Shown: positions 1-64,000 of the stretch, piece by piece
How positions within the stretch are numbered: the stretch's first letter is position 1
Layout: each line of letters starts with the position of its first letter
Origin: Myxococcota bacterium
Lineage (GTDB): Bacteria > Myxococcota > XYA12-FULL-58-9 > JALHOP01
Assembly: GCA_022842935.1 (NCBI GenBank)
Contig: JALHOP010000010.1
Span: 232,144 to 296,143 of the forward strand
DNA: 64,000 nucleotides
Reading direction: 5' to 3'
Made by a program: the position numbers and the translations under genes
The notes under the pieces: model-generated
The model's input: the letters and a program-made list of their open reading frames with translations, nothing else
Databases searched by the model: none
Told to the model about the DNA's origin: nothing

Positions 1-156
1 GCGGTCGCCGAGGCCGTGGCTACGAAGGTCGGAGCGTCGGGCGGCGGCCACCCGCGCCACAGGTTTTACGCCACGGACGTGAGCGACCGGGTGAAGCGGG
101 TCGGCGGTGCGTTCCTGGGCAGCGTGCTCGAGCACGTCGAGCTCGTCGATTTGTAG
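1..156 (+). CDS. murI: Glutamate racemase, C-terminal end (partial)
   Basis: The reading frame is open from base 1 to a TAG at 154-156, giving the last 51 residues of a protein whose start lies outside the window. The tail HRFYATD...VKRVGGAFLG...VELVDL matches the usual end of glutamate racemases (RFYvTd...F...a..FLG...v..v.L). MurI makes D-glutamate for peptidoglycan in the cytoplasm. Catalytic residues are not visible here, so the call rests on this C-terminal signature only. It ends 13 bases before the convergent stop of the next gene. Confidence 0.7.
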   Translation, partial: AVAEAVATKVGASGGGHPRHRFYATDVSDRVKRVGGAFLGSVLEHVELVDL

Positions 157-169
157 GCTCAGTCGCGCG

Positions 170-1024
170 TCACTGTGTTCGTGGAGGAATGACCCGGGCC
201 GAGACCGCAAACGCGTGGCCGTAGGCTGTGACGAAGTCGTTGTGGCGCTGATTGTCCTCGGGGGACTGCTTGACCATACGCGGCGCCATAAAGGTGATAT
301 ACGCAGTGAGTGCCGGCGAGGTGGCCTCTTGCAGTCGCTTTTGTTCGGCCGGGTCGTCGCAGACGATATAACGCGCATACTGGTCGCGAATCGTCGCGGT
401 TGCGGCCTGAACGGCGGGATCGGCGAAGTCCGGAAGCGAAGGCGTCGGCTGGACGCGTCGCACCTTCGCTGGCGGCGCCGGCTCGACCAACTCGGGCACG
501 CCATAACGACGGCGATAGAACGGCACGAAGTCGGGGGCGGCGAACACCTTGCCGAAGATGTTCCCTCCGCTACTGCCGACAGTCTCGACCTCGGCGAACT
601 CGTCATGCACCCCGTAGCGCCAGTCCTCATCGATAAACAGGCCGTCGTGAAGCCTGAACGGCCCGGTGAAGCGTTCGTTCCCGATGACGATCTTGTTCTG
701 GAGCTTCGCGAAACCCTTCGCCGTTCGCGCGTCCGTCGCGTAGATTTCGTTCGCAACAACATAGTCGCCGAGCGTCGGGTTGATGAGCCCACCTTTGCGG
801 CCCGCATACACGATGAAGTCGAGCTTACCGGTTGCTGGCGCCTCGAGGCTGTGCTTGCCAGGCTTGAGCGTCACCGCTTCGTCGGAACGTGCGGGAATGG
901 TGTGTTGCGACCCATCGATGGTGACGGTCACCGGCGCATCCGTCGGATTGTCGATGCGGAAGGGAACGCTACCCGCGCAAGCCGTAAGCACCATTGCAAC
1001 GCTGGCTAAACCCACCCTGATCAT
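170..1024 (-). CDS. Predicted lipoprotein of unknown function
   Basis: 284 residues. The frame could begin 39 bases upstream, but the ATG at 1024 is preferred: it is preceded by GAGGTG six bases away and starts directly with a lipoprotein signal (MIRVGLASVAMVLTAC, lipobox LTAC). The mature protein begins with a short beta-rich segment (FRIDNPTDAPVTVTIDG) of the kind seen in small envelope Ig-like folds. A Pro-rich linker follows and then a probably helical C-terminal part. I do not recognise a family. It is divergent from the glycosyltransferase pair at 1103-3855, with a 78-base shared upstream region. Confidence 0.7.
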   Translation of the reverse strand: MIRVGLASVAMVLTACAGSVPFRIDNPTDAPVTVTIDGSQHTIPARSDEAVTLKPGKHSLEAPATGKLDFIVYAGRKGGLINPTLGDYVVANEIYATDARTAKGFAKLQNKIVIGNERFTGPFRLHDGLFIDEDWRYGVHDEFAEVETVGSSGGNIFGKVFAAPDFVPFYRRRYGVPELVEPAPPAKVRRVQPTPSLPDFADPAVQAATATIRDQYARYIVCDDPAEQKRLQEATSPALTAYITFMAPRMVKQSPEDNQRHNDFVTAYGHAFAVSARVIPPRTQ

Positions 1025-1030
1025 GTTCGG

Positions 1031-1036
1031 CACCTC
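1031..1036 (-). promoter_or_regulatory. Shine-Dalgarno that sets the lipoprotein start
   Basis: Read on the minus strand this is GAGGTG, six bases before the ATG at 1024. It supports that start over the upstream in-frame ATG at 1063. Confidence 0.5.
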
Positions 1037-1102
1037 GGTCCGGTCGGAGGAAAACAGAGACATGCTTCGTCGTCGCGCTCTCCTATACTAGAGTGCGCTC
1101 GC

Positions 1103-3148
1103 GTGGATGAGGGTCTAAGTCGGCGGGCATACGCTGCCATCGTATCAGGAGTTACTGTCTGGTTCGCCATCGCGGCGCTGCATGGCATCGCTGACGTATG
1201 GCTCTGGGGTCACAACGGCTTCAACGGCGCAGCGTTCTTCAACGGCGCGCGCAACAGCTTGCGCTTCGGCCTAGTCGGCCAAGCACTCTACCACTTCGAC
1301 ACCACGCCGCCGCATGCCGCGTCGCTCTACACACACCATCCACTCCTGGTGCATTTCCACCTCGTAGCCATGCAGTGGTTGCTTGGTTCCAGGGAGTGGG
1401 TCGGGCGCGCCGTGCCGGCCTTCTACAGCGTCGCGGACATCGTCGCGCTGGCTTGGGTGACCCGGCGCCACTGGTCACGTGCTGTGTCTGCAATGGCAGT
1501 CACAGCCTACGCGCTCACACCACTCAACCTGATCTTCGCCAACATGATCGACCACGAGCAAGGCTCGATCGCCTTCCTCCTACTGGCGCTCGACGGTGTC
1601 GCAACATGGTTCGCCACGGGGACACGGCGCTCGGCAGTTCAGACCTGTGCCGGCTTCGCGGTGGCGGCGCAGTGGGATTGGCCCGCCTACCCCATCGCCT
1701 TCTTCGTGTTTTGCGTGGCGGCATGGCGCGGTCGTCACCGCCTCCGCGCCGAGCTGTCATTTCTGATGCCGCTAGCGGTCACGATGCTCGTGTCCTTTGG
1801 GGCGTTCTTCGCGTGGATCTGGCGCACACATGGGAGCCTCGCCGATATGCGCGCGGCGCTGGCCATGCGGACTGGTGCCGTCGATGGTTATGCGGCGCGC
1901 CTCTGGGACCGCAGTCTCGACCTCTACGGTCCTGTTCTTCTCGCATTGCTGGCCGGCTGGATGTTGTGGGCAAGCAAGCGGAAGCGAGAGTCTCGCGACA
2001 TCATCGTGCTGGCCTTTCTCATCGGCCAGGTCTTCCATACGGTCGTTTTCCGCCAGGCCGGCTTCATCCACGCGTATTGGACCTGGCACGCCAATCCCGG
2101 TGTCGCCATCGCGGTAGCCGAGCTGATTGCGTGGGTCTTCTTCATGTGGGGTCGCCCGTCGTACGTCATCGCGGTCGTCCTGTTGGCTTGGCAGTGTGTC
2201 TTCGCCGTACGGCAGTTCGCGTGGGGCTATGCGACCGGTGGCGCCTCGTACGCGTACGCGCCGAGTGACACCGATCAACGCGAAGAGAACCTCTGGGCGC
2301 GGGAGGTCAGTCGCCTCTTCCCTCGTGCTCGGACCCGGTACTGGCCGTCCAGCAGCATCCACCGGCGTCGCGTCGAGTTCGACGTCCAGCTCGATGCGCC
2401 GATGGTGGCAGGCGAGGCTTACCTCTCGCCACCACGTCCGCGCTTCGTGCACGAGGTTGCCCTCATCGACCTTCATCACCTGGACCTGCATCGGGTCGAC
2501 GACGATGAAACTCTCGGGAAGCTCGCTCACGCGATGGCCACGCATGCGGCCTTCGTTTGGGATGACCGCTTCCTCGCCATCGATCTCGCGTCGCAGCCGC
2601 GGCCGCTCCTGCGCTTCGTCCGCGAGCCTGAGCCAACACCGTGGTGGTGGAGCTGGTTGCATCAGCCCGACGCAGAGCGCTTTCGATGGGTCGCCGCGCA
2701 AGCCCGTTCGCCGTTTCGCTTCGGCGCGGTCGCCAGTGAGCTTCACGGCGGCAGCGGTGGGCGGCCGTTTTCCTGGAGCTGTCCGGGCGATGGCTCGCTA
2801 GTGGCCGTAGAAGTTGCAATAGCAGATGACCGAATCTCGGCGCTGCAACCACGTTGCGATTCCGGAGATGGTCCCTGGGTGGGCGGTCGCTTCGCCGAGC
2901 GACCCACGGGTCTGCTCGCGCGCCTCGTCGGTCACCCGCGTCGGGCGCTGCCGACCCGAACCGTGCGGTGCTCCGATGGCCAACCCCTCTCGGGCCTGGA
3001 AGTGGTCGCCAATCGCACGGTGCAAGACATCAAGGCCCTATGCGAGGGCGACCGCGACGCCATCGGCTTGCGCGGCTACTACGGTGACCTCGTCGATGGG
3101 GTTGCTGTCTTGCACGGCCCCCTGGGACGGGAGACGTTGCCCCAGTGA
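1103..3148 (+). CDS. Polytopic membrane protein, GT-C / family-39-like sugar transferase
   Basis: 681 residues from a GTG start. The first two thirds hold many hydrophobic segments (for example around residues 10-30, 100-125, 150-170, 220-240 and 275-365). An early acidic/aromatic loop and His-rich first extracytoplasmic loop (FDTTPPHAASLYTHHP) fit the GT-C fold used by polyprenyl-phosphate-sugar-dependent transferases. The last roughly 280 residues form a soluble domain, probably periplasmic. Its stop overlaps the GTG of the following GT2 gene by four bases (GTGA), so the two are translationally coupled. The partner's type suggests it supplies the lipid-linked sugar. The acceptor is unknown, and assignment to a specific GT-C family is inference. 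Confidence 0.65.
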   Translation: MDEGLSRRAYAAIVSGVTVWFAIAALHGIADVWLWGHNGFNGAAFFNGARNSLRFGLVGQALYHFDTTPPHAASLYTHHPLLVHFHLVAMQWLLGSREWVGRAVPAFYSVADIVALAWVTRRHWSRAVSAMAVTAYALTPLNLIFANMIDHEQGSIAFLLLALDGVATWFATGTRRSAVQTCAGFAVAAQWDWPAYPIAFFVFCVAAWRGRHRLRAELSFLMPLAVTMLVSFGAFFAWIWRTHGSLADMRAALAMRTGAVDGYAARLWDRSLDLYGPVLLALLAGWMLWASKRKRESRDIIVLAFLIGQVFHTVVFRQAGFIHAYWTWHANPGVAIAVAELIAWVFFMWGRPSYVIAVVLLAWQCVFAVRQFAWGYATGGASYAYAPSDTDQREENLWAREVSRLFPRARTRYWPSSSIHRRRVEFDVQLDAPMVAGEAYLSPPRPRFVHEVALIDLHHLDLHRVDDDETLGKLAHAMATHAAFVWDDRFLAIDLASQPRPLLRFVREPEPTPWWWSWLHQPDAERFRWVAAQARSPFRFGAVASELHGGSGGRPFSWSCPGDGSLVAVEVAIADDRISALQPRCDSGDGPWVGGRFAERPTGLLARLVGHPRRALPTRTVRCSDGQPLSGLEVVANRTVQDIKALCEGDRDAIGLRGYYGDLVDGVAVLHGPLGRETLPQ

Positions 3149-3855
3149 CCCTGAGCGTCGTCATCCCGACCTTCAACGAGGCGCGCGGCATTCGCGCAAC
3201 GCTCGACACCGTGGGCTCCTATCTGGCCGCGCATCACCGCGGCGCCGAGCTCGTCATCGCGGACGATGGTAGTACCGACGATACACCCGAGATCGTGACG
3301 TCGGCGCCTCGCGTCGAGGGCGTAGCGCGCCAGCTCGTGAGGCTGCCGGTGAACCGTGGCAAGGGTGCGGCGCTGCGACTCGGAATGGCAGCGACCACCG
3401 GCCAGGTGGCCGCCTTCTTCGACGCTGACCTCGCCTATCCGCTCAGCGCGCTGCGTCTGGGTATCGAAGCGGTGACGAGCGGCGCGGACCTCGCCCTCGG
3501 GGCTCGCGACTTGGGCGACGGCCGAGACAGCCGCGCGCTCTACGGTCTGCCACGCCGCGCTGCTACGCACGCCTTCGGTGCGCTCGTCGACAAGCTGCTG
3601 CGACTCGACGTTGCCGACACTCAATGTGGCTTCAAGGTGTTTCGCGGCGAGGTCGCGCGCAGGCTCTTCGCAGAGCTAACCCTCGATGGATTCGCGTTCG
3701 ATGTCGAGCTCATATGGCTCGCAAGGCGCCATGGCTACATCATCGAGCGCTTTCCAGTGGCGATGCGGCGCGGCGAACGCAGCGCCGTGAGGCTCATCCG
3801 CGATAGCGCCTCCATGTTGGCCGACATCGTCAAGCTAGCGCGGCGCGGACCCTGA
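3145..3855 (+). CDS. GT2 glycosyltransferase, dolichyl-phosphate sugar synthase-like
   Basis: 236 residues. The N-terminal GT-A motifs are clear: VVIPTFNEARGI, then VIADDGSTDDT for nucleotide binding, NRGKGAALRLGM, and AAFFDADLAYPL carrying the metal-binding DxD. The run GFKVFRGEVAR...FDVELIWLARR is typical of the DPM1/ALG5 group that transfers a sugar from a nucleotide donor to polyprenyl phosphate. No membrane anchor is present, so it is probably peripheral on the cytoplasmic face. It overlaps the upstream membrane transferase by four bases. Sugar identity (Man or Glc) cannot be told. Confidence 0.85.
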   Translation: MTLSVVIPTFNEARGIRATLDTVGSYLAAHHRGAELVIADDGSTDDTPEIVTSAPRVEGVARQLVRLPVNRGKGAALRLGMAATTGQVAAFFDADLAYPLSALRLGIEAVTSGADLALGARDLGDGRDSRALYGLPRRAATHAFGALVDKLLRLDVADTQCGFKVFRGEVARRLFAELTLDGFAFDVELIWLARRHGYIIERFPVAMRRGERSAVRLIRDSASMLADIVKLARRGP

Positions 3856-3945
3856 AAACGAAACCGCGCGAACGCGAGAGCTAGACCGCTGTCGCGTTGA
3901 CGCGATTGGCGTTCGGTGAACTGTTCCGAAGACTCTAGGGCGCTC

Positions 3946-3985
3946 GGGTTGGACATGGCTTTTATGCGGCCCATGCGCTCAACCC
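3946..3985. terminator. Possible bidirectional terminator hairpin
   Basis: Between the convergent GT2 gene and vWA lipoprotein gene, GGGTTG (3946-3951) pairs with CAACCC (3980-3985). Inside it CATGG (3954-3958) pairs with CCATG (3971-3975). The loop has a T run but there is no clean U-tract after the stem, so the call is tentative. Confidence 0.35.
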
Positions 3986-3998
3986 GCGCGCCTCGCCT

Positions 3999-5585
3999 CT
4001 AGCGAAGCACGACTCCCCCGCTCTCGTACTGCAAACTGAACGCCCTGGCGTCGATGTGAAGGAGTCCGTTGGACGGCGACTTCACGCTACCGTTCGCCGT
4101 CTCCACGTAGTTCGCGTTGACGCAGGCGCGCGCGACCGTGGGGATGCCTCTCGGGTCGTCGACCGAGGTCTGCACGACGAATAGACACAGAAGGTTGTCT
4201 CCTTTAGCGGTCGTTGCGGTCGCTTCGGTTTGTACCAGGCGCACGTTGTCCACTGAGAAGTCGAAGCAGCTCGTGCCTTCGACGAGGGTCGTCCGTGGCT
4301 TCAGCGGGCTGTAGGCGTAGACGTAGGTGTCGTCGCTCTCGGGATACATGGGGTTCGTGCCGAGGCGTATCTCGTCGGCGTCAACGCGCAGATCGAGATC
4401 GGAGTCCTCGGTCAACGTGCGCTCGTCGAGCGGGTTGGCGTAGAGCTTGAGTTCGAGGTCGTCCGAAAATCCGTCGCGGTCCGAATCGCTGCTCGAGCGC
4501 AAGTAACCGAGCGTCTGTTCCGCGCAGTCGGGCAGCCCGTCGCCGTCGCTGTCCTGAAGCGACGTCGGATCATCTCCGACCATCCTGAGCCTGCACTGCG
4601 AGGCACAGAGTCCGGCGTTGGGGCTGAGCTCCTGGTCGACGCGGTCGGTGCATCCATCGCTATTGGAGTCGACGAGCAACGCGTCGGCGGCGTTGGCCTC
4701 TTCGATGTCGCGAATGCCGTCACCGTCACTGTCTGGCCACAACCTGTCGTCCCAGAGGACGCGATTCATGTTGACCACGTAGAAGCGACGCGTCTCGAAG
4801 CGACGCAGGATCTCCGAGAAGGAGATCTTGAAATCGAGCGCGTCGCTTGTAAGCACGCGAAAGGTGCCGTCTCCAGCGGTTGCCATCGGCTCGAGGTAAT
4901 CGGTCGGCGTGAGTTCTTCGCAACCGGCGACCGGGTAGCCGGCAAAAAATAGCCGCGTGGTGTTCAGCTTCATGTCGAAGAAGCCGTAGGTCTGCGACAG
5001 CTCCATGAGGCGCTCGGTCGCGGTGACGATTGGCCCTGGGCGCACACACGGATCTGGAACGCCGTCGGAGAGCCATTGAATGTCATAGCGCGTCCGCGCC
5101 CGTTCCGCTTCGGTCATGGCCTCGGCGTCGCGCTTGATGAAGTCGTATACGAGGGCGAGCGTGTCGACATAGTTCGTCCCGCCCTCGTCGCGGGTCAGCG
5201 ATGCGATGACGTCAGGAATGAGGACGCTACGGTCCCGCACGAAGCCGCTGGTGAGCGCTTGCCCGGTGTCGCTGAAGCTCACCACTCCGAAGTATACCGC
5301 GCGATTCTCGAGGTACGTCTCGATGACGCGCTGGACCGCCTTGGCGCGGTTGTCGGACGGATCGCTGTCGCGATTGCTACCCGACACGTCGATGACGAAG
5401 AGGACCTTGTATGGAAAGACGACTGCACTCGGGTCTGCCGTGCACGCCGTCCCCTCGACGCGCACGACGTTGTCGTACACGATTGGGTCGGGGTCGCGAC
5501 ACGGCTCGACGCAAAGTTCCACGTTGGTGCACGCGAGCACGTTGGACACTCCAACCAGTGCCGCGCAGAAGTGAGTCCGTGTCAT
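3999..5585 (-). CDS. vWA-domain lipoprotein with thrombospondin type 3 (calcium) repeats
   Basis: 528 residues from the ATG at 5585, which overlaps the stop of the upstream protease gene as ATGA. The much longer frame reaching 5879 is rejected because it would run through that gene. The N-terminus (MTRTHFCAALVGVSNVLAC) is a lipoprotein signal with the Cys at residue 19. A von Willebrand A domain follows, with the MIDAS start FVIDVSGSN (DxSxS). After it come Asp-rich TSP3-like calcium repeats (DSDGDGIRDIEE, DSDGDGLPDCAE, DSDRDGFSDDLE, DSDLDLRVDADE). The C-terminal part is a beta-rich domain. It is likely displayed on the outer membrane. Coupling to the M36-like protease suggests they are made together. 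Confidence 0.8.
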   Translation of the reverse strand: MTRTHFCAALVGVSNVLACTNVELCVEPCRDPDPIVYDNVVRVEGTACTADPSAVVFPYKVLFVIDVSGSNRDSDPSDNRAKAVQRVIETYLENRAVYFGVVSFSDTGQALTSGFVRDRSVLIPDVIASLTRDEGGTNYVDTLALVYDFIKRDAEAMTEAERARTRYDIQWLSDGVPDPCVRPGPIVTATERLMELSQTYGFFDMKLNTTRLFFAGYPVAGCEELTPTDYLEPMATAGDGTFRVLTSDALDFKISFSEILRRFETRRFYVVNMNRVLWDDRLWPDSDGDGIRDIEEANAADALLVDSNSDGCTDRVDQELSPNAGLCASQCRLRMVGDDPTSLQDSDGDGLPDCAEQTLGYLRSSSDSDRDGFSDDLELKLYANPLDERTLTEDSDLDLRVDADEIRLGTNPMYPESDDTYVYAYSPLKPRTTLVEGTSCFDFSVDNVRLVQTEATATTAKGDNLLCLFVVQTSVDDPRGIPTVARACVNANYVETANGSVKSPSNGLLHIDARAFSLQYESGGVVLR

Positions 5586-8203
5586 CTCTTCTCCTTGCGT
5601 CGGCTGATGCACCAGAGGCACACGAGAGCACTCCAGAGCGTCTGCGGTGGGGCTGAACAACCGCTGACACTGACGAAGCCCCCCGTGCTCTTCACGTCGG
5701 CGGCTCCTTTGGGCGCGGGTGATGTGCTGACGATGCGTACGTCGTCGATTGTCCAGCCGCCGAGCTGGACGTTGTCGTCGAAGGCGTCGGCCATCACAAA
5801 GCGAATGCGTACGTCTTTCTGACCCACTGCGACGCGGCTGATGTCGATGTCCTGGAAAGTCCACACGGGGTCGCGCCAATAGAAGGCGCCCGCGCGCTGC
5901 TCGTAGACCTTCACGATGAGCTGGTCGCCGATGCTAACCTCGATACGCGCGACGTCCGCGTTGGCGAGGCTCCGCCAGAACTGCAGACGCACCGTACTCA
6001 GGTCGCTCGCATCGAACGGGGCGAGCTCGAGCGCCGATGTGCCCTGGCGGGTGTAGCCGCCGTCGCCGTCACGTCCGAGATCGGTGCCCCAAACGTGAGA
6101 GCCCGACGCCGCTGTTGTTGGGTCTCCGCTGAGGCCCGTCGGTGTGCCCCACTCCCAGTCGGGTGCGTTGACCTTGACGTCCGCGAGTACTTGCAACGCC
6201 CCGTCACCGGACTCGAAGTCGTTCGCGTAGAGTTCCACGTCATTGGCGGCACGCAGGGTCTGTCGGTAGTAGGGCCACTGCGACGTCCGCGGAGTCTTCA
6301 TGCCCTGATAGGGGTAGAAGAAGTCGACGCCCGAAAGGTTGGCGACGATGTAGTATTCGAGTGTCACCGGCGCCTGCACGTCCGGGAGCGTTACGCTATA
6401 GTGGACGGAGTCCCCGTCCGTTTTGTCGGCCCGCATGGCGATCTCGCGGTTCTCTCCGTCTGCAACGCGGTACACGACCTTGACGGAGGGAGCCGTACTG
6501 GCCGTCGCGCAGCCGCGGCTGACGCTCACCAATGCATCGAGCGTGATCGCGTCGCCGGGGCTCGCGGCGATGCTTCCCGGCGGCTGATGCGCGACGGTGA
6601 CGGTGGGGGCGCTGGGGATCTTCCCCACGAGGCTGGGGAAGTGCGCGACGGCGCCGGGTGTGTCGTCGGCGAACGCTCGGTTGATCTCGCAGCTGTGCAA
6701 GGTGCCGTTGAAGGGGTCGTTGTCAGAGTCGTCATCGGCGGCGATGGCGGCGGCGTAGGTGCTGTCCATGTCGCCGACGAGCGTGAGAAACTTGAGCATG
6801 ATGCGCTCGGTCGTCGCAACGCCGAGGTCTTGACCGTAGCGAGCAACAAGCTGCTCGCGCAGCTCCCAGAGAACGCCACAGATCACCTGTCCGGCATCGT
6901 GGACCTCGCTGCCAGGAGAGAGGTCGCAGCCGGACGCACAGTATGTCAGTCGATTTTCGCAGCTGCGGAAGGCGCTGCCACAGCTCGTCAGGCCCGTGAT
7001 CTGCGGATGGTTGTTGATCGTCGCCGCGACGAAGTCGGCGATGCCCTCCGAGACTTGTCCGTCGAACGTCGAGCTCGAGTGGGCGTGAATGCCGTGCCCG
7101 TACTCATGGTAGACCACCGTCGCCACGCGACCGGTGTTGTTGCAGCCGCCGCCTGCGCTGAAGAAGTTGAGCGTGCCGTCGTAGAAGGCGTTACAGGTGC
7201 CGGGGAGGTTGACGTTGACGGTAACGCTCTCTTCGCTCCAGGCGAACTGACTGTTGCGCGTCTCGAGGCGGCCCCGCATCCAGGCGCGAACCCGATGTGC
7301 GTGGAAGAACGGGCTGACCTGATCGAGGGGCGCGTTGCCGATCTGCAGCGTGTTGAAGGCTGGACTCGGAGCGAGCGGAAAGACCCAGGGACCGGCTAGC
7401 GATCCCGCGTGGTTGACGATGGTGAAGTATGGACTCTCGAGGCTCACTGTCGCCGTCGTGCGAGTGTCGCTGACGCTGAAGCGCCCGGCGTCATCGGTAT
7501 GTTGATCAGCGCTCCACGCGATGTTCGGCATGGCCACCTCCGCGGTCGGATCCCCGGGGCAGGTCGCGTCGACGGTGAAGCGCACGTCGCCGCTAACGGC
7601 GTCGCCGGCGAGGCGGCGGCGCTCAACGATGTGTCCGTCGCGAGCATCGACGAAGACAAGCCAGTGGCCATAAGGCGCCTCGGTGCGCACCTCGACACGC
7701 CACGCCGCAGCGTTCGTCTCGGCGTGTACGACGAGATCGCTCTTGCGGACGATCACCTCGCGCGCGAGAAGCGCGGAGCGCGCGAGCTCCGCCACCAATG
7801 GATCGAACAGCGCCGCCGCCGCGAGCTCCCTGGGCGGCTCGCGCAAGCCAAGACGGGCAAAGCGCACGCCCATGTCGTCGACGAGGAGCACGGCGCTCGC
7901 GTCATCCAGCGGCAGTCCGTCGATTTGCTGGCCCACGGTGACGATCGCATCGTCTCCGGTCATCTCGACGCGCTCGACCTTCAAGGTTGGGGCGACGCCG
8001 GTGCTCACGTTTGCTCGGACGAACGCAAGTGCGCGCTCCTCGGCGCTGCGAGCGTTGCGGACGTCGACGCGGCCGAGAAAGGTCGCGCGTCGGTCCTTGA
8101 GCCAGCGCCCACTCCTTACCTCAAGGTCGAGAGGCTGGAGACTGAGCCGCGACGCAGGGGCGGCGACTGGCAACACGAAAGCAACGAGCATGAGGGCAAT
8201 CAT
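5582..8203 (-). CDS. Secreted M36 (fungalysin)-like metalloprotease with MYXO-CTERM-like tail
   Basis: 873 residues. The start is placed at the ATG at 8203: it opens a signal peptide (MIALMLVAFVLPVAAPAS) and has CGAGG upstream; the longer frame from 8290 lacks these. After an N-terminal propeptide-like region comes the zinc site VVYHEYGHGIHAH, with VSEGIADF downstream supplying the third ligand Glu (EGIAD). This is the fungalysin-type HExxH arrangement. Two beta-sandwich regions follow, one a jelly-roll-like segment near the end. The extreme C-terminus is SGCS, a hydrophobic stretch, and SRRKEKR, as in MYXO-CTERM sorting tails. Its stop overlaps the vWA lipoprotein start. Confidence 0.8.
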   Translation of the reverse strand: MIALMLVAFVLPVAAPASRLSLQPLDLEVRSGRWLKDRRATFLGRVDVRNARSAEERALAFVRANVSTGVAPTLKVERVEMTGDDAIVTVGQQIDGLPLDDASAVLLVDDMGVRFARLGLREPPRELAAAALFDPLVAELARSALLAREVIVRKSDLVVHAETNAAAWRVEVRTEAPYGHWLVFVDARDGHIVERRRLAGDAVSGDVRFTVDATCPGDPTAEVAMPNIAWSADQHTDDAGRFSVSDTRTTATVSLESPYFTIVNHAGSLAGPWVFPLAPSPAFNTLQIGNAPLDQVSPFFHAHRVRAWMRGRLETRNSQFAWSEESVTVNVNLPGTCNAFYDGTLNFFSAGGGCNNTGRVATVVYHEYGHGIHAHSSSTFDGQVSEGIADFVAATINNHPQITGLTSCGSAFRSCENRLTYCASGCDLSPGSEVHDAGQVICGVLWELREQLVARYGQDLGVATTERIMLKFLTLVGDMDSTYAAAIAADDDSDNDPFNGTLHSCEINRAFADDTPGAVAHFPSLVGKIPSAPTVTVAHQPPGSIAASPGDAITLDALVSVSRGCATASTAPSVKVVYRVADGENREIAMRADKTDGDSVHYSVTLPDVQAPVTLEYYIVANLSGVDFFYPYQGMKTPRTSQWPYYRQTLRAANDVELYANDFESGDGALQVLADVKVNAPDWEWGTPTGLSGDPTTAASGSHVWGTDLGRDGDGGYTRQGTSALELAPFDASDLSTVRLQFWRSLANADVARIEVSIGDQLIVKVYEQRAGAFYWRDPVWTFQDIDISRVAVGQKDVRIRFVMADAFDDNVQLGGWTIDDVRIVSTSPAPKGAADVKSTGGFVSVSGCSAPPQTLWSALVCLWCISRRKEKR

Positions 8204-8208
8204 GCAAA

Positions 8209-8212
8209 CCTC
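8209..8212 (-). promoter_or_regulatory. Ribosome-binding core for the M36 protease
   Basis: GAGG on the minus strand, five bases before the ATG at 8203. It supports the short start with a signal peptide rather than the frame opening at 8290. Confidence 0.45.
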
Positions 8213-8398
8213 GGGCAGCCGCGACGTGTGACCTGCGCAGGAGTGAGCATCGGACGTCGCCTGAACACGTGCACTCGACCGTCGAGGCACGGGCTCGGAT
8301 TCGCGACCTGGTCAGCACGAACGGAACCTTACTGTCTTTGCCTACACGCCTCGTCGTTAGCCTGGTGGGTGAATGCCCACGAACGCGCCGACATGGCG

Positions 8399-8416
8399 TC
8401 AGGGGGACGCCCCTGA
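8399..8416 (-). terminator. Possible terminator hairpin after the beta-helix lipoprotein gene
   Basis: TCAGGGG (8399-8405) and CCCCTGA (8410-8416) form a perfect 7-bp stem with a 4-base loop, about 70 bases beyond the stop at 8484 in the direction of transcription. No U-tract follows. The rest of the 280-base gap from 8204 to 8483 shows nothing recognisable. Confidence 0.35.
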
Positions 8417-8483
8417 ACAGTGGCGAATGGCGCCGTACTCGCAGTGACAGGCACGGGTGACTTCTAGATCCGCGAAAGCGAAC

Positions 8484-10844
8484 TCACGGCAAGTCGTAAG
8501 GCCCGCACGATGGTGGCTCTGTGGTGCGCCCCTCGCCGGCAATATCCTCACCGACCGGAACGCAGGGCTGCATTGCGCAATTACCCGAGGTGTCAGCCCC
8601 CACGCGCAGAGCGGCACGATCGAGCGGATTCGCTGGCCGATAGTCGTTGTCGGCGAGGGTTAACGGGTCGCCGTCAGGCCCGGCGAGATTGGGGAGCAAC
8701 TCCGCCCTCGTGCGGGAAACGAACACGTTCCCCGTTGAGTCGCCACAGCCCATTTGGGAAGGGCTCACAAAGCCAAGGTCGAAGGCGCTAATGCTGGTGG
8801 CTGGGGCGGTCGTGACAAGGGCGTTATGGAGCAGGAGTGTCCCTCGGTAGGATAGATCCTCGTCACCAGGGCCAATCTGGCACAAATTGGGGAACGCGGG
8901 GCTGGTGTTTCCTCCGGAGACCAAGATGTTGTTAACGAGTGTGTAGTTGTACGGCATGCAGCTGGTCGCGCAATTCGGGCAACGAATGAACACTACCGGG
9001 TCTTCTGAGCCAGGCGTTCCCAGAAGCAGGGAATGGTAGACGTCAACGGCTGCTTCTTCTCCATCCGCGCTAAGAGCGGCTCCGAAGCCGCCGGTCGCGG
9101 GCGAAATCACCGAGTTGACGATTCGCCCGCGGGCTCGCGGTCCCTCGAGCCTTATGCCGCTGCCAGTCGAAGGGCTACTGGTGCTCGCGACGACACTGCG
9201 TTCAAGAACTAACGTGGAGTCTTCAAATGCTCTGATGCAGGTCGAGCCGGAGAAGCCGCGGCCGACAAAGACCGAGCTGTTGCTCACGCTCAGGCTCGCG
9301 CGTTGCACCGAGATTCCAGTTGCAGCGCCAATCTGAAAAGAGGCAGCGTTGTCACCCGTTGTAACTCTCGAGCCCTCGAGCATCGCTGAGCCACCCACGA
9401 CCACGATGCCGTTGAGGTTCAAGCCTGCAACGCCGACGAGCTGCGATCGCACAATGCTGATGGAACTGCGCATCGATTGCAGAATGGCCGTGCCGTTTGC
9501 GTCCGTTCTGCCACCCAGCGGTCCGCTCGGTAAGTAGAATCGGAGAGTGCTGTCGCGAAACGTGACCCCGGCGTCCAGAATAGAGACGACTGAAACGTCA
9601 TCGAGCGCCACTTCGGAAATCTCGACGTTCTCGAAGGTCACATTCGTCGAGCCGACGACCGTCACTGCTGCCGAACCGAGCCCATCAGTCAGCGAACAGT
9701 TTCGAACCGTCACGGACGGTGATCGCGTAACGAACAAGGCCCCCAGAGCGTTGACGCTTGTGATGGTCGTCGGGTGCTCGGAGGGCAAGCTAGCGCCAAA
9801 CGCCGTGTCGTATCCGCACTCGATCGTCACTGGGGTACGGACGAGCAGCGACTCCAAGTACGGCGAGGGTCGACCGGCGACCAAGACGTTGGAGACGCCG
9901 GTATTCTCGGCGAGCGAGAGAGCCGCCCCCAAGGCGTACAACGGTTGCTCGCGCGTTCCGAAGCCCCCGCTGCAGTCCGCAACGTCGGCCGGGCAGGACA
10001 CGTAGATGGTGTCCTGGAAGAGATGGATCGCTCGTACCCCCGACGAAGCATCGCTTGACTGAACGTCGCTGCGTACGCGCCAATAGTACGTTCCATCACG
10101 GCTCAACACGATGTTCACACTGGTCGCGGGTGCATCGACTACGATGGGATCTTGCGCTGGCGTGAGGAAGTCCGCATCCAACGCCACGTCGACCGTATAG
10201 CTGCTTGCAGCGGCTCGGCCGCTCCAAGAAAGAGTCACCGCAAGACCTACGATTTGGGCGTTGTCGGGTGGTGTTACCTGGTCAGGGGCAAGCTCGTCAG
10301 GCGAGAGGCCAAAGCCGCGAAACTCCGCGCGCGGGTCCGCTGCTGCGCGCCCCGCGATGTCGCGGACTCCGGCGGCGAGGAGCGTATACGAACGCGCCGG
10401 AATCTGTTCACTCGTTTCGAGCAAGACACTGACCGTGTCGTCGCGCAGGGCCGCTGTGCGCACCGTCAAGTCAGCAACAGTGTAACTGGCGAGATCTCTT
10501 ACGGAGTCCTCGAGAAGGGGGACGTCGTACTCGAGAACCACAGTGGTTGGGGCGCTTGGGGTGACCCGCAGCAAGGTCGGACCGTCGACGTTGAGGAGAT
10601 CTTGGGAGACGCACAGACCAGTCTGCGCGCACACAGCTAGCCCTCTCGGACAGTCACGGTCGTCGCGGCATGTGACGACACTTCCATCGGGGACCGCTAA
10701 GCTCGGGCTGCACGCCAACGCGGTCAGGCAAAGACTTACGGTGAGCGCGAAGTCCCGCTTGTGCGAGCCGCATGTCCCTACGGACGTGAATCGATGCGTA
10801 CGGCGGCCCTTCTGCCAGCGAACGCTTCGCCGCGAGTTCTCCAT
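8484..10844 (-). CDS. Lipoprotein with Ig-like and right-handed beta-helix repeats
   Basis: 786 residues. The N-terminus has a long basic n-region, then a hydrophobic core ending in LTALAC, a lipobox with Cys at about residue 45. A small Cys motif (CRDDRDCPRGLAVCAQTGLC) typical of myxobacterial surface proteins comes next. It is followed by one or two Ig/fibronectin-like segments (about 90-290). The long C-terminal half has repeating N/S/T/V-rich rungs (TSVNALGALFVT..., VTVRNCSLTDG, VTFENVEISEV, VTFRDSTLRF) of a parallel beta-helix, the fold found in polysaccharide-binding or lyase-like proteins. No catalytic residues are identifiable. Probably surface exposed; substrate unknown. The ATG at 10844 has only a weak ribosome site. 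Confidence 0.7.
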   Translation of the reverse strand: MENSRRSVRWQKGRRTHRFTSVGTCGSHKRDFALTVSLCLTALACSPSLAVPDGSVVTCRDDRDCPRGLAVCAQTGLCVSQDLLNVDGPTLLRVTPSAPTTVVLEYDVPLLEDSVRDLASYTVADLTVRTAALRDDTVSVLLETSEQIPARSYTLLAAGVRDIAGRAAADPRAEFRGFGLSPDELAPDQVTPPDNAQIVGLAVTLSWSGRAAASSYTVDVALDADFLTPAQDPIVVDAPATSVNIVLSRDGTYYWRVRSDVQSSDASSGVRAIHLFQDTIYVSCPADVADCSGGFGTREQPLYALGAALSLAENTGVSNVLVAGRPSPYLESLLVRTPVTIECGYDTAFGASLPSEHPTTITSVNALGALFVTRSPSVTVRNCSLTDGLGSAAVTVVGSTNVTFENVEISEVALDDVSVVSILDAGVTFRDSTLRFYLPSGPLGGRTDANGTAILQSMRSSISIVRSQLVGVAGLNLNGIVVVGGSAMLEGSRVTTGDNAASFQIGAATGISVQRASLSVSNSSVFVGRGFSGSTCIRAFEDSTLVLERSVVASTSSPSTGSGIRLEGPRARGRIVNSVISPATGGFGAALSADGEEAAVDVYHSLLLGTPGSEDPVVFIRCPNCATSCMPYNYTLVNNILVSGGNTSPAFPNLCQIGPGDEDLSYRGTLLLHNALVTTAPATSISAFDLGFVSPSQMGCGDSTGNVFVSRTRAELLPNLAGPDGDPLTLADNDYRPANPLDRAALRVGADTSGNCAMQPCVPVGEDIAGEGRTTEPPSCGPYDLP

Positions 10845-11131
10845 GGACCTATTGCTTACTCGACTGGCTTCGGCGCGTCATTCGAACTCGTAAGGGCTGA
10901 TGGCAGCGGAAAAATTCGCCACGGTGCGAAGCTAGCATAAAGGCCCCCTCGCGGGCTAAGGCGCGAGCTCAAGCACGCGTCTCCCCGGAAAAACTTCGCG
11001 TGCTCGGGCAGACCCGCTCAAGTCGGCGGGGCCATGGGTCTCATCAAAGACGCTCGAGCGGACGAGCAGCAGCGGCAGCGCCACCGCGGTGGTCCGCCAC
11101 GGCGGGGTTGCTAACCGGCGAGGTCGCGAAG

Positions 11132-12775
11132 TCAGCGCTGCTCGACCATGCCGATCTGCATATCGATGTCCGGGAACCCGCTCGGATCGCCGACCGCCCT
11201 CACGCGGCCATAGACGAAAAACAGGACGCGCTTGCCGTCAACGACCGCCACCGAGGGCTCGCCGACCACCAAGATGTCCCCAACGCCGCTCGTGGGTGCG
11301 GGGTCAAGCTCGAGCGAGGGCGCGCTCCACGAGGCCTCATCCGCTAAAGCGGCGGCAGTCGCGCCGCCCGCGTAGTGAGCACGCAACAAGCTGCTTTCGC
11401 GGCGGAAGTAGAGATAGCCATCGTCGTCGAGGAACGGCTGGGTCTCCGCGACACCCGGCTCGTTGATGATGCTCGGCAGAATGACCTTCTCCCACGTCCC
11501 TGCGGGAAAAGGGTCGCCGGAGTGGACGAACGCGGTAAGGCCGTCGGCGTCGTCATCATCGAGCGGTTCGGCGTTGCCGGCATCGAACTCGTCGTCGGTG
11601 AAGATCGCCCAGACCGCCCCGGTGGAGTCGGTCGCGAGCATGGGATTACCTTGTGTGCCGAAGGTTCCGGCGGTGCCGGTGTCGCCGAAGTCGAGTCGTG
11701 TCGACGGAAACGACGTCCCGCGCTGCGGCGGACTACCCGGCGTATACGTGCCGAGGATGGTGCTCGCATCGAGGCTGATTGGCATGGTGAAGACATCGAA
11801 CCCGCGCGTCTCGCTGTCTTGTTGTGCAAACACCGCGATATTTGGTGAAACGATGTGGAGGCCGAACGGGTTCGCGATAGCGTCCTGCGCGTCGTCGAAG
11901 GCTACGTAAAACGGCTCGGCGTAGCTCCCGTCGGTCTGCCGGCGAAAACCATAGAACATGGTCATCGGCGCGACGATCGGCGCTTCCTCGTCGCCTAGAC
12001 CGTACAGGTTGGAGTTGTGGCGCCAGGTGCCGGTGGCGACGTCGATGCGACCCACGAAAAAACCGGGTCGCTCGGGCGCCGCATAGGGGCCGATGGTCGT
12101 GTCAATCCACGGATGCGTACAGCGATCCGGGTCGAGCCGAAGCCCGCCACAACCACCGCTCGCCCGCGGCAACGCAGCGAGAAAGAATCCGCTAAAGTAG
12201 ACAGGCCCGAATTGCACGAACAAAACACCGCCATCCGCCGTGACGTTCGCGCCATCCTCGTAGCCGGCCGTGTTGACGAGACCCTCGACCATCCTCGGCT
12301 GGCCCCAAGCGTCGCCCACGTACTGCAACACCAGCGCGGTCCGGCGCACCGTCAAATCAGCGAACCCAACCGTGATAGCGTACTCGCCAGTGCCATCGGG
12401 AGTGATGACCGCGGTGTAGTCTCCACCTCCAGCATCGTTGATGGTGCCCACGCTTCCTCGCGATGACGTCACCGTCACCGCGGCCGCGGCGACGCCGAGC
12501 CCGTGGTCGGTCAGGCGGGCACCGACGACTATCGGGCTCGGTTGGGTCGTGGTGCCGCGGGTCAGGCGAACCGTGAGCACGTAAGCGTTACCGCATGGTT
12601 CGCAAACACTCGGGTCGCCGTCGGTCGGATCCTCATCCGTCGGCTGCTCATCCGTCGGCTGGTCATCGGTCAGTTGCTCGTCGGTCGTGTCGTCGTCAGC
12701 CGCGGCGGGCGGAGACAGATCGCGCCCCCGGCAAGCCATCAACAATGACATCGTCAGCAGGACAAGAGCGCGCAT
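11132..12775 (-). CDS. Surface lipoprotein with acidic repeat linker and Ig-like domain
   Basis: 547 residues. MRALVLLTMSLLMAC is a short lipoprotein signal with the lipid-modified Cys at residue 15. GAGAGG lies just before the ATG. An acidic linker of five Thr-Asp pentapeptide units spans residues 31-55. Then comes an invasin/filamin-type Ig-like domain (about 65-150; SPIVVGARLTDHGLGVAAAAVTV is spread over it). The remaining roughly 390 residues are rich in beta-strands and Gly/Asp turns and resemble a propeller-like or repeat-containing ectodomain. I do not recognise a precise family. It is likely on the outer membrane surface. The 287 bases upstream of its neighbour (10845-11131) hold no gene that I can support. 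Confidence 0.65.
   Translation of the reverse strand: MRALVLLTMSLLMACRGRDLSPPAAADDDTTDEQLTDDQPTDEQPTDEDPTDGDPSVCEPCGNAYVLTVRLTRGTTTQPSPIVVGARLTDHGLGVAAAAVTVTSSRGSVGTINDAGGGDYTAVITPDGTGEYAITVGFADLTVRRTALVLQYVGDAWGQPRMVEGLVNTAGYEDGANVTADGGVLFVQFGPVYFSGFFLAALPRASGGCGGLRLDPDRCTHPWIDTTIGPYAAPERPGFFVGRIDVATGTWRHNSNLYGLGDEEAPIVAPMTMFYGFRRQTDGSYAEPFYVAFDDAQDAIANPFGLHIVSPNIAVFAQQDSETRGFDVFTMPISLDASTILGTYTPGSPPQRGTSFPSTRLDFGDTGTAGTFGTQGNPMLATDSTGAVWAIFTDDEFDAGNAEPLDDDDADGLTAFVHSGDPFPAGTWEKVILPSIINEPGVAETQPFLDDDGYLYFRRESSLLRAHYAGGATAAALADEASWSAPSLELDPAPTSGVGDILVVGEPSVAVVDGKRVLFFVYGRVRAVGDPSGFPDIDMQIGMVEQR
11341..11352. repeat. CCGCTAAAGCGG inverted repeat (recurrent motif copy)
   Basis: Full copy of the recurrent motif in the Ig-like lipoprotein gene; coding strand GCT TTA GCG GAT (Ala-Leu-Ala-Asp), using TTA. 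A half-site lies at 12189-12197 in the same gene. Confidence 0.6.
12611..12685 (-). repeat. Five-unit, 15-base tandem repeat coding TD-x-x-P pentapeptides
   Basis: Residues 31-55 of the lipoprotein read TDEQL, TDDQP, TDEQP, TDEDP, TDGDP. Each is a 15-base unit with partly conserved codons, giving an acidic spacer between the lipid anchor and the first domain. Such repeats can change copy number by slippage. Confidence 0.75.
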
Positions 12776-12973
12776 GACCTACCTCTCACGGTAGCACATG
12801 GGTTGCTCCACGCGACATTTCAAAACGGGGTGCGATAGCCAGCCGGCGGCAGCGTGCGTCGGGCAAGCGATGAGGCGAGAAATACGGGGCCGGGCCCTGC
12901 GTGGTCGCGGCCGCGAAGCGTTGCACGACATCTCGCGCATCCATCAAACGCAGGTCACCGGCCCCTTCGCGGT

Positions 12974-15900
12974 CTAGGGCTCGTACGCAAGCACCGGGGA
13001 CAGCCAGCGCTCGGCTTCGGCTTTGGTCATACCCTTGCGCCTGGCGTAGTCGCTCACCTGGTCGGCGCCGATGCGACCAACCCCGAAGTAGCGCGCCTCG
13101 GGATGGCTAAAGTACATGCCACTGACCGCGGCCGATGGCCACATCGCCATGCTCTCGGTGAGCGAAAGTCCAATGGCACGCTCGACGTCCATGAGTTGCC
13201 ACAACAGCAGCTTCTCGGTGTGATCTGGACAGGCGGGGTAACCGGGAGCGGGGCGAATTCCGCGATAGCGTTCTTCTATGAGGTCCTGTTTCGAGAGGCT
13301 CTCGACGATGGCGCATTCGCGACGAGCACGCTCATGCAGCATTTCGGCGAGCGCTTCGGCCAGTCGGTCGGCGAGGGCTTTCGCCATGATGGCGTTGTAG
13401 TCATCGTGATCGGCTTCGAACTTACGAACCAGCGCGTCGACACCATGCCCCGCCGTCACAGCAAAAGCGCCCACGTAATCGGGCACGCTACCGGTCGGTG
13501 CCACGAAGTCCGCAAGAGCGAGCGACTTCTCGTCGGCGGTTCGTAGGCGTTGTTGGCGCAAGGTGTGCCAGCGCATGCGCTCCTTGGTGCGCGTCTCGTC
13601 CGTATAGAGCACGATGTCGTCGCCATCGCGTGCCGCGGGGAAGAAGCCATAGACCGCTTTGGCGGTGAAGAGCTCTTCATCGACGATACGGGTCAATAAC
13701 TTCTCAGCGTTCGCGAAGAGCTCACGCGCCGTGGGACCGACGTCTGGCTTATTCAGGATCTGGGGATAGATGCCCTTGAGCTCCCAAGCGTGGAAGAACG
13801 GCGTCCAGTCGATGTAGGGAACGATGTCGGCAAGCGGTACCCTTTCGAGGGCGCGCACACCGAGGAAGCCCGGTTTCGCCACGGTCGTCGCATCGAAACG
13901 CAGCTGTTCACGACGCTCAACCGCGTTGGCGTAGGACACGACGTCGCCACCTTGGCTCGCACGATGAGCATCGCGGAGGGACTTCTGCTCGTCACGAACA
14001 CCCGGCGTATAGGCCGCGAGGTTGTTCTTGACGTTGCCTACGACTGTGACCGCGCGCGACGCATCACGCACGTGCACGGTGAGGCCCTCGTATTGAGGGG
14101 CGATCTTGACCGCAGTGTGCTTGTTGCTCGTCGTGGCGCCGCCGATGAGCAACGGAATGGTCATCCCACGGCGCTGCATCTCCTTGGCGACGTGCACCAT
14201 CTCGTCGAGAGACGGCGTGATGAGGCCGGAGAGTCCGAGCACGTCGGCCTTCTCGGCGGCCGCGGTGTCGAGGATCTTCTCGGCAGGAACCATGACACCG
14301 AGGTCGACAATCTCGTACCCGTTACAGCCGAGCACGACTCCGACGATGTTCTTGCCAATGTCGTGGACGTCGCCCTTGACGGTCGCGAGGACGATCTTGC
14401 CTTGAGAGGTGGCGCCTGTCGCTTGCTTTTCGGCCTCCATGTACGGCTGCAGGTACGCGACGGACTTCTTCATCACCCGCGCGCTCTTGACGACCTGCGG
14501 CAGAAACATCTTGCCGGCGCCAAAGAGGTCGCCGACGACATCCATGCCCGCCATCAACGGCCCTTCGATGACCTTCAGCGGTCGCTCGTACTTCACACGC
14601 GCTTCTTCTGTGTCGGCGTCGATGTAGTCGACGATGCCAGCGACGAGAGCGTGCTTCAGGCGCTCCTCGACTGGCTGGTTGCGCCAGGAGAGATCGGCTT
14701 CCGTTTTCGCGGTCTCGCCGGTGTGTGACTGCGCGTAGGCGATGAGCTCTTCGGTCGCCTCGGCGCGACGCGCGAAGATCACGTCTTCGAGGAGGTCACG
14801 GAGCTTTGCGGGCACCTCGTCGTAGACCATCAGGTGCCCGGCGTTGACGATCCCCATGTCGAGGCCGGCTTTGATGGCGTGAAAAAGGAAAACCGCGTTC
14901 ATCGCCTGCCGAACGTGCTCGTTACCCCTGAAAGCGAACGAGAGATTGCTAATCCCGCCGCTGACCTTGGCAAGCGGGAAACGCTTTTTGAGCTCGCGCG
15001 TCGCCTCGATGAAGTCGAGGCCGTAGCGCGCGTGCTCTTCCATGCCAGTCGCGATGGTGAGGACGTTCGGATCGAAGATGATGTCCTGTGGCGCGACCCC
15101 AACCTTCTCCGTGAGGATATGGTAGGCACGGCCAAGAATGTTGAGGCGCCGGTCGAAATCGGCGGCCTGCCCTTCTTCGTCGAAGGCCATGACGACCATA
15201 GCGGCGCCGTAACGCTGAATGACGCGGGCACGCTCGATGAACGTTGCCTCGCCATCCTTGAGCGAGATCGAGTTGACGATGCACTTGCCTTGGACACACT
15301 TGAGGCCAGCCTCGAGGACCTTGAAGTCGGAGCTGTCGATCATGATCGGCAGCCGCGCCACATCGGGCTCGGACGCGACCATGTTCAGGAACGTCGTCAT
15401 GGCCTGAACTGCGTCGAGCATACCCTCGTCCATGTTGACGTCGAGGACGTTGGCACCGCCACTCGCCTGCTGGCGCGCAACGTCGAGCGCCGCCTCGAAG
15501 TCGCCAGCGAGCACGAGACGGGCAAAGCGTCGGGAGCCAGTGACGTTGGTGCGCTCTCCCACGATCGTGAAATTGCTCTCCGGTCGCAACACTAGCGCTT
15601 CCAAACCGCTATAGCGCGTCATCGCGTCCGCCTGCGCTGAAGGCACGCGACGCGGCGGCAGCGCTTCGAGCTCCCTGGCAATGGCCGCGATGTGCGCGGG
15701 GGTGGTGCCGCAGCAGCCTCCGACGATGTTGAGCCAGCCCTCCCGTGCGAAGCTCCCGAGATCGGCCGCGATGTCTTGCGGCCCCTCGTCGTATTCACCG
15801 AAGGCATTGGGGAGGCCGGCGTTGGGATAGCAGCTCGTGTAGCCAGGGTTGAGGCGCGACAATTCCTCGACGTAGGGACGCATCGCCTTCGGGCCAAGCG

Positions 15901-16642
15901 CGCAATTCAGGCCAATCGAGAACGGGTTGTAGCGCGCGACGGAGGTAAAAAACGCCTCGAGGGTTTGCCCGCTCAGCGTACGACCGCTCGCGTCCGTGAT
16001 GGTGACGCTGACGAGGACCGGGAGACGCGTTTTTCGCTCGGCAAAGAGGCGCTCGATAGCGGCAAGCGCGGCCTTCGCGTTCAACGTGTCGAAGATGGTC
16101 TCGGGCAACAGCACATCGACGCCGCCATCCATCAACGCAGAAGCTTGCTCGTGGTACGCGCGCTCGAGCTCATCGAAGCTAACCGCACGAAAGGCCGGGT
16201 TGTTCACATCCGGAGACATCGATGCCGTTCGGTTCGTCGGCCCAATGGCGCCAGCCACGAAGCGTCGTTTACCCGTCTCGCGGGCGACTTCATCCGCCGC
16301 CTCGCGGGCGACCTTGGCGGCAGCGAGGTTGATAGCGCGACAGTCGTTCTCGAGACCGTAGTCGAGCATCGAGATGGAATTGGCGTTGAAGCTGTTGGTT
16401 TCGATCATGTCGGCGCCGGCGAGCAAGAAGTCGCGGTGGATCGCCTTGATGACGTCGGGCCGCGTTACGACGAGCAGGTCGTTACAGCCGCGCAGCTCGC
16501 GGGTGTGGTTCGCGTAGGCGGCGCCGCGGAAGTCCTTCTCGGACAGCGCGTAGCCCTGGATCATCGTACCCATCGCCCCGTCGAGGACCAGGTGGCGCTC
16601 GCGGAGGATTCGTTCGAGGGCGTCGAAAGCAGGGGATCGCAT
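12974..16642 (-). CDS. metH: Cobalamin-dependent methionine synthase
   Basis: 1222 residues, full length (E. coli MetH is 1227). Transfers the methyl group of 5-methyltetrahydrofolate via cobalamin to homocysteine, making methionine in the cytoplasm. The homocysteine domain (about 1-330) has zinc ligands C247, C310 and C311 (LNCALGP, GGCCGTT). The folate domain is about 355-620 ([22 protein letters not shown]). The cobalamin domain is about 650-890 with GDVHDIGKN, whose H760 is the lower axial ligand. The C-terminal reactivation domain (about 900-1222) keeps RxxxGY-type residues ([17 protein letters not shown]) that bind S-adenosylmethionine. The start has AAGAG nearby. No cobalamin riboswitch could be recognised upstream. 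Confidence 0.97.
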
Positions 16643-16695
16643 GGCGCACTCTTAGCAAGTGCGTCACGGCTCAGGAAGGCCGTGGGGCGTAACGA

Positions 16696-16729
16696 ACGGT
16701 GGCGCCCGCCCGACAACGGGCGCCACCGT
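16696..16729 (-). terminator. Strong 13-bp perfect hairpin after the orphan module stop
   Basis: ACGGTGGCGCCCG (16696-16708) is the exact reverse complement of 16717-16729, with an 8-base loop. On the minus strand it starts at the TGA (16731-16729) of the orphan EF-hand-protein module and ends about 50 bases before metH. It sits where an intrinsic terminator would, but only a weak T-rich stretch (TTCGTTACG) follows. A structured leader for metH is the alternative. Confidence 0.55.
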
Positions 16730-16908
16730 CATTGAGCGCGGGATCCGTTGGTCACGGGGACCTGGCTTTGAAGACCGGCTGCGACCCTGGCCGTGGTGGC
16801 GGCCAGATCGTCGGAGTCGGCATCTTCGCCAGACCAGACGTCTTCCGCGACGTGCTGTACCCCGTCTTGAATGAACGTCGATCGCATGAGCATTTCACCG
16901 CCGGTGTT
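16729..16908 (-). pseudogene. Orphan C-terminal module, paralogue of the EF-hand protein 3' region
   Basis: Translating the minus strand from 16908 gives 59 residues and a TGA. The first part (NTGGEMLMRSTFIQDG, then HVAEDVW) is plainly homologous to residues about 498-542 of the adjacent EF-hand protein (NDRGEMIMRSTFTQNG, then HVSEDVW). After the shared VAA the tails diverge. The module begins only seven bases past that gene's stop, in a different frame. It has no start codon or ribosome site of its own and an in-frame TGA lies just upstream. Many differences are at third codon positions, which suggests the copy evolved as coding sequence for a long time before losing its 5' part. Confidence 0.6.
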
Positions 16909-16915
16909 TGAGACG

Positions 16916-18697
16916 TTAGGCGCGGAATCCCGACGTCAGCAGTACGAACCGCGACTCCTGTGCCAGGCCGTCGGCGCGGCGCACCTGCTCGACGTTTTGC
17001 GCCACGTTATCGACCTCGGCGAGGGTCGCATCGATCCGGGCGATCATGTTGGCTAGCGCACGGTCCGACGCGTCCGCCGCGACGGTCGCGGCTGTCGCCT
17101 CGAGATTCGGCTGGCGCGGATCCTCCGCGAACCACACATCTTCGGAGACGTGTTTCTCGCCGTTCTGCGTGAACGTCGAGCGCATGATCATCTCGCCGCG
17201 GTCGTTGGCGGTTAGCTCCATCTTGAGGTCAATCTCGCTGACACCGAGCTGGGCGAGAGTCTTGAGCTCGCCAGCTTCAACCTTGGCATCTCCGTCATCG
17301 ATCCAGCTCTTCAGGCCATCGAGCTCGTTACCGCTCAACTTGCCATCGCCGTTGGCGTCGAGAGCCTTCATCTTCTCGTAGCCATTCAGATACTTGCCGC
17401 CCTCGTCGCCAAAAAGCCGCTTGCCATCGATCTCTCCGTGAGTAGAAGCCGCGGCAGATGCTCCGCCATCGCGGTCATCCACCAGCATGCCGTCGCCATC
17501 GCCGCTCATCCACTCGATGCGTTCCTTCACGCCATCGGCATCGAGGTCGAAGTCGACAGTGGCACTGACTTCGTTGTCGGCACGGTACTTGGCGGTGCTG
17601 TTGCCGGTGACCCCTAGCCCCCCGTCGTGGTTGAGGTCGAGCATGACCGGCGAGCCGGTCTGGGAAGCAGCGCCCGAGAGCTCGCTCGACGCCTGGCTCA
17701 AGCTCGACGAGGTGGCGCCCGACAAGCTCACCTGATTGGTCGAGCCTTGACCGAAGGCTGTCTGGCGGTTCGCCGAGCCTGCGTCGTTGGTCATGCGACC
17801 CTTGATGAGCGTCGCACCGCTTCCACGTGCCGGACTCCGCGCGCCAGAGGCGCCACCCTCTTCTGCGTCGGCAGCCGCGACGTCCGAGCCGGTGGCCCGC
17901 GCATTACTTCGGTAGCGATCCATGGTGCGCGCCAGAACACGGGACAAGCCGGCTGCCGCGGACCGCAGCTGCTGCGCTGTCGCACCCTTAGCGTCGATGC
18001 CTGCCAAGTATTGGCCCGACGCCTCTTGGCCTCGTCCGTTGTACGAGAAGTGCCCAACGATATTGAACTTGCCCTCGGGCAGGTAGCCCATCTCCATGAG
18101 AGTCGCGAGCCGCTCCATACGGAGCTGCTGCGCCACCACCGAACGACGATTCGGTCGGCCTTGCTCGACCATTTCGGCTGCCTTATCCGCCATGGCGTTG
18201 GGGTCGTTGACGAGTCTGGCGCCCTCTTCGACATTGGCGCGCAGCTCCTCGACGGTGACCTTGCCGGTGCGCAACATTTCGATCGCGGAGGCGAGCTCGC
18301 CCTCGGTGAAGCCGATGCCGGGAAATGCCTTGGAGTAGATATCGATGACCGCCTCTATGGCATCGGCCTTCGACATCACGGCGTCTGGCTGAATCGTGGC
18401 GTCGGCACGCGCGCGCCGCTCGGCGAGCGTCTCGCGCGTCGTGCTCAGCGCCGTTCCGACCTGATGCACCACATCGGCATTCGTGGCGGCACGGCCGGAG
18501 TCGGCGACGCGATGCACACCGGTCGTGCTACCGGCTCCCGTTGCCAGGTCGGCGCGCATGACGCGGTCGACGTGGTCGAGCTCGAATGTATCGCCGCGGG
18601 TCAAAGCGGGCTTCAATGATCCGTTCGCGACGGCGCGGTCCGCTTCAGCGGGCGCACCCAGCCGTCGAACGGTGGTGGTACCGTTCACGAGAGACAT
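16916..18697 (-). CDS. Calcium-binding EF-hand protein, unknown role
   Basis: 593 residues from the ATG at 18697, chosen because GGAGAAAA precedes it by five bases; the frame open to 18757 has no such signal. There is no signal peptide. The N-terminal half is helical and Ala/Arg/Glu-rich. Residues about 285-345 are a Ser/Gly/Ala-rich linker. Then come Asp-rich segments: DLNHDGGLG (354-362), DLDADGVKERIEW (384-396), GDGDGMLVDDRD (399-410) and a canonical EF loop DANGDGKLSGNE (447-458), followed by DDGDAKVEAGE. This order, ending in LFGD, resembles the EF-hand modules of some large secreted bacterial calcium-binding proteins. It lies 78 bases downstream of gltH on the same strand and may be the last gene of that operon. 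Confidence 0.7.
   Translation of the reverse strand: MSLVNGTTTVRRLGAPAEADRAVANGSLKPALTRGDTFELDHVDRVMRADLATGAGSTTGVHRVADSGRAATNADVVHQVGTALSTTRETLAERRARADATIQPDAVMSKADAIEAVIDIYSKAFPGIGFTEGELASAIEMLRTGKVTVEELRANVEEGARLVNDPNAMADKAAEMVEQGRPNRRSVVAQQLRMERLATLMEMGYLPEGKFNIVGHFSYNGRGQEASGQYLAGIDAKGATAQQLRSAAAGLSRVLARTMDRYRSNARATGSDVAAADAEEGGASGARSPARGSGATLIKGRMTNDAGSANRQTAFGQGSTNQVSLSGATSSSLSQASSELSGAASQTGSPVMLDLNHDGGLGVTGNSTAKYRADNEVSATVDFDLDADGVKERIEWMSGDGDGMLVDDRDGGASAAASTHGEIDGKRLFGDEGGKYLNGYEKMKALDANGDGKLSGNELDGLKSWIDDGDAKVEAGELKTLAQLGVSEIDLKMELTANDRGEMIMRSTFTQNGEKHVSEDVWFAEDPRQPNLEATAATVAADASDRALANMIARIDATLAEVDNVAQNVEQVRRADGLAQESRFVLLTSGFRA
18640..18651. repeat. CCGCTTCAGCGG inverted repeat (recurrent motif copy)
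   Basis: A 5-bp inverted repeat with TC centre inside the EF-hand protein gene, one copy of a motif family found throughout the window. On the coding strand it reads GCT GAA GCG GAC (Ala-Glu-Ala-Asp). Confidence 0.6.
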
Positions 18698-18702
18698 GGC
18701 GG

Positions 18703-18710
18703 TTTTCTCC
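18703..18710 (-). promoter_or_regulatory. Ribosome-binding site of the EF-hand protein
   Basis: GGAGAAAA on the minus strand, five bases before the ATG at 18697. It decides the start and removes 20 residues from the longest open frame. Confidence 0.6.
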
Positions 18711-18775
18711 AGCGCAATGGTGGTTACGCTTGGTGTGGCACTCGTACATACCCACACAGCCGGACACGCGGCTGG

Positions 18776-19387
18776 TCAGAAGGTGTAGCGGACGGAAAAA
18801 GAGGTGCCGAGCCCCACGACACCGGGTCCCGGCAAGACGAGCACGGTCGCCGCGATGCCCGCGGAAAAGTCAGTAAGCAACGTGAGATACGTGAGGCCAA
18901 GGCCACCCACGAGGGCGAGGTTCATGCGCGGGACCGTGAGGGTCGGATCATCCGGATCGGTAGGCAACGGGTTGATGCGCGAGAAGCCAGCGCCGACCTT
19001 GGGCTCGATAGCAAAGCGCTGGGTGACGCGAAGCGCGTACACCAAATCGCCAGTGAGGCTGAGCAGGTCGTAACTCGTCACCGCCGCCCCGGCGGGCGTG
19101 ACGGCGGGGTCGTCGAAGTCGCTGATTGGGTTCTCGGCGACATAAGCCGCCGAGGCGCTCGCCTGCAGGCTCAAGTTGTCGCTCAAGTCGTAGCCAAGGT
19201 GCAGCGCGACGTATGGCTGCAAATTCGAGATGCCGTTGGTGTTTCCAAGGCTCACGAAGGTTCCGAAGTCCGCGCCGACGTACAAACCGCGCTGCAGAAC
19301 GAAGTTCGCGAGCGTGTCGTCTTCGGGCGCTTGCGCCGCGACGGCCGCGAGCGCGACCGCGGTGAGCAGTTCGATGACCACCGTCAC
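18776..19387 (-). CDS. gltH: Gliding/Nfs complex outer-membrane protein GltH (CglE)-like
   Basis: 203 residues from a GTG overlapping the gltG stop (GTGA). A signal peptide (MTVVIELLTAVALAAVAAQA) leads to a small eight-strand-like beta-barrel. Alternating strands run to the end, which closes on the aromatic FSVRYTF expected of outer-membrane proteins. In M. xanthus the gene after gltG is gltH (cglE), encoding a small outer-membrane barrel of the Glt complex that is transferable between cells. The name is based on size, barrel character and gene order. Sequence identity could not be tested, and NfsH is an equal alternative. Confidence 0.7.
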   Translation of the reverse strand: MTVVIELLTAVALAAVAAQAPEDDTLANFVLQRGLYVGADFGTFVSLGNTNGISNLQPYVALHLGYDLSDNLSLQASASAAYVAENPISDFDDPAVTPAGAAVTSYDLLSLTGDLVYALRVTQRFAIEPKVGAGFSRINPLPTDPDDPTLTVPRMNLALVGGLGLTYLTLLTDFSAGIAATVLVLPGPGVVGLGTSFSVRYTF

Positions 19388-20883
19388 TCACCGCCAGGCT
19401 TGAAGAGCCATGGATACGTGACCTCGGCCGTGCCACCGCCTTCGCAAGGTGGGAAGCGCATGTGGCTGGTGACTCGCGTGAGGCACTGTTCGACTGCGCT
19501 GCTGCCCAAGGTGCTCTCGATGACGCGGGATTCGAGGACGTCGCCGTTGCCACCGATGGTGAAGGCGGTGACGACCTTCCCAGAAAGGTCGGGGCTGCGT
19601 TGCAGCTCTTTTTCGTAGCAGAACTTCACCTGAGTCAGATGACGGGCGACCACGCGGCCGACCACTTGTTCGGAGAGGCAGCCCTTGATGACGGTGCGAC
19701 CAGGGACGACCTCGGTCGCACGCCCGCGTCCTCCGAGCTCGACGTTGGTGAGGCCTTTGCCAGCGCCTCTGCCTTCGCCAACCCCGCCGATACCGAGGCT
19801 CTTGCCGCCAGCACCAAGCCCGGTTCCGCGACCGCCAGTACCGCCGACGCCGCCGGCCTCGCCTTGATTGCGCGCGCGTAGCCCACCAAGCGCTTCGTTG
19901 ATGCCGCTACCCAGGCCCCCCGGACCGAAGACGTTCGCAGTGGCGCCGCCCGGCTTCTCTCCTAGTACCTGCAAGAGGCCCGAGCTCAAGGCGACGCGTC
20001 GGTCTTGCGACCGCTTTCGCGGATCGATGCGTGGTGCGCCCGGTTTGCTTGGCGCGGCGTCCTTCTGATCGCTAGGCCGACCCACCGCGCCTTCGTCACC
20101 CTTGCGTTTGCCGGCCTTGCTGCCAGCAGCATCGACTGGGATGCGAGGCTCCGGCTTTTTCTTGGCGCGCTCCTCGAGCACGAGCTTGGCGACGCGCGTC
20201 GGGTTCTCGAGCATCTCGATGGGCAACTCGTTCGACGGCTCTGGTGGTGTCAGAAGCACCGCCGTGAGCGCGACGATGTGCGCGGCCAAGGTGACGGCGA
20301 GCACCGTGGCGAAGTTCCTGTCGAGCCAGGCAAACGGCGTTGGTCGAACTCTCTTGGCAGCCGGAACCCAGCGGGCGGCGATCGTCACGTCGCCAATGAC
20401 GATGGCGACGCGCTCGCGCGCCTCGAGCTTGACCGAGTAGACTCCCTTACCCGAGAGCGCACCCGCGTCGACGCGCTTGAGCTTCACCAAGCGATCGAGC
20501 GAGAGCGGCATCTCGTCGTCGCCACGCACCTCGATACGCATCGATGTATCGAAGAGCAGCTCCATGCCGCTCCCCAGGGGCTGCGCGATGACGAACTTGT
20601 CCGCCAGGTGTGCCGGGAGCGTCGCCGGCAAGTCGACGGCACCGATGCCCACGGTAACCGGCCGCGGAGCGTCGAGGCTTACGACGCTCATGCGTGCGTC
20701 GCGCCAGAACATGGCGAGCTCGAAACGCGGGTTCGTACCCGGCACGGTCGCCGTGAGCTCATCGAAGACCGCAGACGGAACGCCGACAGTGTCGCGAGCG
20801 ACTTCGCGAAACGAGACCTCAGCGGCGGAGCCCCGTTTGGCCACGCTGACGTCCGTGTCTTCGTTCTCGAGCTCGCTCATCAT
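19384..20883 (-). CDS. gltG: GltG (PglI)-like inner-membrane protein, TonB-like C-terminal domain
   Basis: 499 residues. The cytoplasmic N-terminal region (about 50-175) has the pattern seen at the front of this family (FELAMFWRDAR...VVSLDAPRPVTVG); M. xanthus GltG carries an FHA domain there, but a classical FHA motif is not obvious here. One membrane span lies at about 189-211. A Pro/Lys region and a Gly-rich linker (about 330-395) cross the periplasm. The last roughly 95 residues (VVARHLTQVKFCYEKELQ...SGKVVTAFTIGGNGDV...FPPCEGGGTAEVTYPWLF) are the AgmX/PglI-type TonB-like domain. GltG links the inner-membrane motor to the outer-membrane part of the complex. It starts 10 bases after gltF. 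Confidence 0.85.
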   Translation of the reverse strand: MMSELENEDTDVSVAKRGSAAEVSFREVARDTVGVPSAVFDELTATVPGTNPRFELAMFWRDARMSVVSLDAPRPVTVGIGAVDLPATLPAHLADKFVIAQPLGSGMELLFDTSMRIEVRGDDEMPLSLDRLVKLKRVDAGALSGKGVYSVKLEARERVAIVIGDVTIAARWVPAAKRVRPTPFAWLDRNFATVLAVTLAAHIVALTAVLLTPPEPSNELPIEMLENPTRVAKLVLEERAKKKPEPRIPVDAAGSKAGKRKGDEGAVGRPSDQKDAAPSKPGAPRIDPRKRSQDRRVALSSGLLQVLGEKPGGATANVFGPGGLGSGINEALGGLRARNQGEAGGVGGTGGRGTGLGAGGKSLGIGGVGEGRGAGKGLTNVELGGRGRATEVVPGRTVIKGCLSEQVVGRVVARHLTQVKFCYEKELQRSPDLSGKVVTAFTIGGNGDVLESRVIESTLGSSAVEQCLTRVTSHMRFPPCEGGGTAEVTYPWLFKPGGE

Positions 20884-20893
20884 CTCGAGGTTC

Positions 20894-21196
20894 TCACAAA
20901 TCGTTTGGGGACGCGATCAGCTCGGGCAGGAAGTTCTCGCGCACGCGAATCAATGTCGAGAAACGGCTCGCCTTGCGGCTCACCACGTACGAGCCCTCCG
21001 GCTTGATGAGATCGCCTTCGATGAGCGACCCCGTGAAGTCGATAATGGTGCGCCGCTTGAACACGACCCTCTCTCGGCTCTCGGGAGACGCCTTGGGCGC
21101 CCCTTCGCTCGGCTTGGTAGCATCACGCGGACGCGTCTGCGCAGCGGCTGCGAGCGGAAGAAACATAAGGGTCACTGCTACGAAGCGCATCTTCAT
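20894..21196 (-). CDS. gltF: GltF (CglF)-like small periplasmic protein
   Basis: 100 residues. It has a signal peptide (MKMRFVAVTLMFLPLAAAAQ) and a compact mature part with VFKRRTIIDFTGSLIEGDL, then YVVSRKASRFSTLIRVREN, the conserved body of the CglF family as I recall it. In M. xanthus GltF/CglF is a small periplasmic component of the gliding complex encoded between gltE and gltG, exactly its place here. Its ATG overlaps the gltE stop (ATGA). Confidence 0.8.
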   Translation of the reverse strand: MKMRFVAVTLMFLPLAAAAQTRPRDATKPSEGAPKASPESRERVVFKRRTIIDFTGSLIEGDLIKPEGSYVVSRKASRFSTLIRVRENFLPELIASPNDL

Positions 21197-21990
21197 TGCG
21201 TCTTGTCCTTGGTGCCCTGCACCTGTGCGAGCGCGACAGAGAGACCTTGCGAGGACGCGGGACTGTCGTCACCAAGCGCGATGGCCCGGGCATATGCCGC
21301 CTTGGCCCGCGCGTAGTCCCTGTGCTCTATGGCAAGAGCGCCAATCGCCGCCTGGACCGCGGCGTCATCGGGAGCAAGGTCTGCCGCGGCCAGCAGCTCG
21401 ACTAGGGCTCGGCTGTCGTCACCACGCGCCCGCGCCACCTCGGCAAGGCCCAAGCGGAGCCTTGCATCCTTGGGTGCAGCCTCCGCTGCGCGCGCAAGCA
21501 TCGCCGCCGCGAGGACGACCTTCTTCTGCTTGGTGAGCGCGCGCGCAAGCTCCAAGGTCGCCGCTGGGTCGTAGGGGGTGCGCACAAGGGCCGCTTTGGC
21601 CGCTTCGCGAGCGCCATCGGCGTCACCATCGAGACGGGCGATGACCGCTTTGAAGGTCAGCAGGTCGACATCGTCGGGCCTGCGCGTTAGACCCGCCTCG
21701 ACGATCGAGCGCGCCGCGCGCAGGTCGCCGCGGCGAGCGAGGATTCGCGCGAGATCGCGAGCAGCCCAACGTGTTTCTGGGGCTGCTTCGTAAGCCAAGC
21801 GATACGCTTGCAGGGCGCCGTCGAGATCACCGCTGCGCTCGAGCGCAAGACCGCGCTGCCGTCCGCCATCACGCGTGGAACCCGCCGCGGCACCGACGGC
21901 TGGCGCTTGCTGCACGCCCTTTGCGCCCTGCTTTCCTCCCGCACACGCGAGCAGGATACTTGCGGCGATGACGCACGCAAACGTCTTCAC
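21193..21990 (-). CDS. gltE: GltE (AglT)-like TPR lipoprotein
   Basis: 265 residues from a GTG overlapping the gltD stop. The N-terminus MKTFACVIAASILLAC is a lipoprotein signal (lipobox LLAC, Cys 16). The rest is a row of tetratricopeptide-like helix pairs (GDLDGALQAYRLAYEAAP, GDLRAARSIVEAGLTRRP, KKVVLAAAMLARAAEAAP, RDYARAKAAYARAIAL). This fits AglT/GltE, the TPR lipoprotein needed for gliding in M. xanthus, although that protein is longer. Order gltD-gltE-gltF supports the name. NfsE is the paralogous alternative. Confidence 0.75.
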   Translation of the reverse strand: MKTFACVIAASILLACAGGKQGAKGVQQAPAVGAAAGSTRDGGRQRGLALERSGDLDGALQAYRLAYEAAPETRWAARDLARILARRGDLRAARSIVEAGLTRRPDDVDLLTFKAVIARLDGDADGAREAAKAALVRTPYDPAATLELARALTKQKKVVLAAAMLARAAEAAPKDARLRLGLAEVARARGDDSRALVELLAAADLAPDDAAVQAAIGALAIEHRDYARAKAAYARAIALGDDSPASSQGLSVALAQVQGTKDKTQ

Positions 21991-24900
21991 GAGGCCCCCT
22001 TCGCCGGTGGCATGAGCGCAGGGTCGAGGCTCTTGGCCGCTGGGGGTGGGTCGGCGAAACGTTTGGGTTCATAACCCTTTAGCGCTTCTTGGCTGCGGGT
22101 GAGCCATTCGTCATAGAGGCCCAGCTCGTATGCTTTAGCGGCGGCCTTGTCGAAAGCTTCGATGGCGCGTTCTTCGAGAGGAAAGGCCCGGTCACCAAGC
22201 TCTTGATGGTAGATGGAGCATTGTTCACCCGACAACCGCTTGGGGCACGGGCTGTCGAACATGGCCTTCGAGAGGTTCTTGTACAGGGTGCCGATGCGGT
22301 AGAGCGCGGCGATACCCTGCGTACCTTCACCCATCGCGATCACTTGGGTGTAGCGCTTTTGTACCGCGTCGACGGCAGCAAGCTTCTTTACGAGCTTCTG
22401 CGCGACGTCTTTCTCGGGACCTGTCAGGGTAATGCCAATGGCAGTCCGGTATTCCGGTTCGATGGCCGCGAAGGCGGCGGCGGCGGCCGAGCTCTTGACG
22501 CACGGTTCGCGTTTCGCTTTCGCAGACAGGCGCTCGTACGTTCGCGCCACGGTGTCGATCGTAACCTTCGGGGTGACGCCAGCCTCGCCGGCCCACTTGG
22601 CGGCCGCGTATTCGGCACAGTAGCGCCTAGCCTCGTCGCCAGCCGCATGGTCGCTAACGTAGCGTTCGAAGAAGGCGTGCGCGGCCTTCGCGTCTTGCTT
22701 AGCCTCGAGCGCCACTCCCGCTTTCCAAGCGACGGCGGCCGCTCGAACGTCTTTGTTGGCGGCGCGCAAGAGCTCCGCGGCGGCGAGATAGTCGGTCACC
22801 GCGACATCATATTCGCCGGCGCCTTCGCGGTCGCTCGCGGCCCGCAAGAAGAGCTCGACATCCTTCTTGTCGCGAGCACGACGCTCGAGAACGACGGCTG
22901 CCGCGGACAGCGAGGCAACACGCTCGTGAAGCTCCGCGGTCAGCATCACGACCTTGCCACGCACCTCATCATCACCGTCGGTGAGCGCCGGCGCACCCAT
23001 GGCCAGCGCCGCGTCGAGGTCATGCGCTTTGTCATACGCCAGCATGGCGTTGTAGCGCGCCGTCGCCGCGTATTTACTCCGGGGATGCTCGCGGACGAAG
23101 CCCGCGTATCCCGCGGCGGTAGCGCGCTCGTCGCCCTTGGGCTCGGTAACGTACAGCACCTCGTTGAAGGACGCCGCCTGGCTGTAGTCGTTGACGCGCT
23201 CGGCGAAAGCGCGGTCGCTCATCAGCTCACGGTTGCCAGCGATGACGCGAGCGTTCGCGGCGAGCTGCGCCCATTCCTTGCGGGCCGCGAATGACTCGAG
23301 AATCGCTTCCGCGGACGTCCGCGCCAGCGGATCGCGCGGATGTTTGGCGATGATCGTTTGAAAACGAGCAGCAGCCTCGTCGTAGCGACCGGCCGCGTAG
23401 AACTGGCTAGCCGCCTTGAAGCGGACCTTCGCGAGTTCCTGGTCGTTCGGCAGCAGCTCGACATACGCGTCGCATGCGGCGATCAGCTTCTCGCGCGCCG
23501 GTGAGAGCTCGCCATGCCCCCCGGTCGTCGTCAGGTCGGCGGTGAGCTCGACACGTTTGCCAGGCTTGGCGGCGACGATGCGGCTACCCACTGTCTCGCG
23601 GGTTCCGCTGACGACTTTGTCCCACGCCATCACTGCGCTGTAGGCCGCGCGCGGAGCCAGCTCGCTCTTGGGATCTCGCGTAACGACGACCATGAACTGG
23701 TCGGCGGCGAGCGCGAAGTCTTTGAGCTCGAACGCGATGTCCGCATAGAAGAATCGAAAGCGCGTGGCGTTTGGCGAGTCGGGGAACTTGTCGAGGTATT
23801 CGCGGTAGAGGTCGCGCGCCAGCATATAGCTGTCAGTTAGCTTGGTTTGCTGCGCGGCGCGGTGTTGCTCGACGACGAGCTTACCTAGCTCGTTTTCGAC
23901 GACTCCGTTAGCCAGGTCGACCGCTTGCGCATTGGCGGCATTACGCTTGGCCCAGGCACCACCCGGCGAATACACGTCGATGAGACGGCGGACCTCGCGG
24001 CGAACATCGTCGTTACGGCCCATCTGCGAGTAAGCGCTGACGAGTCCAACCTGGAGCTGCGGCGCGTCGACGGCATCGGGCTCCTCGTTGATGAGGCGCG
24101 TGCACGCCTTGATCTCGAGGAGATACTTCCCTTCCTCTTCATAACGCTTGGCGAGCTTGCGCAAGAAGCCGCGCGCCTTCGTCGGCGAAAGCTCCCCCTG
24201 ATAATAGGCGAACGCGTCGTCGAGCGAATCCATGTGCGAGTAGACACGCACCATGTCATTGAGCGCTTCGTCGAGGAGCTGTACGCGATCGTGCTCGCCG
24301 AGCTCACCTTCGCCGCCTGCGCGCTGCTCCTTCGCGTAGGCGACCACGGCGCGGAACTTCGCGAGTGCGGCTGGGTAGTCCTGCAAGTTGAAGTCGCACC
24401 AGGCGAGCTTGTAGGTGGCGTATGCGTAGACGCGCGGTCGCTTGGTGGCAGCGGCCGCTTCGTAAGCCTTGACCGCGTTCACGAGCTTACCCGTGTTGAA
24501 GAAGTGCTCACCGAGCTGTAGCCAGGCGTCGGCGGCGTAGCCCGAGTCGGGATACTCCTTGATGAGCGCCCAGAAGGTCTCGACACCTAGCTTCATCTCA
24601 CCAGCGTCGTACTGCGCGCTCGCTAGCGAGTAGAGCACTTCGTCGCGCCGCTCGTAGCTCGGATACTGCGCGAGGATCTGTTGGTAGAGCTTGAGCGCTT
24701 CGGCACGATAGGCGGCGCTCTCGGCGCTCTTCGGCTCACGCTCGAGCGTGGGTTCTTCGCCACGCTTGCCGTTCGCGCCCCACTTCTCGAGCGATTGGTC
24801 CCACGCCTGCATGGCGCGGAGACGTGCGTACTTCGACTTCGCCCAGTACATTTCAGAGAGGCGGAAAATCAGCTCGGCTTTCTGCGGACCCTCGCTCACC

Positions 24901-25055
24901 GTAGGTAGCAAGCGCTTGAGCTTCTCGATGGCCTCGTCGCGTTTGGCGTCCGCTCGGGCGTCCATGTCGACCTCGGCGCCTCGCAGCGCGAGCGGCGCCG
25001 GCCCTTCACGCGCCGAGACGGTAGATACGAGGAGGAAAAGGGCGGTCCAGGTCAT
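21987..25055 (-). CDS. gltD: GltD (AgmU)-like large periplasmic TPR protein
   Basis: 1022 residues. MTWTALFLLVSTVSA is a short signal peptide. The mature protein is almost entirely helical repeats of the TPR/outer-membrane-assembly-lipoprotein kind (LYQQILAQYPSYERRDEVLYSLA, FWALIKEYPDSGYAADAWLQLGEH, ARFQTIIAKHPRDPLARTSAEAI are examples spread along it). In M. xanthus GltD/AgmU is a periplasmic TPR protein of similar size that decorates the gliding complex along the cell. Its ATG overlaps the gltC stop and its stop overlaps the gltE start, so it is in the middle of a tightly coupled operon. Confidence 0.8.
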   Translation of the reverse strand: MTWTALFLLVSTVSAREGPAPLALRGAEVDMDARADAKRDEAIEKLKRLLPTVSEGPQKAELIFRLSEMYWAKSKYARLRAMQAWDQSLEKWGANGKRGEEPTLEREPKSAESAAYRAEALKLYQQILAQYPSYERRDEVLYSLASAQYDAGEMKLGVETFWALIKEYPDSGYAADAWLQLGEHFFNTGKLVNAVKAYEAAAATKRPRVYAYATYKLAWCDFNLQDYPAALAKFRAVVAYAKEQRAGGEGELGEHDRVQLLDEALNDMVRVYSHMDSLDDAFAYYQGELSPTKARGFLRKLAKRYEEEGKYLLEIKACTRLINEEPDAVDAPQLQVGLVSAYSQMGRNDDVRREVRRLIDVYSPGGAWAKRNAANAQAVDLANGVVENELGKLVVEQHRAAQQTKLTDSYMLARDLYREYLDKFPDSPNATRFRFFYADIAFELKDFALAADQFMVVVTRDPKSELAPRAAYSAVMAWDKVVSGTRETVGSRIVAAKPGKRVELTADLTTTGGHGELSPAREKLIAACDAYVELLPNDQELAKVRFKAASQFYAAGRYDEAAARFQTIIAKHPRDPLARTSAEAILESFAARKEWAQLAANARVIAGNRELMSDRAFAERVNDYSQAASFNEVLYVTEPKGDERATAAGYAGFVREHPRSKYAATARYNAMLAYDKAHDLDAALAMGAPALTDGDDEVRGKVVMLTAELHERVASLSAAAVVLERRARDKKDVELFLRAASDREGAGEYDVAVTDYLAAAELLRAANKDVRAAAVAWKAGVALEAKQDAKAAHAFFERYVSDHAAGDEARRYCAEYAAAKWAGEAGVTPKVTIDTVARTYERLSAKAKREPCVKSSAAAAAFAAIEPEYRTAIGITLTGPEKDVAQKLVKKLAAVDAVQKRYTQVIAMGEGTQGIAALYRIGTLYKNLSKAMFDSPCPKRLSGEQCSIYHQELGDRAFPLEERAIEAFDKAAAKAYELGLYDEWLTRSQEALKGYEPKRFADPPPAAKSLDPALMPPAKGAS
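22133..22141. repeat. CTTTAGCGG half-site (recurrent motif copy)
   Basis: One conserved half plus centre of the CCGCT-NN-AGCGG motif, inside gltD, where the coding strand reads GCC GCT AAA GCA. Confidence 0.4.
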
Positions 25056-26620
25056 CGCGACGCCTCGCGCGCTTCTTCGTCTTCACGCAAACACTCGCTG
25101 CGCAGAGTGTGACGGTAGTACCCGAGCTCGTCGAACCAAACCTCCTTGCGCTGACTCCAGTGCTGCCAGGCGTCGCTCGGGATCTCTGGCCGTGGCAGGC
25201 GTCCACGACGGTTCTTGAGGATCTCACGACCTTGCTCGAGCCAGTTGCGTTCGGCGTCGGCCACCTCGAAGTCGAGGATTCGCATCTGCGTGGTAAAGTT
25301 CTTCAGGTTCTCTTGCAGGTAGCGTAGCTGCGTTACGACGTGCCGACCGAGCGCCGCTTCGAGCTCGCCGCGCTGTTCGTCGATGATGCGACGCAGGTCA
25401 CGACCGATGCGCTGATTGGACCATTCGGCGATCTTGGTAATGGCGCTCGACTCCCAAGCCATGTGCTGTAGCTCGAAATGGAAGTCCTTGAACCGCTGGC
25501 CGCGGCGCACCTCGCGCGCGAGCTCGGCCGCATATTGCTTGCCACCTTCGGCGACGACATCGCGGTAGTAGCTCGCTGGCGCGCGCTCGCCAGCGAGATA
25601 GCGTTCCAGCTCCGCCGACATGGGCTCGTAGGAGCGGCGGTAAACGTCGTAGGCGGCGCGCACGCGATCCCACTGGCAGTTGACGAAGTAGGTCGTAGCG
25701 CGGACGACCCAGACCTCCGGCACGTGCCGACGTGCGAAGTACGGCGACAGCACGCTCTCGACGTCCCCCATGGCGCGACCGAAGTCATTGTCGCGGAAAT
25801 GTGCCCATGACGTCTCGTAGAGCGCGGTGAACCAATGCTCCGATGTTCGGGGAACTTCTTGGTAGAGCTCGGCTGCCGCGGCGAACTCGCCAAGCGCGTA
25901 GCTCGAACGCGCAGCAGCGATGATCGCGAGATCGCGTTCGCGCGCAGCAGCGACGTCTTGGGTCGCGTCGCCGACGTGACCACGCACCGCCATGAAGTGG
26001 CCGCGCGCGCCCGCGTGGTCGCCGGCCCGCGCAGCGAGGACACCCAGCAGATACCGCGCCTTGTTGTACTCGATGGACTCTGGTGTGACTGCTTCGAGGA
26101 AACGCTGGGCTTCAGTGTACTTGCGCTGCCGAAACGCGAGCTCGCCGATGATGAAGTTCACGCGCTCGGCTTGCGCCTTGTCGAGCTGACCGAAGGCCTG
26201 AGGTTCGTAGTGTTCATCGATCGCAATGGCGACGTACAGATGGTCGTGCAAGGCATCGCGAACGTCGAGGAGCCCCGCGATCGACGACAGATAGAAGCGG
26301 TTGCGCGGCCCCGCCTCGAAGAGGTCGCGGTAGTAGAAGTACGCCGGAACATACAAACCCAGGCGCTTCAGGCAATCCGCGAGGTAGACCTCGGCCGTGT
26401 CGCGTCTGTCTTCGACCGTGTCACGGGCCAAGACCTCGTAGAACTGGGCGGCCGCTTCGGCGTACTTGCCAGCCTCGTAGGCCTTGAGACCGCGCTGGAG
26501 ATCTTGAGCCCGCGCCGAACTGCCCCACAGCAACAGCGTAATGAGCGCGATAGACGTGGCGATACGGCGGCGAAACCGCGCTCGAGCGCTCATGGCAATT
26601 GATGATGCGACGTGCTTCAT
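25052..26620 (-). CDS. gltC: GltC-like periplasmic TPR protein
   Basis: 522 residues. A signal sequence (ATSIALITLLLWGSSARAQD) follows a basic n-region. The mature part opens with TPR-like repeats (DLQRGLKAYEAGKYAEAAAQ, RLGLYVPAYFYYRDLFEAGP, RQRKYTEAQRFLEAVTP) and ends in a helical, charged region (residues about 420-522; WLEQGREILKNRRGRLPR). M. xanthus GltC is a periplasmic TPR protein that partners GltA and GltB, and gltC follows them here. The ATG at 26620 overlaps the gltB stop; a second in-frame ATG at 26593 is possible. Confidence 0.75.
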   Translation of the reverse strand: MKHVASSIAMSARARFRRRIATSIALITLLLWGSSARAQDLQRGLKAYEAGKYAEAAAQFYEVLARDTVEDRRDTAEVYLADCLKRLGLYVPAYFYYRDLFEAGPRNRFYLSSIAGLLDVRDALHDHLYVAIAIDEHYEPQAFGQLDKAQAERVNFIIGELAFRQRKYTEAQRFLEAVTPESIEYNKARYLLGVLAARAGDHAGARGHFMAVRGHVGDATQDVAAARERDLAIIAAARSSYALGEFAAAAELYQEVPRTSEHWFTALYETSWAHFRDNDFGRAMGDVESVLSPYFARRHVPEVWVVRATTYFVNCQWDRVRAAYDVYRRSYEPMSAELERYLAGERAPASYYRDVVAEGGKQYAAELAREVRRGQRFKDFHFELQHMAWESSAITKIAEWSNQRIGRDLRRIIDEQRGELEAALGRHVVTQLRYLQENLKNFTTQMRILDFEVADAERNWLEQGREILKNRRGRLPRPEIPSDAWQHWSQRKEVWFDELGYYRHTLRSECLREDEEAREASR

Positions 26621-27342
26621 AGGAGGAAGCTCAAGCCTCCGATGAGCATGATGTTGTTGCGAATGTCGGTCGTTAGACCTGCGCCCTCACCCGCGCGGTC
26701 GGCGTAGACGAGGTCACGTAGCTCGATGCGAAGGCCAATCCAATCGGCGAAGAACAGGCGTAGACCGCCTGCGAGACTGGCCGCGATCTTGTAGCGATCG
26801 GCGCTCTCGCGTGGGGGACGCAAGCCCCGTCCGAGCGCTTCGTTGTCGGGACCACAATCGCCCTGCCCAGCTGGCGCGCACGGCTCGACCGTGGTGGCGA
26901 TGGCCGGGCCAGCAGAACCGTAGATGTCGTAGTCGATGAGGTGGCCGTAGAAGTCGAACTTGCCGTAGAGCGCCGAGAACTGGAGGCTCACCGCTCCGAA
27001 ATAGCGGAGTTTTTTCAGATCGACGGGCTCGGGAGCGAGCCGCTCCTCGTCATTGAGCTCGTAGACCAGGCTCGAATAGGCCGAGCGCATGATCCCGGGG
27101 ACCGAGCTGCTGACCTCAATCGCGAGGTTTTCTCGCGGATGGTAGACGAGCGCGACACCCGGCCCGAGCGACGAAGAGAACTTGTTGCTCATCGTCATGA
27201 AGAAGAACGGGGTGAGCTCGACGGAGCCACGCTTGAGATACGCCCGCCGCTGCACCACGTAAATCGACTCGTCAGGTAGCGTAAGGCTCCTCGGTGTCTC
27301 GTCCGCTGCAACGAGCAGGAGAGCAATCGCGAGTGGCGTCAT
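26617..27342 (-). CDS. gltB: GltB-like outer-membrane beta-barrel
   Basis: 241 residues from the ATG at 27342, which overlaps the gltA stop as ATGA and begins a signal peptide (MTPLAIALLLVAA). The frame is open to a GTG at 27381 but that would add 13 residues before the signal. The mature protein has alternating-hydrophobicity strands and ends in IMLIGGLSFLL. In M. xanthus gltB and gltA encode paired outer-membrane barrels of the gliding complex. The pairing and order with gltC give the name; A and B could be swapped. Confidence 0.7.
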   Translation of the reverse strand: MTPLAIALLLVAADETPRSLTLPDESIYVVQRRAYLKRGSVELTPFFFMTMSNKFSSSLGPGVALVYHPRENLAIEVSSSVPGIMRSAYSSLVYELNDEERLAPEPVDLKKLRYFGAVSLQFSALYGKFDFYGHLIDYDIYGSAGPAIATTVEPCAPAGQGDCGPDNEALGRGLRPPRESADRYKIAASLAGGLRLFFADWIGLRIELRDLVYADRAGEGAGLTTDIRNNIMLIGGLSFLL

Positions 27343-28247
27343 TGCGACACCACCAATCCCACCATGGCGATGTTGCGCCACGAGGTGCTCGGCTCGAACG
27401 TGCCGTCCCCATCGTTGTCGAGGGACTGCCGCCAGATGATGCCGCGGTATTCACCGCGCAGCGCGAGCCACCGATTCAGGAAGATGGTCGCGCCAGCGCC
27501 GATGGTGACGTGTGGAACCGCGTTCGCGAACATGCCTCCCTCACCCGCGTTGCCACCACTCAAGACGTAGCCCGTCGGCGAGGCAGTGTCATAGTCAGCG
27601 GTGATGAGACGCGTCCCATTCAAACCACCGCCGGCCAGCAGGTAGAGCTGCATGTCGAAGTCGAGCTCCGACACCAGATTGACCTTGCCGTAGAAGGGCA
27701 GCCAGATGGCTGTGAAATCGACGCTGCCAGTCATCTGCTTGGTGTCGGGCACGCCAAGAGACAGGTCGCAGACGCTCGCGTTCACGGTGCGGCACGCCGT
27801 CACCTTGTTGCCGAGGACGCCGGCCCCGTCAGTCACGATGTCGGTGAGACCGCCCCCAAAGAAGCTCAGGGTTGCGCCGATCCCCCAGTGGTCGGCGACG
27901 TGATACCGCAAGTCGAGCGCTGCTCCGGTCTGTTGCACGTACTTGTCGACGAGGCTCGTCGCGAAAGCGAGCGTGAGGTCGAAGCGGCGCGCCGTCGGAT
28001 GGGCGACGTTCATGATGAGCGGGACGTCGGCGAGATCTGCGTCTCCGAACGGGTCGTCGGAATAGACGGGCTCGCGGTCAGGAGGCGCAGCCAGAGCCGT
28101 GGCGGTGGCGGGTGGGACCGTCGCGCGCGCTGGACCCACTGGCGCGCGGTCCTGGGCTGCGGCCGTTCCCCCGAGGAGGACCACCGCGCAAAAAAACCCG
28201 AATGAGCCCGAGAGTACCGGGCCAGGCGCACGCTGCTTGGGTGACAA
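27339..28247 (-). CDS. gltA: GltA-like outer-membrane beta-barrel
   Basis: 302 residues from a TTG start with GGAG seven bases upstream; there is no ATG in the frame before the signal peptide (VLSGSFGFFCAVVLLGGTAAAQ). A Pro/Ala-rich segment leads to a barrel region with strands such as FDLTLAFATSLVDKYV, LDLRYHVADHWGIGATLSFF and VNLVSELDFDMQLYLLAG. First gene of the eight-gene gltA-H operon. Homology to GltA is inferred from position and barrel character. Confidence 0.7.
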   Translation of the reverse strand: MSPKQRAPGPVLSGSFGFFCAVVLLGGTAAAQDRAPVGPARATVPPATATALAAPPDREPVYSDDPFGDADLADVPLIMNVAHPTARRFDLTLAFATSLVDKYVQQTGAALDLRYHVADHWGIGATLSFFGGGLTDIVTDGAGVLGNKVTACRTVNASVCDLSLGVPDTKQMTGSVDFTAIWLPFYGKVNLVSELDFDMQLYLLAGGGLNGTRLITADYDTASPTGYVLSGGNAGEGGMFANAVPHVTIGAGATIFLNRWLALRGEYRGIIWRQSLDNDGDGTFEPSTSWRNIAMVGLVVSQ

Positions 28248-28374
28248 ACGGAGGCTCCGAGAGGAGGGATATCCAGTGTCAGTATCGGGGCGCCAAAGCT
28301 CTTTGTTTCCAAGGACGGCGCATCGGCGAGCCGGCCGCAGTCAGGGTGGCCGGGCGCCAATTCCTGCGCGCCAT

Positions 28375-28917
28375 TCAGCCTTTACCGGCTTTGACCATGT
28401 CAGCGAGCACGACATGGCTCACGTAGTAAAACACGCTTTGTCCGAAACGCACGCAATCCCCGGACGCAAGAGGCGTCAAGACGTGTGGCTGCAGGGCCTT
28501 GCGGTTCACGAAGGTACCATTCGAGCTACCCACGTCCTGAACCGAAACCGGATGGTCGTCGACGCCGAGCGCGAAGTGCGCGTGGACGCTGGAGGTAGCC
28601 GGATCGCTGATGACGATGTCGGCTGTCGAGGCACGTCCGACGGTAATGTGGTCCCAGAGGCTCTCTGGCTTTTTCTGGAGCGGCACGACGATCGACGCGG
28701 TCCCAACGACGCCGCGAAGCTTGTCGACTTGCTCGGCGCGCTCTGCCTTCATCATGGCGATGGTTTCATGCATGAACACCATCGTCGATGCCGGCGGACC
28801 GGCTGGCTTCTCCCGCACCACGACTTCGCCGGAGCCTTCGGCCGAGATGAGGACGTCGGCGCGACCCAGCTCAGCGATTCGCAGCGGCTCCCGCACGAGA
28901 TCACCGAAGGTCAACAT
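28375..28917 (-). CDS. FHA-domain protein
   Basis: 180 residues from the ATG at 28917; a GTG nine bases upstream is also in frame. The C-terminal half is a clear FHA domain that binds phosphothreonine: ITVGRASTADIVI, SSVHAHF, QDVGSSNGTFVN. The N-terminal half is charged and helical, with no membrane span or signal, so it is cytoplasmic. It lies 127 bases upstream of gltA on the same strand. Since M. xanthus GltG carries its own FHA domain, this separate FHA protein might serve the Glt complex; that is inference from position. Confidence 0.85.
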   Translation of the reverse strand: MLTFGDLVREPLRIAELGRADVLISAEGSGEVVVREKPAGPPASTMVFMHETIAMMKAERAEQVDKLRGVVGTASIVVPLQKKPESLWDHITVGRASTADIVISDPATSSVHAHFALGVDDHPVSVQDVGSSNGTFVNRKALQPHVLTPLASGDCVRFGQSVFYYVSHVVLADMVKAGKG

Positions 28918-29123
28918 GACCGACACGGTATAATCGCTTTGCGACGTTCAGGCAAACCTGCGCACACCGCCGTCAAGGCAGCGCCGGCACAGTCGTCGCC
29001 CACACGCCGAACGGCTTGCAACCAGGCAGGAAAAACGCCATCTAGCGAACCCGCGACTGGCGCGCGAAATCCGCGGCCAAGCCGCGACAAAGGGCCCCCG
29101 AGGCCAAGCGGAGCGCAAGCCCC

Positions 29124-29567
29124 ATGGCGACCTTGAAAGAGCTGTTGCAGGACCAAGCCAAGCGCCGGGCCATCGTGGATGATTGCGCGCGGTTGGTGGA
29201 CGACGAAGTCAGCGCCAAGGGCGGCCTGTCTGGGCTTGCCATCAAAGGCGCCTACGCCGTGGTGAAAGCGCTCAAGCCAGGCATGGTCCGCGAGGCCTGC
29301 GACCATCTGCTCGATGAGTTCGTCGAGAAGCTCGAGCCTTACTATGCCGCACACATCGCCAGGGGCTCCGGCACGTTCGCGGCCTTCCTGACTCCCAAGA
29401 GCACCGAGGTCGCAAACGCCCTGCTCGGCGTCACCGACCAGAAGGCGGCGCGCGCCAAGAACCAGACCATCAAGAAGGCCTACGACAAGCTGCGCCCAAC
29501 CGGCGTCAAGAACGTCGAGTCCGCGGTGCCCGGCATCGCCAAGATCATCGAGCGGCACGCGGCTTGA
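29124..29567 (+). CDS. DUF6918-like family protein
   Basis: 147 residues with GGAG ten bases before the ATG. Helical throughout: LKELLQDQAKRRAIVDDC, GGLSGLAIKGAYAVVKALKP, LLDEFVEKLEPYY, NALLGVTDQKAARAKNQTIKKAY, LRPTGVKNVESAVPGIAKII. This matches a small family of uncharacterised bacterial proteins (DUF6918) that I recognise by its overall pattern only. No signal or membrane span. Its 3' end overlaps the end of the convergent MFS gene by 23 bases. Confidence 0.7.
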   Translation: MATLKELLQDQAKRRAIVDDCARLVDDEVSAKGGLSGLAIKGAYAVVKALKPGMVREACDHLLDEFVEKLEPYYAAHIARGSGTFAAFLTPKSTEVANALLGVTDQKAARAKNQTIKKAYDKLRPTGVKNVESAVPGIAKIIERHAA

Positions 29568-30900
29568 GCTGACTTGCCGCGCTGCTCCCCTCACGGGCGG
29601 CGCGCGCCACCCACGCCCTCCGTAATCGCGGAACGGGCTGCGTGAGCATGCGGATATCGAAGCCGCGCGCGAACGCCACCGGTGCGAGTACGACCGGCGC
29701 GAGCATCCGGGGACGCGGCGCGGGACCGACCTTGCGCAAAGCGACCAGGCTCGCGAAGCGCAGCAACGTCGAGACGGCGAAAACGGCGAAGTACGCGGAG
29801 TTGCCGGTCCCGAGCGCGGCGAGCATCACGCCGCCGAGAGTCGCGCCGACGACCATGGCGAGCGCGTTGCCGAGGTTGAAGACCGACAGCATGGCGGCGC
29901 GCTCGTTGGCGGGAATGGTTTCGAGGTAGAGGAAAAACGTCGCCATCTCGAAAGCGCCCCAGGCAAAGCCCGAGAACAACTGCACGAATAGCAACGTCGT
30001 GAAGTCCGAGGTGAAGATCCACGGAACTGGCAGGAGTGTTATGCCGGCGCCCCCCATCCAGAGGAGCGACCTCGCGTCCATCGTTTTCAAGATGCGGGCA
30101 CAAATCGGATAGACAAAAATGCGGCCGATGTAGATGGCGGCCGTAAGCATCATGAAAGACCGATAAGGCAAATCAAGTCGCGTGAGCATGTAGGGCGTGA
30201 AGTACGGCGCGGCGAAATAGACGGCAACGTTGCTCATGAGCACGTAGCGCATCACGCGTCCGTCATCGCGACCGCGCAAGCGACTGACGAACTCGGGGAT
30301 GGACACCTTCGTGGTCATGGACGGCTGGGTCGCGACATCGGGCTGGCGCGCAAGCGCGTAAATGGAAGCGATACGCGCCAACACCGCGATAGCGAGCACG
30401 CTGGCGAAAGTCACCTTGGCGTCGAGCAGTAACCCCGACAGTAGAACGGCCCCGATCAGCGAAACTTGCAGACAACGGTTACGCGTCGCGAAGTAACGCG
30501 GTCGGATACGACTCGGGACCAAACGTTCGATCCAGCCGTTCCAGCCAGCTCCCGCAGCTTGGGCGCTCGCAAAGTAGAGCGCCGCAATCGCGAACGCGAG
30601 CGGCGTCGCAATGTGGCCACGGAGACTCGCGACCGCGAGCGTCGCGAGCGCCACGGCTTGCATCGAGGCACACGCGACCACCCAGGCGCGATGCGATCCA
30701 ATTCTTACGAGCAAACGCGGCGTTGCGAGTTGCAAGACCGCCCCCGCGAGCAGCGGCACCGAGCTCACGAGCCCCGCCACGGTGGCGCTCTTTCCCAGGG
30801 CAAGCAACAAGGCCGGGAAGTTGGCCTCGCCCATCCCCACCATGACGTTACAAAGCACACCGTCGGTGCTGGAGAGTTTCAGGGTGCGGCGAAGAGACAT
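29545..30900 (-). CDS. MFS transporter
   Basis: 451 residues from the ATG at 30900; a GTG 45 bases upstream is in frame but adds a hydrophilic stretch. About twelve hydrophobic spans are visible (for example FPALLLALGKSATVAGLV, PLAFAIAALYFASAQAAGAG, LISLIGAVLLSGLL-like, FMMLTAAIYIGRIFVYP, LFVQLFSGFAWGAFEMATFF, GNALAMVVGATLGGVMLAAL). The central cytoplasmic loop (about 205-235) is typical of the major facilitator superfamily. Substrate unknown. It lies downstream of the adenylate cyclase on the same strand but 170 bases away. Confidence 0.8.
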   Translation of the reverse strand: MSLRRTLKLSSTDGVLCNVMVGMGEANFPALLLALGKSATVAGLVSSVPLLAGAVLQLATPRLLVRIGSHRAWVVACASMQAVALATLAVASLRGHIATPLAFAIAALYFASAQAAGAGWNGWIERLVPSRIRPRYFATRNRCLQVSLIGAVLLSGLLLDAKVTFASVLAIAVLARIASIYALARQPDVATQPSMTTKVSIPEFVSRLRGRDDGRVMRYVLMSNVAVYFAAPYFTPYMLTRLDLPYRSFMMLTAAIYIGRIFVYPICARILKTMDARSLLWMGGAGITLLPVPWIFTSDFTTLLFVQLFSGFAWGAFEMATFFLYLETIPANERAAMLSVFNLGNALAMVVGATLGGVMLAALGTGNSAYFAVFAVSTLLRFASLVALRKVGPAPRPRMLAPVVLAPVAFARGFDIRMLTQPVPRLRRAWVARAAREGSSAASQLKPRAAR

Positions 30901-30951
30901 TGGGGGCGTACGTTGCGACGACGGACAGTGAAACGTCACAGGCACACGTTC

Positions 30952-30961
30952 TATTTATTAC
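30952..30961 (-). promoter_or_regulatory. AT-rich patch, possible -10 region for the MFS gene
   Basis: On the minus strand GTAATAAATA about 50 bases before the MFS ATG at 30900 is a rare AT-rich island in this GC-rich DNA. No convincing -35 hexamer accompanies it. Confidence 0.25.
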
Positions 30962-31070
30962 TCGGGAACGCGAGCCTCCGCCTCTTTCCAGCGGCCGCGC
31001 CAAAGTCTGGGTACGCGAGCAGCAAGGGGGCTTTTGTGGTCCTGGGACGCCCTACGGGACCCATTGGGGC

Positions 31071-32702
31071 TCAGGTGGTGGCGGCGCGGCCGACGTCAAC
31101 CGCGGAAATGCGGGCGCCAGTGGCGGGGTCGACGGGCTCGAAGAACTCTTCGCCCGGTGTCTCGGCGATGATTCGCAACAGATCGATTTCCGCTTGTGTA
31201 CACCAGAGGTGCTGCTCCCCGAGCGGAAGCCAGCTTGGCAGGAGCTTCTCTTGCACGAATGTGAACGTGAAGATGCGCTTCAAGAAGATGCGCATACGGT
31301 GTGTTTCGTCATCGCTGAGGGCGATGATGCGATGGGGTGTGACCCGCTCCTGCTCGCTGAAGCCTTTTGGCTGAACAGGTGGCAAAGCCTCGGTACGGGC
31401 GAGCGCACTGGTGCCCAGTCGCGAGAAGTTGTCGATGATGACTTCACCGTTTTTGGTGAGACCCTCGAGCCGAGCCGCGAGATTCACGACGCGACCGCAC
31501 ACTGTGTAGTCCATGCGGCGCCAGGAGCCGATGTTGCCGACAATCGCTTTGCCGCTTGCCATCGCGAAACCGAACTCGGACGGCTCGACGTCCAAACGTT
31601 CGCCCTTGACGGCGCGCTCGCGCACGAAGCGATTCAGAACGCGACATGACGCCTTCATCGCCGTGAGCGCGATGACCCCGCGCCGCTTGTGGCCGTCCAT
31701 GTCTTCCGTGTCGCCCCGCTCGAAGACGGCCATGATCGCGTCGCCCATCGTCTTGTCGACGACCCCTCCGCTAAAGGCGACACACTCGATGAACAGGTGG
31801 AAGTAGGTGTTGACGATGCGTACGATTTCGTCGGCGGTGCGCCGATTCGAGATCGCGGTGTAGCCACGCATGTCGCCGAACAGCACGGAGAGGTCGTGAA
31901 GGCGGCCGCCGGGCTTGGTCAGCGACTCGTCGGCAATCAAGCGCTCGATGATCATTTTGTCGACGTAGTGGAAGAACAGCTGGGCACGCTTGAGCATGGT
32001 GTTGAACGCCACGGCCAGCTCACCGATCTCGTCTTTGCGGTCCTCGGGCATGCGCTGACTGAAGTCGCCCTTGGCGATGGCGCCCAACTGCGCACTGATG
32101 ATCTGCAGTGGGCGAACTTCACGCCGCACGAAGAGCAGCGCGAAGATGCACATCACCACCGAGATCCCCGCAGTGAAAATGAATGCGTAACGAAACGCGC
32201 GCGTCAAAGCCGCTTCGAGCGGCTGACTCGAGAGCGACAGCACGAAGGTGCCCAGCTCGACGGTCCCGTACCGCATCGGAGCCCGGAAGTGGTAGGCATG
32301 ATGCGCGGTATCGGCAAACACCATGGGAGCTTCGGCATCCAGGAAGAACTCCGGCAGCATCTGACCAACTTCGGTGGGTCGAACGGATGCGACGACCACG
32401 CCGCGGTGATCGGCGACACGGCCATCGAGAACGTCCGGGTCGGTAGCCAGCGCGCCCAGATTGTAGGCAAGCCGCTGCTTCTCTTCGATGGACGGAAGCC
32501 GCAGCACGAGCGGGCTATTGGCGAGTGCGAAGTTCTGGGCCAACGACGCGCCGCGCTTGGTGATCTCGCGCTCGATCGACGCGCGGAGAACGCCGAACAA
32601 CGAAAAGAATACGGCAACCGCCGTGCCAACCGTCGTGAGCACGAAGACAATGGGATATTTTCGCGAGATGCGCACTCGAAAGCCTGGTCTATCATGGGTC
32701 AC
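31071..32702 (-). CDS. Membrane adenylate cyclase with periplasmic sensor and HAMP
   Basis: 543 residues from a GTG. Two membrane spans (about 16-38 and 188-211) flank a periplasmic sensor domain. A HAMP region follows (RREVRPLQIISAQLG...DEIGELAVAFNTML). The class III cyclase domain has the metal-binding LFGDMRGYT, the second metal residue in DKTMGDAIMAVF, and GNIGSWRRMDYTVCGRVVNLAARLEG with the conserved Asp and the N/R of the transition-state site. The key catalytic residues all look present, so it should make cAMP from ATP. An extra region of about 100 residues follows the catalytic core. Ligand and downstream targets are unknown. Confidence 0.85.
   Translation of the reverse strand: MTHDRPGFRVRISRKYPIVFVLTTVGTAVAVFFSLFGVLRASIEREITKRGASLAQNFALANSPLVLRLPSIEEKQRLAYNLGALATDPDVLDGRVADHRGVVVASVRPTEVGQMLPEFFLDAEAPMVFADTAHHAYHFRAPMRYGTVELGTFVLSLSSQPLEAALTRAFRYAFIFTAGISVVMCIFALLFVRREVRPLQIISAQLGAIAKGDFSQRMPEDRKDEIGELAVAFNTMLKRAQLFFHYVDKMIIERLIADESLTKPGGRLHDLSVLFGDMRGYTAISNRRTADEIVRIVNTYFHLFIECVAFSGGVVDKTMGDAIMAVFERGDTEDMDGHKRRGVIALTAMKASCRVLNRFVRERAVKGERLDVEPSEFGFAMASGKAIVGNIGSWRRMDYTVCGRVVNLAARLEGLTKNGEVIIDNFSRLGTSALARTEALPPVQPKGFSEQERVTPHRIIALSDDETHRMRIFLKRIFTFTFVQEKLLPSWLPLGEQHLWCTQAEIDLLRIIAETPGEEFFEPVDPATGARISAVDVGRAATT
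31768..31776. repeat. CCGCTAAAG half-site (recurrent motif copy)
   Basis: Half-site of the recurring CCGCT-NN-AGCGG motif in the cyclase gene, here in a different reading frame (TTT AGC GGA on the coding strand). Confidence 0.4.
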
Positions 32703-32838
32703 CCAAAAGCGCCTGGAACGGGTCGAACCAGCGAGCCCGTTGACCCGGAATGCGTGTACAATCGTCCAGGTACTCTATTGTGGGTGCCGTGCCGGCGGCC
32801 TCGCCACCGGTGGTGCCGCGCGGCAAAGTAGAAGCTCA

Positions 32839-33465
32839 ATGACTTTACGTCCCCTGCTCCTCCTCTCAGCTCTCCTCCTCTGCATCACGCCACGACTTGC
32901 GTGGGCCACGATCATGGTCGCGCCGTCCGAAGACGAGCTCGTCGCCGGCGCGCAGGTGATCGGCATGGCCGTCGTGCAGCGCCTCGAAGTCGTGCTCTCG
33001 CCAAAAGGCCAGATCATGACGCACGCCGAGCTCAAGATCGAACGCGGCGTACGCGGGGCCGACGACGGCGACTTCGTGTCCATGGACTACCCCGGGGGCA
33101 CGCTGCCCAACGGCGTGGTTGCAAGCGTGCCAGGCGCGCCTAATCTAAAGGTCGGTGACCGGGTGTTTGCGTATCTGCGGCCTGGTCGCACGGGTGCCCT
33201 GCTCCCTGTCGGCCTGCGCTTCGGCGTGCTCGACGTGCATCGCGGCAAAGACGGCCGGTTTCGCGCAAACCGCCGCCTCGATGGGCTGACCCTCGTCGAC
33301 AAGACTGGCGCCGCCGCGCCTACGACGCGCTACACGCTGCACGACGTCGTCGTCGACAAGCTCGTCGAAGACGCGCAAGCGCGCATGCGCAAACTTCGCA
33401 TCGACGCAGGAGCCCCCGCCCGCAATACCTCTCGCGGCCTGTCGATCCCGAAGGTGGCCAAATGA
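32839..33465 (+). CDS. Secreted protein of unknown function, coupled to a matrixin-like protease
   Basis: 208 residues from the ATG at 32839; the open frame reaches back to 32488 but that part is antisense to the cyclase. MTLRPLLLLSALLLCITPRLAWA is a signal peptide. The mature part has an N-terminal beta-rich domain (SEDELVAGAQVIGMAVVQRLEVVL...HAELKIERGVRG) with YPGG and GDRVFAYLRPG. It resembles small secreted domains found beside myxobacterial metalloproteases. Its stop overlaps the protease ATG (ATGA). It might be a chaperone or inhibitor of that protease; that is inference from coupling only. Confidence 0.7.
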   Translation: MTLRPLLLLSALLLCITPRLAWATIMVAPSEDELVAGAQVIGMAVVQRLEVVLSPKGQIMTHAELKIERGVRGADDGDFVSMDYPGGTLPNGVVASVPGAPNLKVGDRVFAYLRPGRTGALLPVGLRFGVLDVHRGKDGRFRANRRLDGLTLVDKTGAAAPTTRYTLHDVVVDKLVEDAQARMRKLRIDAGAPARNTSRGLSIPKVAK

Positions 33466-35555
33466 AAGCATCCACTTTAGCGGTCAGCTTGGCTCTCCTG
33501 GGTGCAGCCATTCCAGCGCACGCGGTCGATCTCGACAACGGCACAATCGCTTGCGGCACCGAGCCCACCTATTATCCGCGCGGCGACTTCTGGTCGGTCA
33601 TCCGCGGTACCGGAGCCCCAGTCCCGGTTCCGTATCAGATTCACGCTGGCGGTCTCGATAGCATCCCTGGTGACACGGAGAACGGCGCTATCGACCGCGC
33701 CTTCCAGACTTGGATGGCAGTCCGCTGTAACGGAGATGTTCCCAATCTGCGACTGACACGCGGGGCCGACTATCCGACGCGCGACACCGGCGACGAATTC
33801 CAAGACGGTGCTCTCGTCCTCGACACCGTGAAGAACGTCGTTTTCTTCGTCATCGACGATGCGGCCTGGGAGGTCGACGAAGCGATCGTCGCGTACACGA
33901 ACAACCTCGCCTCGGCGGCCGGCCCCATCGTCACGTCGGACATGCAGATCAACGCGGTCGACTTCCAGTGGCGGGCAGCCAATGCTGGTGGCGTGTCCTC
34001 TGGCTGCGCAAAGCCCGCGCAGGGCGCCGCCTCCACGTGCTACGACGTTGGCAACACGATCTTGCACGAAGTCGGTCACTTCATCGGCCTCAATCACGTG
34101 CAGTGCACCGACGCGGTGATGTACCCCACCTCCACGCCGACGACCGAGCTACGGCAGCTTTCGGTCCACGAGACGACCGCCATCTGTAACCTCTATGCAC
34201 CGCGCGAGGCCGCTGGCGACCAACCAGCTTTCGGAGAGGCCTGCGACTTCGATGGCGGGCCTAACTGCCAGGCGGGCTTGACCTGTGTCGTTGGCGCCGA
34301 GTTTCCCGAAGCCGGGGGATGGGGCAACTGCACCTATCTCTGCAACACGACCGACGAGTGCCCGACTGCGTACATCTGCGACGGCGACGCGCCCAACAAG
34401 TTCTGTCGCCCCGGCTTGCACGACACGGGCTCGACAGTCGATCCCACCACCGGCGGCGACTCGTGCATTCCCTGTGCACAAGAGGCCGACTGCGCCAACG
34501 GCCTGTGCGTGGCAGGAGCAGAAGACGACACGGGCTACTGCTCGGAGACTTGCAGCCAGAACTTTCCCTGCGCGGCTGGCTTCTCGTGCCTACCCGCCGG
34601 CGACATCTCGGTTTGCTGGCCCGACGATCCAGCCAGCTGCGGGCTCGACGACGCGCGCGCGAAGCTCAACGAAGTCTGCTATAACGACGACCCCGATTTG
34701 AACGCGGGCACCAACGACGGCTTCTACAACGAGTGCGGCACGAGTCTCATCTGTGTTGGCTTCCGTGGCTCGTCGTGCCTCGCCGAGGTTGGCGCATGCG
34801 TCTACTATTGCAACGCGACCGACCAGTCGTATAGCGGCGAACGCTGCCCCGACCCCAACCAGGACTGCTGCTACGGCGTCACCGACAACGGTGTCTGCCG
34901 CAAGCTACCCGACGAGAATCACCAACAGGGTGGCTGCTTCACCATCCGCAAGGTCGGCGAGACCTGCGTCACCGCCGAAAACGCTATCTGCGAAGAAAAC
35001 GCCAAGTGCATCTACGCGGGCAACAACGCTGGCGGCGCCCTCTGCTACGGCTTGTGCTCGACGACTGTCGCTTGCGACCCCAACGAGAGCTGCTTCACGG
35101 TGAACGACAACTGCGGTGACCCGCTGTCGTTCTGCTGCGATACGGCTGTCTACAATCGCACTGGCGAGTGCCTGCCGTACGGGGTCACCAACAAGCGCGA
35201 GCTCGGCGTCGAGTGCAGCTCGGGGAGCGAGTGTCAGAGCGGAACTTGCTACAACTTCAACGGCAAGTCGGCGTGCAGCCGCCGCTGCAACACGGTGACC
35301 GGAGCTGGCTGCCCAGGCAACATCGACGTCAACGGCGACGCGAGGAGCGACGGTGGCTTCTACTGCGCTCAGGAGAGCGGAGGCGAAGGATGGTGCTGGC
35401 TCAAGGAAGGGCCAGCGCGCTTCCTGGGTGATGGCGAGGAGACCGAAGAGAGCGGAGGATGTGCGGCCGCTCGAACGGACGGTCTGCTGACGGTCCTCCC
35501 CGTCTTGGTCTTGGCGTTGGCCGCGGCCCGCAGGCGACGTGTCACCGCGGGCTAA
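33462..35555 (+). CDS. Secreted matrixin-like metalloprotease with Cys-rich repeats and MYXO-CTERM tail
   Basis: 697 residues. A signal peptide (MKASTLAVSLALLGAAIPAHA) leads to a metalloprotease domain with TILHEVGHFIGLNH, the HExGHxxGxxH zinc site, followed by AVMYP as the Met-turn, as in matrixins. From about residue 265 on it is Cys-rich, with repeated units such as CDFDGGPNCQAGLTC, CTTDECP-like and CSSGSECQSGTC, probably disulfide-bonded surface modules. The C-terminus is GGCAAARTDG, a hydrophobic stretch and AAARRRR, a MYXO-CTERM sorting tail. Likely held at or released from the cell surface. Its 3' end overlaps the convergent TPR gene by 14 bases. Confidence 0.85.
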   Translation: MKASTLAVSLALLGAAIPAHAVDLDNGTIACGTEPTYYPRGDFWSVIRGTGAPVPVPYQIHAGGLDSIPGDTENGAIDRAFQTWMAVRCNGDVPNLRLTRGADYPTRDTGDEFQDGALVLDTVKNVVFFVIDDAAWEVDEAIVAYTNNLASAAGPIVTSDMQINAVDFQWRAANAGGVSSGCAKPAQGAASTCYDVGNTILHEVGHFIGLNHVQCTDAVMYPTSTPTTELRQLSVHETTAICNLYAPREAAGDQPAFGEACDFDGGPNCQAGLTCVVGAEFPEAGGWGNCTYLCNTTDECPTAYICDGDAPNKFCRPGLHDTGSTVDPTTGGDSCIPCAQEADCANGLCVAGAEDDTGYCSETCSQNFPCAAGFSCLPAGDISVCWPDDPASCGLDDARAKLNEVCYNDDPDLNAGTNDGFYNECGTSLICVGFRGSSCLAEVGACVYYCNATDQSYSGERCPDPNQDCCYGVTDNGVCRKLPDENHQQGGCFTIRKVGETCVTAENAICEENAKCIYAGNNAGGALCYGLCSTTVACDPNESCFTVNDNCGDPLSFCCDTAVYNRTGECLPYGVTNKRELGVECSSGSECQSGTCYNFNGKSACSRRCNTVTGAGCPGNIDVNGDARSDGGFYCAQESGGEGWCWLKEGPARFLGDGEETEESGGCAAARTDGLLTVLPVLVLALAAARRRRVTAG
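33475..33483. repeat. CTTTAGCGG half-site (recurrent motif copy)
   Basis: Half-site of the recurring motif just inside the protease gene; the frame reads ACT TTA GCG GTC, using the Leu codon TTA. Confidence 0.45.
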
Positions 35556-36282
35556 TGATTTTATCCCGCGCGAGTCTGCTGAGAATGGCGAGCGTCTCGA
35601 GCTCGTCCATCCCGGTCACCGAGACGATGTCGTTGTAACTCGAGCGTCCATCGATCTGCGCCAGCACGAAGCCGGAGCGTTGGTCGAGATCGAGCCAGAT
35701 CACCTGGTCTGCAGCGACGGCCACCATGGGAATCGCGTCGAGCGTGCCCAACTCGGAGATATGCATTTGCGTCAGAACGGAACGCGAGCGATCGCGCGCG
35801 CGGCGGGCTTCGGCATTGCCGGGGTCGATAGCGATGACCTCATCGGCGTGCTTTAGCGTGCTCGAGAAGTCGTCGAGCTCGGCAGCGCCACGCATCCGTG
35901 CAAGCAATGCATCGAGTGAGCTCGCGGCATTCGGCTGGCCGCGCGAGGCATTGGCAACGATAGGAAGCACCGGCGCCTCACTGCTGACGATCGCGGGAGG
36001 CCCGAGCAACGCGTGCTCCCCCCATGGATCTTTTCCGGGAGGAACCGCAGGTCGAACCACGGCCGGTGCGGCTTCAGTCTGCGTTGGCGCGATGGCGGGG
36101 TCGAGCTCCTGCTCGGCTGACTCGACGACCTGCGGGTGCTGGCCGCGCAAGTGCTGCAGGTACTGGGATAGCGTCTTGTCGCGGGGACTCTCGCGTTGGC
36201 CGCGGGTCCAGGCACGCGCCGCCGCGAGATAGTCGCCTCGGGCGTAGGCTTCCAGGCCTTCTTGCAGCAGCCCGCTGCTCAC
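35542..36282 (-). CDS. TPR-containing cytoplasmic protein in a chaperone operon
   Basis: 246 residues, no signal or span. The N-terminus (LLQEGLEAYARGDYLAAARAWTRGQRESP) is a TPR-like pair. A Pro/Ala-rich linker follows and another TPR at about 135-165 (DDFSSTLKHADEVIAIDPGN). The last 75 residues (IWLDLDQRSGFVLAQIDGRSSYNDIVSVTGM...LSRLARDKIIS) form a small domain often attached to TPR proteins in Myxococcota, possibly winged-helix-like. Its ATG overlaps the stop of the DnaK-like gene (ATGA), so it may act as a client adaptor or cochaperone. Confidence 0.6.
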   Translation of the reverse strand: MSSGLLQEGLEAYARGDYLAAARAWTRGQRESPRDKTLSQYLQHLRGQHPQVVESAEQELDPAIAPTQTEAAPAVVRPAVPPGKDPWGEHALLGPPAIVSSEAPVLPIVANASRGQPNAASSLDALLARMRGAAELDDFSSTLKHADEVIAIDPGNAEARRARDRSRSVLTQMHISELGTLDAIPMVAVAADQVIWLDLDQRSGFVLAQIDGRSSYNDIVSVTGMDELETLAILSRLARDKIISPR

Positions 36283-38108
36283 GGCCCGCCGAGCTTCGTG
36301 GTCACCGTCTTGAACAACGAGAGAGCGCGTTGCACCGGCCCTTTGGCGAGGGCGATCGCGTCGCGCTGGTTGCCTGCGAGGGCCGCCTTGGCTCGCTCGA
36401 TGGCGGTCGCCGCCTTCTTGAGCGCTTCGGTGCCAAACTCGGTGCCGGCGATCACTGCGGACACCTTCGGCATCACGCCCTCGATCTCTGCGAGGAGAGC
36501 CTCGAGCTCGACCTGCTCGGCGTCTTTTTCGGTGGGCTTCGAGAACGCCGTGACATAGTCTTGATTCTCGGCGGTCATGTCCGCGATCTCGGACGGAGTC
36601 AGGCCGCTCGACGCTGTGACCTGAATGGTCTGAGCGCGGCCAGTGGCGACGTCTTTGGCGGCAACGCTAACGATGCCGTCGGCGCTGATCGTGAACGTGA
36701 CGTCGACCTGAATCTCGCCGCGCGGCTTCGAGGGAAGTTGGTCGAGGACGAACTCGCCGAGCAGCTCGTTTTGCTGCGGCACGGCCGAGTCGCCCTGCAT
36801 GACCATGATGCGGACCTGGGTCTGGTTATCGCGGACCGTGGTGAAGACCTTGGTCGAGCTCGTGGGGATGGTCGTATCTTTGGCGATGAGAACGTCGAAG
36901 AGGCCGCCTGCGACGACGATGCCGAGGTTGTGCGGCGTGACGTCGAGCAGCAGGGTCTCTTGGGAGCCCTCCGCGAGGAGCTGTCCCTGAATAGCAGCGC
37001 CAGCGGCGACGACCTCGTCGGGGTGCACGCCCTTCGACGGCGCGATGCCGAAATACTCCTGCACCCGCTGCTGGATGCGGGGCATACGCGTCATGCCGCC
37101 GACCAGGATCACCGCTTTGGTATCGGCGAGCTTCAGATCGGCGCTCTTGAACGCCTTTTCGCAAATGGTGATGGAGCGCTCGATGAGGTCGTTGGTCAGC
37201 TCGACGAGCTTGTCGCGGGTGAGCCGACGCTGCAGGTGCAGAGCCTGGCCTTTGGCTGGCGACGAGATGAACGGCAGGTTGATGTCGGTCTCGGTCTGCG
37301 CCGAGAGATCGATCTTCGCCTTTTCGGCGGCATCGCGAAGGCGCTGCAGCGCCATCTTGTCCTGACGCAGGTCGATGTTGTGCTCGCGCATGAACTCGCC
37401 ACGCAACCACTCGATGATGCGCTCATCGAAGTCTTCACCGCCGAGGAACGTATCGCCGGCCGTGGACAAGACCTCGAATACGCCCTGCCCGATGTTCAGA
37501 ATCGAGACATCGAAGGTGCCCCCTCCGAAGTCGTAGATTGCGACACGTTGCTCGAGACCTTTGCCATAGCCGTACGCCAAGGCTGCGGCGGTGGGCTCAT
37601 TGATGATGCGAACGACGTCGAGTCCAGCGATGGCGCCCGCTGCCTTGGTCGCTTGGCGCTGGTTATCGTTGAAATACGCTGGCACCGTGACGACGGCCTG
37701 GCTGATGGTCTCGCCCAGCTGCTGCTCGGCGATGAGCTTCATCTCCTGCAGGACCATCGACGAAATCTCGGGTATCGCGTAGGCGCGGTCGCCTAGGTGG
37801 ACGCGCACGTCGTCGTGCGGACCCTCCATGCAAACGAACGAGACGAGGCTGACCATGCGCTGGACTTCGGGGACCTCCCAGCGTCGGCCGATGAGTCGCT
37901 TGGCCCCGTGAATGGTGTTCTTCGGATTCGTGATGCCCTGGCGCTTGGCGAGCTGGCCAATCAGGCGCTTGCCCGTCTCGGTGACGGCGATGACCGACGG
38001 TGTGGTGTTGTGGCCCTGGCGGTTGGCAAGCACGCGCGGCCCCGTGCGTTCCGCAATAGCGACGCAGGAGTTGGTGGTGCCCAAATCGATGCCGATGATC
38101 TTATTCAC
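36279..38108 (-). CDS. DnaK-like Hsp70 chaperone (non-canonical copy)
   Basis: 609 residues. The ATPase domain is intact: [70 protein letters not shown]. The substrate-binding domain follows ([47 protein letters not shown]). The lid is shorter and the protein lacks the acidic Gly-rich tail of housekeeping DnaK, ending in [13 protein letters not shown]. It is coupled by 4-base overlaps to a DnaJ-domain protein upstream and a TPR protein downstream. No grpE is nearby. It is probably a specialised second Hsp70, comparable in kind to M. xanthus SglK but not shown to be its orthologue. Confidence 0.9.
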
Positions 38109-38779
38109 TCACGCCCCGTCAAACGCTGAATCGCTTTTGTAACATCCGCGTCGGTCGCATCCAACTCCCGCGCAGCGCGATAACGCTCGAGGGCCAGAGC
38201 ACGTTTTCCCTGTTTTTCGAGGAGTCGCCCCGACAGAAAGAGCGTCTCTTTGTCGTCGGGGTTCTCTGCGGTCAGCGTCTCTACAGCGGAGCGGGCCGTC
38301 TCGAGATCCCCCGAATCGAGCGCCGCGCGGGCATTGCTCACGAGCTTGCGCGCCTTGAGGCCCAAGAGCTCGCTCTTCAAGCCCTCCTTGCGCTTGACGC
38401 TGCGCTCGGCGGCGATCTGCTTGCGGCGCTCCTCGAGACGCTTTTCACGCGCGATCTCCTCGGGTGTCGGCTCGCGCGGCGGCTCGGGTGCGGGGAACTT
38501 TGCAGCGTATTGCTTGCGCTGCTCGTCGTCGACAAGGACGTCATGAGCCTTTTTGGCGCGCACGAAAAGGGCCTCGAGACGCGTACGGTAGACGCCCAGT
38601 TTCTTTCCGAAATAGCGGTCGGGGTGGTAGCGCTTGGACACCGCGAAATAGGCGCGTTTGACATCGGCGGCCGTGGGGTTGCCGACGAGACCCAACACGT
38701 CCCAGTGGGTCCCCTGCGCGAGCTTCTCGGCATCTTCGATCGCAGAGCGCTCTGCGGCGCTCAGATCACAGTCGTCCAT
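38105..38779 (-). CDS. J-domain protein with C-terminal TPR
   Basis: 224 residues. A J domain spans about 25-95 with DVLGLVGNPTAADVKRAYF and the essential HPD in KRYHPDRYFG. A charged linker follows (RKQIAAERSVKRKEGL). Then come TPR-like repeats (LDSGDLETARSAVETLTAENP, GKRALALERYRAARELDA). The Gly/Phe region and zinc fingers of DnaJ are absent, so it is a type III J protein. It presumably stimulates the coupled DnaK-like ATPase while its TPR picks clients. Its stop overlaps the Hsp70 start by four bases. Confidence 0.85.
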   Translation of the reverse strand: MDDCDLSAAERSAIEDAEKLAQGTHWDVLGLVGNPTAADVKRAYFAVSKRYHPDRYFGKKLGVYRTRLEALFVRAKKAHDVLVDDEQRKQYAAKFPAPEPPREPTPEEIAREKRLEERRKQIAAERSVKRKEGLKSELLGLKARKLVSNARAALDSGDLETARSAVETLTAENPDDKETLFLSGRLLEKQGKRALALERYRAARELDATDADVTKAIQRLTGRE

Positions 38780-38857
38780 GGTGGGAATGGCTCAAACGTT
38801 CCACTATGGAAACACACCGTCAAGGGTGAAGCCGCGCAAGCCGGTCCCTTCGTCGGT

Positions 38858-40897
38858 TCAGTTCTTACGGCGCCGGTAATAGTCGGCAATGATCTCGCGG
38901 ACCTTCGCAACGTCTTTGTGCTGCGCATCGTAGTCGACGAATTTCTCATAGGCGAGGATGGCGCTCCGCTCCCGACCCAGCTGCATGTAAGCAACGCCCA
39001 GCGAGCGGTAGGTGCGGCCGTACGTCGGGTCGATGTCCAAACATTTGTTGAGCTCACGAATCGCGAGGTTCACCTTCTTCGCGTTCAACAGGCGGTTACC
39101 CTTGGCGTAGCAGGCTTGCATCGCCTTCGAAGGCGTGGGCGCGGGCTTGGCGTCGATAGGAGGCGTATTGTCCGTCGCGGGGTCGGGAGCAACGAGAGCT
39201 GCCTTGGTCGCAGCGTCTGTGGCGCCGCTGTCCGCGGGCTTCGACGCTCCGTTCGACGTGTCGGCCTTGGTGGTGTCGACGTTGGCCCCAGCCGCGAGCG
39301 GCTGCTCGGCCTTGGCGGCGTCCGGGCTTTGCGCATCGGGTTTGGGCTCGACCACCTTTTGCCCGTCGGCTGCCTGGTCGACTTTGTGTGCTTCGGCCGC
39401 GATCGCGTCGGCCTTCGGCGTCTCGGACACCACCGTCTCGGCACCGGCGGGCTTCGGCGCTTCGACGCCGGTCCCCGCGAGGGTTCCGTCGGGCGGCGGC
39501 TCGCGTCCCATCATGGCGCTCACCTTGACGATCAGCGCGTCCAGGTAGCCTCGACTCGCGGCGAAGCTCGCGCCGCCGACGGCGAAAACTAGGACGGCGA
39601 CGGCTGCCCAAAAACGCTGCCTCTTGCCTCCGCCCAAGACCGCGAGCTCTTCGGGGGCGAGGGCGGCGTCGGCATCGCTTTTCGCGGCAGGCGGGGCGAT
39701 GGATTGGTCGATGGTCGGAGTGTCATGCGGAATCTCGGTACCCACCGGCGGAACCATCGCCGCGAAGGCATCACCCACGAGCTCGGTGGGCGCGACGACC
39801 TGATGGCCAGCATACATGTCCGCTTCAGCGGCCGCGAGCGGATCGCTCGTGTCGAAGTAGCTATCGGGCGTCGGGTAGGTGCTGCGGCGTTGCCTGTCGG
39901 CGCTCCCAAGGGCTCCGTCGATCTCGTCGTCGCTCACCGGGGCCGCGAACGGCGCGGCGTAGGGCACTGCGGCGCCGAGACTCTCACCGCTCCACTCAGG
40001 CATCTCCTGCGTGAGGTCGAGCAACTCGGGGGGTGGGGCCTGCGCGGTCAGGAGTACCGGCTCGGACAACGGCGGGGCTTGCTCGCGCATCACGGGCGCG
40101 AGCCGCGTCTGTTCGGCTTCGCGCGCGGGACCACTCATGCCGCTGACGTTCGCGGCGGGGAACATGAGCGCTGGCGGCTTCTCACGCACCGGCGGTTCGT
40201 AGTGACTCTCGCCAGTCATGAGCTTGGGCGATGGCGCGCCGGGCGGGTCCGACGTTTCGAAGGGAGCCACGGGTGTCGTCCCGGACGGCACCTCGTGGGG
40301 AACGTTGATAGGCGTATGGTCGGCGTCGGCCGGAACGAAAGTCTGCTCTGGCGGAGTGAGCTCGGGGCCGTTCGTACGCGGCAGGAGCTCCGGGGGCGCA
40401 AAGTCTGGGAGCACTTGTGGCGTTGGGGGGTCGGCTGCGCCATCCTGGTCCTGGGTCAGGGGCGACTGCTGGTCACTGCCGAAAGAAGCCGGTCCACTGA
40501 AGGTCGGCTGCGGAGGCTCGACAGGGCGAGCCTCGTGACCATCGTCGATGTACGCGCGGACATCGGCACCAAGGAGCGCGTTGAAGTCCTGAGCGCCGAC
40601 GGGCGGCTGTCGCGCGACGTAGAAGGTGCTGGATGCGTCCTCACGCAAGCTTTGTTCGTCCGCCGTCGCGTACTCACGCATCGTGGTTGCATGTGACGGC
40701 GGCTCGAAGGTGGGCGGGACAATGAGCTGTGGAGCTGCCGCGGGTCCAGGGGGAGGCTCGGCGAGACGTACGACGCCACCGCGCTCGACGACGAGGGCAG
40801 TACCGCAATTGCCGCAGGTCGAACGGACGTCTCCCGCCGCGACGGCCGAACCGCTCACGAAAACGGGACTCTTGCACTGAAGACAGGGAACCAGCAT
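38858..40897 (-). CDS. Zinc-ribbon membrane protein with C-terminal TPR, GltJ-like N-terminus
   Basis: 679 residues from the ATG at 40897. The longer frame to 41260 is rejected because it runs antisense into the response-regulator gene. An MJ0042-type zinc ribbon opens the protein (C5, C8, C28, C31), exactly the Cys register of the GltJ-like protein at 54499-56244. A long Pro/Glu/Ala-rich region (about 50-430) follows. One span at about 430-450 (FWAAVAVLVFAVGGASFAAS) leads to a second low-complexity stretch. The C-terminus has TPR repeats (KVNLAIRELNKCLDIDP, GRTYRSLGVAYMQLGRERSAI). No GYF or TonB-like domain is visible. Function unknown; a link to cell polarity or motility is only suggested by the zinc ribbon. 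Confidence 0.75.
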   Translation of the reverse strand: MLVPCLQCKSPVFVSGSAVAAGDVRSTCGNCGTALVVERGGVVRLAEPPPGPAAAPQLIVPPTFEPPSHATTMREYATADEQSLREDASSTFYVARQPPVGAQDFNALLGADVRAYIDDGHEARPVEPPQPTFSGPASFGSDQQSPLTQDQDGAADPPTPQVLPDFAPPELLPRTNGPELTPPEQTFVPADADHTPINVPHEVPSGTTPVAPFETSDPPGAPSPKLMTGESHYEPPVREKPPALMFPAANVSGMSGPAREAEQTRLAPVMREQAPPLSEPVLLTAQAPPPELLDLTQEMPEWSGESLGAAVPYAAPFAAPVSDDEIDGALGSADRQRRSTYPTPDSYFDTSDPLAAAEADMYAGHQVVAPTELVGDAFAAMVPPVGTEIPHDTPTIDQSIAPPAAKSDADAALAPEELAVLGGGKRQRFWAAVAVLVFAVGGASFAASRGYLDALIVKVSAMMGREPPPDGTLAGTGVEAPKPAGAETVVSETPKADAIAAEAHKVDQAADGQKVVEPKPDAQSPDAAKAEQPLAAGANVDTTKADTSNGASKPADSGATDAATKAALVAPDPATDNTPPIDAKPAPTPSKAMQACYAKGNRLLNAKKVNLAIRELNKCLDIDPTYGRTYRSLGVAYMQLGRERSAILAYEKFVDYDAQHKDVAKVREIIADYYRRRKN
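39820..39831. repeat. CCGCTTCAGCGG inverted repeat (recurrent motif copy)
   Basis: Full palindromic copy of the recurring motif in the zinc-ribbon/TPR gene; coding strand GCT GAA GCG GAC (Ala-Glu-Ala-Asp). Confidence 0.6.
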
Positions 40898-41021
40898 GGG
40901 CTGAACCGCGAAAAGTGTAGCACCCAGTCCCCCCTCCTGCGCAAAAACCCTGCAAATCCCGGCGACCGCTCGCCTACATCGCAGTTGCCCGATTTGCCGC
41001 GCGAATATACGGTGCCCGCCC

Positions 41022-42440
41022 GTGGCGACCGTATTAATCGTCGACGATGAGTCGAACCTCCGAAAGGTCCTGAGCACGCTCTTGACCCGGGATGGCCACG
41101 CCACAATCGCCGTGGGCAGCGGCGAAGATGCGGTCGCCGCCATCAAGAAACAGCCGGTGGACATCGTCATTACCGACATGCGCATGCCGGGCATGAGTGG
41201 CCTCGAGCTGCTCGAGCACGTGAAGCGGACTCTTCCCGGCCTGCCCGTCATCGTCATCACCGCTCACGGCTCGGTCGACACGGCGGTGATCGCCCTCAAG
41301 AACGGCGCCTTCGACTACATCACCAAGCCATTCGACAAAGACGAGCTCAAGCTCGCGGTTCGTAAAGCTGCCGCCGTGCGCGCAACCAACCAGGGCCGCC
41401 TCAACGACGCGGGTGATACGCCAGGGCGCTTCCGAATCATTGGGCAGTCGCCACGCATGCAAGAGCTCTTCGCGATCATCGAGAAAGTCGCGGCGACCCC
41501 CTCTACCGTCTTGCTTACCGGCGAGTCGGGCACGGGCAAAGAGCTGGTGGCGAGCGCTCTGCACGAGAACAGCGAGCGCCGCGGCAAGCCCTTTATCAAG
41601 GTCAATTGCGCCGCGATTCCCAAAGACCTGATGGAGAGCGAGTTCTTCGGTTACGAGCAGGGCGCCTTCACCGGAGCGGTGTCGAGCAAACCGGGACGCT
41701 TCGAGCTCGCCGACGGCGGCACGTTATTCCTCGACGAAATCGCAGAAATCCCCGGCGCGATGCAGGTGAAGCTGCTGCGCGCCCTCCAGGAGAGCGAATT
41801 CGAGCGCGTCGGCGGCGTCCGCACCATTCGCGTCGATGTGCGCGTGGTCGCCGCGACCAACCGCGACCTCGCTCGCGAGATCGAGACTGGCAACTTCCGC
41901 GACGACCTTTACTATCGACTGAACGTCGTCCCAGTCGCGCTGCCGTCCCTGCGCGACCGACGCGAGGATATCCCACTGCTGACCGAGTTCTTCGTCGACA
42001 AGTACAACAAGCGCTTGTCCAAGGCGGTGCAAGGCGTATCGCCGAGAGCACTCGAAGCGCTGGTCGCGTATCACTGGCCCGGTAACATCCGAGAGCTCGA
42101 GAACGTGATCGAGCGCATGTTGCTCTTCAGTGAGAACGAGACGGTCGATTTTGCCGATCTTCCGGAAGATGTGCGCAAAGCGAGCCCAGGCGCGAAAAAA
42201 GCCGACCTCGGAGGGTCACCGCAGCGGGCGACCCTCGAGCAGCTCGGGGACGGCAGCGCGTCCATGAAGGACATCGTGCGCCAAGCAACCGTCGAGATCG
42301 AAAAGGACCTTATCGTCAAAGCGCTCGACGAGACGCGCGGCAACGTGACCCGGGCCGCAAGTCTGCTCGGTATCAGCCGTAAAGGCCTGCAGAACAAGAT
42401 GAAGGAGCTCGGGCTCCGCGACCCCGAGAACAAAGCTTGA
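41022..42440 (+). CDS. NtrC-family sigma-54 response regulator
   Basis: 472 residues from a GTG. A receiver domain (1-120) has the acidic pocket DDE and the phosphoacceptor D52 in IVITDMRMPG, with T and K further on (VITAHG, YITKPF). The AAA+ domain has GESGTGKE (Walker A), the sigma-54 contact loop GAFTGA, and LFLDEIAEIP (Walker B). A Fis-type helix-turn-helix ends the protein (NVTRAASLLGISRKGLQNKM). It activates sigma-54 promoters when phosphorylated. No histidine kinase is adjacent. Its stop overlaps the TTG start of an outer-membrane barrel gene. Divergent from the zinc-ribbon/TPR gene. Confidence 0.93.
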   Translation: MATVLIVDDESNLRKVLSTLLTRDGHATIAVGSGEDAVAAIKKQPVDIVITDMRMPGMSGLELLEHVKRTLPGLPVIVITAHGSVDTAVIALKNGAFDYITKPFDKDELKLAVRKAAAVRATNQGRLNDAGDTPGRFRIIGQSPRMQELFAIIEKVAATPSTVLLTGESGTGKELVASALHENSERRGKPFIKVNCAAIPKDLMESEFFGYEQGAFTGAVSSKPGRFELADGGTLFLDEIAEIPGAMQVKLLRALQESEFERVGGVRTIRVDVRVVAATNRDLAREIETGNFRDDLYYRLNVVPVALPSLRDRREDIPLLTEFFVDKYNKRLSKAVQGVSPRALEALVAYHWPGNIRELENVIERMLLFSENETVDFADLPEDVRKASPGAKKADLGGSPQRATLEQLGDGSASMKDIVRQATVEIEKDLIVKALDETRGNVTRAASLLGISRKGLQNKMKELGLRDPENKA

Positions 42441-43756
42441 ATCGTCTCCTCCTCCCCACCCTATCGTGCCTGCTCGCCGTCGCCATCGACGCCCGCGCAG
42501 CGCAAACCACCGAGGTTGCGGACGCCTTCGACGCCTACGAGCGCGGCGGCGTCACCATCTCGAACGCCTTCCAGGCGAACCTTACCCTGTGGTTCGACGC
42601 GCAGACCGCAAGGGGCGTCATCAGCCGCGAGCCGGTGAACCGCCCCACTGTCGACACGGGCTGTGTCGCTACATCTGTACGCAATTGCGTACCTCTCGAC
42701 GAGGTCGCGTGGAAGTCCAACGTCTACTGGCTGCGCATGCAAGCCGAGTTCGGTCTGTACAAAGATCTCTCGCTCACGGTCAGCACGGCGTACGCCATCA
42801 GCCAGAATTTCCAATACAATTACGCTGACGGGATTACGCCGGACGTCAGCTCGGTCGACACGACCACCGGCGAGTATTTTTTCCTCGAGGGCGAGGGTAC
42901 GCGCAGCAAACAGAAAGGCTGGGGCCCTCTCGACTTCACGCTGCGCTACGCAATTTTGTCGGAGGACCGCGACGACACCGCGCCGAGCTGGGTCGTTGGC
43001 GTCGGCTTGTCGACGCCCTGGATCAGCAAGACCTATCGTCCGAACACTGACCCCGCCACGGCCGCGGAACCCGCTGGCATGGGCGACGGCGTCTACCGCC
43101 TGCTCCTTTCGACCGCTGCATCGAAGCGCTGGTACGTTTGGGAAGGCCAGGGCGATTGGCGCTCGCGGGACATGCAGGGCTTCGTCGAGCCTTACTTCAC
43201 GTTGAGCTACGCCCTACCCATGGTGGGCCCAAAAGCCCCCGATGAGATGCGAAAAGCCGTCGACCCGTTCGGCCGTGGCCCCTCCCACGTCTTGGAGACG
43301 CGGACCGGAGCTGAGATCGTCCCGTACATGAACACTCGCGCGTTGCGAAAGATTGGGTTCCTCGTGGGCGCAGTCGGCCGCTTCTACACCGCGGGGCGCA
43401 ACTACAGCATCCTGACACCGGCGCTGCGCGAGCTCACCTACACGCAAGAGTACTTCGACATCGGTGCTCAAGTCGCGCTGCTCGTGCGTGTCGCTGCCTT
43501 CGTTCACCTCACCATCGGTGTCGACGCCGTCTATTCGTCACCGCACCTTCTCACCAACGAGCCCGAGGGCGTCGACAGCGACGGAGATGGCACGCTCGAT
43601 CAACGCAACCCTTATTTCTGCGGCAACACGTCCGGCGACAAGTGTTATCCCGACACCAGTAGCATCGGCATTAGCTATGATCAGGCCGGCACGCGCTTCC
43701 GCGATTCCGGACACGTGACCTTCAATTGGTACGGCAACGTTGCCTTCACGTTCTAG
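42437..43756 (+). CDS. Predicted outer-membrane beta-barrel protein
   Basis: 439 residues from a TTG that overlaps the response-regulator stop (TTGA). A signal peptide (MNRLLLPTLSCLLAVAIDARA) precedes strand-rich sequence with repeated aromatic ends (NVYWLRMQAEFGLYKDLSLTV, GPLDFTLRYAILS, WVVGVGLSTPW, VEPYFTLSYALP) and ends in YGNVAFTF, the aromatic C-terminus expected for outer-membrane barrels. A DSDGDGTLDQ calcium-like loop lies near the end. Cargo or ligand unknown. Co-translation with a sigma-54 regulator is unusual. Confidence 0.7.
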   Translation: MNRLLLPTLSCLLAVAIDARAAQTTEVADAFDAYERGGVTISNAFQANLTLWFDAQTARGVISREPVNRPTVDTGCVATSVRNCVPLDEVAWKSNVYWLRMQAEFGLYKDLSLTVSTAYAISQNFQYNYADGITPDVSSVDTTTGEYFFLEGEGTRSKQKGWGPLDFTLRYAILSEDRDDTAPSWVVGVGLSTPWISKTYRPNTDPATAAEPAGMGDGVYRLLLSTAASKRWYVWEGQGDWRSRDMQGFVEPYFTLSYALPMVGPKAPDEMRKAVDPFGRGPSHVLETRTGAEIVPYMNTRALRKIGFLVGAVGRFYTAGRNYSILTPALRELTYTQEYFDIGAQVALLVRVAAFVHLTIGVDAVYSSPHLLTNEPEGVDSDGDGTLDQRNPYFCGNTSGDKCYPDTSSIGISYDQAGTRFRDSGHVTFNWYGNVAFTF

Positions 43757-43758
43757 CT

Positions 43759-43762
43759 GGAG
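43759..43762 (+). promoter_or_regulatory. Ribosome-binding core of mtnP
   Basis: GGAG seven bases before the ATG at 43770. It supports that start instead of the in-frame ATG at 43740, which lies inside the barrel gene. Confidence 0.55.
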
Positions 43763-43769
43763 CGCTCCA

Positions 43770-44630
43770 ATGACGACCATCGGCATCATCGGCGGCACTG
43801 GTCTGTATGCACTCGAGGGTCTCACCCAGGTTCGCGAGATCAAGGTCGACACGCCCTTCGGCGCCCCCTCGGACGTCTTGGTGACTGGCAAGCTGGGAGG
43901 CGCCCAGCTGGTATTCCTTCCACGCCACGGTCGCGGCCATCGCCTTAGCCCTACCGAGGTCCCCTATCGCGCCAATGTCTACGCGATGAAGTCGCTGGGT
44001 GCCGAGTGGCTCGTCTCGGTCTCATCGGTGGGCTCCATGCGCGAAGACCTTCACCCTGGCGATATGGTCATCGTCGACCAATACATCGACCGCACACGGA
44101 TGCGGACGGAAACATTTTTCGGCGACGGCGTGGTCGCCCACGTCTCCATGGCCCACCCCGTTTGCCCTCGCCTCGCCAAACACCTGGCGGTCGCAGGGCG
44201 TGCCACCGGCGCGACCGTCCACGATGGCGGAACGCTGGTCTGCATCGAGGGTCCGGCGTTCTCGACCCTGGCCGAATCGCGGGCCTACCGCGCGCAGGGC
44301 GTCGACGTTATCGGGATGACAGCGATGCCCGAGGCCAAGCTCGCACGCGAGGCAGAGCTGCACTACGCCACTGTCGCGATGGTAACGGACTACGACTGCT
44401 GGCACGAGAGCGAGGGTCACGTGACGGTCGACGCCGTCGTTGCCATGCTCAAGAAGAACGGCGCCACGGCGAAGAAGATGCTCGAACACGCCCTGTCGAC
44501 CGTCGCGGCGATCCCAGGAACCTGCGGTTGCGCCACGGCGCTCGGAGCCGCGCTGCAAACGGACCGGTCCGTGGTTGCCCAAGAGCGCATCGACGACCTT
44601 GGCCCCCTAGTCGCCAAATACTACACCTAA
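43770..44630 (+). CDS. mtnP: S-methyl-5'-thioadenosine phosphorylase
   Basis: 286 residues from the ATG at 43770. Cleaves methylthioadenosine, a polyamine and SAM by-product, to adenine and methylthioribose-1-phosphate. The family landmarks are plain: IGIIGGTG at the start, FLPRHGRGHRLSP (phosphate/ribose binding), NVYAMKSLGAEWLVSVSSVGS, CIEGPAFSTLAES, DVIGMTAMPEAKLAREAELHY and MVTDYDCWHE. Sugar-phosphate and substrate residues typical of MTA phosphorylases rather than purine nucleoside phosphorylases (NMTAMPE-like) support the call. It starts 13 bases after the barrel gene stop, so it may share that operon. Confidence 0.93.
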   Translation: MTTIGIIGGTGLYALEGLTQVREIKVDTPFGAPSDVLVTGKLGGAQLVFLPRHGRGHRLSPTEVPYRANVYAMKSLGAEWLVSVSSVGSMREDLHPGDMVIVDQYIDRTRMRTETFFGDGVVAHVSMAHPVCPRLAKHLAVAGRATGATVHDGGTLVCIEGPAFSTLAESRAYRAQGVDVIGMTAMPEAKLAREAELHYATVAMVTDYDCWHESEGHVTVDAVVAMLKKNGATAKKMLEHALSTVAAIPGTCGCATALGAALQTDRSVVAQERIDDLGPLVAKYYT

Positions 44631-44650
44631 AGCGATGGCCGAGGAGACCT

Positions 44651-44696
44651 GAGGGCGTCCGGTGGCCCTTGCAGCGCGCGGTCAAGGCAAGCCCTC
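44651..44696. terminator. Possible terminator between convergent mtnP and the FHA regulator gene
   Basis: GAGGGC (44651-44656) pairs with GCCCTC (44691-44696), and inside it CCTTG (44667-44671) pairs with CAAGG (44683-44687). The stem is interrupted and lacks a U-tract, so the call is weak. Confidence 0.3.
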
Positions 44697-46023
44697 ACCG
44701 CTTTCGCGGCCTCGAGATTCCCAGCTCCTTGATGCGCCGGATCAACGTGCTTCGCGACACCCCTAGCCTTTCCGCTGCAATCGACTGATTGCCCCCAACG
44801 TCAGCCAGTGCTTTTTCGATTCGCCCTCGCTCATCCTGCGGCAGCGGGCTCAGATCCTGCCCTCGCAAGCCAAGATCCGCCGCGCCGATGATGGCCGACG
44901 GCTGCAGCGCAACGGCGCGCTCGACGGCGTTCCGGAGCTCCCTGACATTCCCAGGCCACGGGTGCGTCCTGAGGGCCGCAACCGCGCCGACGTCGAATCG
45001 CGGTGCATCGATTCTCCCCATGTCGCGGCAAGCCCGTTGTAAGAAGTGGGCGGCGAGCGGCTCGATATCCCCCAAGCGCTCCCTGAGCGGCGGTACCCGT
45101 AAGCTTACCCCGTTCAACCGATAGAACAGGTCGGCTCGAAGGCGTCCGGCTGCCACCTCGGTCTCGAGGTCGCGGTTAGTCGCCGCGACGATGCGCACGT
45201 CGATCGGGATCGAGGCCGTCGCCCCAACCGGTCGCACGACTTTCTCTTCGAGTACCCGCAGGAGCTTTACCTGCGTCGCCATTGGCATCTCGCCAACTTC
45301 GTCGAGGAACAGCGTGCCTTGGCTCGCCGCCTCGAAGAGCCCCTGTTTGTCCTTCATCGCGTTGGTGAAGGCGCCCCGCGCATGTCCGAAAAGCTCGCTC
45401 TCGAGCAACGATTCGGTCAACGCAGCGCAGTTGACCTTGACGAGCGGCCCGCTCGAGCGACGCGACCGCGCGTGTACCGCCTCCGCGACGCTCTCTTTCC
45501 CGGCACCCGTTTCGCCGATGATCAACACCGCGACCGCGCTCTTGGCCACGCGGTCGACCGCCTCGTAAAGAGCCAGCATCGACGGGTCGACGAGAACGAC
45601 TTCGGGCGCGGGGCCGGCAACGACGGTCTTCTTCCGCGGACGCACGACCAACGCGACACCGCCGAGCTCTACGAGCTCTCCAACCCGCAAGGGCACATCG
45701 ATGCCAGCGTCGATCCGAACCCCCCTTACCTTGGTGCCGTTGACGCTCTCGAGGTCGCGAATCGACAGCACCGCTCCCTTGAGCGATAGCCGGGCATGCT
45801 TACGTGACAACGATTCGTGCTCGACACGCACATCCGCTTCAGCGGATCGCCCGACGACGACATCGCAGTCCGCTGAAAGGGCGCGTGTCACCATGCCTTC
45901 GCCAGCAAGAGCAACGACGACCAGCCCGCCATCGAAGGCTTCTTCTGGTAAAGTCTCGCGCTCATCGAAGGGCCGGGTCACCCGGCTAACCTGCCGGAAT
46001 CGCGAGAATAAGGAAACAACCAT
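44695..46023 (-). CDS. FHA-domain sigma-54 activator with a GAFTNA loop
   Basis: 442 residues from the ATG at 46023, which has AAGG upstream; the open frame to 46323 runs antisense to the cupredoxin gene. FHA domain at about 45-125 (VVVGRSAEADVRV, SLSRKHARLSL, RDLESVNGTKV). AAA+ domain with GETGAGKE and LFLDEVGEMP. The sigma-54 contact loop reads GAFTNA, not GAFTGA. C-terminal Fis-type helix-turn-helix (NQSIAAERLGVSRSTLIRRI). FHA replaces the usual receiver, so control is likely by a Ser/Thr kinase. It diverges, with only 33 bases between, from an operon that encodes one. Confidence 0.9.
   Translation of the reverse strand: MVVSLFSRFRQVSRVTRPFDERETLPEEAFDGGLVVVALAGEGMVTRALSADCDVVVGRSAEADVRVEHESLSRKHARLSLKGAVLSIRDLESVNGTKVRGVRIDAGIDVPLRVGELVELGGVALVVRPRKKTVVAGPAPEVVLVDPSMLALYEAVDRVAKSAVAVLIIGETGAGKESVAEAVHARSRRSSGPLVKVNCAALTESLLESELFGHARGAFTNAMKDKQGLFEAASQGTLFLDEVGEMPMATQVKLLRVLEEKVVRPVGATASIPIDVRIVAATNRDLETEVAAGRLRADLFYRLNGVSLRVPPLRERLGDIEPLAAHFLQRACRDMGRIDAPRFDVGAVAALRTHPWPGNVRELRNAVERAVALQPSAIIGAADLGLRGQDLSPLPQDERGRIEKALADVGGNQSIAAERLGVSRSTLIRRIKELGISRPRKR
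45832..45847. repeat. ATCCGCTTCAGCGGAT inverted repeat (longest recurrent motif copy)
   Basis: Seven-base inverted repeat with TC centre, the longest copy of the recurrent motif, in the FHA domain coding region; coding strand GCT GAA GCG GAT (Ala-Glu-Ala-Asp). A degenerate copy lies at 45869-45880. Confidence 0.65.
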
Positions 46024-46056
46024 GCCCGTAACCTTGGTGTATGATTCCAGACAACC

Positions 46057-46719
46057 GTGAGCCGCCTCCTCGCCGTTTGCAGCGTGCTTTTTTGCGCCTC
46101 GCTGGCTCGAGCCACTGACCTGCGCCTGCATGTCGACATCGACACGGGTGCCGGCGTGGTCCCCGCGGTTGACGCGATTGTCTGGGTGCCGGGGCTTTTC
46201 ACGAAGCGAAGCGCGCCACGCGAGGCGCGCATCGAGCACTACGGCAAGCGTTTCGTACCCAGGGTAACGACCGCGCCCATCGGAACCGTCATCCACTTTC
46301 CCAACCTCGACGGTATCGACCACAACGCGTTCAGTCTATCGGACGCAAAACCTTTCGACCTGGGACTATACCGTGGCGGTGACGCACGCTCGGTGAGCTT
46401 CGATCGACCTGGCGTCATTCAGCTCTTCTGCAACATCCACGCGTCGATGGCCGCGTTCATCGTTATCGTGGACTCGAAGGCGCTCGCCAAGACGGACACC
46501 CAAGGAAATGCCGTGATCACAGACGTCCCGACGGGTATCCAGACGGTTGCGTTGTGGCACGAGCTCGCCGGTGAGAAGCGTCAGACCGTCGTGCTGCCAC
46601 GCCAGCCGGAGGTCGAGCTCGTTTACACCCTCGACGGCAAGAGCTGGAAGCCAACCACGCACAACAACAAGTTCGGTGAATCCTACCCAAGCGACACCGA
46701 AGGACGGCATCTCTATTGA
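46057..46719 (+). CDS. Periplasmic cupredoxin-domain protein
   Basis: 220 residues from a GTG. A signal peptide (MSRLLAVCSVLFCASLARA) precedes a cupredoxin-like beta-sandwich. The blue-copper ligand set is visible: the first His in DGIDHNAFS, then LFCNIHASMAAFIVIVD with Cys, His and Met in the order and spacing of plastocyanin/azurin-type sites. The fold resembles the plastocyanin-like proteins annotated as methylamine-utilisation type. Probably a soluble periplasmic copper/electron carrier or copper sensor. It is the first gene of an operon with a transmembrane Ser/Thr kinase and a barrel, and overlaps the kinase start (TTGA). Confidence 0.75.
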   Translation: MSRLLAVCSVLFCASLARATDLRLHVDIDTGAGVVPAVDAIVWVPGLFTKRSAPREARIEHYGKRFVPRVTTAPIGTVIHFPNLDGIDHNAFSLSDAKPFDLGLYRGGDARSVSFDRPGVIQLFCNIHASMAAFIVIVDSKALAKTDTQGNAVITDVPTGIQTVALWHELAGEKRQTVVLPRQPEVELVYTLDGKSWKPTTHNNKFGESYPSDTEGRHLY

Positions 46720-48818
46720 GCGAGAGCGTACCCGCATCGGCGCGACGCGCCCCGTCCGCAAAGAAGGCGCCGGTCAATCGACAGGCCTCGACAGAGGACG
46801 TAACGAAGCCCGCTATAGCGTCGAAAGCACGCGGCCGTGTCCTTTCGTCCAGCGCGCGTGTGTTCCTGGCGATGTTGTTCGTTATCGGTGTCGTCATCGC
46901 AGTCGCTGTCGGCATAACAAGCTGGCAGACCAGTAGCGTCAGCGACGAGACCCTGCGCGCGGAGATGCAACGGCTCCCCGAAAATTTCGTTGCCTACAAG
47001 CGCGAGCTGGAGATCCGCTTGCTAGCAACCACCAAGGCGCTCGCCGAGCAGCCGGGCACAAAAGCGCTGTTTGCGAGTCAAGTATCCACGGAGACGCGCG
47101 CGGACTGGGCTCGCGACATGCGCCGCACCCTCGAGGCCACCGCCATCTTCCTCTTTGGACCGCAGGCGAAGCTGCTTGCACGCGCCGGCGCGGGCACCGG
47201 CAAGACTGGTGATGACTTCCGCGATGTCGGGTGGGTCAGCGGTCCGCTGAGCAATGGCGAACCCGCCGCGGCTACCATACGCGAGGACTTCCGCGCCGCC
47301 ATCGTAGCAGCCGTCCCGGTCCGTTCCACGGATCAAGCGCACATCGACGGCGTGCTCGCGACAGCCTACGCAATCGACGGAGACCGCCTTCTCGCCATGC
47401 AGTCGTCGATGCGCGCCGCCGTCGCCTTCGTGTACGACGCTGAACCGAACGCGCCGCAGCCCAAAGCGACGTTAACCCTGGCGAGCCGCGACTTCGCTGG
47501 CGACGACCTCGTCGAGCAACTCTCCCGCGCGCCGGCCTTCGCGCAGTTGTTACGTCGGGGCGGGGTGTTCGGTCCAGCGGACATTCACACCAAGGTCGGG
47601 GACCTCATCGTCGTTGGGGTGCCTGTACGCTCGGCGAGCGGTGCGATGCTCGGCGCGTTCCTGCTGACTCGCTCGCGCGATGCAGAGGGGGCGGCCTTTC
47701 GCGCCATTCGCCGTGTCATCGTCTACTCGGGGCTGATGGCCATCGCGGTGGCGCTCCCACTGGCCTGGCTCATGGGGCGCAGCATGTCGCGGCCCGTCGA
47801 GCGACTCGCACGCGCCGCAACGACCCTCCGCGATGGCGGCTTCGATGTCGATCTCCCTCCAGGTGGAGCCGAAGAGGTGCGCGCTTTGTCCCGCGCTTTT
47901 GCGTCCCTCGTCGTCGAGCTGAGGCAAAAGCAAGAGCTCGAGCGCATGCTCGCCGCGGCGACCAGACCCAACCAGCAGCGCGGCCTCGATCCGATCCGCG
48001 TCGGCGAGCGCTACGAGGTGTTCGAGCGCATCGGCCAGGGAGGGCGCGGCACCGTCATGCGCGCGTACGACCGTCAGGCCGAAGAGTACGTTGCCATGAA
48101 ACTTCTGACGCCGAACGCCGAGGTCGGCGACGAGGAGATGGTCGCAGGCTTCAAGCGGGAGTTGCGCCTCAGCCGCAAGATCAGCCACGCCAACGTCGTG
48201 CGCGTCCATGACATTGGTGAGTGGCAAGGCCAGATGTTCATCAGCATGGAGCTGCTGGCGGGCACCACGCTCGCTCAGCTCATCAAGTCGAACGGTCCCC
48301 TCGATTTGGGACCAGGGCTGCAGGTGGTCAAGCAGATCTGTCGTGGCCTCGCCGCGGTGCATGAGATGGGCATCATCCATCGTGATCTGAAGCCACAGAA
48401 CGTCATGGTGCTACAGAGCGGCCTGGTGAAGCTCATGGATTTCGGCATCTCGCGGCATGTCGACACACAAGTTGGCGGAGCGACGAGCACGTCCGGCACC
48501 CCCGCCTACATGAGTCCCGAACAGTTCGGCAGCGAGCCGCTCGACGTGCGGAGCGACATTTACGCACTCGGTGTCTTGCTCTATGAGGTATTCACCGGCG
48601 CCCCTCCCTTTCGCGGGGCGACCATCGAGGACATCCGCGGCCAGCAGCTCACGGTGCCGCCGGTCTTGCCGTCGCAACGACGCGCAGACCTCCCCGAACG
48701 CCTCGAGCGGCTCATCATGATGGCTCTCGCCAAGAGACGTTCGCAACGACCAGGCGCGGTCAAGGACGTGTATGCAGCCTTGCAACGGGTTAGCAGCGAC
48801 CTGGAGGACGATTCGTGA
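46716..48818 (+). CDS. Transmembrane HAMP Ser/Thr protein kinase
   Basis: 700 residues from a TTG overlapping the cupredoxin stop. A cytoplasmic basic start leads to span 1 (about 47-68), a periplasmic sensor of about 250 residues, span 2 (about 325-347) and a HAMP domain. The kinase domain occupies about 425-695: GQGGRGTV (Gly loop), VAMKLL (ATP Lys), HRDLKPQN (catalytic loop), DFGIS, GTPAYMSPEQ and DIYALGVLLYE. The layout is the reverse of PASTA kinases, with sensor first and kinase last. All catalytic residues are present. Its target may be the divergent FHA sigma-54 activator, which is inference. Confidence 0.9.
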   Translation: MSESVPASARRAPSAKKAPVNRQASTEDVTKPAIASKARGRVLSSSARVFLAMLFVIGVVIAVAVGITSWQTSSVSDETLRAEMQRLPENFVAYKRELEIRLLATTKALAEQPGTKALFASQVSTETRADWARDMRRTLEATAIFLFGPQAKLLARAGAGTGKTGDDFRDVGWVSGPLSNGEPAAATIREDFRAAIVAAVPVRSTDQAHIDGVLATAYAIDGDRLLAMQSSMRAAVAFVYDAEPNAPQPKATLTLASRDFAGDDLVEQLSRAPAFAQLLRRGGVFGPADIHTKVGDLIVVGVPVRSASGAMLGAFLLTRSRDAEGAAFRAIRRVIVYSGLMAIAVALPLAWLMGRSMSRPVERLARAATTLRDGGFDVDLPPGGAEEVRALSRAFASLVVELRQKQELERMLAAATRPNQQRGLDPIRVGERYEVFERIGQGGRGTVMRAYDRQAEEYVAMKLLTPNAEVGDEEMVAGFKRELRLSRKISHANVVRVHDIGEWQGQMFISMELLAGTTLAQLIKSNGPLDLGPGLQVVKQICRGLAAVHEMGIIHRDLKPQNVMVLQSGLVKLMDFGISRHVDTQVGGATSTSGTPAYMSPEQFGSEPLDVRSDIYALGVLLYEVFTGAPPFRGATIEDIRGQQLTVPPVLPSQRRADLPERLERLIMMALAKRRSQRPGAVKDVYAALQRVSSDLEDDS

Positions 48819-49576
48819 AACGCTCGACGTTGGCGGCGCTTGCACTAGCTTCGCTCGTCTGTGGTCGCGCAGAAGCTGGTCGGCGGACCCTGGGTTTCAC
48901 CCCAGACGCAACCCAGCTACCGCCGGGCGTCGTCGAGATCGAACAGTGGATGTGGTCGCGTGCTTATGTCGACGACATCAGCGGCGCGAGCAGCGGTTGG
49001 TTGTGGTTTGGCCCGGTGTATGGAGTCAGCGAGCGTTTCGAAATCGCGCTGCCGTGGCAGCTCAACGCGCACAAGACCAGCACGCGCATGGTCGCTTTCG
49101 GCGTCGAGGGACGCTACGCTTTCTTCGATCCCATCGATGAAACACAGTTTTTCCGTCCGCAATTGCGTGTCGGCTGGCAGCAGAACTTTTCGCACCCTGA
49201 CAACGGACCCAACTGGTTGGTGCCGTGGCTCACCCTCGACTTCGTGGGCACCATGGGTCAGCCGAACCGCCAGCACGTGTCCTTCGACATCGGTCTCACC
49301 ACCGACTTGAAAGGTGGGAACCGCTTTATCGAACATCAACTGGGGATCGGCGCTGTGACACCATTCCCGCTGCTCGAAGAGCTGCTCGTGGGGGCAGAGT
49401 ACCGTCACCAGTTGACACTCACGACTGGAGCGGTTGGCGATCGACGTTGGTTCTTCCTCGGGCCAACTGCAGCCTATGCGCGCGGCCGTCTTTGGGTCTC
49501 GTTCGCGTTGCTCGTCGGGGTCGGCGAGCTGGTTCCGCGGTTCCTACCGCGTCTGTCGCTTGGCCTCGTACTCTGA
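48815..49576 (+). CDS. Predicted outer-membrane protein in the cupredoxin-kinase operon
   Basis: 253 residues from a GTG overlapping the kinase stop (GTGA). A signal peptide (MKRSTLAALALASLVCGRAEA) and then strand-rich aromatic sequence (FEIALPWQLNAH, RYAFFDPIDET, RPQLRVGWQQNF, WLVPWLTLDFVG, VSFDIGLTTDL, RRWFFLGPTAAYARGRLWVSFALLVG) point to a small barrel. The C-terminus PRLSLGLVL lacks a final aromatic residue. No family is recognised. Tail overlaps the convergent mocA-like gene by 33 bases. Confidence 0.65.
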   Translation: MKRSTLAALALASLVCGRAEAGRRTLGFTPDATQLPPGVVEIEQWMWSRAYVDDISGASSGWLWFGPVYGVSERFEIALPWQLNAHKTSTRMVAFGVEGRYAFFDPIDETQFFRPQLRVGWQQNFSHPDNGPNWLVPWLTLDFVGTMGQPNRQHVSFDIGLTTDLKGGNRFIEHQLGIGAVTPFPLLEELLVGAEYRHQLTLTTGAVGDRRWFFLGPTAAYARGRLWVSFALLVGVGELVPRFLPRLSLGLVL

Positions 49577-50134
49577 GACCGCAGCAGGCGTGTTGAGGTC
49601 GACGATGACGTCCGGGTCATCAACGAGGAGGTCGCGCCGCGCTCCGGCAGGAAGATCGCGCAAAACGTGGTCGAGGCGAGCGACGCTGGCGTCCATGAGG
49701 AGAAGTGCCTTGGCGAGCGTGCGTGACAACAGCACTGGATGGCCACCATATCCGCCATATCGCGGCGTGGCCGCTTCAGCGGAGACAGCGCGCAGCAGGC
49801 CAATAACCGGCGGTTGACAACAGGGCACGTCGACGGGCAGCACCAAGAGCTGCTCCCAGACATACGGCTCGAGCGCCGCGATACCAGCACACAAGGAGCC
49901 AAAGGGGCCGTAGGCGCAGCGCGGATCGTCGACTAGACACGGAGCCAGCTCCGGCATCGCCTCGATGTAGGCTGGCCGATTCTTGCCGACGACGATGCGT
50001 ACGTCGCGCACCATGGCAGCGCGTAGCCGCGCCAACTGGAGCAACACCAACGGCTCACCCGCCACCGTGACGAGACCCTTTGGTCTCCCCATACGACGCC
50101 CCTCGCCACCCGCGAGAACGACAGCGGCAATCAC
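49544..50134 (-). CDS. MocA/MobA-like molybdenum cofactor nucleotidyltransferase
   Basis: 196 residues from the GTG at 50134, overlapping the XdhC stop (GTGA); the long frame upstream is antisense to xdhC. The N-terminus AAVVLAGGEGRRMGRPKGL is the signature of MobA/MocA NTP transferases, and LPVDVPCCQPPVI and YGGYGGHPVLLSR carry the metal and substrate residues. In molybdenum hydroxylase operons such enzymes add CMP (MocA) to molybdopterin. It therefore likely prepares cofactor for the xanthine-dehydrogenase-family enzyme encoded upstream in the same operon. Confidence 0.85.
   Translation of the reverse strand: MIAAVVLAGGEGRRMGRPKGLVTVAGEPLVLLQLARLRAAMVRDVRIVVGKNRPAYIEAMPELAPCLVDDPRCAYGPFGSLCAGIAALEPYVWEQLLVLPVDVPCCQPPVIGLLRAVSAEAATPRYGGYGGHPVLLSRTLAKALLLMDASVARLDHVLRDLPAGARRDLLVDDPDVIVDLNTPAAVSEYEAKRQTR
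49771..49782. repeat. CCGCTTCAGCGG inverted repeat (recurrent motif copy)
   Basis: Full copy of the recurrent motif in the mocA-like gene; coding strand GCT GAA GCG GCC (Ala-Glu-Ala-Ala). Confidence 0.6.
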
Positions 50135-50904
50135 TTGCGGTTCGCCAAGGCGACGAGCTCGGCGGCCACGCTGATGGCCACCTCGCGGGGTGACTTGCCA
50201 CCGATGTCGACGCCGATGGGGCACCGTACACGCTCGGCGGCAGCAACGTCGGCGCCGCGGGCGAGGAGGCGCTTCTTGATGCGAGCCCACTTGGTCGCGC
50301 TGCCAATGAGCCCGAGATAGCGGACTGGCTTGTCGATGAGGGCGCGCACGATGTCCTCGTCGAGCTGATGACTGTGGGTCATCACCGCCACATAGCTGGT
50401 CTGGTCCGACCAGGCGGTCATACTGGCGACGTCTTCCCAGGAGACATGTCGCGCCACGCGGGCGCTCACCTCCTGCGCGTTGAGCCAATCGTCACGTTCG
50501 TCGACCAAGTGCAGTCGAAACGGAGTCCCCTCGAGCACAGCCACCACGTGGCGCGCCACGTGGCCAGCGCCGAAGATGTAGAGCTCGGGGCCTCCGCCTA
50601 CGGTTTCGCAAAACACATCGACCGCGCCACCACAGCACTGTCCAAGCTCGGGCCCGAGAGCCACATGGACGAGCTTGCTCTGCCCGCTCGCAAGGCACGC
50701 CTTGGCCTCGGCGATGGCGCGTTCTTCCAGTGCACCGCCACCGATGCTACCCGCGAAGAGCCCGTTGACGTCGACCAACATCTTGGCGCCAACGGCGCGT
50801 GGCGTAGAGCCCTCGCAGCGCACAACGGTGACGAGCGCGACAGGTCGACCCGCAGCCATCGCCGTCTGCACGGCACTGGCCCAGTCCCAGCTCCCGTCGC
50901 TCAC
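50131..50904 (-). CDS. xdhC: XdhC-family molybdenum enzyme maturation factor
   Basis: 257 residues. The GTG at 50904 overlaps the stop of the FAD subunit by four bases (GTGA), which is preferred to the ATG at 50925. XdhC inserts sulfurated molybdenum cofactor into xanthine-dehydrogenase-type enzymes. It has STPRAVGAKMLV, GSIGGGALE, LGQCCGGAVDVF and the C-terminal Rossmann segment (ELYIFGAGHVARHV, YLGLIGSATKWAR). Cytoplasmic. Downstream of the three catalytic subunit genes. Confidence 0.9.
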   Translation of the reverse strand: MSDGSWDWASAVQTAMAAGRPVALVTVVRCEGSTPRAVGAKMLVDVNGLFAGSIGGGALEERAIAEAKACLASGQSKLVHVALGPELGQCCGGAVDVFCETVGGGPELYIFGAGHVARHVVAVLEGTPFRLHLVDERDDWLNAQEVSARVARHVSWEDVASMTAWSDQTSYVAVMTHSHQLDEDIVRALIDKPVRYLGLIGSATKWARIKKRLLARGADVAAAERVRCPIGVDIGGKSPREVAISVAAELVALANRK

Positions 50905-51761
50905 GCGACAAAGCTCATGAGGCACTCGCGCAGCAAATTGCGCGTGACGCGGCCCCGATACTCAGCCGTCGAGCGAATATCGTCAATCGGTCGAGCCTCG
51001 GCGACACCGAGCGCGACGATCCGCGAAACCGCCTCGGTGCTAAGCAGACCCGCGGCCAGCGCGGACGCGAGCTCTCGCTCTACGATCCGAGCGCGCACCA
51101 CTGTCGGAGCTACGCTACCAAAAGCGATGCGAACATCGTGGCCGCGACGCACTGAGGCGCTAATGCATACCTTCGAAATAGCCTGCGCCCTGCGCGTACC
51201 CACCTTGCGATAGAAGTGGCGCATCGGCGCGTCGACGAGCGGCACACGCACCCGCACGATCAGCTCGTCGGGCCGCATCACCGTCGTCTTGTAGCCGGTA
51301 TGGAAGCCGGCGTAGTCGACCCAACGAGCACCAGACGCCGAGCGTAGCTCGACCTCGCAATCATGCACGAGCAGCGCCGGAGGCAGGTCGGCGGCGGGCG
51401 AGGCATTGGCGATATTGCCCCCGATCGTGCCGCGATTGCGAATGGCGACCGCCGCCGTATCACGCGCCGCGGCGGCGAGTGTCGGTGCGTGTTCGGCAAC
51501 CAGCGACGACTCGATGAGATCGGTGTAGGTGGTGAGCGCCCCTATCGTCAGGTGACGCCCAACGGTCGCGATGCCGCGCAGCTCATCGAGCTGCCAGATG
51601 CTAATGAGGCGCGCGTCTCGCAAGAGTCCACGCTCGAATGCCACCATGACGTCGGTGCCACCAGCAAGCACGCGATGACCCTTGTTGTCGGCGAGGAGCG
51701 CCAAGGCACTGTCCAAGTCCGCTGGAGCGACCAGCGTGTGAGCATGGGCGTCGCCTCTCAA
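50901..51761 (-). CDS. FAD-binding subunit of a xanthine-dehydrogenase-family enzyme
   Basis: 286 residues from a TTG overlapping the iron-sulfur subunit stop (TTGA); no better start exists. Family landmarks: HRVLAGGTDVMVAF, ISIWQLDELRGI, and the FAD-binding AIRNRGTIGGNIANASPAADLPPAL. The C-terminal domain has VGTRRAQAISKVCIS. Passes electrons from the iron-sulfur clusters to FAD and on to an acceptor. Equivalent to CoxM/XdhB; subunit letters differ between systems so no symbol is given. Confidence 0.88.
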   Translation of the reverse strand: MRGDAHAHTLVAPADLDSALALLADNKGHRVLAGGTDVMVAFERGLLRDARLISIWQLDELRGIATVGRHLTIGALTTYTDLIESSLVAEHAPTLAAAARDTAAVAIRNRGTIGGNIANASPAADLPPALLVHDCEVELRSASGARWVDYAGFHTGYKTTVMRPDELIVRVRVPLVDAPMRHFYRKVGTRRAQAISKVCISASVRRGHDVRIAFGSVAPTVVRARIVERELASALAAGLLSTEAVSRIVALGVAEARPIDDIRSTAEYRGRVTRNLLRECLMSFVA

Positions 51762-52234
51762 GGCGTACTCGCAAGTAAGCGGGCCGCTTCACGCACGGCG
51801 TCGAAGATCTTGGTGTACCCGGTGCATCGGCAGATGTTCCCGGCGAGCCCCTCACGGATCTGGTTCTCATCGGGGTTTACGACCCGCGTGAGCAAATCGA
51901 CCGCAGCGATGACCATGCCTGGCGTGCACATGCCGCACTGAGCGCCGCCATGGCTGATGAATGCGGCCTGCACGGCGTGCAGCACGTTGCCCTTGGCGAT
52001 GCCTTCGATCGTGGTGATGGTGGAGCCGTCGGCTTGCAAGGCGGGCACCAAGCAGCTGTTGACGATGCGGCCGTCCATGATGACGGTGCAGGCGCCGCAT
52101 TCACCTTCTCCGCAACCCTCCTTGGTGCCGGTTAGGTTTGCTTCCTCGCGCAAGACGTCGAGTAGGCGCGCCATTGGGGGCACTTCGAACGAACAGGCCG
52201 CTCCGTTGACGCTGCAGCGGACTTGGCTTTTCAT
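51758..52234 (-). CDS. [2Fe-2S] subunit of a xanthine-dehydrogenase-family enzyme
   Basis: 158 residues. Two clusters are visible: plant-type C41, C46, C49, C61 (KEGCGEGECGACT) and the second site C100, C103, C135, C137 (GAQCGMCTPGM, GNICRCTGY). Equivalent to CoxS/XdhC-type small subunits. The ATG overlaps the stop of the large subunit gene (ATGA) and the stop overlaps the FAD subunit start, so the three subunits are co-translated. Confidence 0.95.
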   Translation of the reverse strand: MKSQVRCSVNGAACSFEVPPMARLLDVLREEANLTGTKEGCGEGECGACTVIMDGRIVNSCLVPALQADGSTITTIEGIAKGNVLHAVQAAFISHGGAQCGMCTPGMVIAAVDLLTRVVNPDENQIREGLAGNICRCTGYTKIFDAVREAARLLASTP

Positions 52235-54489
52235 GCGCTCTTCCTTCGGGCCGACAACAGGTCGTCCACCGCGTCCATGAGCTGCTCAGGCATCAGCGGC
52301 ACATGGTGTAAGGCCGGGTGCGGGGCACCGAGAGCCTCCTCAATGGCGTTGACGATCGCTGGCGCCGGACCGTCCATAGGGAGCTCGCCGATGCCCTTTG
52401 CGCCGCTGGGTCCGTGTGGATACGGAACCTCGTCGAAGAACACCCGGATGGCCGGCACATCGACGCTAGTGGGCACGATGTAGTTGGTGAACTGGCCATT
52501 GGCCATGCGACCTTCCCGCCAAACCACGTTTTCGTAGAGGGCAAAGCCAATGCCTTGTGCGACGCCACCTTCGATCTGGCCGGCAGCTAGCACCGGATGA
52601 ATCACGCGGCCGACCTCTTGAAGTGCCACGAAGTCTTCGACGCGCGCTTCGTAGGTGACGGTGTCCAACGCGACCGTCGCGACATAGACCGCCCACGCGT
52701 ACGTTCCGTAGGCGTCGCCTCGGTAGCTCTGATCGTCCCATGCGATGCCGTCGGGCGGGCTGTATTGCGCCATCGACCGCAGAGACCCGACGGTCGCGAT
52801 GTACTTCTTCACAGCCGCCCTAAACTGCTGGGGGGTGTAGGGCTCGCTGAGCAGACCGGCCTGCACCAAGATCTGTTTGATGCCGAGCGCCGCTTGCTCG
52901 ACCAGCTTCCCAACCACCATGGTAGTACGTGACGCGACAGTTGGTCCGCTATTGGGAACAACAGACGTATCGGGCTGTGCGACCTCGACGTCATCCCAAT
53001 CGAGACCGAGCGCCTGAGCCGCGATCTGCGTGAAGATGGTGTTGGTACCCTGTCCTATCTCGGTGCTCGCGGCGAGAACCCTGACCTTGCCCTCAGCGGT
53101 GCCGGTGGCTCCGACCACCGACGCTAGGTACTTCTCACCCGACCCGGTGAAGCCCGAGCCGTGCATGAAGCTCGCGAAGCCGATGCCACGTTTGACGCTG
53201 CGACCGGGGTTTTCGCGCGCAAACCGTTCGCGCTTCGCGTCGTAGTCCGCTTCAGCGAGCGCGCGTCGGAGAATGCTCGGCATATCGACAGGCTCTTTGA
53301 TGAGCTGGTGTGTCGCCGTGGTGTCGCCCTGCTTGATGAAGTTCTTGAGGCGGAGCGCTTCCGGGGTGAGCCCAACGGCACGCGCGACCTTATTCATGTG
53401 CCGCTCGAGTCCGAAGATGCTCTGAGGCGCGCCGAAGCCGCGAAAGGCGCCGTGTGGCGGATGGCTAGTGGCGACGGCACGCGCGCGGATACGCACGTTG
53501 TCGATCGAGTAGGGGCCCGCGGCGTGGATCGTGCCGCGCGAGAGAACGACTGGTGACAACGTGTTGTAGGCACCGCCGTCGATGACGAAGTCGATGTCCA
53601 TTGCCACGATCGTGCCGTCTTTGGTGACGGCGGTGCGGTGCTTGGTACGCGAGGGATGGCGCTTGGTGGTGGCTACCATGTCCTCGGCACGGTCGTAGAT
53701 CATCTTGACCGGCTTGCCGGCTTTGCGGGCGAGCAGCGCGGCGTGTCCGGCGATGAGCGACGGATACTCTTCTTTGCCGCCGAAGCCGCCGCCCGTCTCC
53801 GTCTGCACGACCCTGATCTTGTCGGCCGGAAGACCAAACAGGCCGAGCAGCGCCTTGTGCACGTAATACGGACACTGCAGCGAGCCCCAGACCGTCACCG
53901 AATTCTCGTCAGCGACGGCAATGACGCCGTTGTTCTCGATGTAGAGCTGCTCTTGCGCGCCGGTCGAGTATTCGCCTTCGACGACGATGATGTCCGCTCG
54001 CGCGAACACGGCGTCGACATCACCTTTGGTGAGGTTGTATTCCTTGAAGATGTTGTCTTCGCCCCAGATCACGGGGTCTTTGGCGAGCGACTTGTCGATG
54101 TCGAAGAGGGCCGGGAGCTTCTCGATATCGAAGCGAACGGCGTTGCGCGCGCGCTCGAGGAGATGACGGTCGGCATGCGCGAGCAACAGGACCGGCTCTT
54201 CGGCATGCCGGAGCTCGGTCGCCGCCAGGAAAGGCTGGTCGTTGGTGAGCAACGCGACGTGGTTGCGCTCCGCTGGGATGTCGGCGGCAGAGACCACGAT
54301 GATCTCGTTCCAGGGAACGCCATCGGCAAAGCTAACCCCGCGCAGGCGACCTCGCGCGACCGGACTGCGCACGGTCACGCCATACAGCGCATCGGGCATG
54401 CGCATGTCGTCGATATAGCGAGCCCGTCCGGTAACCTTGTCCGGGCCCTCTTTTCGCGGAACCGATTTACCAACTAGCGCGTCAGGCAC
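52231..54489 (-). CDS. Molybdenum-binding large subunit of a xanthine-dehydrogenase-family enzyme
   Basis: 752 residues from a GTG. It has the N-terminal KVTGRARYIDDMRMPDALYG domain, the cofactor motif TGGGFGGKEEYPS, AFRGFGAPQ (the Arg/Phe active-site loop of xanthine dehydrogenases, not the AYxCSFR of CO dehydrogenases), ASTEIGQGTNTIFTQIAAQ, and the catalytic Glu in GAKGIGELPM near the C-terminus. It hydroxylates an aromatic heterocycle or aldehyde; a purine such as hypoxanthine/xanthine is the best guess. No other purine-catabolism genes are adjacent. First of five coupled genes; it starts nine bases after gltJ. Confidence 0.9.
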   Translation of the reverse strand: MPDALVGKSVPRKEGPDKVTGRARYIDDMRMPDALYGVTVRSPVARGRLRGVSFADGVPWNEIIVVSAADIPAERNHVALLTNDQPFLAATELRHAEEPVLLLAHADRHLLERARNAVRFDIEKLPALFDIDKSLAKDPVIWGEDNIFKEYNLTKGDVDAVFARADIIVVEGEYSTGAQEQLYIENNGVIAVADENSVTVWGSLQCPYYVHKALLGLFGLPADKIRVVQTETGGGFGGKEEYPSLIAGHAALLARKAGKPVKMIYDRAEDMVATTKRHPSRTKHRTAVTKDGTIVAMDIDFVIDGGAYNTLSPVVLSRGTIHAAGPYSIDNVRIRARAVATSHPPHGAFRGFGAPQSIFGLERHMNKVARAVGLTPEALRLKNFIKQGDTTATHQLIKEPVDMPSILRRALAEADYDAKRERFARENPGRSVKRGIGFASFMHGSGFTGSGEKYLASVVGATGTAEGKVRVLAASTEIGQGTNTIFTQIAAQALGLDWDDVEVAQPDTSVVPNSGPTVASRTTMVVGKLVEQAALGIKQILVQAGLLSEPYTPQQFRAAVKKYIATVGSLRSMAQYSPPDGIAWDDQSYRGDAYGTYAWAVYVATVALDTVTYEARVEDFVALQEVGRVIHPVLAAGQIEGGVAQGIGFALYENVVWREGRMANGQFTNYIVPTSVDVPAIRVFFDEVPYPHGPSGAKGIGELPMDGPAPAIVNAIEEALGAPHPALHHVPLMPEQLMDAVDDLLSARRKSA
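53246..53258. repeat. TCCGCTTCAGCGA copy of the recurrent motif
   Basis: Near-full copy in the large subunit gene; coding strand GCT GAA GCG GAC (Ala-Glu-Ala-Asp). Confidence 0.5.
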
Positions 54490-54498
54490 CGGGCGAGA

Positions 54499-56244
54499 CT
54501 AGCGCACAGTGATAGGCAGCGGGAAGTTGGTGATCGGGGCGCCGCTCTTCGACGCCGCGAACTTCCAGGACCCCATGACGCGCGCGAAGCAGGACGGCAA
54601 GGAGGTATTCATCACCTCTTGCGGTCCCTTCAGACGCGCGGCCGTCACCGAGCCGTTCGGGTTGATGGTCCAGTCGAGGACGAACTGGACACGCCCCGGC
54701 TGAATCTCTTCCTTCGAGCGGGCGGCGGTGACACACGGGCCCAGCTTCGAGCCGTTGGCCTTGACGCCATCGATGATGTCTTCCTTCGATAGCGCTTCCT
54801 TGACCGAGGCCTGCTGCTGTTGCTGCTTCTGACCTTGTTCGATCTGCTCGAGCGGATCGTCGCTCGGCTTGGGGGCCTTGGTCTTCGCCTTCTCTGGCGT
54901 GCGGTCGCCTCTGTCACGGTCAGGATCGTTGTGGGCCGCTTTCGCCTTCGCTGGCGGGTCGTTCTTGGCGACCGGCGGTGGCATGGGAGGCGCGACTGGA
55001 GGCGCGGTCGGATCGACTGGGGCCGGGGGTGGCGTGGGCGTCGGCGCGGGCACCGGCACCTGCTGGACGATGACCTGCGGCTGTTGATGCTGCATCTGCC
55101 AGACCATGAAGCCACCGAGACCCAAGACGGCGACGACGAGCAGGCCAACGACGATTTTGGTTCCCAGGCCGCTGCCGCTGCTGCGGCGGGCGCTCGGCAC
55201 AGACCAGGCAGGACTACCGCTCGACGAGAAGCTGTCGCTTGCGGGAGTGGGGGTGGACGTAGCCGCCTGCCCCATCGTGATAGGCGTGCCACCGCCGGTG
55301 TTGCCGGACCCGAAGATGTCATTGGCGCCGATGTTGAGCCCGAGCCCCTCCATGCCCTTCGGGGCCGACGCCGGTTCTGGAGCATCAGGCTTCTTGGCGA
55401 CCAGCTCTTCTTGCACGAGCGACGACAAGGCGCTCGCGGCAGATGGACGCCACGACGGCTCATCGGCCATTTCTTGCGGCGCGTAGGCCTGCATGCCCAT
55501 CGCCGAACCGGCCGCGGCGGTTGCCCCGCTCCGCGCCATGCTGCGCTGCACTTGCGGTCGCTCGGTAATGAGGTAGGCGAGCTCAGGCACATCGACCAGC
55601 GGAATCCAGTCCGCCATACCGGCCTTCCACACGAGCGTGTCTTCGTCGATCTCTTTGTTGTCCCACCGTTCTTCGACCTCGGCGAGGTTCACGGGACCAA
55701 CCTGTGCGTCTTCGATGGCCACGTACCATACGCGTTCGCCGCCGCGATCGCTCGAGACCGGCGCCTGCTGCTGCTCGAGCTGGCCGAGCGCCATGTCGGT
55801 ATCGCCGCCGTGTCCTCCAAACGAGCTCTGAAAACCGAAGGCACCGCTGTCCCCGCCACCTTCACTTGCGTGATTGCCGTTGCTGTACGAACCGTTCGTG
55901 CCCTCATTTTGGGGCGCGGAAGCCTCGCCCTGCTCGCCGCCAAACATAGAGTTGAACGCACCGCCGAGGTCGCCTTGAGGCGCTGGACTGCTGGTCTGGG
56001 TGTCGCCGAACGAGCCCCCCATGCCGGAGGCGCTCATCGAGCTCATGCCGCTCGACGCGACGCCCGCGCTCGCACTCAATCCAGCGTCCGCCATGGCCGG
56101 CGAAGACGATGCCGCAGCTTCAGGAGCGGGCTTGACGACAATCATGTTGCCGCACTTCTTGCACTTAACTTTGACGCCACGAGCGCCGACCTTTTCGTCA
56201 GCGATCATGTACTGGGCGCCACAACTGTCGCAGGCAAACCGCAT
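54499..56244 (-). CDS. gltJ: GltJ (AgmX)-like inner-membrane protein
   Basis: 581 residues. The N-terminal MJ0042 zinc ribbon (C5, C8, C28, C31) is followed by a Ser/Gly-rich linker and a GYF domain at about 172-224 (VWYVAIEDAQVGPVNLAEVEE...WIPLVDVPEL). One span lies at about 363-383. A Pro-rich periplasmic linker leads to a TonB-like AgmX/PglI C-terminal domain at about 490-581 (SKLGPCVTAARSKEEIQPGRVQFV, FAASKSGAPITNFPLPITVR). This is the complete GltJ/AgmX architecture. In M. xanthus its zinc ribbon and GYF domain face the cytoplasm and respond to MglA to control focal-adhesion assembly. Here it lies 35 kb from gltG. Confidence 0.9.
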   Translation of the reverse strand: MRFACDSCGAQYMIADEKVGARGVKVKCKKCGNMIVVKPAPEAAASSSPAMADAGLSASAGVASSGMSSMSASGMGGSFGDTQTSSPAPQGDLGGAFNSMFGGEQGEASAPQNEGTNGSYSNGNHASEGGGDSGAFGFQSSFGGHGGDTDMALGQLEQQQAPVSSDRGGERVWYVAIEDAQVGPVNLAEVEERWDNKEIDEDTLVWKAGMADWIPLVDVPELAYLITERPQVQRSMARSGATAAAGSAMGMQAYAPQEMADEPSWRPSAASALSSLVQEELVAKKPDAPEPASAPKGMEGLGLNIGANDIFGSGNTGGGTPITMGQAATSTPTPASDSFSSSGSPAWSVPSARRSSGSGLGTKIVVGLLVVAVLGLGGFMVWQMQHQQPQVIVQQVPVPAPTPTPPPAPVDPTAPPVAPPMPPPVAKNDPPAKAKAAHNDPDRDRGDRTPEKAKTKAPKPSDDPLEQIEQGQKQQQQQASVKEALSKEDIIDGVKANGSKLGPCVTAARSKEEIQPGRVQFVLDWTINPNGSVTAARLKGPQEVMNTSLPSCFARVMGSWKFAASKSGAPITNFPLPITVR

Positions 56245-56485
56245 ACTGGGCGGCTCCGAAGCTTGAGAATACGAAAGGCTTGACTCCCCGCAGGGGACAC
56301 CGCGCGGGGAAACAGACTCGCGAGGTAAGCGTAACCCACACGAGAATACTGCGCAAATTACCCGGCCGGACGCGTTTGGGCAACCCGTGCCAAGCGCGGT
56401 GTGTCAATTCGCGCTGCGGTCGATTGGGGCGGACCATGAGCACAGGTCTTTGTTTTCACTGCGAAAAGGCCTAGGTTTAGCGCCC

Positions 56486-57343
56486 ATGCGCTTCGTTTCG
56501 TTCACCGTCCAAGGACGCCCCAGCTTCGGGGTGGTTACCGGAGCAGGCATCGTCGACCTTGGCGCACGCTTCAGTCGCATTGTCCCAGACCTCGGCACGT
56601 TTCTCGAAGCCCGGGCTCTCGACGTCGCTCCCGCGGTCAACGCAGCATGGGAGGCCGACTACCGACTCGACGAGGTGCAGCTTCTGCCGGTCATACCCAA
56701 GCCGGCCAAGATCATCTGCGTCGGCGTGAACTACGACGAACATCGGCAGGAGATGGGCCGCGAGACCGCAAGCTACCCCACTCTCTTCACGCGCTTCGCC
56801 GATACTCTGGTGGGTCACAACGGCAGCATCGTGCGGCCGCGGGTGTCGACATCGCTCGACTTCGAGGGCGAGCTCGCGTTCGTCATCGGCCGCGAGGCAA
56901 AAGCGGTCAAGGTCGACCATGCCATGGGCCATGTCGCGGGCTTCACCTGCTTCAACGACGCAACGCTCCGTGATTGGCAGCGCCACACCAGCCAGTTCGT
57001 CCCGGGAAAGAACTTTTTCTCGACTGGCGCGCTGGGGCCCCAGCTGGTCACGCCCGATGAGGTGCCCGACTTCGGCGGGCGATCTCTCACGACCCGCTTG
57101 AACGGACAGGTCATGCAGGCGGCAACGCTCGGTCAGATGATCTTCTCGGTGCCCGAAATCGTGGCGTACGTCACTAGCTTCACCCGTCTGGTGCCAGGCG
57201 ACGTCATCGCGACGGGCACGCCCGCGGGCGTCGGAGCCAAACGCACACCACCGGTCTTCATGAAGCCGGGCGACATCATCGAGGTGATCATCGACGGCGT
57301 TGGGCACCTGAAGAACACCATCGTCGACGAGCTCGCCGCCTGA
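56486..57343 (+). CDS. Fumarylacetoacetate hydrolase family protein
   Basis: 285 residues from the ATG at 56486; the upstream in-frame ATG at 56387 adds a stretch without family similarity. The FAH fold motifs are clear: KIICVGVNYDEHRQEMGRE, PTLFTRFADTLVGH, LDFEGELAFVIGR with the metal-binding Glu residues, GFTCFNDATLRDWQ, and DVIATGTPAGVGAKR. Members cleave C-C bonds or hydrate acyl-pyruvates or ureidoglycolate; which substrate is not clear. Two bases separate it from the next gene, so they are one operon. Divergent from gltJ over 241 bases that hold no recognised feature. Confidence 0.9.
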   Translation: MRFVSFTVQGRPSFGVVTGAGIVDLGARFSRIVPDLGTFLEARALDVAPAVNAAWEADYRLDEVQLLPVIPKPAKIICVGVNYDEHRQEMGRETASYPTLFTRFADTLVGHNGSIVRPRVSTSLDFEGELAFVIGREAKAVKVDHAMGHVAGFTCFNDATLRDWQRHTSQFVPGKNFFSTGALGPQLVTPDEVPDFGGRSLTTRLNGQVMQAATLGQMIFSVPEIVAYVTSFTRLVPGDVIATGTPAGVGAKRTPPVFMKPGDIIEVIIDGVGHLKNTIVDELAA

Positions 57344-57344
57344 C

Positions 57345-58001
57345 ATGGGCGACCCAGTTCTATGCGTCTTCGCGCGGGCACCCCTCCCGGGTCGCTGCAA
57401 GACAAGGCTTGCTGCGACGATCGGTGACCATCCTGCCGCCGAGCTTTACGCGGCGATGCTGTCGGACACGCTCGAGCGTATGTCTTCCATCACGAACGCA
57501 CGAAAAGTGTTGCTCGCGGCGCCCGAGCACGACGGTGTAGCTGCCTTGCGGGGGCTCGCGCCCGCTGGGTGGGATGTGGTGCCACAACACACGGGAGACC
57601 TGACGGCCCGCCTGAGCGATGCATTCGCGTCCTTGGGGAACGGTGGCACCGTCGTTTGCGTTGGAAGCGACGCGCCGCTGGTTCCTATCGATGCTCTGCA
57701 AGTCGCTTTAGCGGACGCAGATCATGACGTCGTCGTTGGCCCGAGCCGCGATGGCGGCTACTGGGCCATCGGCATGCGACGCCCCATTCCACGCCTTCTC
57801 GTCGACATGCCCTGGAGCAGCGACCGCGTGAGCGCCGAGACCCTCGAGCGCTGCCAAGCTCTAGGCCTTGCTGTACGTTTGCTCCCCGAAAGCTTCGACG
57901 TCGACGAGGTCGCCGACATCGAAGCCCTCGCGAGTGCCATTGGGCTGCGACCGGGTGCCGCGCCGCGTTGTGAAGCGTGGCTGCGCGCCTACCGCCCTTA
58001 A
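57345..58001 (+). CDS. DUF2064 / CofC-like nucleotidyl- or glycosyltransferase
   Basis: 218 residues. The N-terminus LCVFARAPLPGRCKTRL and CVGSDAPLVPIDAL, VVGPSRDGGYWAIGM are the signature of the TIGR04282 / DUF2064 family (rSAM/selenodomain-associated transferase 1), GT-A-like proteins whose substrate is generally unknown. Ends back-to-back with the next gene's stop on the other strand. Confidence 0.8.
   Translation: MGDPVLCVFARAPLPGRCKTRLAATIGDHPAAELYAAMLSDTLERMSSITNARKVLLAAPEHDGVAALRGLAPAGWDVVPQHTGDLTARLSDAFASLGNGGTVVCVGSDAPLVPIDALQVALADADHDVVVGPSRDGGYWAIGMRRPIPRLLVDMPWSSDRVSAETLERCQALGLAVRLLPESFDVDEVADIEALASAIGLRPGAAPRCEAWLRAYRP
57706..57714. repeat. CTTTAGCGG copy of the recurrent motif
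   Basis: Lies in GTCGCTTTAGCGGAC (57702-57716), inside the DUF2064 gene; frame GCT TTA GCG GAC (Ala-Leu-Ala-Asp) with the Leu codon TTA. Confidence 0.5.
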
Positions 58002-58808
58002 CTACTTGCGCACGAAGCGCAGCGTCATGCGGTCACTCTCACCGATGGCGGCGTACTTCTCGCGGTCCTGGTCTTTGAGCGCGAATGTCGGAGGCAGCGC
58101 CCAGACACCTTCGGGGTAGTCTTTGGTATCCTTCGGGTTGGCGTTGATCTCGCTCTTCGCGTCGAGGGCGAAGCCCTTGGCCTCCACGGTGCTGATGACC
58201 CATGCCTCGGGCACGTAGCCCGTATCGCCGCCCTTGGCTGGGTCGGCGCCAGGATTCGCCCGGTGGTCGACAACCCCGAAGACGCCGCCTGGCTTGAGGA
58301 CGTTATGGACCGCCTCGAGCAGCTGCTCCATTTCGGCGGGCTTGAGGTTGTGGAGACTGCGGAAGGTGACGACCATGTCGGCGCTACCAGCCGGTCCCAG
58401 GTCCCATGCATCGAGCGGCTGAATACGGGTCTGGGCCTTGACGAACTTGTCGGGCGCGGTCGCCATGCGCTCAGTGAGCGCTTTGGCGTACTTCACGCCC
58501 GGGCCGTCTTCTGGACCATTCGGATCAGCGATCGGCAGCACCAGCTGACCCTTTTCGGCCAGCACGGGCGCGAGGATGGCCGTGTACCAGCCACGGCCGG
58601 GCATCAACTCGACCACGGTCATGTCGTCGCGGAGCCCGAAAAACGCGAGCGTCTCGCGTGGATGACGAAACGCGTCGCGCGCACGTTCCTCGTCGCTACG
58701 ATGCGCACCTGCGAGGGCGCTGTCCATTTTAGCGGTTGTTACCGAAGGCGCGGTCGTGGCGCAGGCGGCACAAAGCGCGAGCGCGGAGAGCATGAGTGAA
58801 TTTTTCAT
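58002..58808 (-). CDS. Lipoprotein-signal SAM-dependent methyltransferase-like protein
   Basis: 268 residues. MKNSLMLSALALCAAC is a lipoprotein signal (lipobox CAAC, Cys 16). The mature part is a class I methyltransferase-like fold: TVVELMPGRGWYTAIL (motif I), LVLPIADPNG, SADMVVTFRSLHNL, VLKPGGVFGVVDHR. It matches the group of predicted methyltransferases with N-terminal signals (COG4798). Exported SAM enzymes are puzzling because the periplasm should lack SAM; the fold may have another use. Its stop is directly next to the convergent stop at 58001. Confidence 0.8.
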   Translation of the reverse strand: MKNSLMLSALALCAACATTAPSVTTAKMDSALAGAHRSDEERARDAFRHPRETLAFFGLRDDMTVVELMPGRGWYTAILAPVLAEKGQLVLPIADPNGPEDGPGVKYAKALTERMATAPDKFVKAQTRIQPLDAWDLGPAGSADMVVTFRSLHNLKPAEMEQLLEAVHNVLKPGGVFGVVDHRANPGADPAKGGDTGYVPEAWVISTVEAKGFALDAKSEINANPKDTKDYPEGVWALPPTFALKDQDREKYAAIGESDRMTLRFVRK

Positions 58809-58934
58809 GCGCTCCCCTTAGCAAAGGCATCGGCGGCTGGGAACAACCCAGGCAAGGGCCTCGAGCCTATCGTGGCATGGCGGTACGGCAGTGGAGATTT
58901 GTGGGGGGGGAGCGCGGCGCGGTAACTTGCGACG

Positions 58935-59969
58935 ATGTTCGCTACCGAATCCGAAGCACGCTCTGCTTTAGAAGACTCGATGGACGCGTCGGACGTGGCG
59001 CTCGCGATGGCGGCTCTTGCGCCGGCTGTGTGCTTCAGTGACGGAACGGATCGCCCTGGAGGCTCGAAGCTCGGCGGCTGCCCCGAGCTCGCGCGCGGAG
59101 TGGCCTGGCCCATGCGCAAGGCTCTCGAAAACCTCGATGACGTCGTACGGCGGGGTGGCAGTAGCCACGCCGAGCACATCGCAACCTACGGGCGAGACGA
59201 TGTCCCCTTCCCTTTCTTTGCGCAGATCGACTGCGCGGAGGTTCGCCGTGCCGCACCCGATGTCGCGCGTGACCTCCCCGAGCGCGGCAGACTGCTCTTC
59301 TTCTATGACATATGGTGTGGACCCTGGGGTGACGACGACGTGTCGGCGCTCGTTCTCCACGACGTCACGCCGGCCGCGAAGCTCGTCGCCTGCACGCCCC
59401 CCAAGGCGCTCCTTGCCATCGAGGAACAGGAACGCGACGCCTGGCGCGCCGCGATGGTCGCGGCCAAGCTCGACCCGAACGAATACGACGCGCCGCGATG
59501 TATCCACCCCACGCGCGCGCTTGCCCCCGAGCGTTCGCTCGTCTTGCCGGACTTCATGAGCTTCGATGCACGGCGCCATCCTGCGCTCCTCGCGCGTGCC
59601 GACGACGATGACTTCTCCGAAGCGTACGGCGCCTTCGCCGACTGGGGTGGCGGTCTCTTCGAGGGCCCGGACGGTGGCGCACGCCTGCATCGGATGCTCG
59701 GCCCGCCGGTGTGTGTGCAACGCGACCCGCGGGTGCACGGCGTGCTGCAAGACGACGCGACGCGATGGACCAACCCCGGCTGGTCCGACCCTGCATTTCG
59801 CGAGCGCATCGCCTCGGACGGACTCGCCTGGCGGGTGCTGCTTCAGATCGATCTCGCCGACCTCACACAGGTGCGGCTCACCGAGGGCGTCGTCTACTTC
59901 ATCATCCGCGCCGACGCACTCGCAGCCGGAGACTTCTCCGGCGTGCGTGCCGTCTATCAGCAGACCTGA
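58935..59969 (+). CDS. DUF1963 (YwqG-like) family protein
   Basis: 344 residues. The DUF1963 pattern is recognisable: SKLGGCPELARGVAWP, FPFFAQIDCAEVRR, GRLLFFYDIWCGPWG, the central GGARLHRMLGPPVCVQ and the end WRVLLQIDLADLTQVRL...VYFIIRADALAAGDF. The family is widespread and uncharacterised; no catalytic site is assigned. No signal peptide. It ends 12 bases before the convergent gltI gene. Confidence 0.85.
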   Translation: MFATESEARSALEDSMDASDVALAMAALAPAVCFSDGTDRPGGSKLGGCPELARGVAWPMRKALENLDDVVRRGGSSHAEHIATYGRDDVPFPFFAQIDCAEVRRAAPDVARDLPERGRLLFFYDIWCGPWGDDDVSALVLHDVTPAAKLVACTPPKALLAIEEQERDAWRAAMVAAKLDPNEYDAPRCIHPTRALAPERSLVLPDFMSFDARRHPALLARADDDDFSEAYGAFADWGGGLFEGPDGGARLHRMLGPPVCVQRDPRVHGVLQDDATRWTNPGWSDPAFRERIASDGLAWRVLLQIDLADLTQVRLTEGVVYFIIRADALAAGDFSGVRAVYQQT

Positions 59970-59981
59970 ACCGCGGCGCCC

Positions 59982-62900
59982 TCAGCCGGCTTTACCGACC
60001 ACCAGGGCCCCGCCCGACATCTGGCGGAGCTGGAAGTACTCGCGCGACACCGCGAATAGCACGAGGTCCTTGATGCGCTGCTTCACCGAGCCCGCACCCG
60101 TCTCTCCGGTCTTCGTGATGCCACGGATGGCAGCCGCGAGGTCGCCGCAGGCAATGAGCCCCGCGCGCGCCGCTGTCGTCTCGACCGCAGCCTGGTAGAC
60201 CTTCAGAGCGTCGCCCTTGCCGAGCAACGGGTAGGCGTTCTTGGCGGGCTCTTGCAAGCGCTTCAAGGCCTGCGGTGGCATGCGCTCGAAGTGCTGGGCC
60301 CAGCGATCGACCTCACGTGGGTTACCGCTGTGGGTAAGCTGGCGGTTGTAGACCAAGCAAAGGCCGAACAGGACGTCGCGCAGCTCGTCGCCGGCGTGCA
60401 CCCGGCCGAGGAAGAGCTCGGGGCGCGCGTAGCTCATGTTGCGTCCAACCTGGAAGAGCAACATGCGCTGGTCGGTCTCACGGAAGATGTCGTTGGCTTC
60501 GCCGGCCGCGAGCGCAGGCGGCTGCGCCGGAACGATCGCGAGAGGCTCCATCGAGCCCGACTTCTTGTAGAGGTCGACGCCCTGGACGTTCAGGAGCTTG
60601 CCGACGTAGCGCATGCGCGTCGCGAGGTAGAGCTCGTTGGTGCGAACGTCGATGAAGTCCTTCTTCTTGAGATTCAAGTCCTTCGCGGCAACCGTGCAGA
60701 AATCGGGAGCGGCGCGATACAAGTTCGCGGCGAGGTGACCAACGGGCCCGTTGAGGCCCTCGTGGAGCAGCATCGGCCACTGATCGTCGTTGAGCGACTG
60801 CGAGGCGAGCGCCGGAATGCCCTGCTGCAAGTAGGTGAAGACCTTCTTCTCTTCCTCGTCAGCCTCGTTCAAGCAGACGAGAGCGGACGCTAAAGCGTAC
60901 ACCTGATCGAACTGCTGACCGACGTGATAGAGCTGGCGAAGTTTCTTGACCGGCTGCACCGGATTGTCGAGCTCGGTGATGAGCTCGTGCATCATGTCGA
61001 TGGCTTTCTTCCGCTGCTCGGGCTTCTCCGCGTACAGATCGGCGAGGATCTGCGTGTCGGTGAGCTTGCCCGGCTCGAGCTTGCGGATGACCTCGTACGC
61101 CATGATGGCGTTGTCGAGCTGCTTGAGCACGCGCCGATAGAGCTCGGCGAGGTTGCGCCACAAGACGATGCGCACCTGCGGCGCGAGATCTTTGGCTCGG
61201 CCGATCATCGCGCGGTAGTTGCCTTCGAGCTTGTCCCACGCGCGCTGGCCAGTGAGGATGCGCTCGATGGCCTCGAACGCCTTGATGTTCGTAGGCATGG
61301 CGTCGAGCGCCTTGTTGTAGTGCTTGACCGCGCCGCTGTCGTCCTTGACGTCCCGCTCGAGCACGGTCGCCAGCAAGAAGTTGAGCTCGGAGAGCTTGCG
61401 GGGGTCGCCGGCCATACCGACCGCCTGCGTGAGCACCTCGACGGCTTGCGGCGACTGGCGCGTCTCCATGTATTGCTGCGCCAGACGCTCGAGCACGTCG
61501 AGCGACGCAGAGCCGCTCCGGCGAGCGCGCTCGAGCGCTTCGATGGAGCGCGAGCCGTCCGCCAGCTTGTCGCGCGCGATGACGGACAAGCGCATGAGGA
61601 CGTCGGAGCGCTCTTGACCGGTGAGGGCATCAGCGAGCCGTGAGAGACGCTCGTAAGTGCCGTTCCAGTTCTCCATCATCTCGTCGAGGCCGGCGAGCGC
61701 GCGCAGAGACGGGCCGTGGTCCGGATCGATCTCGAGCGCCTTCTCGAACTGCTTATAGGCGCGGTCGGGCTGGTTCATCTTCATGGAGATGTCGCCCAGC
61801 TGCCACTGCACGTCGACGACCTCACTCTCAGTCAGCGCGTCGCGGTGATGGATGAGGATGGTTTGGAAGACCTTCTGCGCTTCTTCCCAGCTCTCGGCGG
61901 TGAGCAACGCCTGCCCGAGCCCTTCGAGAGCCGGCAGGTAGGTCGCATCCGCCTCGAAGGCGACGCGATAGTAGTTGAGCGCGCGGTCTCGGTCGCCCAG
62001 CTTCTCGGAGATATAGGCCAGGCGGTAGTTCTTCTGGCAGTAGTCTTTCGCATCCTTGGCGCGGTCGATCTGCTCGACGACGATCTTGTGCAGCTCGTCG
62101 GCGCGCTGCCAATCTTCATTGCGGAAGTAGATCTCCCCCAAGGACTTCGCAGTCTCGAGGTGGTTCGGCGTAAGCTCTAGCGCACGGTTGTAGAACCGAA
62201 TCGCCGACTGTTCGTCTTGGCGGATGTTCTGGAAAAACTGCGCAGCCTCGAAGAAGAGGTCTGTCTTCTCCTCGATGTCTTCGGTGCTCTCGGCCTCCGC
62301 GATGACGTGCTCGGCGTAGGTGTCCCAATCAGCCGACTGCTTGGCGAGGTTCTTCATCGCCTGCAGGGCTGGCCCGTAGTTTGGCTCGATCTCGAGGGCG
62401 CGCGCATAGGCGGTCTTGGCGGCAGCCAAGTCCATGAGCATGTCCTCGTTGATCTTGCCCACACGCATGAGCACCCCGAGACCCTTCGGGTCCTGGCCCA
62501 ACGCCTCGGCTTCGCGTGACAACATCTCGAGCGCCTGGAACCAGTTGCCCGAGCGTTCGTAGAGCTGCCCTAAGGCATGCAGCGCGGCCGCGTTGTTCTC
62601 GTTGAACGAGCGCGCGGTGGTGTACGCCTCTTCTGCTTTGTCGACGCGCGTTAGCTCGCGGTAGTAGATGTCACCGATCTGCAAATAGAGTTCGGTGATC
62701 TCGTCCTTGTCCTGAATGAGCGTGATGTGGTGCGTGAGCAGCTCGATGAGGCGGGGCCACTCCGCGAGGACGCGTAACAGGCGCTCGAGCTGCTTGACCG
62801 CGACCATCTGCGTGGCGTCGAGCGCGAGCACGCGTTCGTAAGCCGCGGCTGCATCTTTCTGCGAGGAGAAGTGCTCCTCGTAGATTTGCGCTTCCTTCGA

Positions 62901-64000
62901 CAGGATGCGGATCTTCTCTTCGTTGCCGGTCGCCTGGGCGATCTGCACCTCGAAGACCTGGATGAGCTCGCTCCAGCGCTCGAGGCCAGTGTACTGCCGC
63001 TCGAGGGACGCCAGGGCCACGGCGTTACCCGGATCGAACTCGAGGACGCCGCGGTACCACTCGATGGCTGCTTCGTTGTCGGCAAGCTCTCCTTCGCAGA
63101 GCGCCGCAACCTGAAGTCGCAGGTCCACACCCTGCTTGGGATCGTGCGCGAGCTCCACCTTGCGGGTAAGCGTGTGCGCAAGCTCACCCCAGCGTGACTC
63201 GCCCGCGAACAAGCGCGCTAGGCCGTCCAGCGCGTTGATGTCTGCACCGTCGATCTCGAGCACGCGCCCGAGCGCAACGATGGCCTCGTCGACATCACCA
63301 ATGCGATCTTCCCAGATGCGCGCGATGTCGAAGAGGATGGCCTTACGGATGGTGTCCTCACCAACCGCCGAGAGCTTACGCTCCAGGGCTTGGATCTGTT
63401 TGTCGAAGCGTTCTTCGCGAGCGCCCAAGGCCGCCATCATGTCGATGGCTTCGACGTCGGCGGGCTCGAGCTCGAGTATCTTGCCGAGCGCTGTCTCCGC
63501 CTGATGAACGTCCTTGAGCTCTTCGGCGTACAAGCGGGCGAGCCGCCGCAACGAGGCGACCTTCACCTGCGTGTCGTGGATGTTCTCGAGCTCGTCTTCG
63601 AGGACGGCCGCGAGCTCCTCGGCGCCACCGGTCTCTAGACCGATGCGTTCGAGCACCTGAGCCGCGGTGAGATCTTGCGGGTTCTCCTTGTAGACACGGC
63701 ACGCCGCGATGAAGCCTAGCTCTTTTTCGCCGAGCTTCTCGTCCTGAACGTCGCGAATCTCCGTGAGGATGGTCAGGCGCGAGGCGACCCCCGCGTGTGG
63801 CACGTAGTCTTCGTTGAGAGCCACCAGGCGGCGCCACTCGTTGGTGTCGCGATAGATGTGCGCCAAAGCGGTGTACGCTTCTTCGTCGTCGGGCTGCACC
63901 TCGCGGATGGCCTCGTAAGCGCCACGCGCGTCGTTCGGCTTACTGAGGCGGTCGCGGTGAATCTGCGCCGCCTCATAGAAGCGGGCGACCTTCTGACCAG
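59982..64000 (-). CDS. gltI: GltI (AgmK)-like giant cytoplasmic TPR protein, C-terminal part
   Basis: About 1339 residues visible; the frame is open through base 64000, so the start lies beyond the window (the Met/GTG at 63899 is internal). Repeated helix pairs of about 34-40 residues run along almost the whole length (for example YRGVLEFDPGNAVALASLERQY, AYTTARSFNENNAAALHALGQLYE, YNRALELTPNHLETAKSLGEIYF, YKQFEKALEIDPDHGPSLRALAG). No signal or span. M. xanthus GltI/AgmK is a cytoplasmic TPR protein of several thousand residues adjacent to gltJ; here gltI also lies upstream of gltJ on the same strand, with four unrelated genes between. Generic TPR scaffold is the alternative. Confidence 0.75.
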   Translation of the reverse strand, partial: GQKVARFYEAAQIHRDRLSKPNDARGAYEAIREVQPDDEEAYTALAHIYRDTNEWRRLVALNEDYVPHAGVASRLTILTEIRDVQDEKLGEKELGFIAACRVYKENPQDLTAAQVLERIGLETGGAEELAAVLEDELENIHDTQVKVASLRRLARLYAEELKDVHQAETALGKILELEPADVEAIDMMAALGAREERFDKQIQALERKLSAVGEDTIRKAILFDIARIWEDRIGDVDEAIVALGRVLEIDGADINALDGLARLFAGESRWGELAHTLTRKVELAHDPKQGVDLRLQVAALCEGELADNEAAIEWYRGVLEFDPGNAVALASLERQYTGLERWSELIQVFEVQIAQATGNEEKIRILSKEAQIYEEHFSSQKDAAAAYERVLALDATQMVAVKQLERLLRVLAEWPRLIELLTHHITLIQDKDEITELYLQIGDIYYRELTRVDKAEEAYTTARSFNENNAAALHALGQLYERSGNWFQALEMLSREAEALGQDPKGLGVLMRVGKINEDMLMDLAAAKTAYARALEIEPNYGPALQAMKNLAKQSADWDTYAEHVIAEAESTEDIEEKTDLFFEAAQFFQNIRQDEQSAIRFYNRALELTPNHLETAKSLGEIYFRNEDWQRADELHKIVVEQIDRAKDAKDYCQKNYRLAYISEKLGDRDRALNYYRVAFEADATYLPALEGLGQALLTAESWEEAQKVFQTILIHHRDALTESEVVDVQWQLGDISMKMNQPDRAYKQFEKALEIDPDHGPSLRALAGLDEMMENWNGTYERLSRLADALTGQERSDVLMRLSVIARDKLADGSRSIEALERARRSGSASLDVLERLAQQYMETRQSPQAVEVLTQAVGMAGDPRKLSELNFLLATVLERDVKDDSGAVKHYNKALDAMPTNIKAFEAIERILTGQRAWDKLEGNYRAMIGRAKDLAPQVRIVLWRNLAELYRRVLKQLDNAIMAYEVIRKLEPGKLTDTQILADLYAEKPEQRKKAIDMMHELITELDNPVQPVKKLRQLYHVGQQFDQVYALASALVCLNEADEEEKKVFTYLQQGIPALASQSLNDDQWPMLLHEGLNGPVGHLAANLYRAAPDFCTVAAKDLNLKKKDFIDVRTNELYLATRMRYVGKLLNVQGVDLYKKSGSMEPLAIVPAQPPALAAGEANDIFRETDQRMLLFQVGRNMSYARPELFLGRVHAGDELRDVLFGLCLVYNRQLTHSGNPREVDRWAQHFERMPPQALKRLQEPAKNAYPLLGKGDALKVYQAAVETTAARAGLIACGDLAAAIRGITKTGETGAGSVKQRIKDLVLFAVSREYFQLRQMSGGALVVGKAG
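60887..60898. repeat. ACGCTAAAGCGT variant of the recurrent motif
   Basis: Inverted-repeat variant within gltI; coding strand reads GCT TTA GCG (Ala-Leu-Ala) with the Leu codon TTA. Confidence 0.45.

Follow-up and report, generated by a model that had tools for sequence, protein, structure and literature searches.

The gliding-motility genes gltI and gltJ normally lie side by side. In the stretch of Myxococcota DNA analysed here (the window, 64,000 nucleotides of contig C10), they are separated by four unrelated genes. The question is whether these genes entered an ancestral pair or whether, as the preliminary description also considered, the spacing of the locus records a joint recruitment of gltI and gltJ later than that of gltA-H. 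The pair itself is as follows.

54499–56244, minus strand: gltJ (agmX) orthologue, 581 aa, with zinc ribbon, GYF domain and TonB-like tail.
59982–64000, minus strand: gltI (agmK) orthologue, the C-terminal 1338 codons of a giant TPR frame.

The domain order first proposed for GltJ, a zinc ribbon, a GYF domain and a TonB-like end, was borne out, although the tail falls marginally under its cut-off (37.6 bits against 40); a membrane span and a proline-rich stretch were read by eye from the sequence. The best PDB matches were 7zok and 7z3c, both of them chains that carry the name 'Adventurous gliding motility protein X', and the N-terminal zinc ribbon and GYF domain resemble the solved domains of that protein. 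Against the NCBIfam model NF033761, GltJ scored 253 bits and missed the curated cut-off of 450; this cut-off seems to exclude the whole order, because none of eight genomes of the order reached it while G014 scored 908. The orthologue call is based on domains and conserved position, not on the curated model. The gltI frame has 3566 codons, leaves the window and reaches position 302825 of C10 (70682 on the window scale); M. xanthus GltI is listed at 4132 aa in the available part of PMC3169522. The encoded giant TPR protein ends in a conserved non-TPR domain; this C-terminal domain is 53–60% identical to that of four GltI proteins of the same order. The N-terminus of the full-length frame matches GltI of G004, G005 and G006 (47–54%), which confirms the earlier identification and argues against membership of an unrelated family.

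The FAH-family, DUF2064, methyltransferase-like and DUF1963 genes reported between gltI and gltJ were all recovered.

56387–57343, plus strand: inserted gene 1, FAH-family hydrolase (PF01557), which may in fact start at the ATG at 56486.
57345–58001, plus strand: inserted gene 2, DUF2064/TIGR04282 glycosyltransferase-like, 1 bp past gene 1.
58002–58808, minus strand: inserted gene 3, methyltransferase-like, with an N-terminal export-signal-like stretch recognized by eye.
58935–59969, plus strand: inserted gene 4, encoding a DUF1963 protein; it converges on gltI, from which 12 bp separate it.

The gap between gltI and gltJ is 3,737 bp, and gltJ is therefore not directly 3' of gltI. It had been proposed that adjacency of the pair in close relatives would favour insertion, and this is what we observed: gltJ lies directly 3' of gltI, on the same strand, in each of the six further GltI-bearing genomes of the order, with spacers of 93–121 bp in the five genomes measured. 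More widely, 24 of 28 other genomes searched gave a GltI match, and in 20 of these, judged by the GltJ matches listed, the two genes are neighbours. In three of the non-adjacent genomes (G011, G016 and G022) the DNA 3' of gltI was read and contains no gltJ; in the fourth, G015, the contig stops ∼1.9 kb past the GltI match, with no GltJ match in that stretch. An insertion into an ancestrally adjacent gltI–gltJ pair is supported by these comparisons.

The inserted genes are missing from the locus in relatives and occur sporadically at other places. Matches to the FAH-family gene were found in 18 of the 28 other genomes, none of them on a gltI–gltJ contig, and to the methyltransferase-like gene in three of the 28 (best 50%, in G027), while the DUF1963 gene had no match at E 0.001 in these genomes. 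Three of the four lie on the strand opposite to gltI and gltJ. A foreign origin was rejected, since their GC (0.635–0.674) and GC3 (0.70–0.79) are as in most neighbours. Joint travel of the four genes was likewise rejected: around the FAH gene in G008, G017, G023 and G027, no match (E 1e-8) to the other three genes was found. Direct repeats, inverted repeats and tRNAs at the inserts revealed no mobile-element borders, and no composition step was seen at the insert borders.

The other side of gltJ has also been altered.

43740–44630, plus strand: PNP_UDP_1 phosphorylase-family gene, the ancestral 3' neighbour of gltJ.
44631–54498, unstranded: second inserted block, separating gltJ from the PNP_UDP_1 gene.

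This second block contains a sigma-54 activator with an FHA domain, a Ser/Thr kinase and, named by eye, genes for nucleotidyltransferase-like proteins and xdh/cox-like subunits. It is absent from the locus in G002, G004 and G005, in which gltJ and the PNP gene are 9–42 bp apart, and in G006, in which they are 2.1 kb apart; a PNP_UDP_1 orthologue, 51–60% identical, adjoins gltJ in all four. The order PNP–gltJ–gltI is thus preserved across both inserts. Could gltJ itself have been moved, by a rearrangement that placed it in front of an xdh-like operon lying by chance between the PNP gene and gltI? Such a move would fit the position of gltJ on the same strand as the start of the xdh-like large-subunit gene and 9 bp from it, and the presence of non-ancestral genes on both flanks. 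Nevertheless, we consider it unlikely, because gltJ still lies between the PNP gene and gltI in ancestral order and strand, so that the move must have hit the original slot, whereas two insertions preserve this order without coincidence.

A separate issue is the relation of the pair to gltA-H, since the preliminary description had placed it 26 kb from the core operon.

18776–28247, minus strand: gltA-H-like operon of the window type, a paralogue and Nfs-type candidate, not the gltI–gltJ core.
28375–28926, minus strand: separate FHA-like gene beside this operon, whose GltG-like protein is without the FHA part.

The figure of 26 kb is itself right, but the operon to which it was measured is not the core. 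The Glt-type gltA-H genes sit on contig C9, from ∼285,000 to 304,194, near the contig end, and 6.8 kb of inserted DNA separates gltC from gltD; in the other cores read (G001, G004–G007 and G011) these two genes adjoin. In a tree of 66 GltD-like rows, all eight copies located on a gltI contig, 5' of that gene, group with the C9 copy (22 rows, SH-aLRT 100), while the window copy falls outside this Glt clade, in another of 21 rows (SH-aLRT 100); the fork uniting the two clades has a support of 90 in this tree and 96 in two others. The tree includes G013 and G015, leaves out G001_C324 as a long branch and contains one of the two frames of G013_C5. In G018, gltI is on C93 and the GltD copy, G018_C279, is elsewhere. 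The window GltD as query gave seven matches in the present genome; among the matches listed, one further lies in a 383-codon frame on C20.

The curated models point the same way. GltC (480 bits on C9 against 158 in the window; cut-off 450) and GltF (94 against 58; cut-off 90) pass on C9 and fail in the window, and GltG (460 against 215; cut-off 650) and GltE (153 against 53; cut-off 225) fail in both, with the higher scores again on C9. For the GltH/CglE model (cut-off 70) the window protein passes at 120 bits, above the 93 bits of C9; this model does not separate the paralogues, because the protein from the second A-H cluster in G014 passes as well, with 211 bits. Judged by these sequence relationships, the window A-H operon is a paralogue and not the gliding core itself. 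The converse assignment, with the window operon as gliding core and the C9 set as paralogue, would put gltI–gltJ truly 26 kb from their core. It could draw on the contig that the window operon shares with the pair, on its higher GltH score and on G002, which has a window-type core on its gltI–gltJ contig in the same neighbourhood (core, Hsp70, PNP, gltJ, gltI) and both of whose GltD matches lie outside the Glt clade. The grouping of all eight gltI-linked GltD copies with C9, and the scores for GltC, GltG, GltE and GltF, make this assignment distinctly improbable.

From the gene order in G006 we would guess that C9 and C10 are neighbours. Joining them through shared end repeats was rejected, as the repeat has 36 matches genome-wide and its sharing proves nothing about the link. 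This draft genome comprises 46 contigs, and a dispersed minisatellite occurs at the ends of some of them, which might suggest an assembly chimera at the gltI–gltJ locus; this is very improbable, given that the window contains no N, its GC and GC3 are even, the border frames are intact and the order of both flanks recurs in independent genomes. Least credible is a joint recruitment of gltI and gltJ later than gltA-H, with the window as an intermediate: a later origin has been inferred from taxonomic distribution (available part of PMC3169522), but A-H and I-J form one unbroken run in G006 and the gltH and gltI frames are 1.8 kb apart in G014; the present split is derived. The tempting step from 26 kb spacing to late recruitment has to be corrected; because the distance runs to a paralogous operon, the spacing is uninformative and lends no support to that proposal.

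The DNA preceding gltJ bears on how such an insertion could be tolerated.

56245–56386, minus strand: region upstream of gltJ; one block resembles the promoter-bearing gltI–gltJ spacer of relatives, degenerate with respect to the strict pattern.

A sigma-70-like promoter pattern occurs in the gltI–gltJ spacer of 13 of 17 relatives tested, these being the 20 adjacent genomes minus G017 and minus G002 and G019, in which the start was not located. Of 13 spacers, 12 contained the strict pattern, which was chosen after the spacers had been seen, against a mean of 0.11 in shuffles and 0/13 on the reverse strand; one of four further spacers contained it too. The present genome, G008, G012, G013 and G025 lack it. 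A plain sigma-70 score upstream of gltJ is unremarkable here (196 of 300 shuffles were equally good) and does not stand out in most single relatives either, and a consensus promoter scan over 54000–60500 found none. The recurrence of the spacer pattern in relatives suggests that gltJ probably forms a transcription unit by itself, in which case an insertion would be tolerable.

Taking these observations together, we think it very probable that an ancestral contiguous gltI–gltJ–PNP_UDP_1 arrangement received two inserts, probably tolerated through gltJ's own promoter, and that the window A-H operon is a sister machine. The split is a local rearrangement within an already known system. From the contiguous pair followed by the PNP_UDP_1 gene, four ordinary chromosomal genes would have arrived between gltI and gltJ in the lineage of the present genome, and ∼9.9 kb including the xdh/cox-like cluster on the other side of gltJ, before the PNP gene; gltA-H on C9 likewise carry their insert between gltC and gltD. 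Judging from orthology, the Glt proteins presumably still build the known Glt gliding transducer. The split is probably tolerated because gltJ would ordinarily be transcribed from a promoter of its own in the gltI–gltJ spacer; the sequence of this block is conserved in relatives, its promoter function is predicted, and here the block is degenerate. The sister machine, most likely Nfs-type, would give no date for the recruitment of gltI and gltJ.

A promoter of its own is suggested for gltJ, the GYF/zinc-ribbon component, in many Myxococcota and would explain how its linkage can break. The two neighbouring GltD clades extend over > 10 families each, and the published 'recent duplication' origin of Nfs is therefore testable with more genomes. 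A wider reading, which we hold tentatively and with slightly more doubt than confidence, is that Glt and Nfs-type transducers split before the Myxococcota families diverged, not by recent duplication on a terminal branch, so that many lineages would have as many as four specialised surface-transport machines of ancient origin, and that gltJ is a free-standing transcription unit phylum-wide, controllable apart from other Glt parts.

Among known systems, M. xanthus nfsA-H (MXAN_3371-3378; available parts of PMC2875238 and PMC3858216) resembles the window operon in having A-H homologues on one strand and no I or J in the operon. The window operon is also the closest relative of Glt, and its GltD-like protein shares the clade neighbouring Glt with that of the second A-H cluster in G014, a Glt-positive genome. 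Compared by published description, NfsG has an FHA domain, which the window GltG-like protein lacks, and at 265 aa against 499 the GltE-like protein of the window is the shorter one. Because the FHA-like part sits on a separate gene, we name the operon Nfs-type only, and not Nfs, a name that would also imply a role in spore coat assembly. The M. xanthus G1 cluster gltD-J (MXAN_4870-4862; available part of PMC3169522) likewise has a giant TPR GltI and a GltJ with zinc ribbon, GYF and TonB-like end, in the same order and strand; here, in contrast, I and J are 3.7 kb apart with four unrelated genes, and Glt-type A-H are on another contig, interrupted between C and D. In G006 (Deltaproteobacteria bacterium RIFOXYA12_FULL_58_15, MGST01000016.1), a genome of the same order whose GltI C-terminal domain is 53% identical, gltA-H-I-J is unbroken.

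The arrangement put forward in the preliminary description, with the GltJ domains, a giant TPR frame and four genes between them, is as described in the sequence:

54499-56244, minus strand: gltJ, 581 aa, with zinc ribbon, GYF domain and TonB-like tail
between gltI and gltJ: FAH (plus), DUF2064/TIGR04282 (plus), methyltransferase-like (minus) and DUF1963 (plus) genes

The 54499-56244 protein scored 253 bits against the GltJ model NF033761, short of its cut-off of 450. Its best PDB matches were 7zok (zinc ribbon) and 7z3c (GYF), the two M. xanthus chains that carry the name 'Adventurous gliding motility protein X'. The TPR frame, with its end at 59982, extends past the window to C10:302825 and comprises 3566 codons; M. 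xanthus GltI is given as 4132 aa in a table of PMC3169522. Because the N-terminal part of the full-length frame, as well as the C-terminal part, finds matches among relatives' GltI, the protein belongs to the GltI family at full length, as had been proposed.

The C-terminal domain (290 aa) of this protein matched in 24 of the 28 other genomes compared, and in 20 of these 24, counted by hand from the match tables and among the matches listed, a GltJ match lies directly 3' of GltI on the same contig and strand. GltJ is not adjacent in G011, G015, G016 and G022. At 26-33% identity, the GltI matches of the last three are weak, possibly to paralogues; G011 has a clear GltI (43%) on C79 and its best GltJ match on C73 (stretches L205 and L204), probably an independent second event. 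Our same-order sample consisted of eight genomes including the source genome, seven of them with GltI, and gltJ adjoins gltI in all six of the others with GltI. Leaving out G002, where the gltJ start was not found, the gltI–gltJ spacers measure 98 (G001), 107 (G004), 93 (G005), 116 (G006) and 121 bp (G007), and 3,737 bp in the source genome, whose GltI C-terminal domain is 53-60% identical to those of G004-G007. Insertion, one of the two origins suggested earlier, is thus supported: the source locus is a derived, lineage-specific opening of the gltI–gltJ pair within a known machine.

At E 0.001, the DUF1963 protein had no match among the 28 other genomes, the methyltransferase-like protein matched in three and the FAH protein in 18, in none of them on the gltI–gltJ contig. 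The composition of the inserted genes is ordinary, and a search of the insert borders for repeats, tRNA and N runs found none. A second block lies on the far side of gltJ:

44631-54498, between the PNP_UDP_1 gene (43740-44630) and gltJ: sigma-54 activator, Ser/Thr kinase and xdh/cox-like cluster, the last named from the sequence by eye

Orthologues of this PNP_UDP_1 gene stand beside gltJ in relatives, converging on the gltJ stop at 9-42 bp in G002, G004 and G005 and lying 2.1 kb from it in G006; the contigs of G001 and G007 stop short of this point. In the source genome gltJ has newcomer genes on both sides and the order PNP–gltJ–gltI is still kept, which argues for insertions and against a chimeric contig.

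In the spacer upstream of gltJ, the pattern TTGA-N18-20-TAnnnT, chosen after the spacers had been viewed, occurs in 12 of 13 relatives (reverse strand 0/13; shuffled spacers averaged 0.11 and never exceeded 1 over 500 rounds). One of four further genomes has it, making 13/17, and a plain consensus promoter score stands out in some single genomes only. The strict pattern is absent upstream of gltJ in the source genome. Of a 14-base block in the G006 spacer, 12 of 14 positions are retained there (0/2000 shuffles as good); for the equivalent blocks from G004 and G007, 103 and 21 of 2000 shuffles were as good. Our reading of these spacers is that gltJ would normally be under its own promoter; the insert may have entered upstream of it, and the split would then be tolerated via this putative promoter. 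Within 52231-56244, an xdh/cox-like large-subunit gene starts 9 bp past the gltJ stop on the same strand, so gltJ may be co-transcribed with the molybdoenzyme cluster.

The pair had also been placed 26 kb from its core operon. This does not hold, since the operon of A-H homologues at 18776-28247 belongs to a related but different machine. In G006, where the core runs straight into gltI–gltJ, identity to the window operon is 23-25% over the A-D matches, with 46% for F and 38% for G over short stretches. G006 GltD found four GltD-like genes in the source genome, on C9 (54%), C10 (the window copy, 28%), C1 (27%) and C16 (23%), and C9 carries a second set:

C9, about 285,000 (start of the stretch read) to 304,194: gltA-H set

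The C9 set passes the cut-offs (in brackets) for GltC at 480 (450), GltF/CglF at 94 (90) and GltH/CglE at 93 (70) bits, and falls below them for GltG at 460 (650) and GltE at 153 (225) bits. The window operon scores 158 for GltC, 215 for GltG, 53 for GltE, 58 for CglF and 120 bits for CglE, the last going against the trend. Between gltC and gltD, which adjoin in every other core read (G001, G004, G005, G006, G007, G011), C9 has a 6.8 kb insert (C9:288964-295750, L073) with minus-strand frames of 660 and 1248 codons.

In a midpoint-rooted tree of 66 GltD-like proteins, a 22-row clade with SH-aLRT 100 united C9 with all eight copies that share a contig with gltI and lie 5' of it (G006, G013, G014, G015, G020, G024, G026, G027). 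The window copy, outside this clade, fell in the next one (21 rows, SH-aLRT 100) with that of G002, both on the 3' side of gltJ. Trees of 55 and 54 rows recovered the same two clades (support 99 and 100), and the fork making them sisters, under midpoint roots, received 96 in both and 90 in the 66-row tree. Each clade contains rows from more than 10 families, a spread that does not fit the published origin of Nfs by recent duplication. The G013 GltD gene 5' of gltI is broken into two frames of 558 and 626 codons (C5:105840-108807, L206). G002 resembles the source genome in its neighbourhood of window-type core and gltJ–gltI, the core lying ~11 kb from gltI–gltJ on C329 (L046); the G002 genome is 97% complete, and its two GltD matches both lie outside the Glt clade.

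On C9, gltH ends 3.4 kb from the contig end, and on C10 the start of gltI lies about 1.4 kb short of the contig end; if the gene order were that of G006, the two ends would adjoin. The C10 end repeat is dispersed across the genome, so it is no proof of a link between the contigs. GC-rich minisatellites occur at C10:303873-304172 (period 14) and C9:307280-307557 (period 54), the C10 type having 36 matches in the genome, some at contig ends. Separation of core and gltI also occurs elsewhere in the order, since 18.8 kb or more of sequence upstream of gltI in G005 lacks a Glt core, and the 8.4 kb beyond gltH in G004 lack gltI. A second GltI-like giant TPR protein of the source genome (C17:50527-51387, L123; 3545 codons) has counterparts in G004, G005, G006 and G007, that of G005 on the Glt-core contig.

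M. xanthus Nfs is described as a paralogue of Glt that lacks I, J and K; its genes nfsA-H lie together in a single region, and it serves in spore coats (PMC3858216, PMC2875238). Apart from unrelated papers and those cited here, our search for newer treatments brought up only the review PMC12288465. In G014, whose Glt proteins score far above the curated cut-offs (GltG 1033, GltJ 908, GltE 772), a second cluster has A-H in one run and its GltD in the window clade. We therefore assign the window operon to the Nfs type with moderate confidence, taking M. xanthus Nfs from its published description. Unlike NfsG, the window GltG-like protein (19384-20883) lacks FHA; an FHA-like domain is encoded by a separate gene (28375-28926), and such a gene also stands beside the operon in G006 (C245) and G004 (C19).
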